The position numbers were made by a program, and so were the translations under genes. This document shows positions 1 through 64,000 of a stretch of DNA of 64,000 bases, in pieces. Every line of letters begins with the position of its first letter. Positions within the stretch are counted from its first letter, which is position 1. This DNA comes from Patellaria atrata CBS 101060. Taxonomy: Eukaryota > Ascomycota > Dothideomycetes > Patellariales > Patellariaceae. The stretch spans positions 1,910,052 through 1,974,051 of the forward strand of contig MU006090.1 in the NCBI GenBank assembly GCA_010093705.1, given 5' to 3'. Below the pieces are notes generated by a model. That model saw only the letters and a list, made by a program, of their open reading frames with translations, ran no database searches and was not told the origin of the DNA.

Positions 1-1841
1 TGCTCGCGCGCTTCGTGTGGTCCCATTTCTGGCTGTCTTCGAAGTTGTGCGGGTTGTTGTCGAACTCGGGTACACCGCGGTAGCTAGCGTCATGGGGCTC
101 AGCGGGTATGATACCGTAGCGGATCACGCCGTCCGCGGCCTGGTATTCGCCGAGCCGGTAGTTCTTGTTGCGGAGGTGCTCGCGCATCTTGCTGCTAGGA
201 GAGTAAGGGTCCATGGAGCAAAAATCGTCCATGACTTCGGGGTGGTGGAAGAGGGTTGCGACGGATGCGATGGACGAGGGGTCGGAGTATACACCCGTGT
301 TGCGTCGGCATAGCAGGACCATCACACCGATAGTCATGATGGCGGTAAAGATGAGGAAGGCTTCTAGGATACGAGCGACGATGGGGTCGACCGTCAACCG
401 CGGAGGCCAGCATGGATTCTTCGAGCCGGGTTTTCTGATGGGACAATTTTCATAATCGGTGTCGAAGTAGAAAGTTTCCGAAGCTATAGATGGTATGAAA
501 GATACCAGGAAGAAAGTAAATGAGCTCATCAGTATGACCCAGTGTCCTTTCCAGAAACCTTGAACTGGCTCCCACGCAAGATTAGTTGAGAGATAGTATG
601 CGCACAGGGTGTCCTTTGCTGTAGCACCACCCGGCCTAGCCAGTTGGGAGAACGGTTCGATGAGCTTGGTCGTCGCAAAGACTGCATTCCAAATATCTCG
701 GTAGAAAATGGCTACTAAGACAGGCAAATACGCTCCTAGGAAAGTAGTCTTGAAATTCCAGACAAGTACCCTACGCGTATTGCTAGCACCAGTTCCGTCT
801 GTTGCTGTCGAGGCATCGGCGGTGGCTGTCCGAGTCGCAACTAAGATTGGAATAGTACTACCAAGTGAGTTCGTGGTATACTGGATATCTGCTATGAGGG
901 AAGATATGGGCACAACCCTTCCTGCAGAATTGGTGCTAAACATGAACTCATTTCCTGAGGAGGCAACAGGAATGACGTTTCCTTGAGTATCAGTAGTTAA
1001 TACTACCTCTAATGAAGTAGTGAATGTCGTAGGAACAGGTGTGTCCACGGGGAGCACCTGTGTCTCAGAAGGGAAATAGCTCGAAGGTGCATACCCTGGA
1101 GGAGTCGAGCTAGGTGGGAACGTAGGAGTAGGATTCGAGCCTGGTGACGGATCAGCACCAGGCGAAAGGTCAGTACCAGGGGAAGGATCAGCACTTGGGG
1201 AAGGGTCGGCATCGGGTGCTGGTGATGGATCCGGCGTAGGGTCTGGTGTTGGATTTCCAACAGTGGGCGTAGGTAGAACTGGGTCAATTACAACCGTTAC
1301 GTCCACAAAATCCGTTTCGGTTGGCAAGAGAGTCTGGGTTACGGTTTCATCAACAAGATCTGTCCACTGCGGTGTGGATGCGATAAAGGTTGTGTCGTCG
1401 GTTACTGAAGGTGTCTCCTCAATCGGAGCTGGAGTTGGAGACGGAGAGGGAATCAAAGGGTCTGTGACCTCCTGGCGTTGAATAATCTGTCTAACGACAT
1501 CACTGTCTCCGGCATTCAGTCCAAGGACGTTACTACGCTTGTCTAGCACCTCTGCAGTTCTGTCTACGACATCCGCTCCACCAATGCGTGCTTTCCTGGG
1601 TAAAGTTCGCGCTTCATATTCCACAACAGCGAGGAGTGCGAGGGTAATGAGAGTGATCAAAATCAGGGACGGGACACGAAGAATCCATGGACGGTAACAA
1701 TTTCGTCTTGACGGTGGAGAATTGTCTATTACCCTGTGTGTTAGTCTTTGATAACTCTCCAAAGTCCCTCTGAAGCAACGAAAGGGTTCACTTGCGTGTA
1801 TCAGCAACAGCGTATACTGTTTGGTCGGCTTCCTTCGCCAT
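1..1841 (-). CDS. DUF3433-family membrane protein (partial, C-terminus off the left edge)
   Basis: The coding strand reads ATG at 1841, one intron at 1734-1791 (donor GTGAAC, branch CTAAC, acceptor ACACAG), then an open frame to base 1, giving about 594 visible residues. The intron joins AA+G in frame; without it the ATG frame hits a stop after 17 codons. A first membrane helix lies near residues 34-53. A long extracellular-type Pro/Ser/Thr/Asp linker with repeated DPSP units follows (about 75-230). Further helices lie near 350 (LPVLVAIFYRDIWNAVF), 410 and 460. The segment around FYRDIWNAVFATTKLIEPF is typical of fungal DUF3433 proteins, which are multi-spanning and of unknown function. The 3' end is cut by the window. 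Family assignment is by motif memory; the exon structure is read directly. Confidence 0.85.
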
Positions 1842-3189
1842 TTGGTCTAATTTGAATTGAAAAAATCTTTCAAATCTGCATCTGAATCGAAAGATAAACA
1901 ACAACTGGAAGGATGCACCGAAAGATCACACAGTCACTCTACTGTAGGCAGAAACAACGGTCAAAGAAATCACAAGCAGCAACATGATCGAATTATAGTT
2001 TTAATACCAAGGCCATGGCTGAGCTGTCAATCCAGCACCAATATTTTCCAAGTCTTCATGTTTATGGCGCTAAAAGGCTCTACATCGAAATTCCGTTGTC
2101 CAGCACCATCTGGATCGCTGGGTAAAGAGGCTTATGGAGGCTTTTCAAGTTAGTCGAGGCGTAAGTTGGCATAACGCTCTCCCGCTTTTGATGATCGCCA
2201 CTGGACCCAAACCCAAGCTCTTCTTCCTGGACATGTATTTCGGGTGTTGGAACCGTTGATTGGGTCTCCTATTCTTCCCTTTCAGCCTTCCCAAGATAGT
2301 GGCTGATATAGCCAAGAGCACGAGAACCGGATGTTTACAGAGTCCGGAAAAGCACTAATAAATGTTTGCTTTTCAGCTCTATCTATGAGACGGTCGAAAA
2401 GTTTAGATAGACATGAATGAAGAGGATTACCGGTTTCGAAATGCTTCCTAGATGCTTTACGTTCGCCTTGATCGATGATATCGGATTCTGATGCGAAGCT
2501 GAGGTCCGTTTTAGGTGAGACGGAGGGCATAAGCAACTTTTGATGGAGAGTTTAAGGTTTGGGATAAGCGTAGCGATCAACAGCGGATCCAGCCTTTGCA
2601 GACTCGCTTGCTGGGGCCACTAATAGATGCGCCGAGATCTTAGTCCATTCAGCTCATCTCTAGCTAAACACGTGAAAGGGTAATATTACTCCGACTATAT
2701 CAGGACTATTATTAAATTTCAAACGGAAAGTCACGATGCAAGAGAGAGAATTTCAGTTCAACGAGTGGTCTCTAGAGGTATAGTATTTTGCGTTAAAGGA
2801 GTGTCTTAGTAAATCGTAAGTATTATCTTGACTTTGCCCAGAAAGTTTGTACATCATATAGCCATTAAAATTCCGTAATAAAAGGTCCCTTCAGCAAAAA
2901 GAAAATGTAGTCTTCCAGCCCATTACGCCTGGAAGATTTTCCTCTTCTCCGTCAAACTCCGTTATCCACTTCAACCACCACAGCCGATCCGCGCGGTCTG
3001 ATCCCGAAAAATAACAGCAACCGATCAAAATTAGCAGTGCGACCCCAAGTCATCGGCCCGCTCCTCGAAGAAGTTCCAACCAGAGCTCCGTGAATAGAAA
3101 CTACTTCCTTTTCGACGAAGAGAAATTCGCTTGGAACTACGGGCGGACCAAATCTTGAAAGTTGGCCCAGGTGATGGGATCACTCGCGT
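1842..3189. other. intergenic, no gene seen
   Basis: This is 1.35 kb between two minus-strand genes. Open frames here are short (under 100 codons), lack recognisable motifs and do not join through plausible splice sites. It presumably holds the promoter of the DUF3433 gene and the 3' end of the next gene. No repeats stand out. Confidence 0.6.
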
Positions 3190-3558
3190 CTAGATGCGTC
3201 CGTCGAGAACCTCAAAGATCCCACCCACCGCTCCGTCGAAGTGAACATCTGGTCTGGGTTCGAACATGTTCAACTCTTGAGCAAAGCTTCGTCGCTCTTC
3301 CTGCATCTCCAGATCAAGCATGCTTGGCTTACGACGGAGGGCTAACGCCGCTGCGAGGGAGGAAGCATTCGATGTAGTGCTTGACGTTGATAGAGCTGAT
3401 GACGGTGTGACGGTCAACGGTGAGGTGGAAGAGATGGTAGATGATGAGGAAGATGTTGAACGAGAGCGAGAGGACTGGCGGACTGGAGAGAAGGCCGTCT
3501 TGAGTCGACGAAGGGAAGGGGTTCCACGGAAGGAAGAGCTAAAACGGGAGTTACGCAT
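3190..3558 (-). CDS. small Ser-rich hypothetical protein, 122 aa
   Basis: A single-exon frame of 122 codons. The N-terminal half is basic and very Ser/Thr-rich (runs of SSSS, SRSRSTSS), suggesting disorder and phosphorylation. It is followed by an Ala-rich patch with ALRRKPSMLDLEMQEERR and a C-terminal segment ending GGIFEVLDGRI. Short Ser-rich ascomycete proteins with a KPS-[IM]-x-[DL]-[EL]-E helix and a conserved C-terminal tail look like this, but I cannot name a function. An antisense frame at 3320-3703 overlaps; its composition (Arg/Glu/Val-rich, no low-complexity logic) looks like a shadow. I prefer the minus strand. Confidence 0.65.
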   Translation of the reverse strand: MRNSRFSSSFRGTPSLRRLKTAFSPVRQSSRSRSTSSSSSTISSTSPLTVTPSSALSTSSTTSNASSLAAALALRRKPSMLDLEMQEERRSFAQELNMFEPRPDVHFDGAVGGIFEVLDGRI

Positions 3559-5487
3559 GTTGACCGGTGGTAGTATGAGGCCTCGGATGATGGTGAGGTG
3601 TTATTTTATGGTAGCGACGTCAGGTACCTTCGTCAGGAAATGGACTGAAGGCGTATGCTTTAGGTTTATAAGTCTAATGCAAACACCAATTGTTCTAAGA
3701 TGAAGGTGCAAAGCGTGAAGAGTCAATCCTGAATGTTCAATAGAACGAAGGATCGTTTAGGAGGAAGCGAATGAAAGCAGAACGACCTGTCGTTCGCGGT
3801 AATAGGTTTGGCCGTGGAATGTAAAAGCGAAGGTGGAGCTCCTTGACGGTCAACCGAGTAACGGATTCCCTAAATAGAGCAAAGCAAGAACAAGCTTGAC
3901 TCTTTAAATGGAAGAGAAGAAGCCACAAAGAAGGGACGAAATTAAAACTTTGCAGGAGCAATGTCAAAGCCAGGACACGGAACGAAAGCAAGATTAAAAA
4001 AAGGGCGTAATCGGCTCGCAGGGAGGGCATAATATATGAAAGTCTTCGATACGGTTCGGTGGAGAAACGGTCAGGGACTCAGGGAGATGGCGCACCAAGC
4101 GTTTCTGAGTGTTTGTCAATCAATCGCTGGATTCACTGGATTGCTTGTAACAGATTTCCTAGATGGGGCAAGGACTTGTATCACAATTTAATCGCGTCCT
4201 TGGGAGATCAAGCGAGCTTCAGGTTTCATCTGCATATGAACTCACAGGCGCAGCAACGAACTTCGATAGCTTGCGAAGTATTCCGTTGCTTATAGTCGTT
4301 TGAACAACCGTCGACCGTGGGATACGAAATATTGTGTTGTACTTGCCTCCCAACAAGTGAATCGTCCACGGCTAATGCATATTCTAAAGAGTTCACGGAT
4401 GAGCACCTACCATTCAGAGTGAACACAACAGATATGAGACGCGTACACCTCAGCAACCAGGTAGGACGAGCGTAGATCAGTACCGCGGTGCAGAGTGAAA
4501 ATTTGATGCTTTAGTGCCTTGATAGTAACCATGTAGTTGTAAACACGAGATGGATACGGTCACCAGCAAGGTCCAGAGGAAAAGATGAAAGGAGAGGCAT
4601 TATCGATTGTTCGTTGTTGCACTTTGGCTTGCTGTATCGGGACTAGTGCCAGGGGTAGGACATGCTTCGAGACATCATTCTGCGACAGACGCGACACGCT
4701 CTTAGGAAGGCCGCCGATTTATCCCATGTAAAAGAGACTTTTCATGAGACACTGACACTTCACTATCACATCGTGGGCTGAGCTCTCCATGGCCCACGTC
4801 TCACCATTGAGAATTCACCGAAACACGCGCATGCACCAACGAGCTGCGACGAACGGTGGGGAAACGGGAGAGAAAACAAAGCAGAGGAATCATGATTTGA
4901 CTCATCGTGCTCATCACTTATTATAATTTGAAGTCGGGGTTTCTTATTAGCTAATTACTAGTCTACGGGATCTCTTGAGATGAAAACTGTAGGGCTATAT
5001 CGGGGACACAAAGAGACTGTAAGGTTGACGCGTCTAGAAAATGTACGGGTACTACGATTATCTGAATGCCGTGAGTGTGACCGTTCTATAGAGTATCCGA
5101 GGAAGTGTTTACTAATAAGGAGCCAAAATCAACGCCATCGCTATGCGAAGCTGCATATCCCTTGCAGTGCCGACTTTCCACCATGAGAGATAGAGTACAG
5201 AGTGAGAATAAAACGTTAAATGCTCGGCCGTAGCATACTCCTTCCGATACCGAACACCATCATCCATCATCCCAAACGTTGTTGAGACCTGGCAATCCCA
5301 TATACTCCAAAGCACGGCCTCTGAACCTGAAGCCCGCTAAAACCACCACCGAAAGTCTCTTATCATACCGAATCCGACGTGGATCTTATTCACCCTCCAA
5401 CCCATGCATGGTCGCTGTCGATCATACCGTGTTCTCATAATCGTACATATGAAATTAGACGAAACGTGACCATCACACTATCTTCGT
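3559..5487. other. intergenic, no gene seen
   Basis: This is 1.9 kb between the small Ser-rich gene and the 3' end of cch1. Frames of 60-100 codons occur on both strands, but none shows domain-like composition or chains into exons. It contains the presumed promoter of the Ser-rich gene and the cch1 3' UTR. Nothing else was recognised. Confidence 0.6.
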
Positions 5488-8400
5488 TCAAGGCCTGCCA
5501 GACGGGGGTCGTCTCTGCGTGAAACTCCTTCTTATACTTTCTCCCCATGCGGAATTGTCTAGCACTTCTAGAACATCCTGCGCGCTGACGCTGCTATTCT
5601 GTCTGCTGCGAGTGCCTGGCTCCAGTGACGGTCCACTTGCCTCTAGAGGGCTTGGAGGTCGACTTCCTAAAGCTTCTGCAAGCTGCCATTCGCTCTGGTC
5701 ATCTGAAGCTGTGTAACGATGTGAAGTACTCGATGGCGTATGCCTATGCGTTAGCTGACCTGGGAACGTAGACTGCGTCGGAGATGCATTCGGCGTGATC
5801 TGTACTGAGTTAGACCTACTGCGCATATGTGTTGATGGTGGCGAAACTGATCGTGACCGGCCGCTCAGATCAACTGGTGAAAACATGAGCGATGGTGAAA
5901 AGGGATCGTCAACCTGAGCGCCACCGCTCGTGATATCTTCATCATCAACAAAGATCTCTGGAACAGTGAAGGTCGGGATCGCAGTCATACGCCCAGCATT
6001 CTTCCCCTCTTGGATACGGCGGAACCTGCGGTTCCAGTAGAGAGTGTCGAAGAACCCAATCACTACATTACGATGCACAGCTTCCTGCACACGTTGAAGC
6101 CTTGCACGACGACGTAAGAACTCCTCAAGCCTACACGGGTTCAGTTAGAATTCGATAGAAATCGTACAGATGTAGAATGGCAAGATTCCACGTACCGGAG
6201 ACTCTTATTGTCATTAATTACTTTGTAATGTGCAAGGATCATGAGGAGGGCGTTGAAGCTAATGCCTTTATCTGGATCTGCAGAGACTAATACCTCCTCA
6301 TAAAATTGGTTCATGCGTGCCCTTCTACGACGTATCTCCTTGATGGGTAGTTCCCTTAACCTTCGATTCAGCTTTTTGAGATCAAGCTCAGTGACCTCCG
6401 TATGATTGTCGAGTGGAAGTTCCGATGTTCTTTTCGATGCGCTGCAGTCTTCAATGATCCTACGAACAGTGAAATCACCGTCGTAGATTCGCATTTCAAA
6501 GATGCCGGATAATTCCTAATCAAATTATCAATAACTGGATGATTTTAGAGTGCACGTTGGACTTACTCCTAAAAGTCTGGGAAACTTGTCTTTCAGAATG
6601 AAACCAGTTCCATCTGGATCAAATTCCGCCCATGCTTGTTTAAAGCGGCGAATTTCTTCCCGGCTAATGACCGACAATCCACTGCTTCGCTGATAGACGT
6701 AACTAAAACTCTCATAGATGAGTGAGACGAACAAATTCACGAAGATATACATGCTCAGAATATTCCACGATATGAAGATGGCGCGGGCCCATTCTGGGCT
6801 ACCACAGTCGCCACGAATGATCTTTCCATCTGCTACACAAAGCGGAGGTGTGACGGTAGCAAAGTCTTCCATAATTTGGTTCCAACCTTCACCGATACTA
6901 GTCCTGAATAGAAGGATAAGTGCCTTTGGTACAGTGCGGAAGTTTATATTTCCGTTTTCGTTTGCATTGAACCTCGTGAGTCCAAAGGTCTGTGTCAGGG
7001 CAATTGCGTATACAAGGAAAAGTACAAACCATGTGGCCATAAGGTTTCCAATAGCAGAGAGACTAGCAGCAGCTGTTTTAAAGAGTTGATCTAACTGGTT
7101 ATTACGGGGAATTAGGAGAAGGGCGATCGAGACAAGACAGAGCTTGTGTATCTGAACGTAGAGCCTTTGCCGAAAGTTGGATAATAGTAGCACCGTTGTA
7201 ATGAGGGTTCCCGAAATTGCAAAGATTGAGTAGACATCCCAGGAACTTTTGCGAAACCTGGTCCAGGTAAGGCCAATGATGCGAACAACGATGTTGGCTA
7301 CATAAATCATCGTCAGGAGGAGAAAAACGTAGTCTGGTTTCATTAGAATGCATGCGATTAGCTCTGAGCTGAAGCTGGACATACCTCGACTTCTTTCCCA
7401 GTAGAAGTTCCCGGGATAATATTCCACACAAAGTAAGACTAGATGGAGGATCAAGACACCTGTAATGAATCTTTGCCATCGACCAGTTTTTCTTACCGCG
7501 CGCTTATAGCACCATTCTTCCCATGTTTCTCGCTTTTTGGATGAGGATGGCCTTTTAGATGGAGAAATCTGGCGTAGCAACTTCCTTAACTCTAGCCACG
7601 ATCTTTGATCAGTAGTTAAATAAGCTACTCCTGTTTGTTCTGTGTAATTTCGCATGAAAACGGAGACGAATAGTGTCAGCACGAAGACCGCACCAAGCAA
7701 GTTGAAGGCGATGAAGAAGACGGCATTGCCTTGAGAGGCGAACGGTCTTGGTTGCTTGAAAACGCCGGTGATACTCTCCGCAGCCCACATCACATCGGTC
7801 CAACCTTCCTGTGAGACAATCTGGAAGAGGATGAATAGCGAACCTCCGAAATTATCGAAATCGAAATAGGGGTTGGAGACGGTCCGGGGAGCCAACACTT
7901 CCCATCCAAATGGAGTACTGACATACTCCCCAACGCAGTCGTTGAGATCAAAAATACCTGATCCATCATCGTTGCAGAATTTCATTCTCCCATTGAAGAG
8001 ATTTAAACCGTATATCGCAAATGGAACTAACAAGCTTAGAGAGACAAAAGCAGCCTAATCGCATTAATGACGAAATTCTTTAAAGTAAATGGACAAGTGA
8101 CTTACCGAAATTACCTTCCACATCCCCTTGACAATGACTGAGTGGAAAGTTTCCCGAGCACTATCGCTGACATTGAGCAGTCGAAGAGCCCTAAGAGCTT
8201 TAAAGGCCCCAACAGCTCTCGAAATTGCTCCTTCGTTGACCAAAGATGTCCCCACATTGATCCACAAGGTCACTAAGACTATACCATCTATGAATCCCCA
8301 GGATCCGCGGAAGTAAGCATTAGGGGTCCAGAAAAAGCCATCAGCAATGACCTTGATGGTGGCTTCAATCGTGAATAAGATGGCAAATCCCATATCCGTG

Positions 8401-11400
8401 AAGACGAACCAGTTTTTCACGCTGAATTTATGGTTTTCGAAGTACTCCTTCTGATATAAAGGCGTGGTAACGCAAGCAAGGAGGACCATCGCAACGATGG
8501 CGGCATAAATAAAAGCCGAGAATGCGTACCATACCGGGGTTGATGGTGCCACGCCTTCAATTCTCTCGCCGCCACGTCCAGCACCTACGATCCGTTGGCA
8601 GAGTTTACGTATGCGGTTGTCTGGAGCGAAGATGAACAGAGACACATTGTACGACTTATGCTTCCGTAGGTATTCCCTTTGCGCTATCTTACGCCTTTCC
8701 GTGGCCGCGACGACTTCCTTTGCCATTAATCGGGGGTCAAGGTCCTGGTATGCTTTGGAAAACTCTAGACGAGAGTAGAATGGGTTAGGCTCCTTGTTGC
8801 GTACTAGACTAAGGGCTCGCTCCCATAGTGAAGAAATCCATCCGGCAGAGACTACCATTGTTGGTTGATGCCTAAGACCTAGGTGAGGTTCATCATGTGA
8901 AGGTGTTTCGAGCGGTTGTTCGTTCTGATCGTCCAGGAAATCTCTGACAACAGCATCTTTAAGTAGCATTTCTGTAGCCGCAGAGCCATAATCCAAGGGA
9001 TCTCTGCGTCGAGCGCTCGCTTGACCCAATTTGAAGATGGATGATAATGAAAGATTACCGTGGGATGATCCGCCGAGCTCCTTCTGTTGCAAGAATGCTT
9101 TAACTTGTTGCAATCGCTTCTCATCCTCTGATACGTCGAAGTTCTCCTGAATGACAGCAATGAACATATTCAAGACAATGAAGTTGGCCAAAATGTACCA
9201 GAGAATGAAAAATGCTGCGCCCATCCACCCTGTATTATGCCTCACGTCAAATGTAGTCACGTTGTATAAAATTTCTGTCCAGTTCTCGCTCGAGAGCACC
9301 TGGTACATCCCAAGAAAGGAGTTGTAGATAGTCGCAAACGTGACTTGAATGGTCTCTCCATCAGCATTTACGGGAGGGATTTCACCACGAAACATTTGCG
9401 CAGCGAAGATGGCGGCAAGGAATGTTAGAAGGAATACAAAAAGGATAAGGTTCAGAAGACCAGTGACATTCCCTAGGACGATCATGATGAGGTCCCGAGT
9501 TAAAGACACAGCAAGAACAACCCGGTATATCCGCATGATTTGGAAGATCGTCAGCCATTGGTAAGCTTGACCTGAGTTGTGTATCTTGGGTATCTGCATG
9601 ATTGCCGTAATTACTGCTATAGCGAGATCCACCATATTCTGTTTCGAACGGAAGAAGTCCCGGCGGTACGCGACCATGCGGGATCCTATGTCGAGGACAA
9701 GAATAAGTGTGACGACAGTTTCAGAACCATTGATGAAGCGTTCTCTACTATCGCTCATGCTAGCGCTACGTAAGGCCTGACAGACCAAACCATAGGCAAT
9801 GACCACGATCCAAACCCAAAAAGTCTTATCGTAGAATTCTTTCAGAGTGTCCTTCTTGCGCTGGGACTCCATCTCTAAGTCGTTTTCCTCGTCCAATTGA
9901 GGCACATCCTCTTCTGCAGTGAAGGCACTCGCTTTGCTCTCCTCTCGAATAACTTGAAATGAAGAAGTAATGACTGCGATAAGCAAGTTGATCAACCAGA
10001 GTGTCATGATCACGATACCAGCTGCGAAGAAGAGTGATGCAGCGAGATACTCGCTATCAGTGAGGTAATACATCAAGTCCGAAAACGTATTCGATGACAT
10101 TAGAACAAATACGAGCTCCAAGGACTGAAAGATATTGTCGAAGCTTACTGTACCATTATATGGATTATCACCCTCGACGCAGAGAGAATTCTGTGGGCAT
10201 AAGAACCCTTTATGCTTAGACGTCCCATTTTGGCCGTCAGCTTTGAGCCAGGGCATTTTATTTCCTTCTTTGTCGAGATAACCACCACAAAACTGGAATT
10301 CTCCAATAGCATTATTGGTAAAGTTCTTTATCCCCTCTGGATCCACCCAGACGCAGGTTCTTCGGAAACTTGACTTGAAGCTTTGTACACCGATAATGGC
10401 GAAGAGAAGCCAAAAAAAGCTGATCAGGAATGCAACATTTACAAGAAGCGGAGCAGCTTTCTTCAGACTTCGGAGGATAACTGTGGTGCCACTTGTAAGG
10501 CTGAGCAGTCTCAAGATGCGTAAACAGCTGAGCATGCGAAAGACATATGCGTGTCTGCTATGTTCAACACCGAATACACTGATGCAGAAGCTAATCCAAA
10601 ACGATACTACAGCAAGGAAATCCAATCTATTGAACGAGTGGCGAAGAAACGCACGGTGGGCCAGTCTAGCGCGCTGTTGCTGTCTTGAGTCTCCAGAAAT
10701 ATCCGGATATATTTGGTTAGTCGTGAAGGTCCGAATGATAGAAGGACCGAACGTGGTATCAGTACGTTTTACGGATGGCTGACGTTCGGGCGCTAGGATG
10801 GATTGAGCCTTTTGTATTACCGCCTGTCTGATGCTCAGTTGTCGATTGATTGTACTGTACTCCACGGGATTAATGATAAAGCCAGAGACAATGACTCTAA
10901 TGATAATTTCGATCGTGTAGATAATGAACAGAACCAGGAGGCCCCAGTTAATCCAAGAATCCCAAAATCGCTTTGGGCGCGGATGATCGACAACATCACT
11001 TGCCGCATCTACAGTGAGCAGTACGGTCTGGATAATGATAAGGACAAGGAGGACGGGTTCAGTAGCAGGGTGAACTAATAGGTCACAAAGTTTTTGTCTC
11101 AACCTGTTGTCCGCGGAAAATATACCAAGAGATTTCCCCCGTAACGGGTTCTGATATTTCCATCCAGTACCCGCAGGGAACTCAGGTGGCGCGGTGAGCT
11201 TCTCAACAGGAGATTCGGAACCATAAGTTCCATCGTGACCGAATTCTGGTTCCTCGGGTACTGATTGTCGCTCCTGACGTCGATATGGTTTGACGGAAGA
11301 TTTACGTCTTATACTCCTCTCAGCTAGCTCCGGTTCGTTACTCAAATTGACAACACGCTGAGACATATTACGAACGATAGTCCCGGCTCTGTGTAGTGGG

Positions 11401-12167
11401 GATGAAGCGGATCCTCTGCGGTTGTGCTGTGGTTCCGTTGCTCCTATTTCAGCCACATGTAGAGAATCTCCAAACCTTGCACTAGGTGAAGGTCCCTCAG
11501 GAGTAAGAAAACGTACACTCTGGAAGCTGGTTCTATGATGACGTTGTCCTACAGGTGTAGAATGCTCAGCGCCGCTGATAGGTTGTAGGTTTCTTGAGTT
11601 CGTTAAGGGTGCAGTATCGGAATAAGAGGGAGAGAAGTAACCCTGCTGGTCCTCCACGTCATTGGTCGCGGGTGTATTCACAATAGTTCCAGGAGTAGTC
11701 AAAGACTGCGAACTATCTCTACTCCCATCCCCGTACGGTGCAATCCACGGGGATGATTCGCGCTGGGTCTCCCCTTGAAAACTTAACCCAGCAAACCCTA
11801 TGGCGGCTTGGAATCCGCCCACATCGTCGATTGGAGAGATATCGGCCGCCTCATGATGAGAATGTTGGAAACTAGTCTGTAGTGGCGGTGATGCTATGCT
11901 TCGTGAGGATTCACCGTTCCTTCTCATCGTCGGACTAGGTGAACGCTCAATGATAGGAGCATATCTTGAGCCCCAACTTGTTCTCGCCGTGAGAGATTCT
12001 CTATTTCTTAACAAATCCCTACCCCGATCACTTAACGTCCTACGGTGTTCCGCCCTGCCTTGACCTTCATATTCATGATTATCTGGTGGCCTGTGGAGAT
12101 CTCTGAGAGGTATTGATTGGAGTGGGGAGGAGCGGTTGCGCCTATGGTTAGGATCGGTTGGGTCCAT
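5488..12167 (-). CDS. cch1: voltage-gated calcium channel alpha subunit Cch1
   Basis: High-affinity plasma-membrane Ca2+ channel, the pore subunit that works with Mid1 in fungal calcium entry and stress or pheromone responses. Four exons; introns at 8055-8105, 6516-6566 and 6131-6195, all in phase, giving 2170 aa (usual size for Cch1). A disordered Ser/Arg-rich N-terminus (1-340) precedes four six-helix repeats, at roughly 355-760, 790-1030, 1225-1500 and 1540-1800. Pore loops read LMSSNTFSDL (I), VLSSENWTEI (II), IVSQEGWTDV (III) and TSIGEGWNQI (IV), so the filter positions are N/E/E/E. S4-like helices are clear in I (RILRLLSL) and III (LRALRLLNV), weaker in IV. An EF-hand-like segment (WAEFDPDGTGFI) sits near 1830, after the last S6. 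A Ser-rich cytoplasmic tail follows. Identification is firm. Confidence 0.96.
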
Positions 12168-13666
12168 TGATGACTAGGTTTCTGAAGACGCTCCGAATTT
12201 TGCTGGAATACTTCATCGGGTCGAAGAAGGGATTATATTAGCGCAAGTTATTTCGTAGATCTGCGTTGCGATTTTAGACGATAAGACGAGGAGTGAATGC
12301 GAAATGGGAGGCCCAGCCTTTTCCGCAGTGGTAGAATGAGGGATTTTATTATAGTGAAGGTGTATGTTCAATTAGGGAAGAGTTCATGTACTCATAAGTC
12401 GCGATCTAGACGTTTCCAGGTCGCAGAGGTGGTGGTGTTGAAGGTAAGGTGAGGTTGCAAGGTTGCGCGTCAGCCTTCAGGTACAGATAGAAATTATGGG
12501 GTGTTATGGATGCTTCGCTGCATTTAGCTGCTTACACACGTCTGTACGAAGATCAACAGGGTCGATGCTTGGCTAGTAAATCTATAGCAAGAACTAACAT
12601 GTTTTTGAATTAACGAGTTCCTTTAAGAACTGTATTTTATCATCTGCCTCAGTTTCAATTGACATCAGTACTCCGTACGGAGAAGTTTACAAGTCAAGAT
12701 AGTCGCACTCCCTGACTAAATATCACGAACCCCTCTCGAACATGTGAAAAGCTGAAGAGCTCGCCCTATGCTGAGAAGTGCTATTCTTAGTAACCAACGT
12801 TCCTAAATTACCTGACAGATAGCATGATGGTTCGCACAGAACACAACCCTAAAATGAAATGTGTATTATTTGTTGATACCGCTTTGTATTCCGTAGGTCA
12901 ACAGAAAACCGTCAAAACTGATGAGTATCTTCGTGAATAGGAGCCATCACGCGCCCCAACTGACAGCCTGCATAATCCTGCCTTCGGAGTGGGCGAGTTT
13001 GCTAGAGCTGAAAGTGTATCATCCATTGAGCAGTCCTCAGCACTACGATAATATTGACCAAAAATAGGGATTTCTAGGCATAATACTACCATAGACCTAA
13101 CAGAATGTCCGTCAAGATGCAGTAGGTAAGGCAAGCCGTGGATGAGAGACGACATACAATATCACAGCCGGTCTTTCGGCAATAAGGTATGCTGATACGT
13201 AGGGTACTCACGATACTCCATACTGTTCAAGTGGAGACGAGAGACTATCCGATACCTTAAATTGAACCTGATGCAATCTGGTGGACGGCTATCTTGTTTA
13301 CCTAAGGTGCTCTTCTAGGATATTGTATAACTGTATATCTCCGAATAATGTGACAGAATGTGAGGTGGTTAGAATTGAAGTTGTGGGCGTTGGGCAGGGA
13401 TAATTTACGGCTGTCCCGCTTTCGGTACCTAGACTTTGCCAAGCCGCAACGCGAACTTCATCATTCCAGAAAGTTTGGAGGTCGCTCCGAGCCTCACCCA
13501 GCACCAGAATTAGACAAGCCACGCCCTCCATTCGGCCCTATATCCGATTCACGCCTTCTCCAGTCAAACACTATATTAACGCGTATAGCTTATACCCTTT
13601 GCTGCCCTAAAAGATCTATCTCTCCGCCGCAAAGAACGCGTCGCCGCCAGGCACGCCATCCCAATC
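12168..13666. other. divergent promoter region, no gene seen
   Basis: This is 1.5 kb between the divergently transcribed cch1 and PHD-finger genes. Frames of up to 85 codons (for example 12898-13155 minus) have no recognisable features. It should carry both promoters and leaders; no strong TATA box or repeat was identified. Confidence 0.6.
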
Positions 13667-16432
13667 ATGCCCTCAAGAAAGCGCGGGAGACAGGAGATGG
13701 AAGCGAATGAGCCAGAATCACAACCAAACTCAGATCCTACTCTCTTAGATAAACTGAGGAACATGTGGGAGTTTGCCAGCCTGAACCAATACCTCCATAT
13801 GTTCGGAAGTGTTGTCAAAGTGTCCGATGATCTAGACATAGAAGTATATACAATCCCGAAAAGCACTATAAGAATTACAGTTTCTGATGCTAAGATTTGT
13901 TTAGGAGATGGAAAGCGAATGCCTAAAGCCCACCCATTCCGAACGGCTTTCGCAAGTAGGCTTAGCACTCCTGAAATATGTCTCTTCGCACAAAGGCTTG
14001 ACGCAAGTGACACTGTTCACATCCTTTAGACCTAGTCATGAATCTAACTCATCCTTAGTCCCGAAATATTTGACGAATACACTCGTCGACAATACGTCGC
14101 AAAGGCGCCTGAGCGAAACCCTTTCGGCACTGATGAATCTCCTAAAAAGTTCGCGGATTTCGATACGTTAACGAAGATACGGATTCTCCATCAACTCTCG
14201 ACATGGACACTCAATAATGCTGACCGCATTCGCTCGCAAATGTTAGAAGATGACGAAACACAATGGGTATGTATTAAGTATTACCCTCCTGATATTATTT
14301 ATTAACACATGGATTACTTAGCGTATGGAGCCGCTAGGTTGGGATTCTGATAACAATGAGTACTTTGTACTAGATGATAACCGCCTGTATCGCCGTACTC
14401 CTGCTCCGCTTCCACCCACCCCGAAGGGAAAACCCAAGTCAAAATCAAAACCAAAGAAGAAAGGATCGCGGGCGAGCAAGCGGAGAAAGGTCTCAAATGC
14501 CGTCATGGAGAGTGATGATGGTGAAGAAGCGGAAGACAAAGAAGATAGTACGGTCATCGAACAGCCAGAAGATGATGGTTTTGGGGGTATGAAGTGGGAG
14601 TGGATCGCCATTACGCTGGACGAGTACAACGCATTCGTCGATTCGATAAAGCGTAGTCGAGACCCAAATGAGAAGGTTCTGCATAAACGTCTGGTAGAGA
14701 GTGTGTTACCCATAATAGAGAAGCGAGCAGACGAACAGCGATTAAAGGCTTTAAGGAAGCAGAAGGAGTTAGAGAACTTACAGAAACTTGCTACTGCAAA
14801 GCGGTCGAGCAGAATACAGCACAAAATGGAAGAACAAAAGAAAGAGCAAGAGCGTATCGATGCAGAACGCAAGCGTCGGGCGGATCTTGAGATGGCGCGC
14901 AAAGAACAAAACAAGCAACGCAAAATGGAAGAGGTGAGCTTTATACCCCCTGAAGATATTGTGCTATAACTAATCGATGTTTAGGCACGCGAATCGCGGA
15001 TGATGACTCGTGAACAACGGGTTAAGGAACGTGAAGCGAAACGTATCCTCCATGAGGAAGAACTCAGAAAGCTGGAGGAAGATAGCAAGAAAGTTGACTC
15101 TAATGAAGCTCGCCTTTCGGAACGCCATATCAAGGCGGAAATGGAGAAACGCCAGAAGGAGCTTGAAAGGCTTGCTGATGAGGAAGAGGAATGGATATTT
15201 GACTGCTCGGGTTGTGGAATGCATGGTGAAAATCTCGTAAGTACATAGTAACCTCATTTGTTATGTGCCGGATCTAATCTTCTCAGGACGATGGATCCCA
15301 CAGCATAGCATGTGAAAAGTGCAATGTCTGGCAACATAGCGTTTGTCATGGCATCAAGCAAGAAGAAGCCGAGCGCGAAGACTTCCACTTCGTCTGTAAT
15401 GACTGTCGGCGACGCGCTGAAGATACCAATAAACCGAAGATTGCACCATTAAAACTCCGCATAGGCTCATCTGCATCGCCGAAGATTGAGAAGGGCACGA
15501 TTGACATTACCATGGACGATGCTCACTTAACACCTAAACCTGGATCTTCTACTCTAGATCGTGTAGAGATCCCCCCCCCACAAGACTCCAATATCGGACT
15601 AGCAGGAAATTCCACACTTCTAACCAACGGTCCGAGTCTATCACCACAAGGCCAGCCAAAAGGGCCTCCTGGTATCCACAGGACCGGTGGAGCGTACAAT
15701 GTTTCGGAAGTCCCCACCTTTAACCAGCCACACCCCATATCACCAAGACCTACCTCGTCAGATGCTATCCCTTCATCTTCGCCAGCGCCGGTCAAGCAAT
15801 CAGCACTATATACGAATGGTTTATCCTCTTCTCGGCCGTCATTTACTAACGGCACTCTACCATCTACCACTAACGGTGTCCGACCAATGGCTTCTAATCC
15901 TTTCTCTTTTAACGGGCCAGCATCAGATTCGTTTTCCTCCGCGCGCCCGCCCTCCGCTCATTCCGCTCGCAGTGGCTCTCCTGCCAAACTACCACCTCCA
16001 CAGTCACCTTTACACAGAAACGGCATTTATGCCACCCCGAGTCAGAATCCCTATCCTCCAGCCGGTAGTCCATATGCGTCTTTCCCACTCTCCACCAGTC
16101 GTCTCTCATCACACTCCCCTGTAAAGCATAGCTCCCCTAATGCTCATCGGACCTCTCCCATCCTGCACCACGCCAGCTCACCCCGAGTATTACACAACTC
16201 TCATCAGCAGCCCCAGGGAGCCTCGGAGCTACTTCCGAGCGCAGCGTCCGGGATCTCGCCCGAGAAGCATAGCTCGCCACGGCCGCAGTCTCTGGATGCA
16301 GTATCATCCACACCTGTTCTACCGCCCGTGCAGAATCTCAGTCCAACGGCCAGCTTTACCAGTCTAGAACCGCCAGTCAAGAAGACACCGGTGTTGTCAC
16401 CGGAGCAAGGGAGGAAGTTGAATGGAGTATAA
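13667..16432 (+). CDS. PHD-finger chromatin protein, 830 aa
   Basis: Six exons; introns at 13844-13904, 14003-14058, 14267-14321, 14934-14984 and 15237-15286, with all phases consistent. The second intron has a GC donor (GCAAGT) and ideal branch and acceptor (CTAAC, CTTAG). It is required to read GLTPEIFDEYTRRQ across the junction. The N-terminus (MWEFASLNQYLHMFG onward) resembles DDT/WHIM-type helical regions of ISWI-associated proteins. A PLGWDSDNNEYFVLDDNRLYRR-type motif (about 160-185) follows. Then come a Lys/Glu-rich coiled coil (about 330-435) and a PHD finger (about 437-492) with CSGC, CEKC, WQHSVC and CNDC zinc ligands (Cys4-His-Cys3). The C-terminal 320 residues are Pro/Ser/Asn-rich and disordered. 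It probably reads histone tails in the nucleus; the exact complex is not deducible. Confidence 0.92.
14003..14058 (+). other. GC-AG intron in the PHD-finger gene
   Basis: The donor is GCAAGT, the consensus context for rare GC-AG introns. The branch CTAAC lies 11 bases before the TTAG acceptor. A GT donor three bases further on (CAA|GTGACA) leaves the downstream exon in a frame that stops at once, so the GC donor is needed for continuity. Confidence 0.85.
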
Positions 16433-18841
16433 GCGGATTTATTCTAGAAGGTTTGTTACTGTTGGATATTTTTCAGATTGGAGTTTTGGATACCTGGGTG
16501 GTTTGTAGGTATATGGCGTTGTGGGCGATGTGTGTTCTGCGGTCAGGGTTGGGTTAACTACATTTACGTTGGGTGACTGCGTATGGTGGGGTGTACGGTG
16601 CGGTCGACTTAAGGTTCTGGATATTGCATGGTGTTGGGAAGTGACAGTATATTACAACTGAATATGTGATGAGATACCAAGAGTGATGCACAGCATAGAG
16701 GTATTGAATTGGAAGTGGAATTGTGAACCTTACATTATATCAGAAAGCGACTGCACTGTACAACGTAGTCAATTTATTCAATGCGACGTAGGGAGCAATG
16801 TGCACGGTACTCTACATGTATACGGTGCGGTCTTGAGTTGTACTGTACAAAGTACCTATCCAGTCCAGTTCTCACATCCAATAAATCACGAATAGCGGTA
16901 AAATTCGGTACAAAAGGTTATCTGCATCCGAAAGAAACTATCCCGTACTCCGTTGCGAACGCCCTTACGCTATTTGACAACCACGCTCTCTATCTCACTT
17001 CATTCTCCCATCCAGAAATAGTGAGGATTACCTCGACCTACCCCGATATATAGGCATATATCAACGTCTGTGTATAGTGCAGAGATATACCTTTTCTATA
17101 CCTGCCCGCGCTATTAGGGTATGGCTACCGGTACGGCGTATTAGGGAACGGTACGGTACAAGGTGGAGACGTTTATGGGCCATTTGGGCTGCGTATGCTG
17201 TACATTTTATAGGTTAGCGAGAGAGGGGTACGGTACAGTTGAGGGAAGCGACCAGGTAGGTTAGAGATAGGAAATAAGGTGGTTTATGGGGAAGACGAAG
17301 GTGGACCAGAGAAGAAAGATGTACGGTATAAGGTATGTGTACGGGAGGGAATAGTTGTACGGTACCGGGTATGTGTACGGGAGGAGATAGTTGTACGGTA
17401 GCAGATAGAAGTACAGTAAGAGAAAGGTATACGGTACGAGCTATGTGTACGGTACGAGCTATATGTACGGTACGAGCTATATGTACGGTCGGGTACGAGA
17501 AAGGTGTACGGTACGAGATATGGGAGAAAGCTGTACGGTACGAGAAAGGTGTACGGTGCGGAGGTTGTACTGTACGATAGGAGGAAGAACAATAAAGGTA
17601 CGAGAAAGATGAGCTGTCGGGTGAGATCGGGCCGGCAGCGAGCGGATTGGCAGCTTGGGGTCCAAACTCTAGGAACAAATATTTTCTCTTTCATATGGTC
17701 CGGTCTGATATTCTTCCCCAAAGCCCCAAATCCTCCGTGAAGCAACGTGACTATAATGACCTCGCTGGACATATGCTCACGAGATACACCACATCAGGTG
17801 TTTAAACGACTGCAGAGACCCCATCAGAGAGGGATATACCCAACGGGTTTCTTGAAGGATGCATGAAAACGACTGGAAATATTAGTTCATCCAAAAATTC
17901 CTTCCCGAAATAGAGATGGTTGCGAATTAACCGATATTTCTAAGTCTAAGTAGTTTAGACGCGACCATGGAAGTCGAAGTCCAGGTCAAGGTGGATTTAA
18001 AAGCATTCGTATTTAGCCCAACCATACAATTCAGAGAGATGAAGATTGAGAAGTGAATCCTTGTCCCAATGTATCTTCAAAGCTTGATGGTAAGTTCGTA
18101 ACGGTCCCGGATGTTTCTCGACCGCGCCTACAGCGGCTAAGTAACTGGACCCAATGTCTGCCTTGCTTACCGTTTATGGTTTAGGCTGTGCTTCCAGCTC
18201 AACCCAACATCGACCTCCTGGGTCAAACCTCCGCAAACATCCCTTACAAAGATACAAAGTATAGCTGATGAACAACATGGTATATATATTACCAACAGAC
18301 AACCTTTAAGAATCATTGGTTGGTGCTAAGTTGAGCATATTGCATCCCCGGGATTCCATACTTCGCGCTTTTAGTAGTTCTACTGTACAGTAACATCAGA
18401 AAGGTCTTCACGACCATACATCTTTAAGAATTAAGTATCAATTCCGTACATTAAAGTGCGTGAATCTATCAGCTGTCATTCTCTGTTGTTGGCTATATAG
18501 TCTCTCGTCTTATTTCCCCAGTTTATGTTCATCAATTATGTTGTCGGCATTTGCTCCACCAGACGGCCGAACCATGCGAAAGGATTTGATAGATTGAGTA
18601 GGTTCATGGGTGGATTCCACTTAACCACTATAGCTACCATGCACTGTCATACCACTTGCTCCCTAGAAAGAGACGTGCATTTACCCAAAGTAACAAGCTC
18701 GTATTTTTCAATGGGATAGAGCTTGCACAGAATATCTATAAACCGCTGTAGTCGCTGTCTATGACAGAGGTAAGAAGAAGTCTCGTCCAGAGCATTTTCT
18801 TAAGTATCATTCGAAAGGAGATTTCAGGATCTTAATACAAG
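16433..18841. other. gene-free interval with a GTAC-rich repeat
   Basis: This is 2.4 kb between the PHD-finger gene and the sugar transporter. Its middle is occupied by the GTACGG array annotated separately. The rest has stop-rich frames under 100 codons without motifs. The last part must contain the transporter promoter. Confidence 0.65.
17141..17595. repeat. degenerate GTACGGTAC minisatellite
   Basis: About 450 bp built from GTACGGTAC or TGTACGG blocks separated by purine-rich spacers such as GAGCTATATGT and GAGAAAGGT. Some neighbouring units are near-identical (17430-17485). The core is a near-palindrome (GTACxGTAC). Long open frames on both strands across it reflect the repeat, not genes. 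The same GTACxGTAC core recurs singly elsewhere in the window. Confidence 0.85.
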
Positions 18842-20751
18842 ATGGGTCTTCTCGGACACGGTGAAGAGTTCGCGAGCGATCCTCGTCTCGCCAACATCGC
18901 GAAAGCGGACACCATACCATGGTATAGGAAGCCGAACCTGCGTTTACTGTATCTCATTCTGATACCATGTGCTCTCGGCGTCGAGATGACATCTGGATAC
19001 GATTCCTCTATGATGGTCAGTTCTCTCTTTGGCAATAAGAAGTACAGTACAGTACATGTGCTAATACTGCATAGAACGGCCTTCAAGCTGTACCTGCCTG
19101 GGATAAATGTATGTAGTGTTAATTATACGTAAAGGTCTAAAAGCTAAATGTCACTTCAAAGACTTCGACTCCCCCAAGGGATCCCGTCTCGGACTGTACA
19201 ATGCCATCTACTCATTGGGTGCTTTGCTCGCTATTCCCTTCGTTCCTTATGCCTCAGACCGCCTAGGACGACGAAAGACAATCTTTATGGCGTCTATAGT
19301 TATGATTATTGGTGGTAGGTTCAAGTATTCTAGCGATTTGTACCTCTTCGCAATGTCTCAGTCACTGACCATTTATAATTAGCTGTCTTGCAAGGCTGTT
19401 CTCAAAACTACTCCATGTTCATGTTCTCACGATGGTTACTTGGCTTTGGCATCCCCTTCGCCATCGTCAACGCTTCGTCTCTTCTTGGTGAATTGGGATA
19501 CGCCAAAGAGAGACCTATCCTCACTAGTGTCTTCAATGCATCCTGGTTCGTCGGGAGCATCGTTGCAGCTGGTACAACTTATGGAACTTTTGCAATGACC
19601 ACCACCTGGTCATGGAGGATCCCCAGTCTCCTCCAGGCCTTCCCCTCCACCCTACAGATTGTCTTCATGTGGTTCTGCCCCGAAAGCCCCCGCTGGCTCA
19701 TCTCAAAAGACAGACACGAGGAAGCATTAGCCATTCTCCAAAAATACCACAGCGAGGGTATCGACGGCGACGAATTCGTCCGTCTCGAATACGCCCAAAT
19801 CCGCACTACTATTGCCCTCGAGCTCGAAAACGCAAAGAAATTCCAGTGGGCCGATGTCCTCCGCGACGCGCCCATGCGCCGGCGTTTCTTCCTCGCCGGC
19901 GTCATCGGCTTCTTCACCCAGTGGTCAGGCAACGGACTGATATCCTTCTACATGAAGATAATCCTCGAGCAGATCGGCATCAACAACCCGCGAACGATCC
20001 AGAAGGTCATCCTTAGTTATACCTGCTGGGGCTTCATTAACGGCCTTCCTATTGCTCTGATAGCGCCACGGTTCCCCAGACGTAGGATGTTCCTCCTCTG
20101 CACCTTCGGCATGCTGACCGTCTACACCGTCTGGACCATCTGCTCCGCCCGCCGGGAAATCACAGGCGCAAATTCCGCTGCCATCGCCGTCGTTGTGTTC
20201 ATTTTTGTCTACTCGCCGTAAGTCCCCAACTCCTTCCCGCAGCGGCTTTACAGCAGGATATCCCTTCCCCCCTTCCCCCCCCCCTACAACCTAGTCCACT
20301 AACACCCCCCAGGATCTACAACCTCGGCTGGAACGCGATGACCTACACCTACCTCGTCGAAATATTCCCCTTCCAGCAGCGCGCCAAAGGAATCGCCTTC
20401 GAGCAGCTCACCGTGCGCCTCGCGAATTTCTTCAACACCTACGTCAACCCCATCGCCCTCGACGCCATCTCCTGGAAATACTACATCGTGTACTGCATCT
20501 GGATGCTCGTCGAGATCACGACCGTGTACGTGTTCTTCCCCGAGACGCACAATCGCACTCTAGAGGAGCTAAGTTTCATGTTCGAGGGCGAGGACGTCCA
20601 GAGGAGGGTTGAAAGGGTCGTGGAGAAGGAGGTGAGGTTTGCGGAGGAGGTGGGCGTGCCGAATACGGGGATTGAGCTGGTGCAGCGGGAGGTTTTGGCG
20701 GAGGTGGGGGGGAAGGAGGAAAGAGTGGAGGAGAGAGGGAAGGGGGTTTAG
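18842..20751 (+). CDS. MFS sugar transporter (hexose/lactose permease type), 544 aa
   Basis: Plasma-membrane sugar:H+ symporter-type protein of the major facilitator superfamily. Five exons; introns at 19016-19074, 19109-19161, 19315-19382 and 20218-20312; exon 2 is only 34 nt. Family signatures seen in order: GYDSSMM after helix 1, DRLGRRKTIF between helices 2 and 3, RWLLGFGIPF, PESPRWLISKDR before the central loop, a long cytoplasmic loop, YLVEIFPFQQRAKGIAFEQ, and PETHNRTLEEL after helix 12. About 12 helices, normal length. The 3' half (from about 19.6 kb) is much richer in C/G at third positions than the 5' exons. Substrate cannot be read from sequence; lactose/hexose permease-like is the closest impression. 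Confidence 0.92.
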
Positions 20752-21219
20752 GCCTTTGCGTTAAGGGAATGTGGGCACGTTAGCATCGGTTGGGAAACAT
20801 GTTTGGAGGAAGACGTTCGGGAGGAGGGGAACATGTCGGTATTTCTGATGCGTGCTCTATCTAGGCAAATCAGGTCATGAACAGGGGGGAATCTCCAGCT
20901 GTTATGACAATCAGTGTTCCGTCCATCGTGATAACCATCCATCGTGATAACCATCCATCGTGATAACCATCCATCGTGATAACCATCCATCGTGATAACC
21001 ATCCATCGTAAACTTTTCCTCCATGTCGAATGCAGAAGCCTCAAAACTGGTACACGGGGGTGGCTTTCCATCCATCCATCATGATGCCATCAAGCGTAAA
21101 CCATTCCACCGTGTCGTAATCAGAAGTCTCAAAACCAGAACAAGGGTATGATTTCCATCCAGCCATCGAGAAACGCATGAATCGTAGACCAGAACACCAA
21201 AAAGTCGACACGCAGTTAA
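20752..21219. other. convergent 3' interval with short repeats
   Basis: This is 468 bp between the convergent ends of the transporter and the 459-aa hypothetical gene. It holds a 16-bp tandem repeat (annotated separately), further loose CCATCCATC-type repetition to about 21190, and presumably both 3' UTRs. Confidence 0.7.
20923..21010. repeat. 16-bp tandem repeat, five perfect copies plus half
   Basis: The unit CCATCGTGATAACCAT occurs at 20923, 20939, 20955, 20971 and 20987, followed by a truncated unit at 21003-21010. Each unit contains TGATAA, a match to the HGATAR core recognised by fungal GATA factors. Its position between two convergent genes makes a classical promoter role doubtful. 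Confidence 0.95.
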
Positions 21220-22778
21220 TCAAGGTTCACCATACTTCCGGACAAAAGTGACGTATTGAACGAGATCCATAAGGAGCCAGAGGACCTTGCCGTAGTCGTC
21301 GGTGATGATGCGGAATTCGTGTTCTTCGGGACCGTCCTGATTGTAGAAAACGCGGATGTAATGCGCCTTCTTCGTCCTGCAGTATGTGATTCCATCTGGG
21401 CACATCATACGTTAGCTTGGGAAAAGAAAATAGATAGGGGGAAGGGGAGGATAGGAACAAACGTACCGATGAACTTTGCGAAGCGTGGCATGATGGGATT
21501 AGGAGGAATGTCGACATTGAAATCAAGAGAGAGAGCACCGTATTGTTTCGCTTCGAGGACACCATGGTAAATCTGTCGGTCTTTCTTGTGGAAGTAGTCG
21601 GCGCGGAGCTTGCATCTACAATATCCCGTTTTCTCGTCCACGTTCTCTTCGTACCCAGCGCGACAAGGATGACCACCGGGAGGGAGCTTCATCCGGAGCA
21701 CGTCGTGCCAGACGGCGGAATCTGTAGAGTGTTAGGAAGACGTGCCACTTGGAACGTCGGGGCGGTGACGTTGTACCAGCTTCTGCATCGGTCATTGTGA
21801 TGGGGCTGCGGTCTGGGTCTGGGTCGGGGACGGCCGCCTGGTCTTTGGCTCCAGCTCCTGCAGTCTTGACGGGAGCCGGTCTAGCGCGCGACAAGGGCGT
21901 ACCAGCAGTGTTCGGGACGGTGCCATAGCCAATCTGGGCAGAGGCTTGTCCCTGAGCTCTACGCGGTGCTTCTTCCTCACGAATTGCGGCCATTTTGGCC
22001 AGCTGTTGTCGTTCATGGTCACCGACTTCATCTCTTGCTCCTTGTGGACTCACGATCGCCTTAAAATTAGGCTTCTGTTCTTCCTTCTTGAAGGGATCTG
22101 TGAATCGCTGTTAGTGTTGTACTGTACGAATGGTGGAGTGAGTATCTTACTTTTACCCTTGACTGCGTTCTTCACATCGAACGAGCTCATCTTCTTGAGG
22201 AGACTCCGCTTGGGAGCCGGTGAAATCAATGGGATGCCAGAACCAAACGGGGAGTCATCGGCGCCAGCAGCATCCAATTGTTGTTTGGCCCTTTCGGATC
22301 GTTCTTCCAGGTCGACGTGACGCGTACGCGTCATCGTTGCCGTTGATTTGGCCGATTCGGTACCGGCGCTTGATTCCAATTCGTTCTCCAGCCATGCCTC
22401 CAGGTTTTCCGTTGGGCTGGTACTTGGTGGCGCCTGGGGGACGGCCAGGGCCGGAAGTGGTTGGTTTGGGGGGAGAGGAGCGGGAGGTGACCGATTTGGC
22501 CGAGGAGGAAGAGGGGTGGTGATCGGGAAGAAGTAACAGGGTGCAAGCACCCTGATACGGTGTTGGTGATTGCCAGAATCAGCTGGCACTGGTCGGAGAG
22601 GACGGGAAACTGCTGGTACCTCGGCGGAAAAAGGGGTTGACATGCGTCCTGGGTACCGCACGTGGGTGTAGACCTCGACGGTACCCAGGTTGATCTCCCA
22701 GGCATTTCCGTCATTGGGGATTTGAACCCTGAGTTCTAGGAACTCAGGGGTGGTAGAACCACTACCATTGTGCGTCAT
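21220..22778 (-). CDS. uncharacterised protein, 459 aa
   Basis: Four exons; introns at 22098-22150, 21722-21776 and 21396-21466, all phase 1 with good branch sites. I chose ATG 22778 (MTHNGSGSTTPEF); the frame stays open upstream to 22904, but that stretch looks like leader sequence. The N-terminal 75 residues (FLELRVQIPNDGNAWEINL, then VEVYTHVRYPGRM) look folded. A Pro-rich low-complexity linker and a charged, disordered middle follow. The C-terminal 150 residues look folded, with a CRAGYEENVDEKTGYCRCKL cysteine cluster and conserved-looking aromatic stretches (KKAHYIRVFYNQDGPEEHEF). I do not recognise the family. No membrane helix or signal peptide is visible. Clean intron structure argues for a real gene. 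Confidence 0.8.
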
Positions 22779-24960
22779 CTTTTTTGTTGTGGGCGGAGTC
22801 TTGCAACAACAAAAAGAAAAATGGTGTTGGTTGAAGAAGAGAGGTGGAAGAAGGTGGGCGATGTGGGTATAAATAATAAATCTGGTCTGGGCGTTCGTCG
22901 CCAAAAGTGCGCGTGACTGTAGAGATCAATAGAAACAGGCAGTCAACAAACGCATCGTCGTTTGCATATGCCTACAGTGTGGGGCTTCGAGCTGAGATTA
23001 AGTAAAGGAACTGAAGGACTTGCCCATTGAATGCAGGTTTCATGCAAAAGTATTCATTCTTAAGTGAAGTATGCAAACGGATATTAGGTAAATGATCCTA
23101 TTGCAAAAACAAAATGGTCATTGCTTAGGGACCTATCCAACAGCTATAGTGAAGGTGAGGGAAAGGACCTCCATTCCATTGAGGCATTGATGAAAGGGGT
23201 ACTTAAGTTCTTCACTTCACATGGAATTGTAATCAAGCATTCAACGATGGGGGACTGAAAGTCAACAGGAATAACTAGAACCCATTTACGACAGATTCGA
23301 CAGCTCTAGGGGTCAGAATAGCTTAGGGATGAATTATCTACGGTATGTACTTCATCCTGAGTATATATTCCACGAAAATCTTATCTTTGATATTACAAGG
23401 AAATCAAGTAACTAATGTACGACTATACATAGACATAGAACAAGAGCGTCGGCTTAACTAGGACTTTTTCTTATCAAAGTGGGTTTGGACTTATTCTACG
23501 ATATTTTTCCTTAGGGAGTTGAGTCAAAATGAGGGGGACGATACTTTACAACCGCTATACGAGGGGGCCAAACGAACATTATCACTCTGGTCCAATTCTT
23601 CATTTGACGGAGGAGTACCGGGCTACAGAGCAATGGTTGAACGTGCTGAGAATCAAGAAGTATATGGAGAGTGACCATACACATAGGAAGAGTACGCCAT
23701 TGTACAGTTGAATACTCCAAGGAGGAGTCTACTTGTACCGCTATATATTGGTAGAACTTGACTCAAGACAACGAAAAAGGGGCCAACGGTATAAAGGATA
23801 CACACATGAAGACAAGAGTTAGATGAATAGAGGGAGTAGATAAGAGATGGTACGAGATGTGGGATCTATTAAGGAGTGATGGGAGCAATGGAGGTGATAG
23901 TATTGATGGGTGGACGTCGAGGTTGGTGGGATCAAGCTCCACTCCCAAGCCGCCCAGGAACATTCAAGCGAGTACAAGCAAGCATCTTGGCCTCGATCAA
24001 GCATTATGAAGCTATACAGCGAGAAACTCGGCTTTACGGTGGAGGAGGGAATGGCACCTCAATATTCAGATAGTTGAATAGGATGAGATCATTTCAGCCA
24101 CTGCTTGCGACAGTTAGAAGACGAAGCTTCAATCCCACCACTCCAACAGGATCGGCAGCTCTCTGAACAGTTGGCGTACTCTCGTCCACGCAGCTAGCAC
24201 GCTTACGGTTACCTCTTTACCAGTCATTTCCCATGAGAATTCTCGAGGCGGCTCGGGAGAAGCGATGAGTTGGGCGAGATGATATGGAAGATCTGCCAAA
24301 CTTCATTGGAATGAGACCAAGGGGGAAGATGATATCAACTAAAGTAGCATATACCTCTTGAGCTCTAGGTATTGAACTTACTAGTTTTTGTGTCAGGACG
24401 GCAACCGATGAAGCGTCGAATATTCACAGACTCTGGCCTTTTACTATTGCAATACTGTAGAACTACCTTACCTTCAAACTACTGCCAGAGTAGGTATTGG
24501 AGTGCGTCATAGCTTCTGATGGCATGGATAGCCGCTAGTAAGGAAGATGGTCTGAATCTGACATACACCCTACGGTACCCTCATTCCAGGTTCCATTGCC
24601 TCCACTCTTCGCCTCTTTTTCCTTCGATCTCGCCATCAAACTGCCTCTTGAGATCTAACTTGATCTTTCTAGCCCTAGGGTCACCACTCATCCTAGTTTA
24701 GAGGCCATTAGGTAATACACTTCTTCGCAAAATATTATAAAAAGAACCATCTGCCCCAACACTTTCACAACACCAAAGCTGCAAAGTTCGTATCTTAAGC
24801 GGATTTCGTTCTGAAGGCCCGCCTACGAGTGTTAATCCTCGTTGCGCGCCCATCTTCTGGAATCCTCAACTTACTACCTGCAGTGGTCAATGCTATCGGC
24901 AGCAAATAGTCGCAGACCTTTTTATTTTACTCCCTTTGTTCAGTCCATTCGATCCATCAA
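22779..24960. other. gene-poor interval, no gene seen
   Basis: This is 2.2 kb between the hypothetical gene and the amino acid transporter. All frames are short, without motif or splice continuity. A TATA-like TATTATAAAAAG lies near 24733, about 220 bp before the transporter ATG, and may be its promoter. No repeat structure was noticed. Confidence 0.6.
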
Positions 24961-26827
24961 ATGGCGTTAGGTTATGGTAAAAAGGGGGAGGAGCGTGTTG
25001 CAGACCCTCCTCCTCCCACTCAATTCGCTGAAAAGGGTCCTTTCAAGGGTGTGCCGCCCGACTATTCTTACGATCCTGAGGGCCACGGTGAACGCAGGAT
25101 GAGCCGAATCGACGACACGACTTCGGATGCTGATAGCACTTTCAGTATTTCCAAGCAGATAGCAATGGAAGCGGATAATGCTATCAAATACCGAACCTGC
25201 AGTTGGCAAAAGGTATGGCTCTTTCCTATGGTCTTGAGCGAGATGGCATCAAGTACAACACGAACCTATTACAGCGTTAGAATACGTTACTGCACATGAA
25301 AACGTCTCCAATAAGACGTATAACTCAAGAAACGCGGCATACTAGCTTAAGGTGATCTATTACTAACAATATGCCGTGCAGACTGCGGCTCTATTATTTT
25401 CTGAATATATCTGCTTGGCAATCATGTCATTTCCCTATTCATATTCAGTTCTTGGACTGGTACCGGGACTCATACTCACCGTTGTGGTTGCTGCTCTTGT
25501 TCTGTATACCTCCTTGGTCATATGGTAAGTGACTCGAGTGTAAAATTCGCCATTGAACTCGTAATTAATCTACTCCAGGGAACTTTGTCTGCGTCACCCG
25601 GAACTCAAGGATGTTTGTGATATTGGCCAAATGCTATATTGGAAATCAAAATGGGCCTGGTATTTCACCGCTGTAATGTTTGTACTGAACAATACTTTTA
25701 TCCAGGTAAGCTGTGCATGGTAGCTTTAATGAATACAGTCCAGTGGAGGTACTAAAACAAAAAACACCCTAGGGATTCCATTGTCTTGTAGGAGCAAAAT
25801 ATCTCAATACTATGACCAACAATTCCGTCTGTACAGTGGGCTTCTCCGCAATCGTCGCCGTTATTTCCTGGATCTGTTCTTTACCACGGACATTTTCAAC
25901 ACTTGCCAAAGTTGCAACTGCATCAGCATTCTTCACGTTTGTTTCGGTACTACTTGCTACCATCTTCGCCGCTATTGAGGACCATCCCAAAGGGTATGAC
26001 CCTGAGACAATTGGGGAGCCTCTCGTTCTTGCTGTCCCATTGGCTGGTACTACCTTCGTGGCTGGTATGAACGCGTTCATGAATATCAGCTATACCTTCA
26101 TCGGACAAATTACTATTCCCTCCTTTATCGCGGAGATGAAGAACCCTAAGGACTTCCCGAAGGCGCTCTGGGCCGTTACTATCGCAGAAATTATTGTTTT
26201 CAGCTTAGTCGGATCTATCGTGTACGCTTATACAGGAACAAACTATAACACGGCGCCTGCATTCGGTTCACTAGGAAATGAGGTCTATCTTAAGGTGTCA
26301 TTTTCCTTCATGATCCCAACCTTAATCTTCCTCGGCGTTTTATATGCTTCTGTCTCCGCTCGATTCGTCTTTTTCAACATCTTCCACGGTACCCGTCATA
26401 TGGGAAATCACACCGTTGTGGGTTGGGCAGCTTGGGGTGGAATCTTAGCCGCCACTTGGGTTCTGGCTTTCATCATTGCTGAAGTGATCCCATTCTTTTC
26501 GGACCTACTTTCTCTAATGAGTTCGCTCTTTGACTCATTCTTCGGATTCATCTTCTGGGGAACGGCTTATTTCAGAATGCGTCATGCCGATTACGGTCCG
26601 AATTTTTACAAGAGGAGAGGAATAAGGGGTATCCTTGGATTTGTCTTCAACATTGTAATTTGCATCATAGGTTTGTTATTTCTGACTGGTGGCACCTACG
26701 TAAGTCTTGAAAATCATAGTAGTGATCTGTGACTGACATGATACAGGCGTCCGTCCAAAGCATAGTCAACGGATACAAAGCTTCAAACTTTGGCGGTCCG
26801 TTCAGTTGCGCAAGTAATGGACTGTGA
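24961..26827 (+). CDS. neutral amino acid transporter (MTR-like, AAAP family), 509 aa
   Basis: Plasma-membrane amino acid:H+ symporter related to the Neurospora neutral amino acid permease MTR. Five exons; introns at 25213-25381 (169 bp), 25525-25578, 25706-25772 and 26700-26746. The cytoplasmic N-terminus ends in SISKQIAMEADNAIKYRTCSW. About eleven hydrophobic helices follow, with family landmarks TAALLFSEYICLAIMSFPYS, LRHPELKDVCDIGQMLYW, FIGQITIPSFIAEMKNP and EVIPFFSDLLSLMSSLFDSF. Length and topology match the family. The substrate range (aliphatic/aromatic neutral amino acids) is inferred from similarity. Confidence 0.93.
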
Positions 26828-27302
26828 ACGGTGATGGAAAGGGGTCAAAGTTGGGGAATATGGAAACTGTGAACGACATGTCAATCGTGTACTTTCCTTA
26901 TTTCTGGGCAGAGCTTGTGTAAACGTTGGAAGCGTTGGACGGTTGGAGATGGGAATTTTAAAGTACATTTCGTTGTAGAGTGATAGGAGACATTGTCAGT
27001 TGGGTATTTGAACGATCTCAAAGTTGATACTGGTGAAAAGATAATAATTCAACATATCAATTTCTAGAGACGAATTGTGATTATTTGTTCATGTTTTTAT
27101 TCCGATTAACAATGAAAGGACAAAATCCTCATTCGTGATTGAAGGAAGAAATGGCAGTAGTTAATCCTTCTGCACCCGTGCCATGAACACCGCTCATCGT
27201 TCTGACGTCGTCCCCTCACTTCCAAATCTGCTCCACCATCCAAACGGTATCAATTGAGCCACGAGTTCCCAACCCAACCATCCCCTTCAATTACCACAAA
27301 AA
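26828..27302. other. intergenic, no gene seen
   Basis: This is 475 bp between two plus-strand genes, containing the transporter 3' end and the Opi3 promoter and leader. A C/A-rich leader precedes the Opi3 ATG. No other feature was recognised. Confidence 0.6.
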
Positions 27303-27748
27303 ATGTCAGGCATAATAGACTTCAGTCAGCCGACGCTATGGCGTACGTGCTCTCCAATCCCCCAATACACACACCCAGTTAACAACGTGCGCATACAGTG
27401 TCTGTAGCCACGATACTCTTCAACCCGACATTCTGGAAGTAAGTCCCATTACCAAACAACAACAAACGCATCCACTACTGACAGTCTACAGTATCGCCGC
27501 TCGTCAAGGTACAGTGCCTTCACCCTTCACCCTTCACCCATCCTCTCAGCTTCGCTATCACCTAGGCCACCTCCACAATCCCCACGGTATCTAAAGACGA
27601 TACTAAATATCTTGTTAAACAACCAGAATACCACAACAAAACAATAACAAAGCTCTTCAACAACAACCCCCGCCACGGCTGCTACACCCTCGCCGCGACG
27701 ATCTTCACGCTGGGTATAATCAGAGACTTGATGTACTCCCCCAATCCT

Positions 27749-27788
<40 letters not shown>

Positions 27789-28319
27789 TGGGTTCCCCCA
27801 ATCCCTAACTAACACCCCCCAAGCTACGAACGCGCCCTCCGCCCCCAACCCCCCCCCCCCCCCCTCCAGTCCCCAACAATCCAGCACACCGGCACCGCGC
27901 TCTTCCTTACCGGCAACCTCCTCGTGCTCTCCTCTATGTACGCCCTCGGGCTCACGGGCACCTATCTCGGCGACTACTTTGGGATCCTCATGGACGCGCC
28001 CGTGACTTCCTTCCCCTTCAACCTCACCTCCGCGCCCATGTACCAGGGGAGCGCGTTGTCGTTTCTCGGGTCCGCGCTTTATTGGGGGAAGCCGGCGGGG
28101 GTGGGGTTGGCCGCGGTGGTGTGGGTTGCTTATAGTGTCGCGTTGAGGTTTGAAGAGTGAGTTTTTTTTTTTTTTTTTTTTTTTGGTTTGGGGTTGATTT
28201 GGGACTGGGTCTGGGTTGAGTTGGGAGAGCATAGGCTAATGTTTTGTTGGTCTCGTAGTCCATTCACCGCAGAGATATATGCGAAACGGGATCGTGAGAG
28301 GGCGAAGAAGGCCTCGTAG
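27303..28319 (+). CDS. opi3: phospholipid N-methyltransferase Opi3, 198 aa
   Basis: ER membrane enzyme that methylates phosphatidyl-monomethylethanolamine to phosphatidylcholine with S-adenosylmethionine. Six exons, some tiny (40, 40, 17, 106, 333, 61 nt); introns at 27343-27398, 27439-27491, 27509-27626, 27733-27823 and 28157-28258. All phases join to a 198-aa protein, the normal Opi3 length. Recognisable segments: FWNIAARQEYHNKTITKLF, YTLAATIFTLGIIRDL, ALFLTGNLLVLSSMYALGL, TYLGDYFGILMDAPVTSFPF, SFLGSALYWGKPAG and the tail DPFTAEIYAKRDRERAKK. A 16-C run inside exon 5 encodes part of a short Pro run and keeps frame exactly. Introns 4 and 5 carry a 39-C and a 23-T homopolymer. Gene prediction without splicing would miss it. 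Confidence 0.93.
27750..27788. repeat. 39-nt poly-C run inside opi3 intron 4
   Basis: Thirty-nine consecutive C between the donor (27733) and the branch region CTAACTAAC of intron 4. Its length in the assembly may be uncertain because such runs are hard to sequence. Confidence 0.95.
28162..28184. repeat. 23-nt poly-T run inside opi3 intron 5
   Basis: The run starts right after the GTGAG donor of the last opi3 intron. It is the third homopolymer in this gene. Confidence 0.95.
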
Positions 28320-28759
28320 ATCGATCCTCTTCGTATCAGTCAGTGGCCATCTACAGCCGATTTATCTCAAAGAGGGTTATCGAGCTCGTTCAGAGGAGCA
28401 GCAAGGGCAGGGAGGAGTACATACAAAGATGTGAACAAAACCCCATATGATTCAACATTGGGCATAGCGGAGGCGTTGGTCTGATTTGGGGAGGTATTCA
28501 ACTGCCTATTATGTTTTGCGCATGATACATTATTAGGAGGGGAAGATCTGGTTCACATAGCACGATACGTAGTCAGGAATCACACGAGTCAAATACATGC
28601 ACGGAAAAACAAGGTACAGCCTAACGAGGACTATCATTATGAATTGGGATCTCCAACTATGCTCTCGCAGCCCAAAGCTTCGCACCCACATTCGCCCCGT
28701 CTACAGAACAGAACCGTCTCAGTATCATACTGTATACACTAAATACGCACCATGTGCAT
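28320..28759. other. convergent 3' interval, no gene seen
   Basis: This is 440 bp between the ends of opi3 and beta-tubulin. It contains their 3' UTRs; no repeats or coding potential seen. Confidence 0.65.
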
Positions 28760-30518
28760 CTACTCCTCTTCAACGGGAGCCTCCTCATCGTACTCCTCCT
28801 CGCCCTCGGAGATAGAGGCCTCTTGGTATTGCTGGTACTCGGAGACTAGATCGTTCATGTTGCTCTCAGCCTCAGTGAACTCCATCTCGTCCATACCCTC
28901 TCCAGTATACCAATGCAAGAAAGCCTTGCGACGAAACATAGCAGTGAACTGGTCACCAACACGCTTGAAAAGCTCCTGGATGGAGGTAGAGTTGCCGACG
29001 AAGGTGGAGGACATCTTGAGACCGCGTGGTGGAATGGAGCAGAGAGCAGTCTGGACGTTATTGGGGATCCACTCAACGAAATAGGACGAGTTCTTGTTTT
29101 GCACATTACGGACTTGGTCCTCAACCTCCTTCATGGAGACCTTGCCACGGCTAGATTGATGGTTAGTAAGAGTGATTTGTGAATAAATAAATGTGACTTA
29201 CAAGATAGCAGAGCAAGTGAGGTAACGACCATTTCTGAAATCAGAAGCAGCCATCATGTTCTTTGGGTCGAACATTTGTTGAGTCAACTCTGGGACGGTG
29301 ACAGCACGGAATGAGTAAGCACCACGACTGGTGAGAGGAGCGAATCCAACCATGAAGAAATGCAGACGAGGGAATGGAACCATATTGACAGCCAATTTTC
29401 GGAGATCAGAGTTGAGCTGACCAGGGAACCTGAGACAGGTAGTGACACCGGACATGACAGCGGAGACGAGATGGTTCAAATCGCCATATGATGGGTTGTT
29501 AAGCTTAAGAGTCCTCATGCAAATGTCATAGAGAGCCTGAGATGGTTAGTTTATGGTACACCTTCGTATATTTATTTGCATACCTCATTGTCAATGCAGA
29601 AAGTCTCGTCAGAGTTCTCAACGAGCTGGTGAACAGATAGAGTGGCGTTATAAGGCTCAACGACAGTATCTGAGACCTTTGGAGATGGGACAACGGAGAA
29701 AGTCGCCATCATACGGTCTGGGAACTCCTCACGAATCTTGGAGATAAGGAGTGTACCCATACCGGCTCCGGTACCACCACCAAGGGAGTGAGTAATCTGG
29801 AAACCTTGGAGGCAATCGCATCCCTCTGCCTCACGACGCACGACGTCAAGGACCTGGTCCACTAACTCGGCACCCTCAGTGTAGTGGCCCTTAGCCCAAT
29901 TATTACCAGCGCCAGATTGACCGAAAACGAAGTTGTCGGGACGGAAAAGTTGACCGAAAGGGCCAGCTCGGACAGCATCCATGGTACCCGGCTCCAAGTC
30001 GACGAGGACGGCACGAGGAACGAACTTGTTGCCAGATGCCTATGTATGTTAATATATAAGGTATAGCTCTTTGAGACTGTGGACGTGCCTCATTGAAGTA
30101 GACATTCATACGTTCCAATTGAAGGTCAGAGGTGCCATTGTACCTAGTTGGAGTCAGTAATTGTTACGCGTGGGTAAAAAGGTGATTGAGTCGAAGAGCA
30201 ACGCACACTCCTGATCCATCAAGACCATGTTCTCCGGAGATAATTTGCCTGTTGACAGTTCAGTGTTTGTTTGCAATATGGTTTTGTTGGAGCCTAAAGG
30301 GGCGTACCAGAACGCAGCACCGATTTGGTTACCCTACATTCAATCAGCAAAACCATCATAGAGCAAGAGAGATTTTAGTTCTTACGCATTGGCCGGTTTG
30401 AAGATGGACCTAAACACCAGAAAGCTCGAGTTAGCAAATTTCTACAATTGTTGTTGTGCAGGGTTTGTCGCGTGAAAACAGTGGAGAGCGGGGAGAGTAA
30501 ACATACAATTTCACGCAT
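28760..30518 (-). CDS. tub2: beta-tubulin, 446 aa
   Basis: GTP-binding microtubule subunit. Eight exons (12, 24, 26, 42, 55, 456, 335, 391 nt). Introns at 30410-30506, 30334-30385, 30249-30307, 30144-30206, 30040-30088, 29537-29583 and 29151-29201. Total length is the family norm. The MREI autoregulatory tetrapeptide forms the first exon. The GTP-binding GGGTGAGMG loop and an acidic [13 protein letters not shown] tail are present. The intron after YFNE uses a GC donor (GCACGT). Positions linked to benzimidazole resistance read H6, F167, E198 and F200, the sensitive-type residues. The short 5' exons match the usual fungal tub2 barcode region. Confidence 0.97.
30040..30088 (-). other. GC-AG intron in beta-tubulin
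   Basis: On the coding strand the exon ends AATGAG and continues GCACGT; the branch ATTAACA and acceptor ATAG follow, then GCATCTGGC (ASG). No GT donor can preserve NEASGNKF, so a GC-AG intron is the straightforward reading. Confidence 0.85.
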
Positions 30519-31016
30519 GATGGTAGAGTGTTAGAGTATGAATTGATGAAGATGAAGCTGGTGATTATGGAGCTCGTTGGGGAATTCCAAAGTATGTGAG
30601 AAGAGAGGTAGAGGTCGAGGTTAGAGTTCTGTGGATAAGAAGTCTGTGGTGTGGAGTTGAGGATTGGAAGGAGAGGGGGATAGCGGTGAGAATGCAGGCA
30701 CTAGGCTTGGCAATGCACTGGGCGGCACAACTAACTAAACGATAGCGCGTCTGTGCTCAGAAATATCATTGCAACTCACTGCCACTTCACTATATAAAAG
30801 TGCTCTTATACAGTAGTGAAATACTCTCAAGATTTGTAGGTCAATTGAGGCTCCCTAATTCTTGTTCTGCCTTTGTAGCTACCTGTTCGTTGTTGTCCAT
30901 TTCCATGCAAGCTAAGACGTAAATATTCAGACGATCTCATACATACATTGCAGTCTCTATGCTAATCATCGCCTTATCATCTGCTTAACATTCAATTCTC
31001 AACGCTCAATTAGAAC
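30519..31016. other. beta-tubulin promoter region
   Basis: This is 498 bp between tub2 and the decayed F-box-like gene. A TATATAAAAG motif lies at about 30791 on the plus strand. Pyrimidine/purine-asymmetric stretches near 30600-30680 probably belong to the tub2 leader. Otherwise featureless. Confidence 0.55.
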
Positions 31017-32986
31017 ATGATCCAATCTCGTCTCGAGTCTTACTTCCAATCTACCGCATGTAAACCACCACGTTGTCCATTTCTCAATCTTCCAGCAAGC
31101 GTAAGACGTCAGGTCTACATCGACGCTGGCTTAGACACTGGCGAATCTTTGAACCTCAATCACTCCTTGGACTTGTTTGGACCAAAATGTTGCGCCAGAT
31201 ATCTAATACCCAGGGAAGAAAGAGATCCTAGGAATACCCCTATAGTACGGAGACACCGCAACTTCCAACTCAAATCGCAATCCATGATTATCAGCCTTTT
31301 GCAGGTATCACGTACGGTGCACGATGAAGTAGAGCAGATCCTGTATTCCGAAAATCGGTTTGCCCTCAGTATGGAACTCCATGGTCTCTCTGTAATTGAC
31401 CGGATGAGTACCAATGCTTTACTAGCTCTAAGAAACATCACTATACGCTTAATCCCTTGCGCATGTACAGGACTGCCCCCATGCGACTACTATGATTACA
31501 TGAGGAGTATGACCTCAATTATGATCGAAAGCGTGCTCTCAGGCTCGATCGCGGAGTTGTGTTTCTGACAGAAGATATGCGGCACTACCCGAGCACACTA
31601 GACCATTTTCAAATGTTCATCTCAGAGCATTCGATACAGTCATCCGGTCTCATAGGTGTACGCTTGTACAGCTGAAGAGATTTATATCTCGGCTAGCTGG
31701 TCATCCAACGAAAAAGCGCCTCAGTCTCCATGTCGTGTGTTATGCCAAGAATCTCAATACAGCGAAGGTCGCAGAATGCTTTGACCTGACGCCACAACTT
31801 CGAGAATTTAGGATTACATTTGGACCTTGTGACAACATTAAATTCAGGCAGTTAGCTACTGCAACAGTTCGGCAGGTAACTTCCAAGGGTAATTTAACCA
31901 ACCACTTCAAGTTCTTTAATCTTCCCTCGGAGCTTCAATTACAGATATTGGAGCATGCTATTCCACCTTAGGTACCTAAGCGTCGTTATTCCACATGGAT
32001 GCATCATCAAGACGGTTCCAGTCCCGATTCATCACCACACCCTCCAGGTCTACTCTTCGAAGATGTTTGACCCAGAGTCGATTGTCTTCCGAACCAATAC
32101 ACCCAATGTTCGGGTGACTTGCACAGATACTTGTATTGCAATTGGACGGAGCGATACACCTGGGAGGAAATATATCATTCCTCCTACTTCTACTGCGAAC
32201 ATCTCGGTGCAATGGGATTAAGGTGTAGGTGTATAAGATTCCCTACTCCATACTTTCTCGTTAGCAAAGCTTTCAGTGCTCTTGCTCTGAAGACCTTCTG
32301 GTCAAAAAGTCACTTCGGTATCAAGATGGCATCGAACCGGGCATCAGATCATCCTCCCCGTAAATATCCACTAGAACTCATGGAGGAAGAAACGTTACAA
32401 GCGATCATTACCATTCTTAATCTTTTTGAGATCCTACCACCGTTGTCCGTTTGCACGATAATAAAACTGACGGTAGTTTTCGGTCTCTAGGAAGATGTCA
32501 TGTTGGCTTTCGAGCATAACTGTGGACTTAAGAAGTGGATAAAATGATAGAATCAATAAAGAAGAAAATAGACCTACCTACATTGACGCTTGTGTTACAC
32601 CTTGGTATCAGGTATCGCTATTGGGACGGAGGAATTGGTCATTTAGAAGTTCCCATCGGAATCAATACTCATCAAGATTATATGATAGAAAAGATATACA
32701 AAGAGCGTTTGCAGCCCATTACTGTCCTAGGTACGCTCGGCCTGAGAGCCTCCTACGTATATACACCTCCTCCTCTCTCTCCGCGATTTATTCTATGAAA
32801 GAAGCCGATAAATTGGAAAACGAGCCTAAAGCGGGAGCCGGAGAGTTGGAACTAAAAAGGTCCGTTATGGGTCCAACCTACAATCCATATGAGAAGGGCA
32901 AGGCCATAAATTGCCCTTTCCGGGCGAAGTTCATGGAATTGATTCTCTCATGGTTGCGATATAAGCACGTCAGCTATCTTTCTTGA
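31017..32986 (+). pseudogene. decayed F-box-like protein gene
   Basis: Three separated reading frames look like pieces of one protein of a lineage-expanded F-box-like family. The first (31017-31568, 183 aa) begins with a CPFLNLPASVRRQVYIDAGL-type segment. The second (31668-31971) ends with a second motif of the same kind, FFNLPSELQLQILEHAI. A frame change at about 31970 leads into a third segment that has an internal TGA near 32069. It then reads RCRCIRFPTPYFLVSKAFSA and TFWSKSHFGI. Further C-terminal-looking pieces lie at 32535-32800 and, in another frame, to 32986 (ELELKRSVMGPTYNPY). No set of GT-AG introns that I could see repairs all breaks. Family membership is from motif memory; the disruptions are read directly. 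Confidence 0.6.
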
Positions 32987-33411
32987 GAGTACATACACCG
33001 TTCCATGTTGCTTGTACACTTATCTTGAAGCTACCGGAATCTGATCTGCTCGAGATGGTATTCCCTATCAATCAACATATTATTATATCCTTCTTTGTCA
33101 GTTCCGCTCTTTTCGGTTGTTTTACAATATTCTTCAAAGATACCAAGGCACTATTATCTCTCGATTGAGATGAGAAATCATTACTGGCACTGCTAGTCAG
33201 AGAGATCCTCTATCAAACCATATACAGTTACCTACGAGCTCCTTCGCAATCAGTGGGATATGGCATATAGTACGAATTGGTGGAACAACATCTCTCGCAA
33301 GAAAAACAATTAACAGAAAAGGCCGTATCCTGTAGTTCGAAAACTCAAAACCAGGGGAGAGCAAGAATAAATATCACTGTCTTTCACATATGAAAATCTA
33401 TTATTCTTTCT
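32987..33411. other. intergenic, no gene seen
   Basis: This is 425 bp between the F-box-like relic and the ceramidase 3' end. AT-rich, with only short frames. Confidence 0.6.
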
Positions 33412-34602
33412 CTATATATTTTTCTTCACGGTTCCGTTCTGCACCGGTGTCGAAGAAACATCATATCTTCTTTCTATATTCGGTAAAGAGGTGAAAAGAC
33501 GAGGCCAGACGAGCTCGAACTCATCTTGTCTCCCGTTCAAACAATGCCGCAGCCAAATTCCCCAGATGATGTAGAAGTAAGCACCAGTCCCCGTCATTAA
33601 ATGCCTAGATTCATCATACGTCAGATATAAGTTAGAACTGCGTGAATGAGAGTGCTTACCACCATCCATGACCCTCTAGCAGGATGCCCCACGGCAACCC
33701 AACCTCTCTCCGCCACTGTCGCAGCTTACCGCAATATATATTATCCAGATTCCAAATCGCAAAACCTCCAAGGAATATCGCCAAACCATATGCCACCATC
33801 ATCCACATATTCCTCAAAATCTTCTCGTCTCTTATATCTTGCCTAGCTCGTTCGGTGCTCGATTGCTGTGAGGGCGCCACTACGCCGTTCAAATGAGCTG
33901 TTTTCTCCTTACTCTTCTTATTCAACGCTGGGCGGATATTTATCTCCATGATATACATGCTCCGGAAGAGAACGATGGCCGTAAGTACTGCATAAGCATT
34001 CTGGTGAAAGGTCGGATCTTGTAAGTAGTGATAATACAGGCTTATACCGAGGGCGATGGTGATCAGGAAGCAGCCTAGAGCGACTGAGTAGGCATGGGAT
34101 TTTCGGTGGGAAAAGGTGGCGTAGAACATGAGGCAAGTGGTGTAAATCATGGAGAGTTCGTCGACGAGCTGCATGGGATCTAAGGGCGTATGGGTTATCC
34201 CATGGCACGTCAAACATTGCTCACTACTTTTTCTTGTATATTGATTTTGGTATAGGAAGTACGTACATTTGAGTGTGGTATGAAATAAAAAGCTTCCCGT
34301 TCCAACGAGAAAGTATCCAACAAATGCGACTAGGAATATTTGGTCATGGTCGTTTCGTATACAGCTTCTGGCGCCCCTTATGGCTAGGAACATAAAGAGA
34401 AGATTCGTCAGGGTATTTATTATCTCCGCTGAATATATGGTCGCATAGTAGTCCTGTTGTAACATTGATTAAAGCTCCTGTTGACACGAGATGGTTATGG
34501 GGCTTCATGTACCTCTTCGCACCAGTTAAGTGTCGAGGTTACTGGAGACCAGTAACCATCCTGCGCAGGAGGATATGCAATGAAAGGGAGATTCATGCCC
34601 AT
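33412..34602 (-). CDS. alkaline ceramidase (Ypc1/Ydc1 type), 329 aa
   Basis: ER/Golgi membrane enzyme that hydroxylates no substrate but hydrolyses (phyto)ceramide to sphingoid base and fatty acid. Four exons; introns at 34454-34512, 34180-34266 and 33605-33659. Exon 1 encodes MGMNLPFIAYPPAQDGYWSP, with NWCEE at its end, the typical start of the family. Catalytic CREST-family residues are visible: Ser and His in GSFLFHTTLKYP, Asp in QLVDELSMIY, and the HGWWH histidine pair near residue 265. About seven hydrophobic helices; length slightly above yeast Ypc1. ATG 34602 is used; a second ATG two codons on (34596) is possible. It shares a divergent promoter with prefoldin subunit 1. Confidence 0.93.
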
Positions 34603-35070
34603 GACAGTAAGGCAGTATAGAAAAACTTTGTAGGAGACCTCAAAACGCGTGTGTTTAAGGAAGGCGAATGTTAGTTCCTGGCTACTGTACTCCGATGAGT
34701 TGAGCCGGGAGTTTCAAGATCGGATTCAAAAGGATAATTTGTATGCTATCATACTCTGCGCGTATATTTAGCTTCAGATGACTTTCTGGATATAGTAAAC
34801 TAGCGGTAGTTTTATAGATTTAATCTCAATAAACGAGAAGGTCAATATAAAAAGGTACAAAGAGCTGATAAGTAGAGACGGGAATCTTTAAGCACACAAA
34901 CACGGCATCGTCATGGAGCTTGGCAGATCAACAGGGTCTTTCAAGCGAGGAGCTGCTTGTCCTTTCTCGTCCGTCACATGCTGCCTGGGCACGTTCTTTC
35001 TTTTCTCTCGTGCCCTGGCGAGGAATATTCAAACGTTGTTTAACAACATCAATCAATCTGCGAAGTAAAG
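34603..35070. other. divergent promoter, ceramidase / prefoldin 1
   Basis: This is 468 bp. It includes an upstream ATG at 34913 opening a short frame of about 50 codons in the leader of the prefoldin gene. That could be an upstream ORF, but its translation has no recognisable features. Confidence 0.5.
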
Positions 35071-35592
35071 ATGTCGATTCCAAACGAAGCCTTACAAAAG
35101 GTAAGCAGATTATTCATACTCAAAGCGTCGCTACCTCCCTAGTTCTAATCGTTAATATCGGAATTCGTAGCTTCTTCAAGAAATTGAGCAGAAGGCAGCA
35201 TTCTCCCAGCAGCAAATCCAGATAGTCAAGGCCCAGATTGCGGCGAAGAACCGTGAGAGCCGCATGGTACAGTTGACCTCCAGCGAGCTCAACACCCTAC
35301 CGAAAGACACAAACGTCTATGAAGGTGTGGGTAAGATGTAGGTTCTACATTTCATTTCTCTTATCACTCATGTAACCTACATGATGTCTCCTCCACATAC
35401 CTGACTTGTCCTTTCGTCTTCAGGTTCGTCTTAAATCCTACAGAAGACGTCAAAACCCGTTTGGCAACTGAGACGAACGAGTTAAAATCCGATATTTCGA
35501 ATCTGGAGAAGAAGCTTCACTATCTCGAGACTACGTACAAGAATAGTAGGGACAATCTTGAGCAGCTTTTCAAAGCATCCGGTTCGAGATGA
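35071..35592 (+). CDS. prefoldin subunit 1, 121 aa
   Basis: Beta-type subunit of the hexameric prefoldin cochaperone, which hands unfolded actin and tubulin to the CCT chaperonin. Three exons (30, 167, 169 nt); introns at 35101-35170 and 35338-35423. The protein starts MSIPNEALQKLLQEIEQKAA and has the two long coiled-coil helices of prefoldin. They flank a beta-hairpin segment (LTSSELNTLPKDTNVYEGVG, then KMFVLNP), the hallmark of the Pfd1 family. Length is normal. The first exon is only ten codons, so the gene is easily missed in unspliced searches. Confidence 0.92.
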
Positions 35593-37158
35593 GACCTTGG
35601 ATGCGATCACGGGATGATGATCTGGTTGGAGTTTATGAGGCTGTGTCTTGATAGATACCACCAGCCACTTTACGGGACGGTGCGATCTGCATCACATCCC
35701 AATTGAGTACTCTGTACATATCACTCGGGACGATAGAGCCTCCTAGAGAATAGGAGTTTATGTCCGTGGTACGGGTCGGAACGAGGGGAAGAGTTTATTT
35801 CAGCGACGGTGTTCTCTTTGACACCCGAATCATATGGAAGACGATTACTGATGAGAGTATTGAGGTATCCAATTACTGTTAGTCAATTCGTACTTTTGGC
35901 CCCCACTGCGCCATGTTTGGACTACCTTGTCATTGCTGCAAATGATATGCATGATACTGGTGATAGTGTGTGTTGGTGACGCACTTCCAGCTCCTGCAAT
36001 CTTTACGAACATGTCAAAAATTGGAGAGGAGAGATGCAGATTCAAGAGTGCGAGTTGATGCGGTGATAGATGTCACAAAGAACAGCTCATACCGACCAGG
36101 CGAGTATCTTGCACCCACGCCGCACGATTCGAAACTTCAGAGCGCTTCTGTCAATTCGTCGAGCGACTAACAATATGCCATTATCCTATGGATTGATGAT
36201 CGCTTTTACTTTCATGGTGCAAAACAAAGAAGAGAAAATAGATGATTGTCCAGATGAAATGTCTGGAAACCGTCTACCAAAGATACACACATTCAAGCAC
36301 TAATACCATATCCTAAAGAGGCTTTAGCATCAGGCTACAACAAGAATAGCACATCAGGCTTGTCAACCAACTCTTTGCCCCACTGGACGGCTACCCACCG
36401 AGAAACTCAACTCTCAACTCCGTTAAGATAGTTCTACTACTGAACAAAAGGTATGGATTTTCGGCTTTTCGGATTAACAATACATGCAGTAAGAGGCTCT
36501 GCTCGAATGAAGCCTCTTATATCCAGCTCTACATGGTTTATCTACTGTGGCAAAGCTCGGATAGTTTGTCAAAATACCTTACAAGCACGGGCACAACCTC
36601 ACAAAGGCGGTAAAGCAAAAGGGCGCGGCTGCAAAGTCCCCCCGATCTAGGCGTCAGCCTTCTTTTCATTACTACCGTTGCATGAGTGGTGGGTTGGCAT
36701 TGGTCGACAGGGCCTCTGGACTTCTTCTGCATAAAAAGCTCCAAGAGATCGGCCCCAAACTCGCAGCCCACATAATAAGTACAAATCCACAGCCTTCAGC
36801 TGCCTGATTCCTACTGCAACATTTTCAATCACCTGTTTTTGACCCCTCTACTGCTTTGGTGAGTGAGGGATTGTGTCACTTTTCTCTCCTCTTGAAGTCA
36901 TACGTCGCCATCTCGTGAGGCGCGGCTGTCTCAGTTCGATAGCGGCTTGGCTTTTTTTCGCTGACTGAGCGTTGACTACTTGACTTGTTCCTCTCTTGAG
37001 TCCATCTCTAAGTCTTACTTCTTTTATTTCCCCACAAGTCCTCTACCATCTGCGTAGAATCTCTGTTATTGTTTGCTCTATTCAAGTTTGCTATTTCTGT
37101 CCTACATTGAATCACCAATACCACGACATATCCATACCCCGCCGTCAGGCCATCCATC
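35593..37158. other. intergenic, no gene seen
   Basis: This is 1.57 kb. Frames are short and featureless. The last 250 bp is strongly pyrimidine-rich (CTTTTTTTTC, TTCCTCTCTTGAG, TTCTTTTATTTCCCC), typical of a fungal core promoter and 5' UTR for the gene starting at 37159. Confidence 0.6.
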
Positions 37159-38859
37159 ATGTCGCCAACCCCAGGAGGTTTCTGGGACTCGGAAGACGAA
37201 TGGCACGAAGCGGGTTGGCACGCCCGCCATGTCCGTCCTCCTCCTAGCGCAAGAGGGTATACCGAACGACAAACCCGACAAGAACGGGAACGCGAAACCC
37301 GCCGCGTCGACTATCTCGTCCCTGAAACCAATTTCCAAAGCGGGTCGCTTCATCGTTCCCGCTCTCACGGCCATGCTCCAGCTCCAAACATTCGGACCGA
37401 CGGTCCAAACATTCGCATCCACTTGACCCAGGAATCCAGACAAGACGCTAAGAACGAGACTCCCGCGCCGCCTCCTGCCGCTCCGGAGCTTCCTGAGAGG
37501 AGAAGGAGTCCATCTAGAGGCCGTCATCGATCACATCGATACATCGATGAGGATGTCCTAGACGATGAGATCGAGGCGGAGGTGCGGCGCCAGATGCGGG
37601 CTGAGTTTCGGTCGCGGTCACGAGGCCGGTCCGACGCGGGACACTGGCGTGAGCCAGAGCAACAACATCCCAGTTACAGCGAATTTCAGCTGCAGCTAGC
37701 CCGAGACAGACTCAAGGAAGCCGACGCAAAGCTGCAGTGGGAGAAGGAAGAGGAGCTCATCAAGAAGCGCATGGAGCTAAAGTATATGGCTCAGAAAGCG
37801 GAGCGAGAGGAGGAAGAGGCGAAGTTCAAGGCCGAGGAGGAGAGGATTAAGAAGAAGTATGAATTGAAAGCGGCGCAGGAGGCGGCGAGGAAGAGGGACG
37901 AGGAAGAAGAGATGGAACAGATGAGACGACGTATTCTACTTGAGAACCAAGCCAAGGTTGCAAAAGCAGAAGCCGAAGCCAAAGAAGCCAAACAGCGCGC
38001 TGTGGATGAGTACGAGCGACGGAAAGCGAAGGAGGCTCAAGAAGCCAAAGAAGCTCGAGAACGCGTGATAGCGGAGTACGAGCGCAAGAAGGAGCGTGAT
38101 GAGCGGGAGGAGCGCGAAGCCCAAGAAGAACTCCTCCGCAAGATCAAACGTCAAGAAGCGGAGAAGAAAGAAAAAGAAGAAGCGGCGTACAAAGAGTTCC
38201 TCCGCAAAGCGAAAGAAAAAGAAGAGGAAGAAAAGGCGAAGAAGAAGAAGCAGGAAGAGGAACTCGAGCAGGAGATGCGCAAACGCCTTGCCCAGTTCGG
38301 GTTTCAGGAGAATCAGATACAAGCCGTCTTGGACCCCGAGGAGGCGAAGAAACTGAGGCAGGGACAGAGCCCCGCGAACGCGTTGCCCTGGCAGCCACAG
38401 CAGCCGACGTATGTCAAGGTGCACAAGGATCATTTGAGTGTCGATACTTTGGCGTATTATGATATTCCGTGGGAATATGATCGCGTATGTTTTACCCCCT
38501 CCCTGTTTTCTTATCCCCTATAGCCCTTTCCCTTTTCAACCCAATAACCCCTCCTCCCCCCCTCCCCCCGCCCAAAAAAAAATACATAAACACACAAATA
38601 AATATACTAACACCCCACACAGACCAACCGCGACTACATCATCATCCTGCGCGAAATGGACAACCGCGAGACCGACATCCTCTTCGAGCATACGCGGCGT
38701 CTGCGCACAAGGGGCACGACCAGACTCCTGATCCAGGAAAAGGAGAACAAGAAACCGGATTATGCGTGGGTGCGCAAGAGGGCGAGTCCGAGTCCCGTAC
38801 GGAGGACGCGCAGGAAGAGTTCGCCTAAGCGGGTGGGGCTTGGGGCGTTGTTGTTGTAG
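37159..38859 (+). CDS. charged coiled-coil protein, 520 aa
   Basis: Two exons; intron 38485-38622 (138 bp, with a C-rich tract and branch CTAAC). The N-terminus is MSPTPGGFWDSEDEWHEAGW, followed by an Arg/Ser-rich disordered segment (RRRSPSRGRHRSHR). Residues about 180-400 form a highly charged Lys/Glu/Ala helix with repeated EA-K-EA and KKEKEEE patterns. The C-terminal domain looks folded: FGFQENQIQAVLDPEE, YVKVHKDHLSVDTLAYYDIP, WEYDRTNRDYIIILREM. It ends in a basic tail. Proteins of this layout are widespread in filamentous ascomycetes and usually unnamed. No enzymatic motif is present; a scaffold or RNA/cytoskeleton-associated role is only a guess. It converges on hem25. Confidence 0.88.
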
Positions 38860-39445
38860 GGGGTTGGGGATGTGGATTTTCGAGGGGTGGAGGGGAAGGG
38901 GGAGATATGGGGGTGATGACGATATGAATTGGATGATCGGTTGTGCATTTGAGGGGTGGGTTGGGTGTCTAAACCCCCCCTCCTCTCTTCCCTTCTATTC
39001 TATTTCTCCGCTTTCCCTTCTTTCGTTCTCTGAGTCTATCGGTGTTGAAGTTCCAGTTATCCACTCCCACCTATCATTTTTTTTTCCCACTTCTTTCATG
39101 TCTGGAGTTAGAGTTGATGATGTATGTATGCGTTTGAGTTTGAAAGGCAGTATCCGATACATTAGGTAGATATATTAGTCTTTAGTCTAATCTGGGATAT
39201 ATACTGTTACTGTGGAGTAGAGTCGATATGTATTTCCTCCGTGCGTGTATACGTCCATCGCTCATGCCTGTACCCGTAAGGTACCTGTATATATACACCA
39301 CCGCACACAAAAACAGCCGAGTAACGAGAGAAGACTCTCGCCGACGGATTCTCAACATCGTATCCCACAATATCTTCCCCTTGCCCCCTTTCACGCAACC
39401 TTCTTTCACGAAAATTCTCCCCACTTTCCACCATTCTCCTAACCC
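38860..39445. other. convergent 3' interval, no gene seen
   Basis: This is 586 bp between the coiled-coil gene and hem25. Pyrimidine-rich stretches (about 38980-39090) and a CCACCCAACC-rich end. No coding signal. Confidence 0.6.
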
Positions 39446-40627
39446 TCACACCCCACCCAACCTCCCCTCCGCCCGCCGGATCAACTCCTCATAAAGCATC
39501 CAAGCAAGCGCACTACTGACCGCCTTGCGCGCCATCCTGAGCCCAAGTCCGTCGAACACGCTGCGCAAGCCCTCCTCGCGCAGCATCATGCGCGCCGCTT
39601 GCACCGTGTTCCCGTACCGTTGGGGCATGAGCTGCAGCCGGGTCTTGATGGCGTCGAAGGGGTTCGTGAGAAGCGTTGCCAGTCCCGCGGCCGCGACGCC
39701 GGATGTGAAGTTTATGCCTGCGGCGGCTTTGGGGGAGAGTTCCGGATTCCCGTTTGCGTTCACGTTTTGTACTCCCCCCGGTGGGGATGGCGCGTCCAGG
39801 GGAACTGGTACATGATGGGTTGTGTGGGTTGTGCCCCTCGAGAAGACGGCGGAGAGTTCGCGCTTGGAGAGCTCGTAGAAGAGCACGTAGAGACCGGCGA
39901 AGGGCGCGTCGCGGACGGCGGTGGCGCCGAAGCCGGCGAAGAAGCCGCGGGGGCCTTCGGCGCGGAGGATGGTCATGAAGGCCGAGGGGAGGGAGGGGTA
40001 GGTGTAGAGGGAGGACTCGAAGCGGACTTTGAGGACTGTGATGGGCATTGTGACGAGGCCGGCGAAGGCGCGGGCCAGGCCGCCGGTTGTGAGGTTTGCT
40101 AGGGCGCTGAGTTTGGGCAGGGAGGAACTGGTGGCGGTGGGGTTAGGAGGGTGTGTGGGGTTGGAGGGCGTAGGCGAGGTTGGCCGGAGGAGGGCGGCGT
40201 GATGACGGAGCGCGTTGAGGGTGCTGAAGTAGAGGGCCGAGCCGAAGCCGGTGCGGAGGGCTGAGGGGAGGGTGCCGCGCCATAGGGCTTTTATGGGGTG
40301 TGGGGAGGAGAGGAGGGAGTGGATCGTTCCGCGGAGGGTTAGGTGCGTGGTTACGGTGCCGTGTTGTTGTAGGCGGGTTTTGAGGAGATCGGCGGGTTGG
40401 AGGAGGACTGCGGAGGTTAGACCTGAGGAGAGGCCGGCGAGGAAGTGGGATGCTGGCGTGGATTAGTTTGATGGTTGAAGAGAGGCTGTTTGGGGTTTGA
40501 TGGTTGAAGGGAGGGTTTGGTGGAGAGGTAGATTGTTAGGGAATGAGATGGGAAGGGTACGTAAGGTATGTATGGGAGAGGATGGCTTACTGGAAGACGA
40601 CTTGCGCTTTTGGCCGCCATTTGACAT
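39446..40627 (-). CDS. hem25: mitochondrial glycine carrier Hem25 (SLC25A38-like), 347 aa
   Basis: Inner-membrane carrier that brings glycine into mitochondria for 5-aminolevulinate and haem synthesis. Two exons; intron 40453-40590 (138 bp). Three carrier repeats are visible with signatures [11 protein letters not shown] (about residue 30), [12 protein letters not shown] (about 148) and [11 protein letters not shown] (about 275). The non-standard PITVLK in the second repeat is characteristic of the Hem25/SLC25A38 family. [20 protein letters not shown] and [13 protein letters not shown]-like segments also fit. The linker between repeats 1 and 2 has a Pro/Thr-rich insertion. Codon use is extremely GC-rich at third positions compared with neighbours, which creates long open antisense frames. 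Confidence 0.93.
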
Positions 40628-42337
40628 TGCAATTCTTGCATGTGAAGGGGAAAAGAACGAAACGATATTATCTCTGTGATCCAAACATCTTGAGAGCAGC
40701 AGGTAAGATGGTTATAAAAGTTGTTGCTCATGGAGCTTCAGTTTTCGAAAGAGATGGCGGCTCGAATTGGTGAGGTCATTTTGGTGAGGTGTGCACGGAC
40801 TCTTTGTCGATGGATTTCACGTCTCATTAGGTTGGAATACAGAGACAACCGGTGAGTGTTAAGAGTCATTGGGTTCTATGCTTACGGTCTGCTAATATCT
40901 ATTCCGCTAGTTCCGAGTATGAGGCTTGGATATGGAGATCAATACAGTGTAGTGGATGGGAGACATCGGGGCGTACTGTACGGTACTGTAAGGTCCCTCA
41001 CCGAGTCACTACTCAGAATCTCACCAGCTAACACACGCTGAATATATGAATTGGTGAAATTGAGGGTCACGCAAGGTGGCTGGATATCAGATGGCTGGAT
41101 ATCAGATGGTTGGGGACCAGGATAAGTGAGATGGTTGAGCAGGCAATACTATAAGATAGCACAGGCACCCACTCCAGATAGTTGACAATCAATGAACACT
41201 CTTACCCTTCTATCTACTACCTTAGCTCATACCTGTGTGGATTTTATCATGAATAGCACGGCATGTTATTAGGCTGTACGCGCTCCAGTTTGTACAGTAC
41301 AGTACAGGCCAGGCGTGCAGAGATGGAGCCATCCAGTAAGGGCCATCCAGTAAAGGCCATCCAGTAAAGGCCATTCAGTAAGGGTCATTCAGTGAGGGCC
41401 ATTCAGTGAGGGCCATTCAGTGAGGGCCATTCAGTAAGGGCCATTCAATGAGGACCATTCAATGAGCATTCAGGGGATTAACGACCCGTACTTGCGCTGT
41501 ACAGTACACAAGATCATTATGGTACATGTACATGCGAATAGTAGATTCTTTTGAAGTGATAAAAAAATTCCTTGACAAAGGATAATCGGAGTCGGGTTTT
41601 GCAGAGGTTGTCCTTTATACTGTACGCCTTGTCCGTACTGTACCGTACAGTAGACACCTCCGGTCCTCCGCAACTTAACCACGCATCCGTACATACGTAT
41701 GTATATGTCCATATCTTACCCATCAAGGAAACCTGTTTCTACCCGTACAGAAGACGCGCGCCTACATAAACCACTGTAGTTACAGTATATCTTCGTATAA
41801 TGTTCTGGAGACGAGATGAGATGAAGAAAATCAAGAAAATGAGAAACGGTCGGTTCATCTCAAGTTCCGCCAAGACGAGCTGCCACGTCCACGTTTTTCG
41901 GCAATTTGACCAATCAGTGACATCGCCTAACCTTGAATTCCCCTTTTGGCCTTCCCATCTTAAATCTTGACAGCCAACAACTCATCCCCGTCAAAGGTCA
42001 AGTCAACCTTCAATTCTATCAAACCCTCTTACCCTCCCGCAATGCTGCTCCAACCCGGCAACGCGTCAAGAAACATCTTGCATACCCAAATTTACCCCTC
42101 AGTCTCTCCTTTCGCAGAACTACACTCTCTTTTGTAATACAACTTAATCATCAGCGCGTCAGCTCTCAACACTCATTACACATCCCCGGACTGAACGCGT
42201 CTGCTTGGCTGGACAAGCTCGAATAGCTACAACACCACTATCCTGACCGTATTCGTATGGCCATCGCAGGTTCCATCTCTCTCCGATAACTATCGTGGGA
42301 GGTTTGGACTGCTTCTGTTGAGTAATTGGTCCTTTGG
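40628..42337. other. divergent promoter region with minisatellite
   Basis: This is 1.7 kb between hem25 and the giant coiled-coil gene. It contains several GTACxGTAC palindromes (40973-40986, 41292-41300, 41635-41648), a duplicated GGATATCAGATGGCT block near 41090, and the 14-bp tandem array annotated separately. No gene recognised. Confidence 0.65.
41327..41466. repeat. 14-bp minisatellite, ten copies
   Basis: The unit GGCCATTCAGTGAG (variants with CCAGTAAA, CAGTAAG, CAATGAG) is repeated ten times without spacing changes. Variants are ordered: CCAGTAAA types lie left and CAATGAG types right, the usual signature of local duplication. Confidence 0.93.
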
Positions 42338-45300
42338 ATGCAAGCTCGACGAGCCTTTACCCCCTCTCCGACCCTACCGTCATCACCGCCTCCTTTCCCT
42401 ACGAGCCAGGATCGTTCAAACGTAGGTCCTACAGAGGACCGGCTCGATTCTTCCCCCGCGCGGACTCTTTGGACGGCTCCCTCGCCTACCCAGACTCTTG
42501 GATACTCAAGCCCAGAGCTCCCTGGCTTACCCTCACTCCCCAATCTAGGGGTTGTGTCTAATAGTCCGTCTTCTTCGGTTCAGCATCCGACTGATACCTC
42601 ATACTACACTGCCAGTTGGGGTTCGCCATACAGGAGACCACCACCGGGTGTTGCGCGATCGGCGGAATACGGATCCTGGGGTTTGAATAGTGACGAAGTA
42701 GAGGGTGAATCCTCAGAGATACAATTCGGGTTAGATCATCTGCTTCCATCTTTAGTCGAGAGGGATCCAGAGTTTGGACTGGAACATCTCTTGCCCTCGC
42801 TTCTCCCTGCCGAGATTCAAGCAGAGCTGGTAACACCTACGCGACCGTCCCATCCCACAGCTCCTGAACAAGTACAAGCTACTCCTCGCCCTATCGATAG
42901 ATCATCACTCCGAGACCTTGATCAGAGCTTCTTTACTGATTCCGGAAAGGACTGGATCAGAGAATATATTACCAGTCAGTTGGACACAGAGGAGGGAAAA
43001 CGGTGGAGCGACGAGTCTGGAGACAGTAAAACTCAAGGTGGGAGCACGAGAAGACGTACACCGCAGGGCAAGGAGTTCTTACTGGCTGAAAATTCGAGCA
43101 ATACCACATCGCCTTTGGCGCAGCGACAGAAGCCAAAGACACATAAGTCTCGTCAAAGTAATTTGACCCTGAGACAAGAAGATTTCTTTGAGCTCCTCAA
43201 CCAGAAAGGAAAGCAAGAGTTCGAAAAGATGATGTCCTCAAGGTACGCAGATCCTGCGGTAGCACAACAAGCACCCACGCGAAAACCAGCTTCTTCTGTT
43301 GCGGTTGAAAAACCACTCCCTCCATCCCCCGATGCTGCTGCTCAACCTTCATTGCCTCGCCCGAATGGGCGGATTCAACTCTCCAGACACGATCCAAACT
43401 TCGGCAAAAGTCAGCCGACTATGCCTCTTGAAAATCACAACTCAGTCGATGCTGTACCCCAAGTCGCGGAGCCGGTTCCCCAGCAGGTTGAGACTAAGCC
43501 TCCGCCCCAGAGTAGCACTCCAGTCCCCCGACTCAAGAAACGTGTTCTTTGGCGAGGTAGGAATTGCATGATATTGATTCCTCGGGATCCCACTAGGGGC
43601 ACTGAAGGAGGTCCTCCCAAACCTCTTGAACCGTCAGAAGTAGCTGCTCGCTTGCGAAGATATGAGTCAGCAGGTTACGATGTCCGAGGTTATGATCACC
43701 GTCAAGGTGAAGATGACTTTGTGGAGGAGAAGGGGACTGCTCAGAATCGAGAAATATACCCAACCCCAGAGGAAGACTATGAAGTTCGAAAGAGCAAAAA
43801 CTTCGTCGTCCATGTCCCAAACAGAGCAGATTGGGAGGAATATATGAACTTCCTCACCGAGCAGAAGCTACGAGCATTGGGTGTTTCGTTGGGCGACGAC
43901 GAACCACAAGAATCACCTGTTCTATCCCGTCGATCATCCTCTCAATACCCACCTTTACCATTCTCTCCTCCTATACCAACATCATCTTCAGACAGTCAAC
44001 GACCAGTATTCCCTGGCGTTATTAGGACCGGGTCATTCCCTGTTGGTCCTTCCCCTGGCCATTCGTCAACCCGCTCAATCGCGTCACCTATATCGATATT
44101 TGGTAACCCTAGAGGGGCTATGCAGCATATGCACCGACACTCGACATTCACTTCTCCGGCAAGTTTCATGCATAAACAATCGAGTTCACCTGGAATTTCG
44201 ACATGGTCTCCACAGCAGTATCTTAATCAACAGGGTTTTGCGCGAGGGGGTTCACCTGCTCTTCCTCCGCTTCCTAACAGTAGGCCGGACCTGTCAGACA
44301 TTGTATCTCCCAATTCTCCATTTGGATCGAAGGCACAGCAACAATTTCCTTTTCCTCAGCAGAACGATGTTCTGTTAGCCCAACTTCAGCAGCAGCAACA
44401 ACTTTTGCAGGCGCAACTCATGCAGCAGCAGCAGCAGCAGCAGCAGCAACATGGTTATTCTAATACACGACCATCGTCAACGCTGCAGGAAGTTCCAGAA
44501 GCTGAATATGAGGATGAACCACCTGTTCAAAATAATACCGTTGCACGTGAAGATCCGGTAATTGCGGTTCCTCAGCCACGCGGTCACCAACACAACATCA
44601 GTGCAGGTCTTGAACGCGACATTCACAGTGCTGAATATCATCTAGAAAAGGCGATTGATAAGCAACTGGATGAAGGTGGTGACTTTAACACTGAGTCTAG
44701 ATTTGGAGAGCCCGGGCTTGTGAAGAATGCCCAACCGAAAGCAAATGGAGAAATATGGCATGATAGGACCATGCCTGTGCAACATATCTTACATCAACCA
44801 CAACCTCACAATAGGGCTCATTCTTTGACTAAGAGACCACAGTCCGGCACGCTTGATTTTGGGATCGATGAAGGCCAATCCATTGCCGAAGATGATACAG
44901 TCAATGCTAAGAGTCCCTCCGAAGTCGAGACCAACCCTAGCGTAAATGGTGATGCTGATGGTAGCACTCTTCACTCAAAGAAGCCGTCAGAGATTATCAA
45001 CTCTTGGAGTGATGGACAGCTACCACGGGAGAATGCTGAGCCACAGTTAGCAAATCACCACCCTCGCCCAAGCCATGTATCCAAACCATCAATGTCGAAG
45101 CTCAATGTTGAAGCGAAGGAGTTCAAGTTCAACCCAGCGGCATCCTTCAGTCCTAATAGCTTTACATTCTCCGCATCGTCTTTCGAACAGTCGAAGGCTT
45201 CTGCGCCATCATCTCATGTGGCAAGTAACCAACACTCCACTAAATCATCCGTGGAGGGTATGTCTAGGACTTTGAATGTCGAAGCACCAAGTTTCAAGCC

Positions 45301-48300
45301 GAGTGGTTTCACAAACTTCAGCATGCCCACCGGCGAATTTTGTTTCTTGTCCAAGGGGCTATCTTTCAAGCCAACTGCGCCCGAGTTCAAGCCAGGCTCT
45401 TCCGTCTCCAAAACAGTGACAGATCCTGTTCCCGAGGAAGCGGAAGATCCTAACCGTATCTTTAAACTGAAGTTTGGAGAAATTGTTAGGCCTGCTAAGC
45501 AATCGAAAGCTGTCCCGATTGTACGACCCGATCGAAACGCTCATATGAATGATGAATCAATCCAAGAGGACGAATTTGGCCGGCTAGGTCAAGCTGACGG
45601 ATATCAAAAACGCGTAAGGAGAGGACCTGGTGGGGATGGAAATGATGTTCCTCAGTTTGCTATTCCCACTCATCCTCTAAGTGAGACGACCGACTTCCAG
45701 ACCATCAGGAAGGACGAATCAAGGGATCAGAAAGTAAAACCTTTAGACAAGGAAAATGTTGCGCCAGATGACGGATCCGATGTTGCTCAACACTCCAGCG
45801 CAACGCCGTTCGCGCTTCAAGAGAAAGCGAACATGGGTACGGTGGATATACCTTCTCTCGATCAAAATCTGCCCAGCTTTCCAGCACCTTCTCAAAGAGC
45901 CGCGTCAGCAGAACCTACAGCCCCTATCAAGAAGCATGCAAGCAAGAACTCTTTATCTGCTACTGCGAAACCATTCGAGTTCAGATCGAACAATGGAGCT
46001 TTCGACTTTGGATTGCACGTCACCAAACCTTCATTCGAACAGGCTGATAAGGTTGAGCGGAGCCAACAACTGGCGAGCGAAACTCCAACGCGCTTTCAAA
46101 GCAGAAGTCCTGCCACAACTTTCCGGCACAGTGATGATGGTTCATACAAGACTGCTCCGGAACCGAGAAGACACCTTCCGTATCCTGATAGCGAGGAGGG
46201 TGATTTCGATTCTTTTGTTCCTCCTACATACCAAGAAATTGATGACGTTATGAAACAGTTGGATGCAGAAGGATCCGATTTCGGAATCGTACAAGAGGAG
46301 GAGTCATGGGATCAGTCAAGTCCAAAGAGATTATCCAGAGATTATGATCCGACTGACCTTAGACCCGTACAACACTTCCGTAGTGATGCTCCAAGCCCAA
46401 GCCCTCGTCGTCTCTATACAAACACGCTAGATACTGGTGCTACCTCCACTCCAGTTACTCATGATCCATTCAGTGATGAACGCGCAGGGCAAGCATACGA
46501 ATCTCCCGTACATCGTCTCAACGATGGAGATGATATTCCTATTAGCGAGTGGGGTGATGTTGTATCATCAACCGAGGAAGACAAGTTCCATTCGAGGATT
46601 AACTTCTTCGATAGTCACGTTGATAATCTTATCGGTGCGGTACTATCAAAGCGTCTAGATCCTATAGAGCAGACACTACAAGCTGTTCAGGAATCAATTG
46701 GTCTATTTTCGCAACCTGACTATGCTAGACGTTCTCGGCGTAGTGCTTCTGCTATGGAAAGTGACGCCGATGATGAGGATGATGAACTACCTGCAGAATC
46801 TAATCTCCGGAACAGATCACCACGGAAGGATCGTAAGCTGGAGAAGATGCGAAGCATTATTGTCGAGGCTCTTGCAGCTTATCAGCCCCAGCAAGAAATA
46901 CGCGAATCTCCTTCCATTGATCCCACCGAGTTTTACCAGGCGCTTGCGGATATCAAGACCTCTTTCGCAAGATCAACTGCGACGAATGACTATATCGAGA
47001 ATATCAAAGAAGTCATCCAAAGTGCATTGTCTGATCAGCAACTTGCAGTCATTGAGAGTCGCGAAAATGATATCATCAATGAAAGCACTACACGTATTTC
47101 GGAGCTAGAGAACGCTTTGAAGGAGGCCAACCTACGGTTGGAGTCTGAAGTTGAAAATCACCGTTCTACACAGCAACGACATAATGATACTCAGCGATTA
47201 CTAGATCTAACCGAAGAAGAATTGAGCCTTCTCAAAGAGTCTTCAAGAGACGACAGGAATAAACTTCGAGCTGCTACAGAGGAAATACATTCAGTCAGGT
47301 TGAATAGTGTAACTTTAGAAGCAGCCCAGGATGATTTACGTAAGAAGCTGTCCGCAGTTACTGCTCAAAACGAGGCGCTGGAAGCTACACTAGAGGAATA
47401 TCGGATTTCAAGCGCGCAGTGGCGGAAAGACATTGATGAAGCCGACCAGGAGAAGTCTCGTCTAAAGAGTGTTACGGCTGCATTACAAATACAAATTGAA
47501 GAGGCCATGCAGATTAGAAGTACGATGCGCGACAGACTTGACATTCTGCAAAGAGAGATGATCACCGCTGCTGGACAGGTAGCTCATGAGAAATCTCAAT
47601 GGCAAGATGAGATCCAAGAACACCGCACGAGATATGAGATATTAAGTGCCAGGATCGAAGCCGAAGCCCGCACTCGGGAGAGATTAGAAAAGGAAATGGA
47701 ACGGCTTGAGTTACAGGAGCGGGAAGCTATGAGGTTGAAAGTTACGTTGGAACATACTCAACACGCTTATTCCCGTCTTGAAGAAACCGTTAATACTTTG
47801 CGTCTCGAAAATACAGAGCACCAGAAGACAGCTGAACGCTATGAGCGCGAATTCCGCGAAGCTCGAGATGCTGGCCGTGTAGAAGTAGAACGCACCCGGC
47901 GCCTTATGGAGGCCGACGTTGAAAACGCCAACAACCAAGTTAACATGGTCCGTGCAGACCTCGAAAGAGAGTTGACTAGAGTTCGAGCAGAGCTTGACAG
48001 CGTTCGTATGGAAGCTGATACTACTAAAGAAAAACATGCACTCATGCTCGAGCAAGAAGCTGATGCGCGTAGAGATGCACTACGTGAAGCTAGCAATGCT
48101 CGTAACATCGCTTTCAAAGAACAGCATCACAAGTACGAGCAACATGTAAATGAGCTCAAACAGCAACATAGCAGGGCTATCCATATCGCACACGAGGACA
48201 AGGAACGTGCGGAACTACATCTTAATGAGCGTCTTGCTCTCTCTGATGCTAAGGTTGAACATCTTCGAGATAAAGTACTGCACTTGGAGGAAAAGCTTGA

Positions 48301-49225
48301 AGTCGCCAAGTCTGCTGCACAAGCTGCTGTTGAGGCTGCCAAAGCCGCCAAAGTTCCAGCATCTGCAGTCTCTTCTGGTTCATATGAGAAGGTCTCTCCT
48401 CAAGCGCTCCGTGAATCTATTCTCGTCTTGCAAGAACAGCTTCAGGAACGAGAGGGACGAATCGAGAGCCTCGAACACCAATTGTCATCGCTTGACACTG
48501 AGGCTCCGAACAAGTTGAAGGAGCGTGATACTGAGATCGGTTGGCTTAGAGAGCTCCTTGGTGTTCGTGTTGACGACTTATCTGATTTGATTACTGCTCT
48601 ATCACAACCAGCGTATGACCGCGAGGCGGTGCGGGACGCTGCCATTCGCATCCGCTCCAACTTGCAAATGGAGCAACAAGAGAAGGAAAGATTGATCAAT
48701 GGTGGTCAAAACTTCCCTACTCTCGCAAGCTTATCCAATTTCGCTTCTCCAAAAGCAGTACAACTTGCTGCCGCATTCGGGAACTGGCGTAAGGGAAATG
48801 GGTCGAGTAAACTAGCACAGACTTCATCTTCGAATTCCAGCCGAACTCAGACGCCATCGAAACCATCTCCAGCAGTCTCTACTCCAGGGTTCTTGTCAGG
48901 ACTCATGACTCCTCCAACATCTAACCTCCGCCGTACACCGGAACCCAGCAGTGCCGGTGCTTCTAAAGCACCACAAATGCCTACAGGACGGCTTGAGCGT
49001 GGATTAGATCTCCCCAGCTTGTCTTCAAGACGACAGGAGAAGCAAGCTATCCCATCAACCCCGCCACTGTTACGCAAGGCATCATATGATCGCGATGCCG
49101 AAGATGGGGATTACAGCGTCAATGGTTTCTATGACGACGAAGAGAGTACTATGGATGGGAATCCTGCAGATAGACAGGATAACTTTTCGAGATTTGGTCC
49201 AGGACTTCATTCTCAGTTGTCCTAA
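42338..49225 (+). CDS. giant polyQ / PAM2-like / coiled-coil protein, 2295 aa
   Basis: A single uninterrupted frame of 6.9 kb, the longest exon here. The frame is open slightly upstream, but ATG 42338 (MQARRAFTPSP) is the first ATG. Disordered Pro/Ser-rich N-terminus. A conserved-looking block lies near 395-510 (KKRVLWRGRNCMILIPRD, YESAGYDVRGYDH, VHVPNRADWEEYMNFL). A polyQ tract spans about 682-705. PAM2-like peptides occur at about 920-932 (SKLNVEAKEFKF), 977-990 (RTLNVEAPSFKPSGF) and 1008-1020 (LSFKPTAPEFKPG). A coiled coil of about 500 residues (1575-2085) and a Ser/Pro-rich tail follow. PAM2 peptides bind the MLLE domain of poly(A)-binding protein, so an mRNP scaffold role is plausible. 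I do not recognise a named ortholog. Confidence 0.9.
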   Translation: MQARRAFTPSPTLPSSPPPFPTSQDRSNVGPTEDRLDSSPARTLWTAPSPTQTLGYSSPELPGLPSLPNLGVVSNSPSSSVQHPTDTSYYTASWGSPYRRPPPGVARSAEYGSWGLNSDEVEGESSEIQFGLDHLLPSLVERDPEFGLEHLLPSLLPAEIQAELVTPTRPSHPTAPEQVQATPRPIDRSSLRDLDQSFFTDSGKDWIREYITSQLDTEEGKRWSDESGDSKTQGGSTRRRTPQGKEFLLAENSSNTTSPLAQRQKPKTHKSRQSNLTLRQEDFFELLNQKGKQEFEKMMSSRYADPAVAQQAPTRKPASSVAVEKPLPPSPDAAAQPSLPRPNGRIQLSRHDPNFGKSQPTMPLENHNSVDAVPQVAEPVPQQVETKPPPQSSTPVPRLKKRVLWRGRNCMILIPRDPTRGTEGGPPKPLEPSEVAARLRRYESAGYDVRGYDHRQGEDDFVEEKGTAQNREIYPTPEEDYEVRKSKNFVVHVPNRADWEEYMNFLTEQKLRALGVSLGDDEPQESPVLSRRSSSQYPPLPFSPPIPTSSSDSQRPVFPGVIRTGSFPVGPSPGHSSTRSIASPISIFGNPRGAMQHMHRHSTFTSPASFMHKQSSSPGISTWSPQQYLNQQGFARGGSPALPPLPNSRPDLSDIVSPNSPFGSKAQQQFPFPQQNDVLLAQLQQQQQLLQAQLMQQQQQQQQQHGYSNTRPSSTLQEVPEAEYEDEPPVQNNTVAREDPVIAVPQPRGHQHNISAGLERDIHSAEYHLEKAIDKQLDEGGDFNTESRFGEPGLVKNAQPKANGEIWHDRTMPVQHILHQPQPHNRAHSLTKRPQSGTLDFGIDEGQSIAEDDTVNAKSPSEVETNPSVNGDADGSTLHSKKPSEIINSWSDGQLPRENAEPQLANHHPRPSHVSKPSMSKLNVEAKEFKFNPAASFSPNSFTFSASSFEQSKASAPSSHVASNQHSTKSSVEGMSRTLNVEAPSFKPSGFTNFSMPTGEFCFLSKGLSFKPTAPEFKPGSSVSKTVTDPVPEEAEDPNRIFKLKFGEIVRPAKQSKAVPIVRPDRNAHMNDESIQEDEFGRLGQADGYQKRVRRGPGGDGNDVPQFAIPTHPLSETTDFQTIRKDESRDQKVKPLDKENVAPDDGSDVAQHSSATPFALQEKANMGTVDIPSLDQNLPSFPAPSQRAASAEPTAPIKKHASKNSLSATAKPFEFRSNNGAFDFGLHVTKPSFEQADKVERSQQLASETPTRFQSRSPATTFRHSDDGSYKTAPEPRRHLPYPDSEEGDFDSFVPPTYQEIDDVMKQLDAEGSDFGIVQEEESWDQSSPKRLSRDYDPTDLRPVQHFRSDAPSPSPRRLYTNTLDTGATSTPVTHDPFSDERAGQAYESPVHRLNDGDDIPISEWGDVVSSTEEDKFHSRINFFDSHVDNLIGAVLSKRLDPIEQTLQAVQESIGLFSQPDYARRSRRSASAMESDADDEDDELPAESNLRNRSPRKDRKLEKMRSIIVEALAAYQPQQEIRESPSIDPTEFYQALADIKTSFARSTATNDYIENIKEVIQSALSDQQLAVIESRENDIINESTTRISELENALKEANLRLESEVENHRSTQQRHNDTQRLLDLTEEELSLLKESSRDDRNKLRAATEEIHSVRLNSVTLEAAQDDLRKKLSAVTAQNEALEATLEEYRISSAQWRKDIDEADQEKSRLKSVTAALQIQIEEAMQIRSTMRDRLDILQREMITAAGQVAHEKSQWQDEIQEHRTRYEILSARIEAEARTRERLEKEMERLELQEREAMRLKVTLEHTQHAYSRLEETVNTLRLENTEHQKTAERYEREFREARDAGRVEVERTRRLMEADVENANNQVNMVRADLERELTRVRAELDSVRMEADTTKEKHALMLEQEADARRDALREASNARNIAFKEQHHKYEQHVNELKQQHSRAIHIAHEDKERAELHLNERLALSDAKVEHLRDKVLHLEEKLEVAKSAAQAAVEAAKAAKVPASAVSSGSYEKVSPQALRESILVLQEQLQEREGRIESLEHQLSSLDTEAPNKLKERDTEIGWLRELLGVRVDDLSDLITALSQPAYDREAVRDAAIRIRSNLQMEQQEKERLINGGQNFPTLASLSNFASPKAVQLAAAFGNWRKGNGSSKLAQTSSSNSSRTQTPSKPSPAVSTPGFLSGLMTPPTSNLRRTPEPSSAGASKAPQMPTGRLERGLDLPSLSSRRQEKQAIPSTPPLLRKASYDRDAEDGDYSVNGFYDDEESTMDGNPADRQDNFSRFGPGLHSQLS

Positions 49226-49915
49226 ATTGGAACTCAGCAAATATGAAACCCTTTCTTTTGTTAAACAATTTCCTATGTAAAGTCTCTTTAGCCGTGTCCA
49301 TTCATTTCATTTTGGTTTTTGATACCCTGGACAGCGTACAGAATGGACAGAACGGTACAGAAATATCCATCAGATTGTATAACTTCTCCTTGCACGTGTA
49401 CTTGCTTAAATTGATAACTCGCGTCTACGTACGCTTGCTGTTTCTCCTTCTATCTTTGCTCTTGGAAAAATGGGTGATGGGGGATGGCAGTCTTGTCAAA
49501 TACTTTCTCTCCTTATGGTGCATAGCGCGGCGAGCTTTTCGGGCGCTGTCCTTCGTTTCGGAATATCGATGGTTGGAGGAGGTGCGAAGGTGACTTTTTG
49601 TAGCTCAAAATAATAGAGGTCTTATATGTTCTGTGGTTTTTCTGTTAGTACATGTGGTGATTGATATATCTGTGGCACCAATTCCCAACCTAACTAACAT
49701 TATGCATGTGATATACCATTATAGATTCAATTCAGTACATACAACAAAACTGTGCGGTACAGGTATCAGATATCACGGAACTTATTCCGAAGATAGCCGG
49801 GCCGAAGGTGAGATGCCGCAAACTCCACCTTACATCCGACTATGATGTAGCCTCTTCAACTTTCCTTAAACTCTACCCCCAACATTTCTCTTTTAACAAA
49901 CATCCACCGATAACC
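49226..49915. other. intergenic, no gene seen
   Basis: This is 690 bp between two plus-strand genes. It should contain the giant gene's 3' UTR and the gankyrin promoter. Frames up to 116 codons lack features. Confidence 0.6.
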
Positions 49916-50483
49916 ATGGATCCAGAAGCGAAATCCAAATACGCAATCCACGAAGCATGCCGGGAAGGCAGAAGTACGCATCTCAAACGCATCCTCCCCA
50001 ACCACCTCGAATTCCCCACTAACAATCACTGTCCCACAGCCGCCGAAGTCGAAGCCCTTCTGAACGTAAGCGTTCTCCCCCGCGGTCTCACACTCGCCCC
50101 AGATCCCTGAGTAAAACTGCAGGCAAACCCGCGCCTCGCGACCCGCCGCGACGAAGACGACCGTCTCCCCCTCCACTGGGCAGTCAGTTACAACCGGCTC
50201 CCCATCGTGCGGTTATTGGTGCTGAGTAAGGAGTTTGACGTCGATGCGCAGGTGCGCCCATGTTTTCCTTCTTCCACACCCCTTTCCTCGCCCTCCCCCT
50301 CCGCCCCGGTGTCTGGTGTACAGTATTGTACTGTACGATACCTAAGGATAGGATAAGGGAACTGATAAGGGATAGGACGGTCTAGGTTGGACGCCCCTAA
50401 TGATGGCCGCGAGTCTACGGGACGGAGAAGAGGTGCTCGAACTGCTGTTATCACGGGGCGCGGAGGTTAATATACAAAGTAAT

Positions 50484-50515
<32 letters not shown>

Positions 50516-51261
50516 TTTTCTCCATTCTCCCTTACCTCCCCCTCGCATCTTAACCCACTCCCTTTTCCCCTTCCCTTCTACAACCCAAAGACTAACCCCC
50601 TCCCCAAGCACACACAGGCCAAACAGCCCTCCACTTCGCCTCCTCCAAAGCCCTCCTCCAAACCGCGCGCACGCTTTTAGCGCACGGCGCCTCAACGCGT
50701 CTGAAAGACAAACGCGCACAGCTGCCCCTCCACCGCGCCGCCGCCGTCGGCGCCGTGCCGGTTCTAAAACTCCTGCTCGCGAACCGGAGTCCGCTTGACG
50801 CGGGGGACGTCGATGGGTTGACGGGGCTGCACCATGGTATGTACTACCATCCTAGCCTACAATATACTGTACCGTACTATACCGTATACTGGGGTTTGTA
50901 GTGGTGGAAGTCCCTAGGGAAGGGAAAGGGGGGGCCCCGCAGTCTTGATAGATGTTACAAAGTGCTGATGTATACTATACAGCTATATCGGAAGGTCACG
51001 CGGACGCGGCCGTGTTTTTGCTTAAGGAGGGCGCTGTGGCGGATATTGTTGATCGGGAGGGAAGGAGGGCGTTGGAGTTGGCACCGGATGCGAAGGTGCG
51101 TATATGCTCTCCTGTACTGTTCTGTGCTGGATCCCGGTTATGCGCTGTGTAGAGATGGTTGGATGGGGGGTTAGGGTTATTGGGTATGCTGACATTTTGG
51201 GTGGTAGGTACGGGATTTCATACTGCGGAGTGCGGAGAGGGAGGGTATAGATCTGGGATGA
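49916..51261 (+). CDS. nas6: gankyrin / Nas6-like proteasome assembly chaperone, 255 aa
   Basis: Ankyrin-repeat chaperone that binds the Rpt3 ATPase during 19S regulatory particle assembly. Six exons; introns at 50066-50122, 50252-50375, 50479-50617, 50837-50982 and 51096-51207. Ankyrin repeats read in order: KYAIHEACREGR, DRLPLHWAVSYNRLPIVRLL, GWTPLMMAASLRDGEEVLEL, QTALHFASSKALLQTARTLL, AQLPLHRAAAVGAVPVLKLL, and TGLHHAISEGHADAAVFLL. It ends VRDFILRSAEREGIDLG. Acceptor 50375 rather than the later TCTAG keeps DGLGWTPLMM in frame. Intron 3 holds a 31-C run, and introns 2 and 4 hold GTACxGTAC palindromes. Length and repeat number fit the family. Confidence 0.9.
50485..50515. repeat. 31-nt poly-C run inside a gankyrin intron
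   Basis: The run begins six bases after the intron 3 donor (50479), and a CTAAC branch follows at about 50592. It is the second long poly-C intron in this window. Confidence 0.95.
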
Positions 51262-51510
51262 GAGTGGGGAGTGAAAAATAGGTTGAGAAGTGTACGAAGG
51301 TCGGTTGGGTCGGTTGGATGTGTTAAGGATATCTAACAGCGTGAAGTCGGACCGCTTTTCTAAGCTCTACCTACCTTCCCCATATCCACGCTAAATATGC
51401 CCCAAAAGACTTAGAGAGAAATAAGAATATGGCAAGAACCAGAACACGACCAGACGTCAACCTCCCAAGCACCCCTCTGAACCGGCTTTTCCACCCACAC
51501 CCACGGAAAC

Positions 51511-54257
51511 TCACTTCACAGTACTCTCAACCAACTCTCTATAAATCCTCTTCAAATCCACCACATCCGCCCTGAGTTCCTCAACCTCCTCGCTCTTCTC
51601 CCCCAACATCTCAAGCGTAGTCGCATACCTAACGCCCACCTCCTCCAACTCCCTCCTCATGCCCGCAACCCTCTCCTCAAGGCCCCTCTTCTCCTCCACC
51701 TCCCTTAAGAGCGCGACGACCTCTTCCCGCGCCCCGTCCCGCTGCGCCGCCAGCCTCGCCATCTCCTCTTTCACCACCGCCTTCTCGGACTCAAGCCGGC
51801 GGACGGCAGCGGACATGCGCTCGACGAGCTGGACCGAGGGCCCGGCCCCGGAGGCGCTGGTCGAAAGCATGTCTGCGATTGTGCGGTGGGGAGAGGACGT
51901 GGAGTCGAAGGCATCGTCGGGGTCGAAGGCGTGGATGGAGGGGGTCTGGGAGACGGAGCCGAGGTGGGATGGCGCACCATTGAGGTGTGTGGAGAGGGAG
52001 GGGAGGGAGTCTTGTCTCAGGGGTGGGGTGCCGGGGTGAGGCTGGCGGGAGGAGCGGCGCGATTGGGAGTGTGAGCGTGTGTCAGGGATGGGGGGAGGGG
52101 AGAGGGCGCCGACTTCTGAGGAGAAAGTGCGGGGGATGGGGCGGCGGTATGTGTTTTGTTCGCCGAAGGCCGGGGAGGGGGAGTGGTGCCGGCGATGGGG
52201 TTGGGAGAGTGAGGCCCCTGTCGTCGTGGGCGATTGGAGGTATTGCCCCGAGTCGACGAGCCCGAGGCCCTGATGTTGACTGTTGTTGATGTTGCTACTT
52301 TCCAGCCGCCATTTCAGTTTCTCGTCTTCGACCCGTTGCGTCATTTCCGCCTCCCACACCTTCTTCTCCTGCTCGAAGGTCTCTTTCGCGTCGTTGAGCG
52401 CTGTTTCCGCGCCGCTGAGTCGACTTTGCAACTTCGTCATCGCGGCGGCTTGCTCTTGCATATCGTGCTCCAAAGATCTCGCACGGTCGTGCACCGCTTC
52501 CAATTCCTCTTCCAGCCGGCGGGACTTCGAATTTACATCTCTCGCCTTGCGACGCACGTCAGATTCGCGTTTGACGGTCTCATCACGCTCCTTTTCGAGT
52601 GCTGCGACACGGGAGGTAAGTGTGCTTTCGATACCGTGCCAGTTCTCGCTAGCGAGGGCATATTGAGTCTGCAGGGTTTCGATTTGACGGAGTAGTTTGG
52701 TTTGTGTGTCTGTACCGGCGGTGGATTCTTCTGTGCGGGAGCGGAGGAGTTCAAGTTTGGTTTCGAGGCTCTAGGGGTAGAGATGTTTAGCGTACATAGA
52801 CAGTAAATAAGGTATGGAATAAACTTACTGTAATTTCACCCCTCAACTCGATCTCCATTACCTTCGCGTGTTCCTGCTGCCTCATCGCTCCCTCCTTGAC
52901 ATCTTTGATCTCTGCTCTCGCCCGATCTTCTACCAGCTTCTTCTGTATTTTGGTGTCTTCGATCTCATCCCGCAAGTCAGACACGATTTTCCTCTCCGCT
53001 TCCAAGGCACCGATCTGCACCCTCTTCTCCGCCTCCTCAGCCCGCGCGTCCGCTTCCGCGACCTGCCGTTTCAAATCCACGATAACGCGTGCCGCATCCT
53101 CTTTCTCGTTCCGTAAGGCCTCGACATCCTTCTCAATCCGACCCAACACCCTCATCCTTTCCGCTGCCGCCTTCTCCGCCCCTTCCGCCCTTTTGGCTCT
53201 CTCTGTCGCCTCCAGCAGCTGACGTTCGGCATTAGCCAATTTGCGTCTCAGTTCCGCGTTCGCCTTTTCCTCTTCCCCCTTTTGAGCTCGTAGCTTTTTG
53301 ATCACGTTCATGTGCTTCAGCTCCGTTTTGGACAACCTCTGACCCTCATCCAGCAGCAGCGCGATTTGCTCATCTTTGTCAGCTAGTTTGCGCTCCAGAC
53401 TACCTGGGTTAGCGTTTAAGGCGGTATTATGAGCGGCTTCTGCGGCGGTGCGGGAGAGGTATTGGAGTTTAGCTTGCAGTGCGTCGATCCGTTCTAGGTG
53501 GGAGTGGATTTCGGATGCCTGCGTTGCGTGGGCTTCGCGGAGTTGGGAGAGTTCGAGGTCAGAATCAATAGCGGAGAGTCGGGTAGGGGATGGAGGCGAG
53601 GTATCTGCATGCGTTGCGTCCAGGGAGGGGCGGGGAGATTCGAGGGATTGGCGGGGGGAGGCTTCTGGTTTATTTTCTGCCGGTTGGACTGCGATTGTGA
53701 TATCTGTGGGTTGCTCAGGAGATGGTTGTTCTGTAGGTGCTGGTAGGGGCTTAAGTGGTTCAACAGGTTCGGGCTCGATCTTCGGTTCTGATGGTTCGTC
53801 ATTTGCAGGTTGTGAAGCAGCAGCTTCGGCCGGGGCTTCAGAAGCCTTCGAATCGATGCTAGAGCGAGTAGTTTCCCCGTCTATCCCTGGTGTAGCTGTC
53901 CTGGAGGGCAACTCAGACGACTGCCTGCTGACGGGTCTTTGCCCATCCGCGCCCTTCACCACAGCCTTCGCCAGCCGTTCTTGTAGTCGATTATTAGTTT
54001 GACTTCTTGTCGAAGACGTCCTCGATATGCCTGTTCTTTGCATTAGCCCCTAGTCTTCTCAGCTCAACTGCAAATTCCGAACCTTGGTCAGTTGCTTTTG
54101 ACTGACGCGCTGCTACCTCTACCGCTCTACTCTTCGCGGAGGCTTGATCATCTTCCGCTAGAATAGTGTCGAGCCTCGACTCCAGACCTGCAACGGCGCC
54201 GGAGAGTAGGGATCCCCATCTTGAGCCTTTGTTTTGTTTGGTGGGTTGTGCGCTCAT
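51511..54257 (-). CDS. TMF/Sgm1-like golgin, 878 aa
   Basis: Golgi coiled-coil tether of the TMF (TATA element modulatory factor) family, whose yeast member Sgm1 binds Ypt6/Rab6. Three exons; introns at 54031-54082 and 52771-52828. The first intron has a weak donor (GTTCGG) and is my best reconstruction: it links SRWGSLLSGAVAGLESRLDTIL to SRTSSTRSQTNNRLQERLAKAV in frame. A Pro/Glu-rich acidic linker follows, then a long coiled coil (from about 190 to 560). A Ser/His-rich region and a C-terminal TMF domain (VERMSAAVRRLESEKAVVKE to DVVDLKRIYRELVEST) complete it. The domain order is that of TMF proteins. It converges on gankyrin; ends are about 250 bp apart. The 3' half is GC-rich. Confidence 0.88.
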
Positions 54258-55026
54258 CTTGAACCTACATCAAGAAGAGCATACGTAGTCCAGGCTACCG
54301 AGGCGGATTTGGGGTTTGGGGAGATTGCATAGCTTGCAGCTTGAAGGAAGTAAAGGCAATGGTATTCAAAAAATGGTATGTACAGTAGTACGAGTGTCAC
54401 GATACGGTGGAATCACAGATCTCTTACCAGTATTACAGGGTGGAGAGGAATGTTGGAGTCGCTCGTTAGTATTTGATGAGCACAAGGATGACAGTTGAGC
54501 TCTGGCTAAGTCAATCGTGCGGTAGAACATCGGGATACAAATATAGTAATCAGGAAGTTCCCGTCTCGGAAGAACTCGAGACACAATTGAAGAGGCTTCC
54601 TGGGTAAAGTTTCCGTCTCATCATGTACAATATGTTTGCATTGTTATAAGGAGGTACAACAGCGCAGATATCTCACGACACGGCTAGAGTGCTGTTATAC
54701 TTAAAATTAGGTACGTACACATTGCATTCGGAAAATTCATCTCTTTTGTACAGTACCCCTAGAACCTAGTTTGAGTGAATATCTCAGAAGCAGAAATTGG
54801 ACCCTATAAACATGAAATGAATTGCTTTTCTTCCGCACGTGAAATCGTCTCATCGCGGGTATAACCAACCACCCGATACCTTGTCCTGGAGAACAGTCCT
54901 AATAACCGCTCAAGGAGGAGCTTTTATGCACCGGATTTCCCTATATGATATAAAACAGTATTCTCAAACCCAAAGTCATAGGATATATTCTATCCAGACG
55001 TCCTACCCATGACAGTCAATTTATTG
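54258..55026. other. intergenic, no gene seen
   Basis: This is 769 bp between the TMF-gene start and the Scp1 3' end (both minus strand). It has a GTACAGTAC at 54748-54756 and AT-rich stretches; no coding signal. Confidence 0.6.
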
Positions 55027-58000
55027 TCATTGAGCCTTCTTTGACGCTATGCGCCTTCTTCTCCCTATCGATGCTGCTGGTCCACCATTCCCGAGTCTGT
55101 CTCCTTCATCTTCAATCCTGTCACTCGTTACAGAGACGATCTTAACGGAGTTCCCAAAGGCAATGGCGATGCTACGTTTATCGAGCCTCGTCGCCGGGCC
55201 GGGATTAGCGACTATGATCTGCTGATTGACTTTTCCGGCGCTCAGTGATATGTTTGCGTCGGCGGTTATATCTGATGACAACGGCTGTGTATGAAACATT
55301 CCTGTGGACGATAGTGACCAGGCTTCCCAAACCTGTGGATCCTTTAGTTTTGATTTTTCTTTCTCATTTTGATCCTGTTTTGAAAATTTGAAAGGAGATA
55401 CGTTTCGAGACGTCGTATGGCGTTTCGAGAGACCGGAGTCTTGTATCAATGGCAGCGCGGGTTGCTCCCTGATACCAAGTACAGACATAGCACCAGAAGT
55501 TTCCCAAGCACCAGGGTCATCTATCCGATAAGTCATCATTTTCGCCCTATGAATGTTATTGCAAGTAGTGTCATTATCATCATCCTGGGGTCGAAGACAG
55601 ATATTAATATCACCTTCATTGGTGAAAGTGTGCATCATACAACGTTTAGTATCGTAGTCCGTATAGACTAGAGCTAGAGATTTTACTGCGGGGCCTTGAC
55701 AAGTCCCACAAGATCGACGCTTTAGATGTATGATCCGCATGGAAACACCTTGGATATGTTCTGTTTGTATGTTTGCAACGAACTTCTTAGTCTTAACGTC
55801 AAACATGTCCACTTCATGTAATCTGACAGCCGCAAACAAGTCCAGGTTCTTTAAAGCCAGGATATATCGCACCTTGCTGACCCTCCTGTCAGCTTGGATT
55901 TGAGGTGGTAGAGAGATCAAGGGGCTAGTGTGCCAACGTCCACCTAGAGCGGCTTTTGTGATATGCATATCTCCATGTTGAGCAAGTGTCAATACTACTA
56001 CAGAGAATTCAGTAGTACCGCTCAGTTTTGAAGATATCAAAGAGCCACTGTATATACAGTGATGTTGTATCCGCTGAGTTGTAAGATCAATATCTATCAT
56101 CCAACCATCAAGAGTGACAATGAGTAAGTGGAGGGTGTTCGGATCTCCAGCTTTGAAAGATGCCATGGTGAATAGTAAGGGTTCGATATCCTTCAACGCA
56201 ACATTATGATACTGTATGAACCGCGCTCTCTCGAGGCTCCAGATTCCAATAAGGCCGGTGTCAGAACAGACAGCAAGTCGACAGCTATCCTCATCGATAG
56301 TTGATGCAATGACAGGCCAAACGGGTTTGCTTCCGGAGTCACTTTTAATGAAGTGATGGGTATAACGGCCAGTCCAACTGTCAAGATACCAACCCGACAT
56401 TGACCGATCCGTACTGATAGTAAGTAGGTGGCCTTTCCCGTTACCGGTTATATCGGCAATATCTAGTTTGTGAGATATTGGAAGAGTTTCGATAGTCAGC
56501 GTCGGTTCCGCAATTGTAGACATTGATTCATCATTTGGTATCTCATCCCATAGAAGATAATGCATCAGCAGCGTTGTGACGGCGATGCAAGAAACCAGTA
56601 TCAATACAAAGGAAAATATATGATCGGTCATAAGGGAGAAGGTTTTATGTAAGACTGAACCCGACATGTGAGGGGCAGCAGCTCTATCGGCATCTTTAAG
56701 GACGATAGTAAGCGGCTCGTAGACTCTAGCAACAAATCCAAAACCTTTTGGTTTGATAAAGCTGATGACTTCTTTTCCAGTATCGTATTCTTGCATCCGT
56801 AACCATTCACCTGGACTCCTAGCTTGGTTTATGGGTGGCAAAGAGGGCACAATCTCGTCAAGAACATGTTTGTTGCCGCGTCGCCAACCTGGCCGAAGTA
56901 GACGCAACAAGGACCTGAGTTTCTCGCCCTCCCAGAAATGGTAATTTAAGACGATGACGAAACATATCAAAAATGCCTGGCCAGCGATCCTTGTACTGCC
57001 TGGTACTCGACCTTCGCGGAAAACCATGCTACGGAAAAGGGCAGTGCTCCAGCCTTCCCGCTCGGTCCTCATGGCATTTGCATTCGTATGGATATCATTA
57101 ACTCTTTCCAGGGAGTCTCTTAGCTCTGTACGGCGAACATCGACACTCAAGACCGCAACAAAGAACGTAAGATGAAACAGAAAATCGAACGTCAATGCGA
57201 AGAAAGAAAACATGCAGAACTGTGCAACTCCTTGGTAGCTCAACTTGGAAAGAAGGTATAGTAATCCGAGATTTTGACCGACACCAGCAAATGCCAGAGG
57301 TCCGACATCACCTAGGGCTCGCGCTACACGCTCCACTGTTGGCAGCTCTGGGGATTGTTCCACGACGGTATCGACCAGACGGAACCTAGTCAAAATTGTA
57401 TGATGAGTATAGCAACGGAGAAACATTTAGCAACCCTTCAGCATTGTTCAGACTTACATATTCTCCAGTCCTAGGAAGAGGGTCAACGCTGGAAATACCT
57501 CTCTCGGAACAGTAGCTAGGTTCACATTGAACAACCCGCAAAGGGTTAGGCTAGCTAAGATAGATATGGCAACCTACGCGACATCATTAGCTTGACTCTA
57601 ACCGTGCTCACTTTTGTTCTGTTATACCTGGGTACAGAGAGCAATAAGAAGGCCCGCTTGGCTCTTGACACCCCTTAAACGTCGAAGCCTAGAGAGCACA
57701 ATCAACGACACGACACTATAGATGATTACCAAGAGAAAATCATCGCCGAATCCCATTGGTTTAAACCGGAAATCATATGTCTGGCTCCTAGCTGGTCTTC
57801 CATTTTTAGGATATATCGACCATCGGTCTGGGGCTGCCTGAGCGAGGCGCACGGATTGCTCAATCCATCTCGTTCCGACATCAGCTCCAGGAAACTCGAA
57901 AAGGGTAATGACCAAAGCATCTGCTGCCGTGAGTTTACCACTGGAAAATGATTTACCCGCAAATACGGAGCTAGGGCGAAGCGTTATGTTTAACGTCGTG

Positions 58001-58620
58001 CGATCATGAGTATGGGAGTTTATGGTGTGGAGGATATCGGCGTCTTGTTCGATAGCTGAAACCGAACAGTTCCAGTACATCAGAGGAGAATGCAAACCCC
58101 AGGACAATGTTGGCTGGTTCAAGCAATGTTCCTGGGATCTCCGCGAATATGAGCCATCACCTGTAGTGAGAGCAGCATTTGTAGGAGCGCCCAAGAGAAC
58201 ATTTTGGATCCGCAAGGCTTCCTGAAGAACTCCAGAATCCAAGACCTTCATATAACTGCCATGCACCCATGCTTGCCTTATGTTTATATCGGGAAGAATA
58301 TCCACGCTACCTCCATAGAGTTGCGCTGAGGTCCAAGCATGGTGGGCAACCTTGAAAGATCGAAAGGTCGGACTGTTATTGACGAGAACAACTGGATAAC
58401 ACAGGAAGACTGCGACTACAACGGAGAGGAGTATTGACAATAACCAATGACGCGAAATGGCTAATCCATGGTGATAGAAGGCCTGGCGAAGAGGATGTCC
58501 AGGAGGTAACTTTGGGGGCTCAGTCGTGCTAGCGCATGGTCAGACGAAGTTGAGGTCAAGCTTACAGCTCCTCCATAGGATCGCTTACCCTCGAAATGGA
58601 TATAATATGTACCAGATCAT
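55027..58620 (-). CDS. scp1: SREBP cleavage-activating protein (SCAP/Scp1), 1135 aa
   Basis: ER sterol/oxygen-sensing escort of the SREBP transcription factor. Four exons (32, 901, 116, 2359 nt); introns at 58529-58588, 57574-57627 and 57386-57457. Exon 1 encodes MIWYILYPFRG, continuing TTEPPKLPPGHPLRQAFYHH, the canonical fungal start. Helix 1 is SILLSVVVAVFLCYPVVLV. A large luminal loop has NxS/T sites (NCSVS, NITL). The sterol-sensing domain spans about residues 285-450, with GVGQNLGLLYLLSKLS and FFALTFDFLFHLTFFVAVLS. The C-terminal half is a degenerate WD40-type propeller beginning at SHKLDIADITGNGKGHLLTI. Length is near the S. pombe Scp1 size. It shares a divergent upstream region with the Pol4-type gene. 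Confidence 0.93.
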
Positions 58621-59545
58621 CTAGTTGCGAATTGCCCTCTTAAGTCGCGCTACGAGGCAGTTTGACTTGCGGGTAAGCGAGAAGACGCGAGTTGCGAGCG
58701 CAGCGTCATGGAGTATGTTGAAGTATGAGACGATGTTCTGGGTATGGATACAGGTATCCTCGATTGCGTGCAATGATATGGCTTGCAGCATGATTGTGGG
58801 TGAAATGGAAAATAATGACTATACAGGGGACCTGCATCTTGGGGGCTTGAGACTTGTGAATACGCGGGCCGCACTGCTTGGCTCTTCGATGCGGACATGC
58901 GGGTTGTTCTTTTACGCCTCTGCGCCTTCTGCACTGGGTGCTGAAGAGCCACTTTTGGGGGTGGAAGGAGGGGCGCTTAAGGGGGTACTGGGGCGATATA
59001 CAAACTGGGAACCTCGGTGGCTTTTTCTCCTAGACCTGGTGCAACTTGAATCGGACCAGGAAGGACATTGATCTAAAGCTTCAGTTTTTATATATCTGTA
59101 CACCTTTACAGGTACTTGTTGTACTGTACTGTACCTCGTCATTTCACATGTCAAGGGCACGGACGATGAGCTCGAGCGGGTAATCGAAGCGGGAAGATCA
59201 TTGAGCATGGGCTCTCCCCAAACTCACTCCCGTCTCGATATAGTTCTACCGTAAGGTACTGTCCTCGACTGCAACCGCAAAGTAACACAATTCACCAGAG
59301 CCTTCGAAGCAGAAAAGATGTCAAAGTCGTCAATCAACAATTCGAGGATGAAGTCTAGGTTGAAATACTACACTACCACTCCTTCCTGGCGAATTACATC
59401 CCGCAAGACACGTCTTGCTGCCTTCGCGTACTGACTCGTGACAAAGTTCTTTTGTAGCACAGAAGCCCTGCTCCCCAAGTATAATAAGAGGGCCAGCTCT
59501 TTATGTTGCAACTTATATTCCCAGTATATAATACAATCTACCATC
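58621..59545. other. divergent promoter, scp1 / pol4
   Basis: This is 925 bp. On the minus strand a TATATAAAAACT element (59083-59094) lies about 460 nt before the scp1 ATG, so the leader may be long; it contains several upstream ATGs. Overlapping GTACTGTAC motifs lie at 59121-59134. Open frames on either strand here (up to 148 codons) show no domain signal and are treated as leader sequence. Confidence 0.55.
59083..59094 (-). promoter_or_regulatory. TATA-like box upstream of scp1
   Basis: Reads TATATAAAAACT on the scp1 strand, about 465 bp upstream of its ATG. A long leader with upstream ATGs would follow. Assignment is positional only. Confidence 0.4.
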
Positions 59546-61998
59546 ATGCCTTCCATTTCTCTATGCGCTCACAAGAGAAGGGTATTCGACGAGTTGTCTG
59601 CTCTTGATGACGATGAGGTCGAAATTGAGCAGGAGGATGACGGTCTTAATGAGTCCATGCAGTTTCTTAGTGCTTCTCGAAAGAGGAGAAGAATCGCGAA
59701 GGAATCCGCAATTGGGAATAAGAACAAGCCCAATGCAGCTCAGCTGGGACAACCTATACTAATCTCCAACATACGGCGTACAGTTTCGCTGCCCGAACCA
59801 CACTCAACGGAGGAGACTTTCAAACCTGCGCCTGAAACATTCAGGCGCAAAGAGCCTCGAGAAGTACAGCAGGGAGTGACAGTAGTTAAGAATACGCCAG
59901 TGCAACCCATCCACAGGCTACGACCGATCCCATCGTCGCACAGCTTCAGCATTGTTAAGGATACACCTACTCGGACTGACGCAGATGTTAACCTCGGGGG
60001 TACCCTGGTGCATGACGAAGACATAGTGACCAAAGAGACACCTACATCTTCGGTTCCAAAATGGAATCCTCCTCGATTGGTTCAGTCAGTTTCCGCACCG
60101 GTCTTATCCGCATCCACGCCAACCTCGTCTATCCCGATGATGAAAGGGAAGAGAAACAAGGGTAAGGAAGAAAAAATAGTAAAGCAACCTGAAGCTCGAC
60201 AAGTCTTCAAGGGAATGTACTTCTGTAAGCAATCATCAACCCAATCATTGATCCATGCGTTGACAAAGAGTAAGACTTTTATCCCAATAACACCATCAAC
60301 GAAGTTCGCCGAGTAAGAATTATCAAGGCCATCGAATTCGGCGCTGAATGGGTCAAAGACTGGCAAGAAGGTATTACTCATGTAGTAGTAAGCAAAGGTC
60401 ACACGTACCCACACCTCCTTAAATTTCTCAAGATGCCGTCACTACCTGTAAGTCCCATTGTAACTAACGATAACAAATAGCTAATGTGTTAGATCGATAT
60501 CGTTGTGGTTAATGACGACTTCATTCCTGGTTGTATTGAGTATCGAGGCCTGATGAGTATGGAAACTCTCAAAGATATTCACCAAGTTGAGGGGCATAAA
60601 ACAAATATGGCACCTCCTGACATACCGTCATCCAGTCCAGATACGCGAAGATCGTTGCAAATAAAACCATCGAAGAAGCAAATGCAACCATCCCAGACCC
60701 CGTCTGTGACGGAGCAGAGTAGCCTTGAGGTTGCTCACGCCTTGAGAGCAGCTGATGAACGCTCCCTCGCTCAACTACCGACGGGAGCAGCTGATCCTTT
60801 ATTTGAACTTATGAAAGAAGCTAAGGAGCTGCAGGAATTACCTATTGATACTGAGGATGAGGATTCCAACGCAGCGATCAGCCCTATCGAAGATGACTCA
60901 GACGAGTCATCTCCAAAGAAAGGATCTAAGGCTAGTGCATCAAGAGATGGGAACTCGTGGCAAGATAATTTTCAATGCATGCACAAGAACACCGGTATGG
61001 GTGGTTCGGATAATCCGAATGCTCGCACTATTCAAGTCTTACAGCAAATGTGCGAGTACTATAATAAAATGCAAGATCAATGGCGGACTATCGCATATCG
61101 CAAGGCAATTGCTAGTCTTCGCAAGGAGACCAAGAAAATCTCTACACGGAAGGAAGCTCGGAATCTCCCTTACGTGGGGGAACGACTTGCGGCGAAAATC
61201 GAGGAGATATTCTTTACAGATAGATTACGCCGGCTGGACAACGCACAGCAAGAACCTACAGACGCTGTGTTACAGATGTTTATGAAGATTTATGGTGTTG
61301 GATTCTCCCAAGCATCCAAGTGGGTTAACCAGGGTTACAGAAGTCTCGAGGATTTATCAGCTCGGGCAAAGCTTACTGAGAATCAGAGGATCGGTATTCG
61401 GCATTTTGAAGACTTCAATAGTAGGATCCCTAGAAAGGAGGTGGAACAGCATGGTAAGATCGTGCGAGAAACGCTCCAAGCAATGGATCCGGCATTTGAG
61501 ATTACCATCATGGGATCTTACAGGCGTGGGATGAAGGATTCTGGGGACATCGACCTCATCATCACCAAGAAAAACGCTAGTCTCCAAGATATCCGGAGCA
61601 TAGTCATCACTACACTTGTGCCCAAGCTGTCAGCGTTCGGTTTCTTGAAGGCGGGACTAGCGACAATGTATAATGACAGCGGAAGTAAATGGCACGGTGC
61701 TTCAGTCCTACCAGGATCTAAAGTGTGGCGGCGAATCGACCTTTTACTCGTCCCTTGGAATGAGATTGGGGCGGCCATGCTCTATTTCACAGGTAATGAT
61801 ATCTTTAATCGGAGTATCAGACTTCTGGCCAGCAAGAAGGGCATGCGTCTTAATCAACGAGGGTTGTACAAGGACGTATCTCGTGGACAGAACCGTCAGA
61901 AGCTTACGGAGGGTACCTTGGTGGAGAGCCGAAGTGAGAGAAAGATATTTCAGATCCTGGGTGTGCCTTGGAGAGATCCAGTACACCGTATTTGTTGA
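59546..61998 (+). CDS. pol4: family X DNA polymerase, Pol4 type (beta/lambda-like), 785 aa
   Basis: Nuclear gap-filling polymerase of non-homologous end joining and base-excision repair. Three exons (679, 173, 1506 nt); introns at 60225-60274 and 60448-60492. A disordered N-terminus of about 220 residues is followed by a BRCT domain spread over exons 1-3 (KGMYFYFYPNNTINEVRR, GAEWVKDWQEGITHVVV, DIVVVNDDFIPGCIEY). An acidic linker, the 8-kDa and helix-hairpin-helix regions (LPYVGERLAAKIEEI, MKIYGVGFSQASKWV) and the palm come next. Palm motifs: GSYRRG, SGDIDLII (two metal-binding Asp, about 636-638) and RIDLLLVP (third Asp, about 700). YFTGNDIFNRSIR and LNQRGLY follow, ending ILGVPWRDPVHRIC. All catalytic motifs look intact. 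The first intron's acceptor is AAG rather than YAG. Confidence 0.95.
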
Positions 61999-63117
61999 TA
62001 GCCTTTGGAAGAAGCTTTGGGAAGTTTGCCTCCTTGGTTCAGGGTATGGACGGCCTAATCACCTAATAGAGTTTATAGGGCATCTTGGATAAGGTAGAAA
62101 TAGCAGGTTCCTGCATTAGCTGGCAAGCTTCGCCACATATATAGCTCTGAGAGTGGGTGGGCATGTGATGAATGGATGAACGCTTTGAGAATACATAGGG
62201 CTTGAAGCGGAGAGTAGGAGGTGAGCTTTCCAAAATGATAAGCCCCACGATGATCCTTCCAGCAGCCACTATGGTGTGTATGGTCATGCTTTGCTACCTT
62301 GGCCAAATTCACCGTTAAGTACTGGACCGATCTCATCCGTCCCCCTAGTTTGTCTTCTCACCGCAAGTCAATCCCCAATTCATACTGTTTTGGGTCAGAA
62401 AGAGTCGGATATTTTGTACGGAAGTATAGAATATCTCATCCTGATCTCTGTTTCTTCTCCATCCCACTTGAAACATGATCGAATACATACTTTCACGCAT
62501 CTGGGTGTTACCGCCCTCTAACCCTCTTCATCGAGGGACATCAACTCCCCCGCTTAAGGTAGCCAACTGTGGCCGCAATAAATAAGCAAAACAAAGGCAA
62601 CCTAAAAGGTCCCCCGCGCCGTGTTAGTGGTCAAAAGTGATGGTTCTCTCTTCCCTTAGTTCCTAATCCCCTAAGCGATTCGCAGTGTGGCCAACGATCC
62701 GTATCGATAAGGTATTAGTATTCTCGGTATTTCATCGGTATTGTATCGAATATCATAATACCTTAACAATACTCTTGGCATTTTAAGATTTTTTAATATT
62801 CTTTAGAATTCAACTAAAATATTATCGTTTTCTTAGAAATTTAATTAAAATAAAGATACTCTTCGTACGAAGGGATTATATAGCTATGAATAACATCTAT
62901 AGCTGTTCTAAGATAGAAGGCACGAGGGCGTGCCTACGTGCCTGCCTGTCCACCTGTCTACTGGCCCACCTGCCTACCTGCCAATTTGTATAAAATACAT
63001 CTTTTTTTTGAATTTCTCTTCTTCTCTTCTTCTCTCCTTCTCAATCTTTGATTTTAGTAACTCAAAGTGTAAGTACTCAGCTTAAACCTATCGTACGAAG
63101 GCTAATAAGACTATAGT
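61999..63117. other. gene-free transition into an AT-rich, repeat-like island
   Basis: This is 1.1 kb. The first 640 bp is ordinary intergenic sequence. From about 62700 to 62900 the DNA becomes very AT-rich with TATT/AATATT runs. A TGCC/CACC-rich short repeat (62925-62985) and a CTTCTTCTCTTCTTCTC pyrimidine tract (about 63015-63042) follow. The composition resembles a degenerated repeat, but no transposon protein, terminal repeat or target-site duplication was recognised. Confidence 0.55.
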
Positions 63118-63912
63118 ATGGCCAATACGCAAGTAGTTCTCTATAACCCAGCGATCACGGCTGCCGCTCACGCGAACCGCAACCCGGTGCTACTCGTAAC
63201 ACAGCAGCAATTGGCTCCGTGGTGTCACAGCCCACAGAATAGAGCACTTCTGGCCGTCGGTGGAGGTGTTGATGTTGAGTTCGTACGTGACTCTATCACA
63301 CCGAGCAGATTGGATCTCATAGGCAGTCATATGTCAATGGGATTCTTATCCAGTCTCGTGGAGGTGACGTTGATCCTTGTGCGGCTTGTCGTACGAGAGA
63401 TTTCCGTCCCTTCCTTAGTTGTCACCGCGCTGAGGGACACTTTGGCGGAACATGCGCCAACTGCAAATGGCGCGACCATACAGCACGCTGTTCCGTACGA
63501 GCTGGTGGTCCAGATAAGCCTGCTCAAGGAGCCAGGGTGCTTGGACCTGGTTCAGGGGTTGACGGAGCTGACGGCACCGCCCCTGGGAATGCTATTGTGC
63601 TGGATGACGATGAGGGGCTACTCCCCAAAATGCTATAATCATTGGTTGAGCAGAGCTTCGTACGAAGTATTCTTTGGCGTTTAAGCGTTCTGGCGTTTCG
63701 GTGTTCTGCTTTGCCTAGCTATCCAGGGCTGTTGGTAGCACTCAGACGTGATCTGTACCTTTACGTGTGTCTGAGATCAGTAGCCATTAGGTGAAACTAA
63801 ACAAATCGTACGAACCTTTCAATAAATTTTTTTGTTTTGCCCAATGTTTAAGACATTCAGTATGTTCTAACTCTCTTGAACTTAAGCGTGATCTTTCCCA
63901 TGATACCGTACG
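62872..63912. repeat. cluster of CGTACG palindromes
   Basis: Eight CGTACG sites occur within about 1.04 kb, several inside longer palindromes: TTCGTACGAA at 62872-62881 and 63657-63666, TCGTACGA at 63091-63098 and 63806-63813. A random hexamer would be expected about once in 4 kb. They fall both inside and outside the DUF3716-like coding remnant. Confidence 0.85.
63118..63684 (+). pseudogene. DUF3716-like cysteine-motif protein, frame-disrupted
   Basis: The ATG-initiated frame at 63118 (188 codons) is probably only right at its start. In the +2 frame relative to it, from about 63291 to a TAA near 63635, the DNA reads QSYVNGILIQSRGGDVDPC. AACRTRDFRPFLSCHRAEGH then GGTCANCKWRDHTARCS follow. 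This CxxC...C...CxxC...C layout after YVNG matches my recollection of DUF3716, a putative zinc-binding module expanded in filamentous ascomycetes. That frame has a TGA at about 63288 and no in-frame ATG before the motif. Either an intron I could not place or a frameshift separates start and motif. The cysteine pattern is seen directly; family and pseudogene status are inferred. Confidence 0.5.
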
Positions 63913-64000
63913 ACGAGCTGCTGAAAACACTCGTTCTGGTTCATCGCTCATTGCTGGAATTGAGAGGATCTCAATTGCAAGTATAGATAATCGTGGAAAC
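63685..64000. other. right-edge sequence, possible start of another coding frame
   Basis: From about 63842 to the window end one plus-strand frame stays open (reading SNSLELKRDLSHDTVRRAAE, then ENTRSGSSLIAGIERISIAS). It has a helical, protein-like composition but no ATG was fixed and it runs off the edge. It could be a downstream exon of the DUF3716-like gene or an unrelated fragment. Confidence 0.3.

Follow-up and report, generated by a model that had tools for sequence, protein, structure and literature searches.

The 2295-aa protein encoded by one open frame in the Patellaria atrata window (the whole stretch of DNA analysed, 64,000 nucleotides of contig MU006090.1) is most likely PxdA, the protein that links hitchhiking peroxisomes to early endosomes, on the basis of its size, its layout, its PAM2-like motifs and its gene neighbourhood. 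We regard its orthology to PxdA as highly probable, a matter of judgement rather than of computation in which PxdA was compared through its published description and not by alignment, and with distinctly less assurance we also favour the joint claim that the protein is PxdA and docks Pab1 via PAM2. The protein is a further member of the known PxdA family, and PAM2-like motifs in PxdA are already in print (PMC12991151); the addition made by this analysis is that in this ortholog the motifs have the look of canonical PAM2 and resemble those of Ataxin-2 and Pan3 from the same genome, and hence, as far as sequence can tell, would point to Pab1. The preliminary description had been unable to place the protein in a named family, a position changed by its fit to PxdA in size, layout, motif report and neighbourhood.

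The gene occupies a single uninterrupted frame of 2295 codons with zero internal stops, running from an ATG at 42338 to 49225 as initially described. From stop to stop the frame covers 42326-49225, with 42338 as its first ATG and a stop codon immediately before 42326, and an extra exon upstream may exist. The parts of the protein other than the motifs are as follows:

42338-49225, + strand: open frame of 2295 aa, candidate PxdA ortholog (frame reading)
43541-43891, + strand: candidate small folded region, residues 402-518, RVLWRGRNC to KLRALGVSL (sequence reading)
44422-44448, + strand: polyQ tract, pure 27-base GCA repeat, residues from about 696 (repeat search)
47033-48700, + strand: predicted long helical, putatively coiled-coil, region, residues 1566-2121 (Pro-free run, AlphaFold2)
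48515-48592, + strand: suggested counterpart of the conserved PxdA CC3 stretch, residues 2060-2085 (by position only, unaligned)

A Pfam scan of the protein, in which matches were kept at E values up to 10, returned PAM2 plus two families far below cut-off, both within the coil, and the N-terminal extension carries no Pfam family at or near cut-off except PAM2. The full-length protein gave two weak matches in the PDB (E 0.74 and 8.8). The polyQ tract lies upstream of the PAM2-like peptides, in agreement with the preliminary description. For the candidate folded region, a 128-aa query over residues 402-518 found itself as the sole match in the P. atrata genome, and a single-sequence AlphaFold2 model of residues 390-530 reached a mean pLDDT of 40.6, a value that makes it unusable for a fold. 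About 0.9 kb 5' of the start codon lies a tandem array of a 14-base unit in 9.6 copies (41328-41461).

Towards the C-terminus, the protein contains just one Pro-free run of at least 60 residues, which spans 477 residues (1530-2006), and single-sequence AlphaFold2 placed helices at 1566-1651, 1663-1843, 1847-2002, 2021-2073, 2078-2089 and 2095-2121. Within this block the pLDDT lay for the most part at 65-85 up to about residue 1990, falling to 42-60 in places, and ranged over 36-72 thereafter (mean 62.7 over the whole model). Residues 1566-2121 are thus predicted to be helical, and the long C-terminal coiled coil described at the outset stands to that extent, its coiled-coil nature being suggested by composition.

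These features agree with what has been reported for PxdA (AN1156 in A. nidulans; Afu1g11450 in A. fumigatus). In A. nidulans, PxdA is described as 2236 aa long, its three coiled coils (CC1-3) occupying 1466-2115; residues 2033-2058 form a conserved stretch, and the N-terminal extension has no known domains (PMC9882315). The protein studied here has 2295 aa and predicted helices at 1566-2121, and likewise combines a long N-terminal part lacking known domains with a C-terminal coiled-coil region. According to the same study, PxdA sits on early endosomes in A. nidulans, where long-range peroxisome movement requires it, and among 33 fungi searched by BLAST it was found in 15 of 15 Pezizomycotina and in none of the others (PMC9882315). 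PAM2-like motifs lie in the N-terminal disordered region of both proteins, although a preprint of 2026, in the single sentence that mentions them, calls those of PxdA PAM2L (PMC12991151), whereas the motifs described below resemble canonical PAM2.

The gene neighbourhood also resembles that of PxdA, and two genes of the window served as synteny markers:

6528-12173, - strand: voltage-gated calcium-channel type gene, two open frames, read as Cch1
28762-30333, - strand: beta-tubulin gene exons

The Cch1-type gene lies about 30 kb and the beta-tubulin gene about 12 kb upstream of the 2295-aa gene. In Aspergillus the calcium-channel gene is likewise near, pxdA and cchA being AN1156 and AN1168 in A. 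nidulans, and pxdA being Afu1g11450 and cchA Afu1g11110 in A. fumigatus. Beta-tubulin would be near as well, AN1182 and Afu1g10910 probably being benA. These two tags share one ortholog row in a protease table that cites a beta-tubulin paper. The gene order in the P. atrata window differs from that of the Aspergillus tags, so what is common is the neighbourhood and not colinearity. Downstream, the next gene with a Pfam match lies on the opposite strand and is of the TMF1 coiled-coil type (51511-54049), and a frame with a sterol-sensing domain lies at 55027-57426.

The N-terminal part of the protein carries a cluster of PAM2-like motifs. The three PAM2-like peptides of the preliminary description are present at residues 922-931, 979-988 and 1010-1019, and we add to them a fourth, weaker peptide at 1206-1215 and a stretch further downstream with some PAM2L-like traits:

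45101-45130, + strand: PAM2-like motif 1, LNVEAKEFKF, residues 922-931, without the final P (PF07145, 18.5 bits)
45272-45301, + strand: PAM2 motif 2, LNVEAPSFKP, residues 979-988, the best match (PF07145, 20.9 bits)
45365-45394, + strand: PAM2-like motif 3, FKPTAPEFKP, residues 1010-1019, without LN
45953-45982, + strand: PAM2-like motif 4, LSATAKPFEF, residues 1206-1215, weak
46193-46231, + strand: EEGDFDSFVPPTY, residues 1286-1298, acidic run and FxxP spacing, no more than a weak likeness to PAM2L

Only motif 2 has LN, A, F and P all present, and it fits the canonical LNxxAxEFxP core except for S in place of E; motifs 1, 3 and 4 fit the core in part. The pattern LN..A..F occurs twice in the protein, against a mean of 0.0174 in shuffled versions, and two occurrences were reached in 2 of 20,000 whole-protein shuffles. 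Two further patterns were defined after the motifs were known, which makes their statistics flattering: [LF]NV.[AS]..F occurs twice in the protein, a count that none of 100,000 shuffles reached (273 reached one), with motifs 1 and 2 as its sole matches among the 127,996 codons that the window offers in six-frame translation, while a looser pattern that fits all four motifs reached four matches in none of 40,000 shuffles and three in one, and gave seven matches in the six frames, four of them in the 2295-aa protein. The two LNVEA motifs exceed chance expectation.

Scanned over the whole protein, PF07145 matched two stretches with an E value of 0.0007 and 19.5 bits, just under the cut-off of 20; in the search of the genome, motif 2 stood above that cut-off (E 0.016) and motif 1 below it (E 0.09). 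A third candidate in the genome search, at 16.3 bits and below cut-off, lies beside an apparent protein-kinase gene and is probably a chance match. The profile missed the PAM2 motifs of Ataxin-2 and Pan3, both in the genome search and in a direct scan of their frames, so the genome search is unfit to rank or count PAM2 proteins. When motif 2 with its flanks was compared with 177,635 PDB sequences at E values up to 10, the PAM2 peptide of Paip1 (1jh4, 3ntw) was the one match, a weak one at E 0.29, which aligned LSVNAPEFYPSGYSS with LNVEAPSFKPSGFTN over 16 residues, the PSG flank among them; PABP1 and UBR5 chains are also present in these PDB entries. Motifs 1 and 4 gave zero matches in the PDB, and motif 3, searched with an approximate query in which two flank letters were wrong, gave three RNA-polymerase-tail matches (E 4-6) and no PAM2 peptide.

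Close counterparts were found within the same genome, where the genes of Ataxin-2 (Pbp1 type) and Pan3 were located through the LsmAD domain, the Pan3 domain and the PAN3 zinc finger. Both proteins have roles in RNA metabolism, and their PAM2 cores are very similar to those of the 2295-aa protein: in Ataxin-2 the core is FNVGAKEFRPNPGAASFNP, which with its flank reads RFNVGAKEFRPNPGAASFNPS as compared with KLNVEAKEFKFNPAASFSPNS around motif 1, and in Pan3 RFNVDSPSFTP compares with TLNVEAPSFKP at motif 2. Ataxin-2 and Pan3 carry LsmAD and Pan3-type domains, whereas the 2295-aa protein has no such Pfam match. The PF07145 scores, the Paip1 match and these similar motifs in Ataxin-2 and Pan3 together bear out the PAM2 reading that had been given to the peptides. 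Ataxin-2 also has in common with motif 1 a downstream flank of the form NP...AASF.P, which is possibly a second MLLE contact or a case of local convergence.

The expected partner is encoded in the genome as well. A genome search for MLLE found one domain, in Pab1; it is canonical, with KITGMLLEMDN as compared with KITGMLLEIDN in human PABPC1, which it matches at E about 2e-14; by our reading of the sequence, P. atrata Pab1 also shows RRM-like repeats. Since the PAM2 search by the same tool overlooked true sites, the genome could hold a second, divergent MLLE.

Endosomal mRNA transport was elucidated in a basidiomycete, where Rrm4, Upa1 and Upa2 take part in it. The 2295-aa protein would resemble Upa1 and Upa2 in its way of working and not by descent, as it has neither GWW nor the domains of Upa1. 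Descent from Upa2, the Ustilago maydis multi-PAM2 scaffold, had been left open in the preliminary description alongside convergence and was rejected: zero GWW was found in the 2295-aa protein, GWW being the C-terminal motif named for Upa2 in PMC9249222, and Upa2 is reported absent from ascomycetes (PMC7550108). The likeness to Upa2 lies in the several PAM2 motifs and in the endosomal scaffold role proposed here; Upa2 has four PAM2 motifs, our protein one full and three partial ones. Upa1, the FYVE, RING and ankyrin adaptor of Ustilago, was also rejected, with zero FYVE, RING or ankyrin matches in the Pfam scan; our protein is like Upa1 in having a PAM2 motif and in being a putative early-endosome protein, and differs from it in lacking FYVE, RING, ankyrin and a true PAM2L core.

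The endosome-scaffold reading of the preliminary description is nevertheless supported, as it accounts best for the protein as a whole. Nothing pointed to a spindle-pole component, and kinship to PxdA, an endosomal linker, would not amount to the family of unrelated function that the preliminary description had named as a refutation. In the mechanism that we propose, the coiled-coil region would link peroxisomes to motile endosomes, as reported for A. nidulans PxdA, the PAM2 cluster would recruit Pab1, and Pab1 may in turn carry polyadenylated mRNPs onto the same endosomes, a step less sure than the docking of Pab1, with PxdA in part taking over the work of Ustilago Upa1 and Upa2. We offer tentatively, as a possibility, that PxdA might be the Pezizomycotina answer to Upa1/Upa2, namely one endosomal tether that takes peroxisomes via its coil and mRNPs via Pab1-bound PAM2. 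Recruitment of Pab1 by the PAM2 cluster would fit the situation in Sordaria, where Pab1 and GUL1 shuttle together, most likely with Rab5 endosomes as their carriers, in a group from which both Upa2 and Rrm4 are reported missing (PMC7550108). Furthermore, light-dependent development is reported to be upset when PxdA is lost but not when AcbdA is lost, and the defect seen in the pxdA deletion is described as independent of peroxisome hitchhiking; a second job of PxdA, in mRNP handling, would explain why the defect appears on loss of PxdA and not of AcbdA.

Several alternatives have to be weighed against this reading. The protein may be PxdA, and its motifs may bind Pab1, with the contact serving no endosomal carriage of mRNA, for example if translating or stress-granule mRNPs touch endosomes and play no part in transport. 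We think this unlikely, though to a degree that deserves attention: according to PMC4466420, the PAM2 of Ustilago Upa1 binds Pab1 and is yet dispensable, which by analogy would count against a mechanism built on Pab1 docking, and the same kind of motif occurs in the Ataxin-2 and Pan3 of this genome; PxdA, however, is on early endosomes and Sordaria Pab1 most likely moves with endosomes, so that the two could meet there. It is improbable that the protein is instead some other coiled-coil scaffold that bears PAM2 motifs and has no name yet. Such a scaffold would be compatible with a comparison to PxdA that relied on description and not on alignment, with a layout of disorder plus a long coiled coil that is common, and with scans for relatives in viral and prokaryote contig collections, which are unlikely to contain fungal DNA and which gave pattern matches and no relative by tblastn, but the agreement with PxdA extends over length, layout, motif report and neighbourhood.

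The remaining alternatives concern the motifs themselves. That they are PAM2L and have, like that of Upa1, an Rrm4-like MLLE domain for a partner is very improbable, even though the preprint of 2026 so names the PxdA motifs (PMC12991151) and residues 1286-1298 combine an acidic run with FxxP spacing. In PMC9249222 and PMC4466420, PAM2L has an acidic core, [DE][DE][DE]FVYP, with FxxP spacing and binds Rrm4 in Ustilago; this core, with its acidic run and FVYP, is absent from motifs 1-4 and only partly similar to residues 1286-1298, whereas FxP occurs in motifs 2 and 3 and LNxxA in motifs 1 and 2. In addition, the Pab1 MLLE alone was found in the genome, and ascomycetes are reported to lack Rrm4 (PMC7550108). 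The motifs being PAM2-like rather than PAM2L, the partner predicted from them would be Pab1 and not Rrm4. Least probable, in our estimate, is that the peptides match by chance, in a protein of 2295 residues that is mostly disordered; motifs 3 and 4 are loose and two of the patterns were picked after the fact, but so few shuffles (2/20,000) gave two LN..A..F occurrences, both LNVEA copies fall within 60 residues, and the Paip1 match reaches past the core.

For PxdA as a Pab1-docking tether, the question at stake is how Pab1 is attached to endosomes in ascomycetes, for which an endosomal protein with canonical Pab1-binding motifs would be a direct candidate. If the proposal is true, the same molecule lets organelles and mRNAs hitchhike on moving endosomes in moulds, and point mutants could split the mRNA job of PxdA from its peroxisome job. 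We found no test of a PxdA-Pab1 link in the literature; among the matches listed, PxdA appears only in a phosphoproteome study (PMC8399174), and in the accessible text of a review (PMC8004493) the PAM2 and PxdA terms concern Upa2 or otherwise stand in reference titles.

Candidates for other parts of the hitchhiking machinery were also detected in the P. atrata genome. DUF2433, as in DipA, is present, and HOOK_N (PF19047) matched with an E value of 4e-8, with one stop within the matched stretch; the genome search with HOOK PF05622 gave no match. ACBP scored 25.9 bits, below its cut-off of 28.3, and an adjoining frame has a hydrophobic C-terminal segment, which makes a tail-anchored ACBP protein possible. 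The DUF2433, Hook N-terminal and ACBP candidates would be the remaining known parts of this machinery. In Aspergillus, the pxdA tags are among the genes up-regulated in wetA-deletion conidia (PMC6106085).
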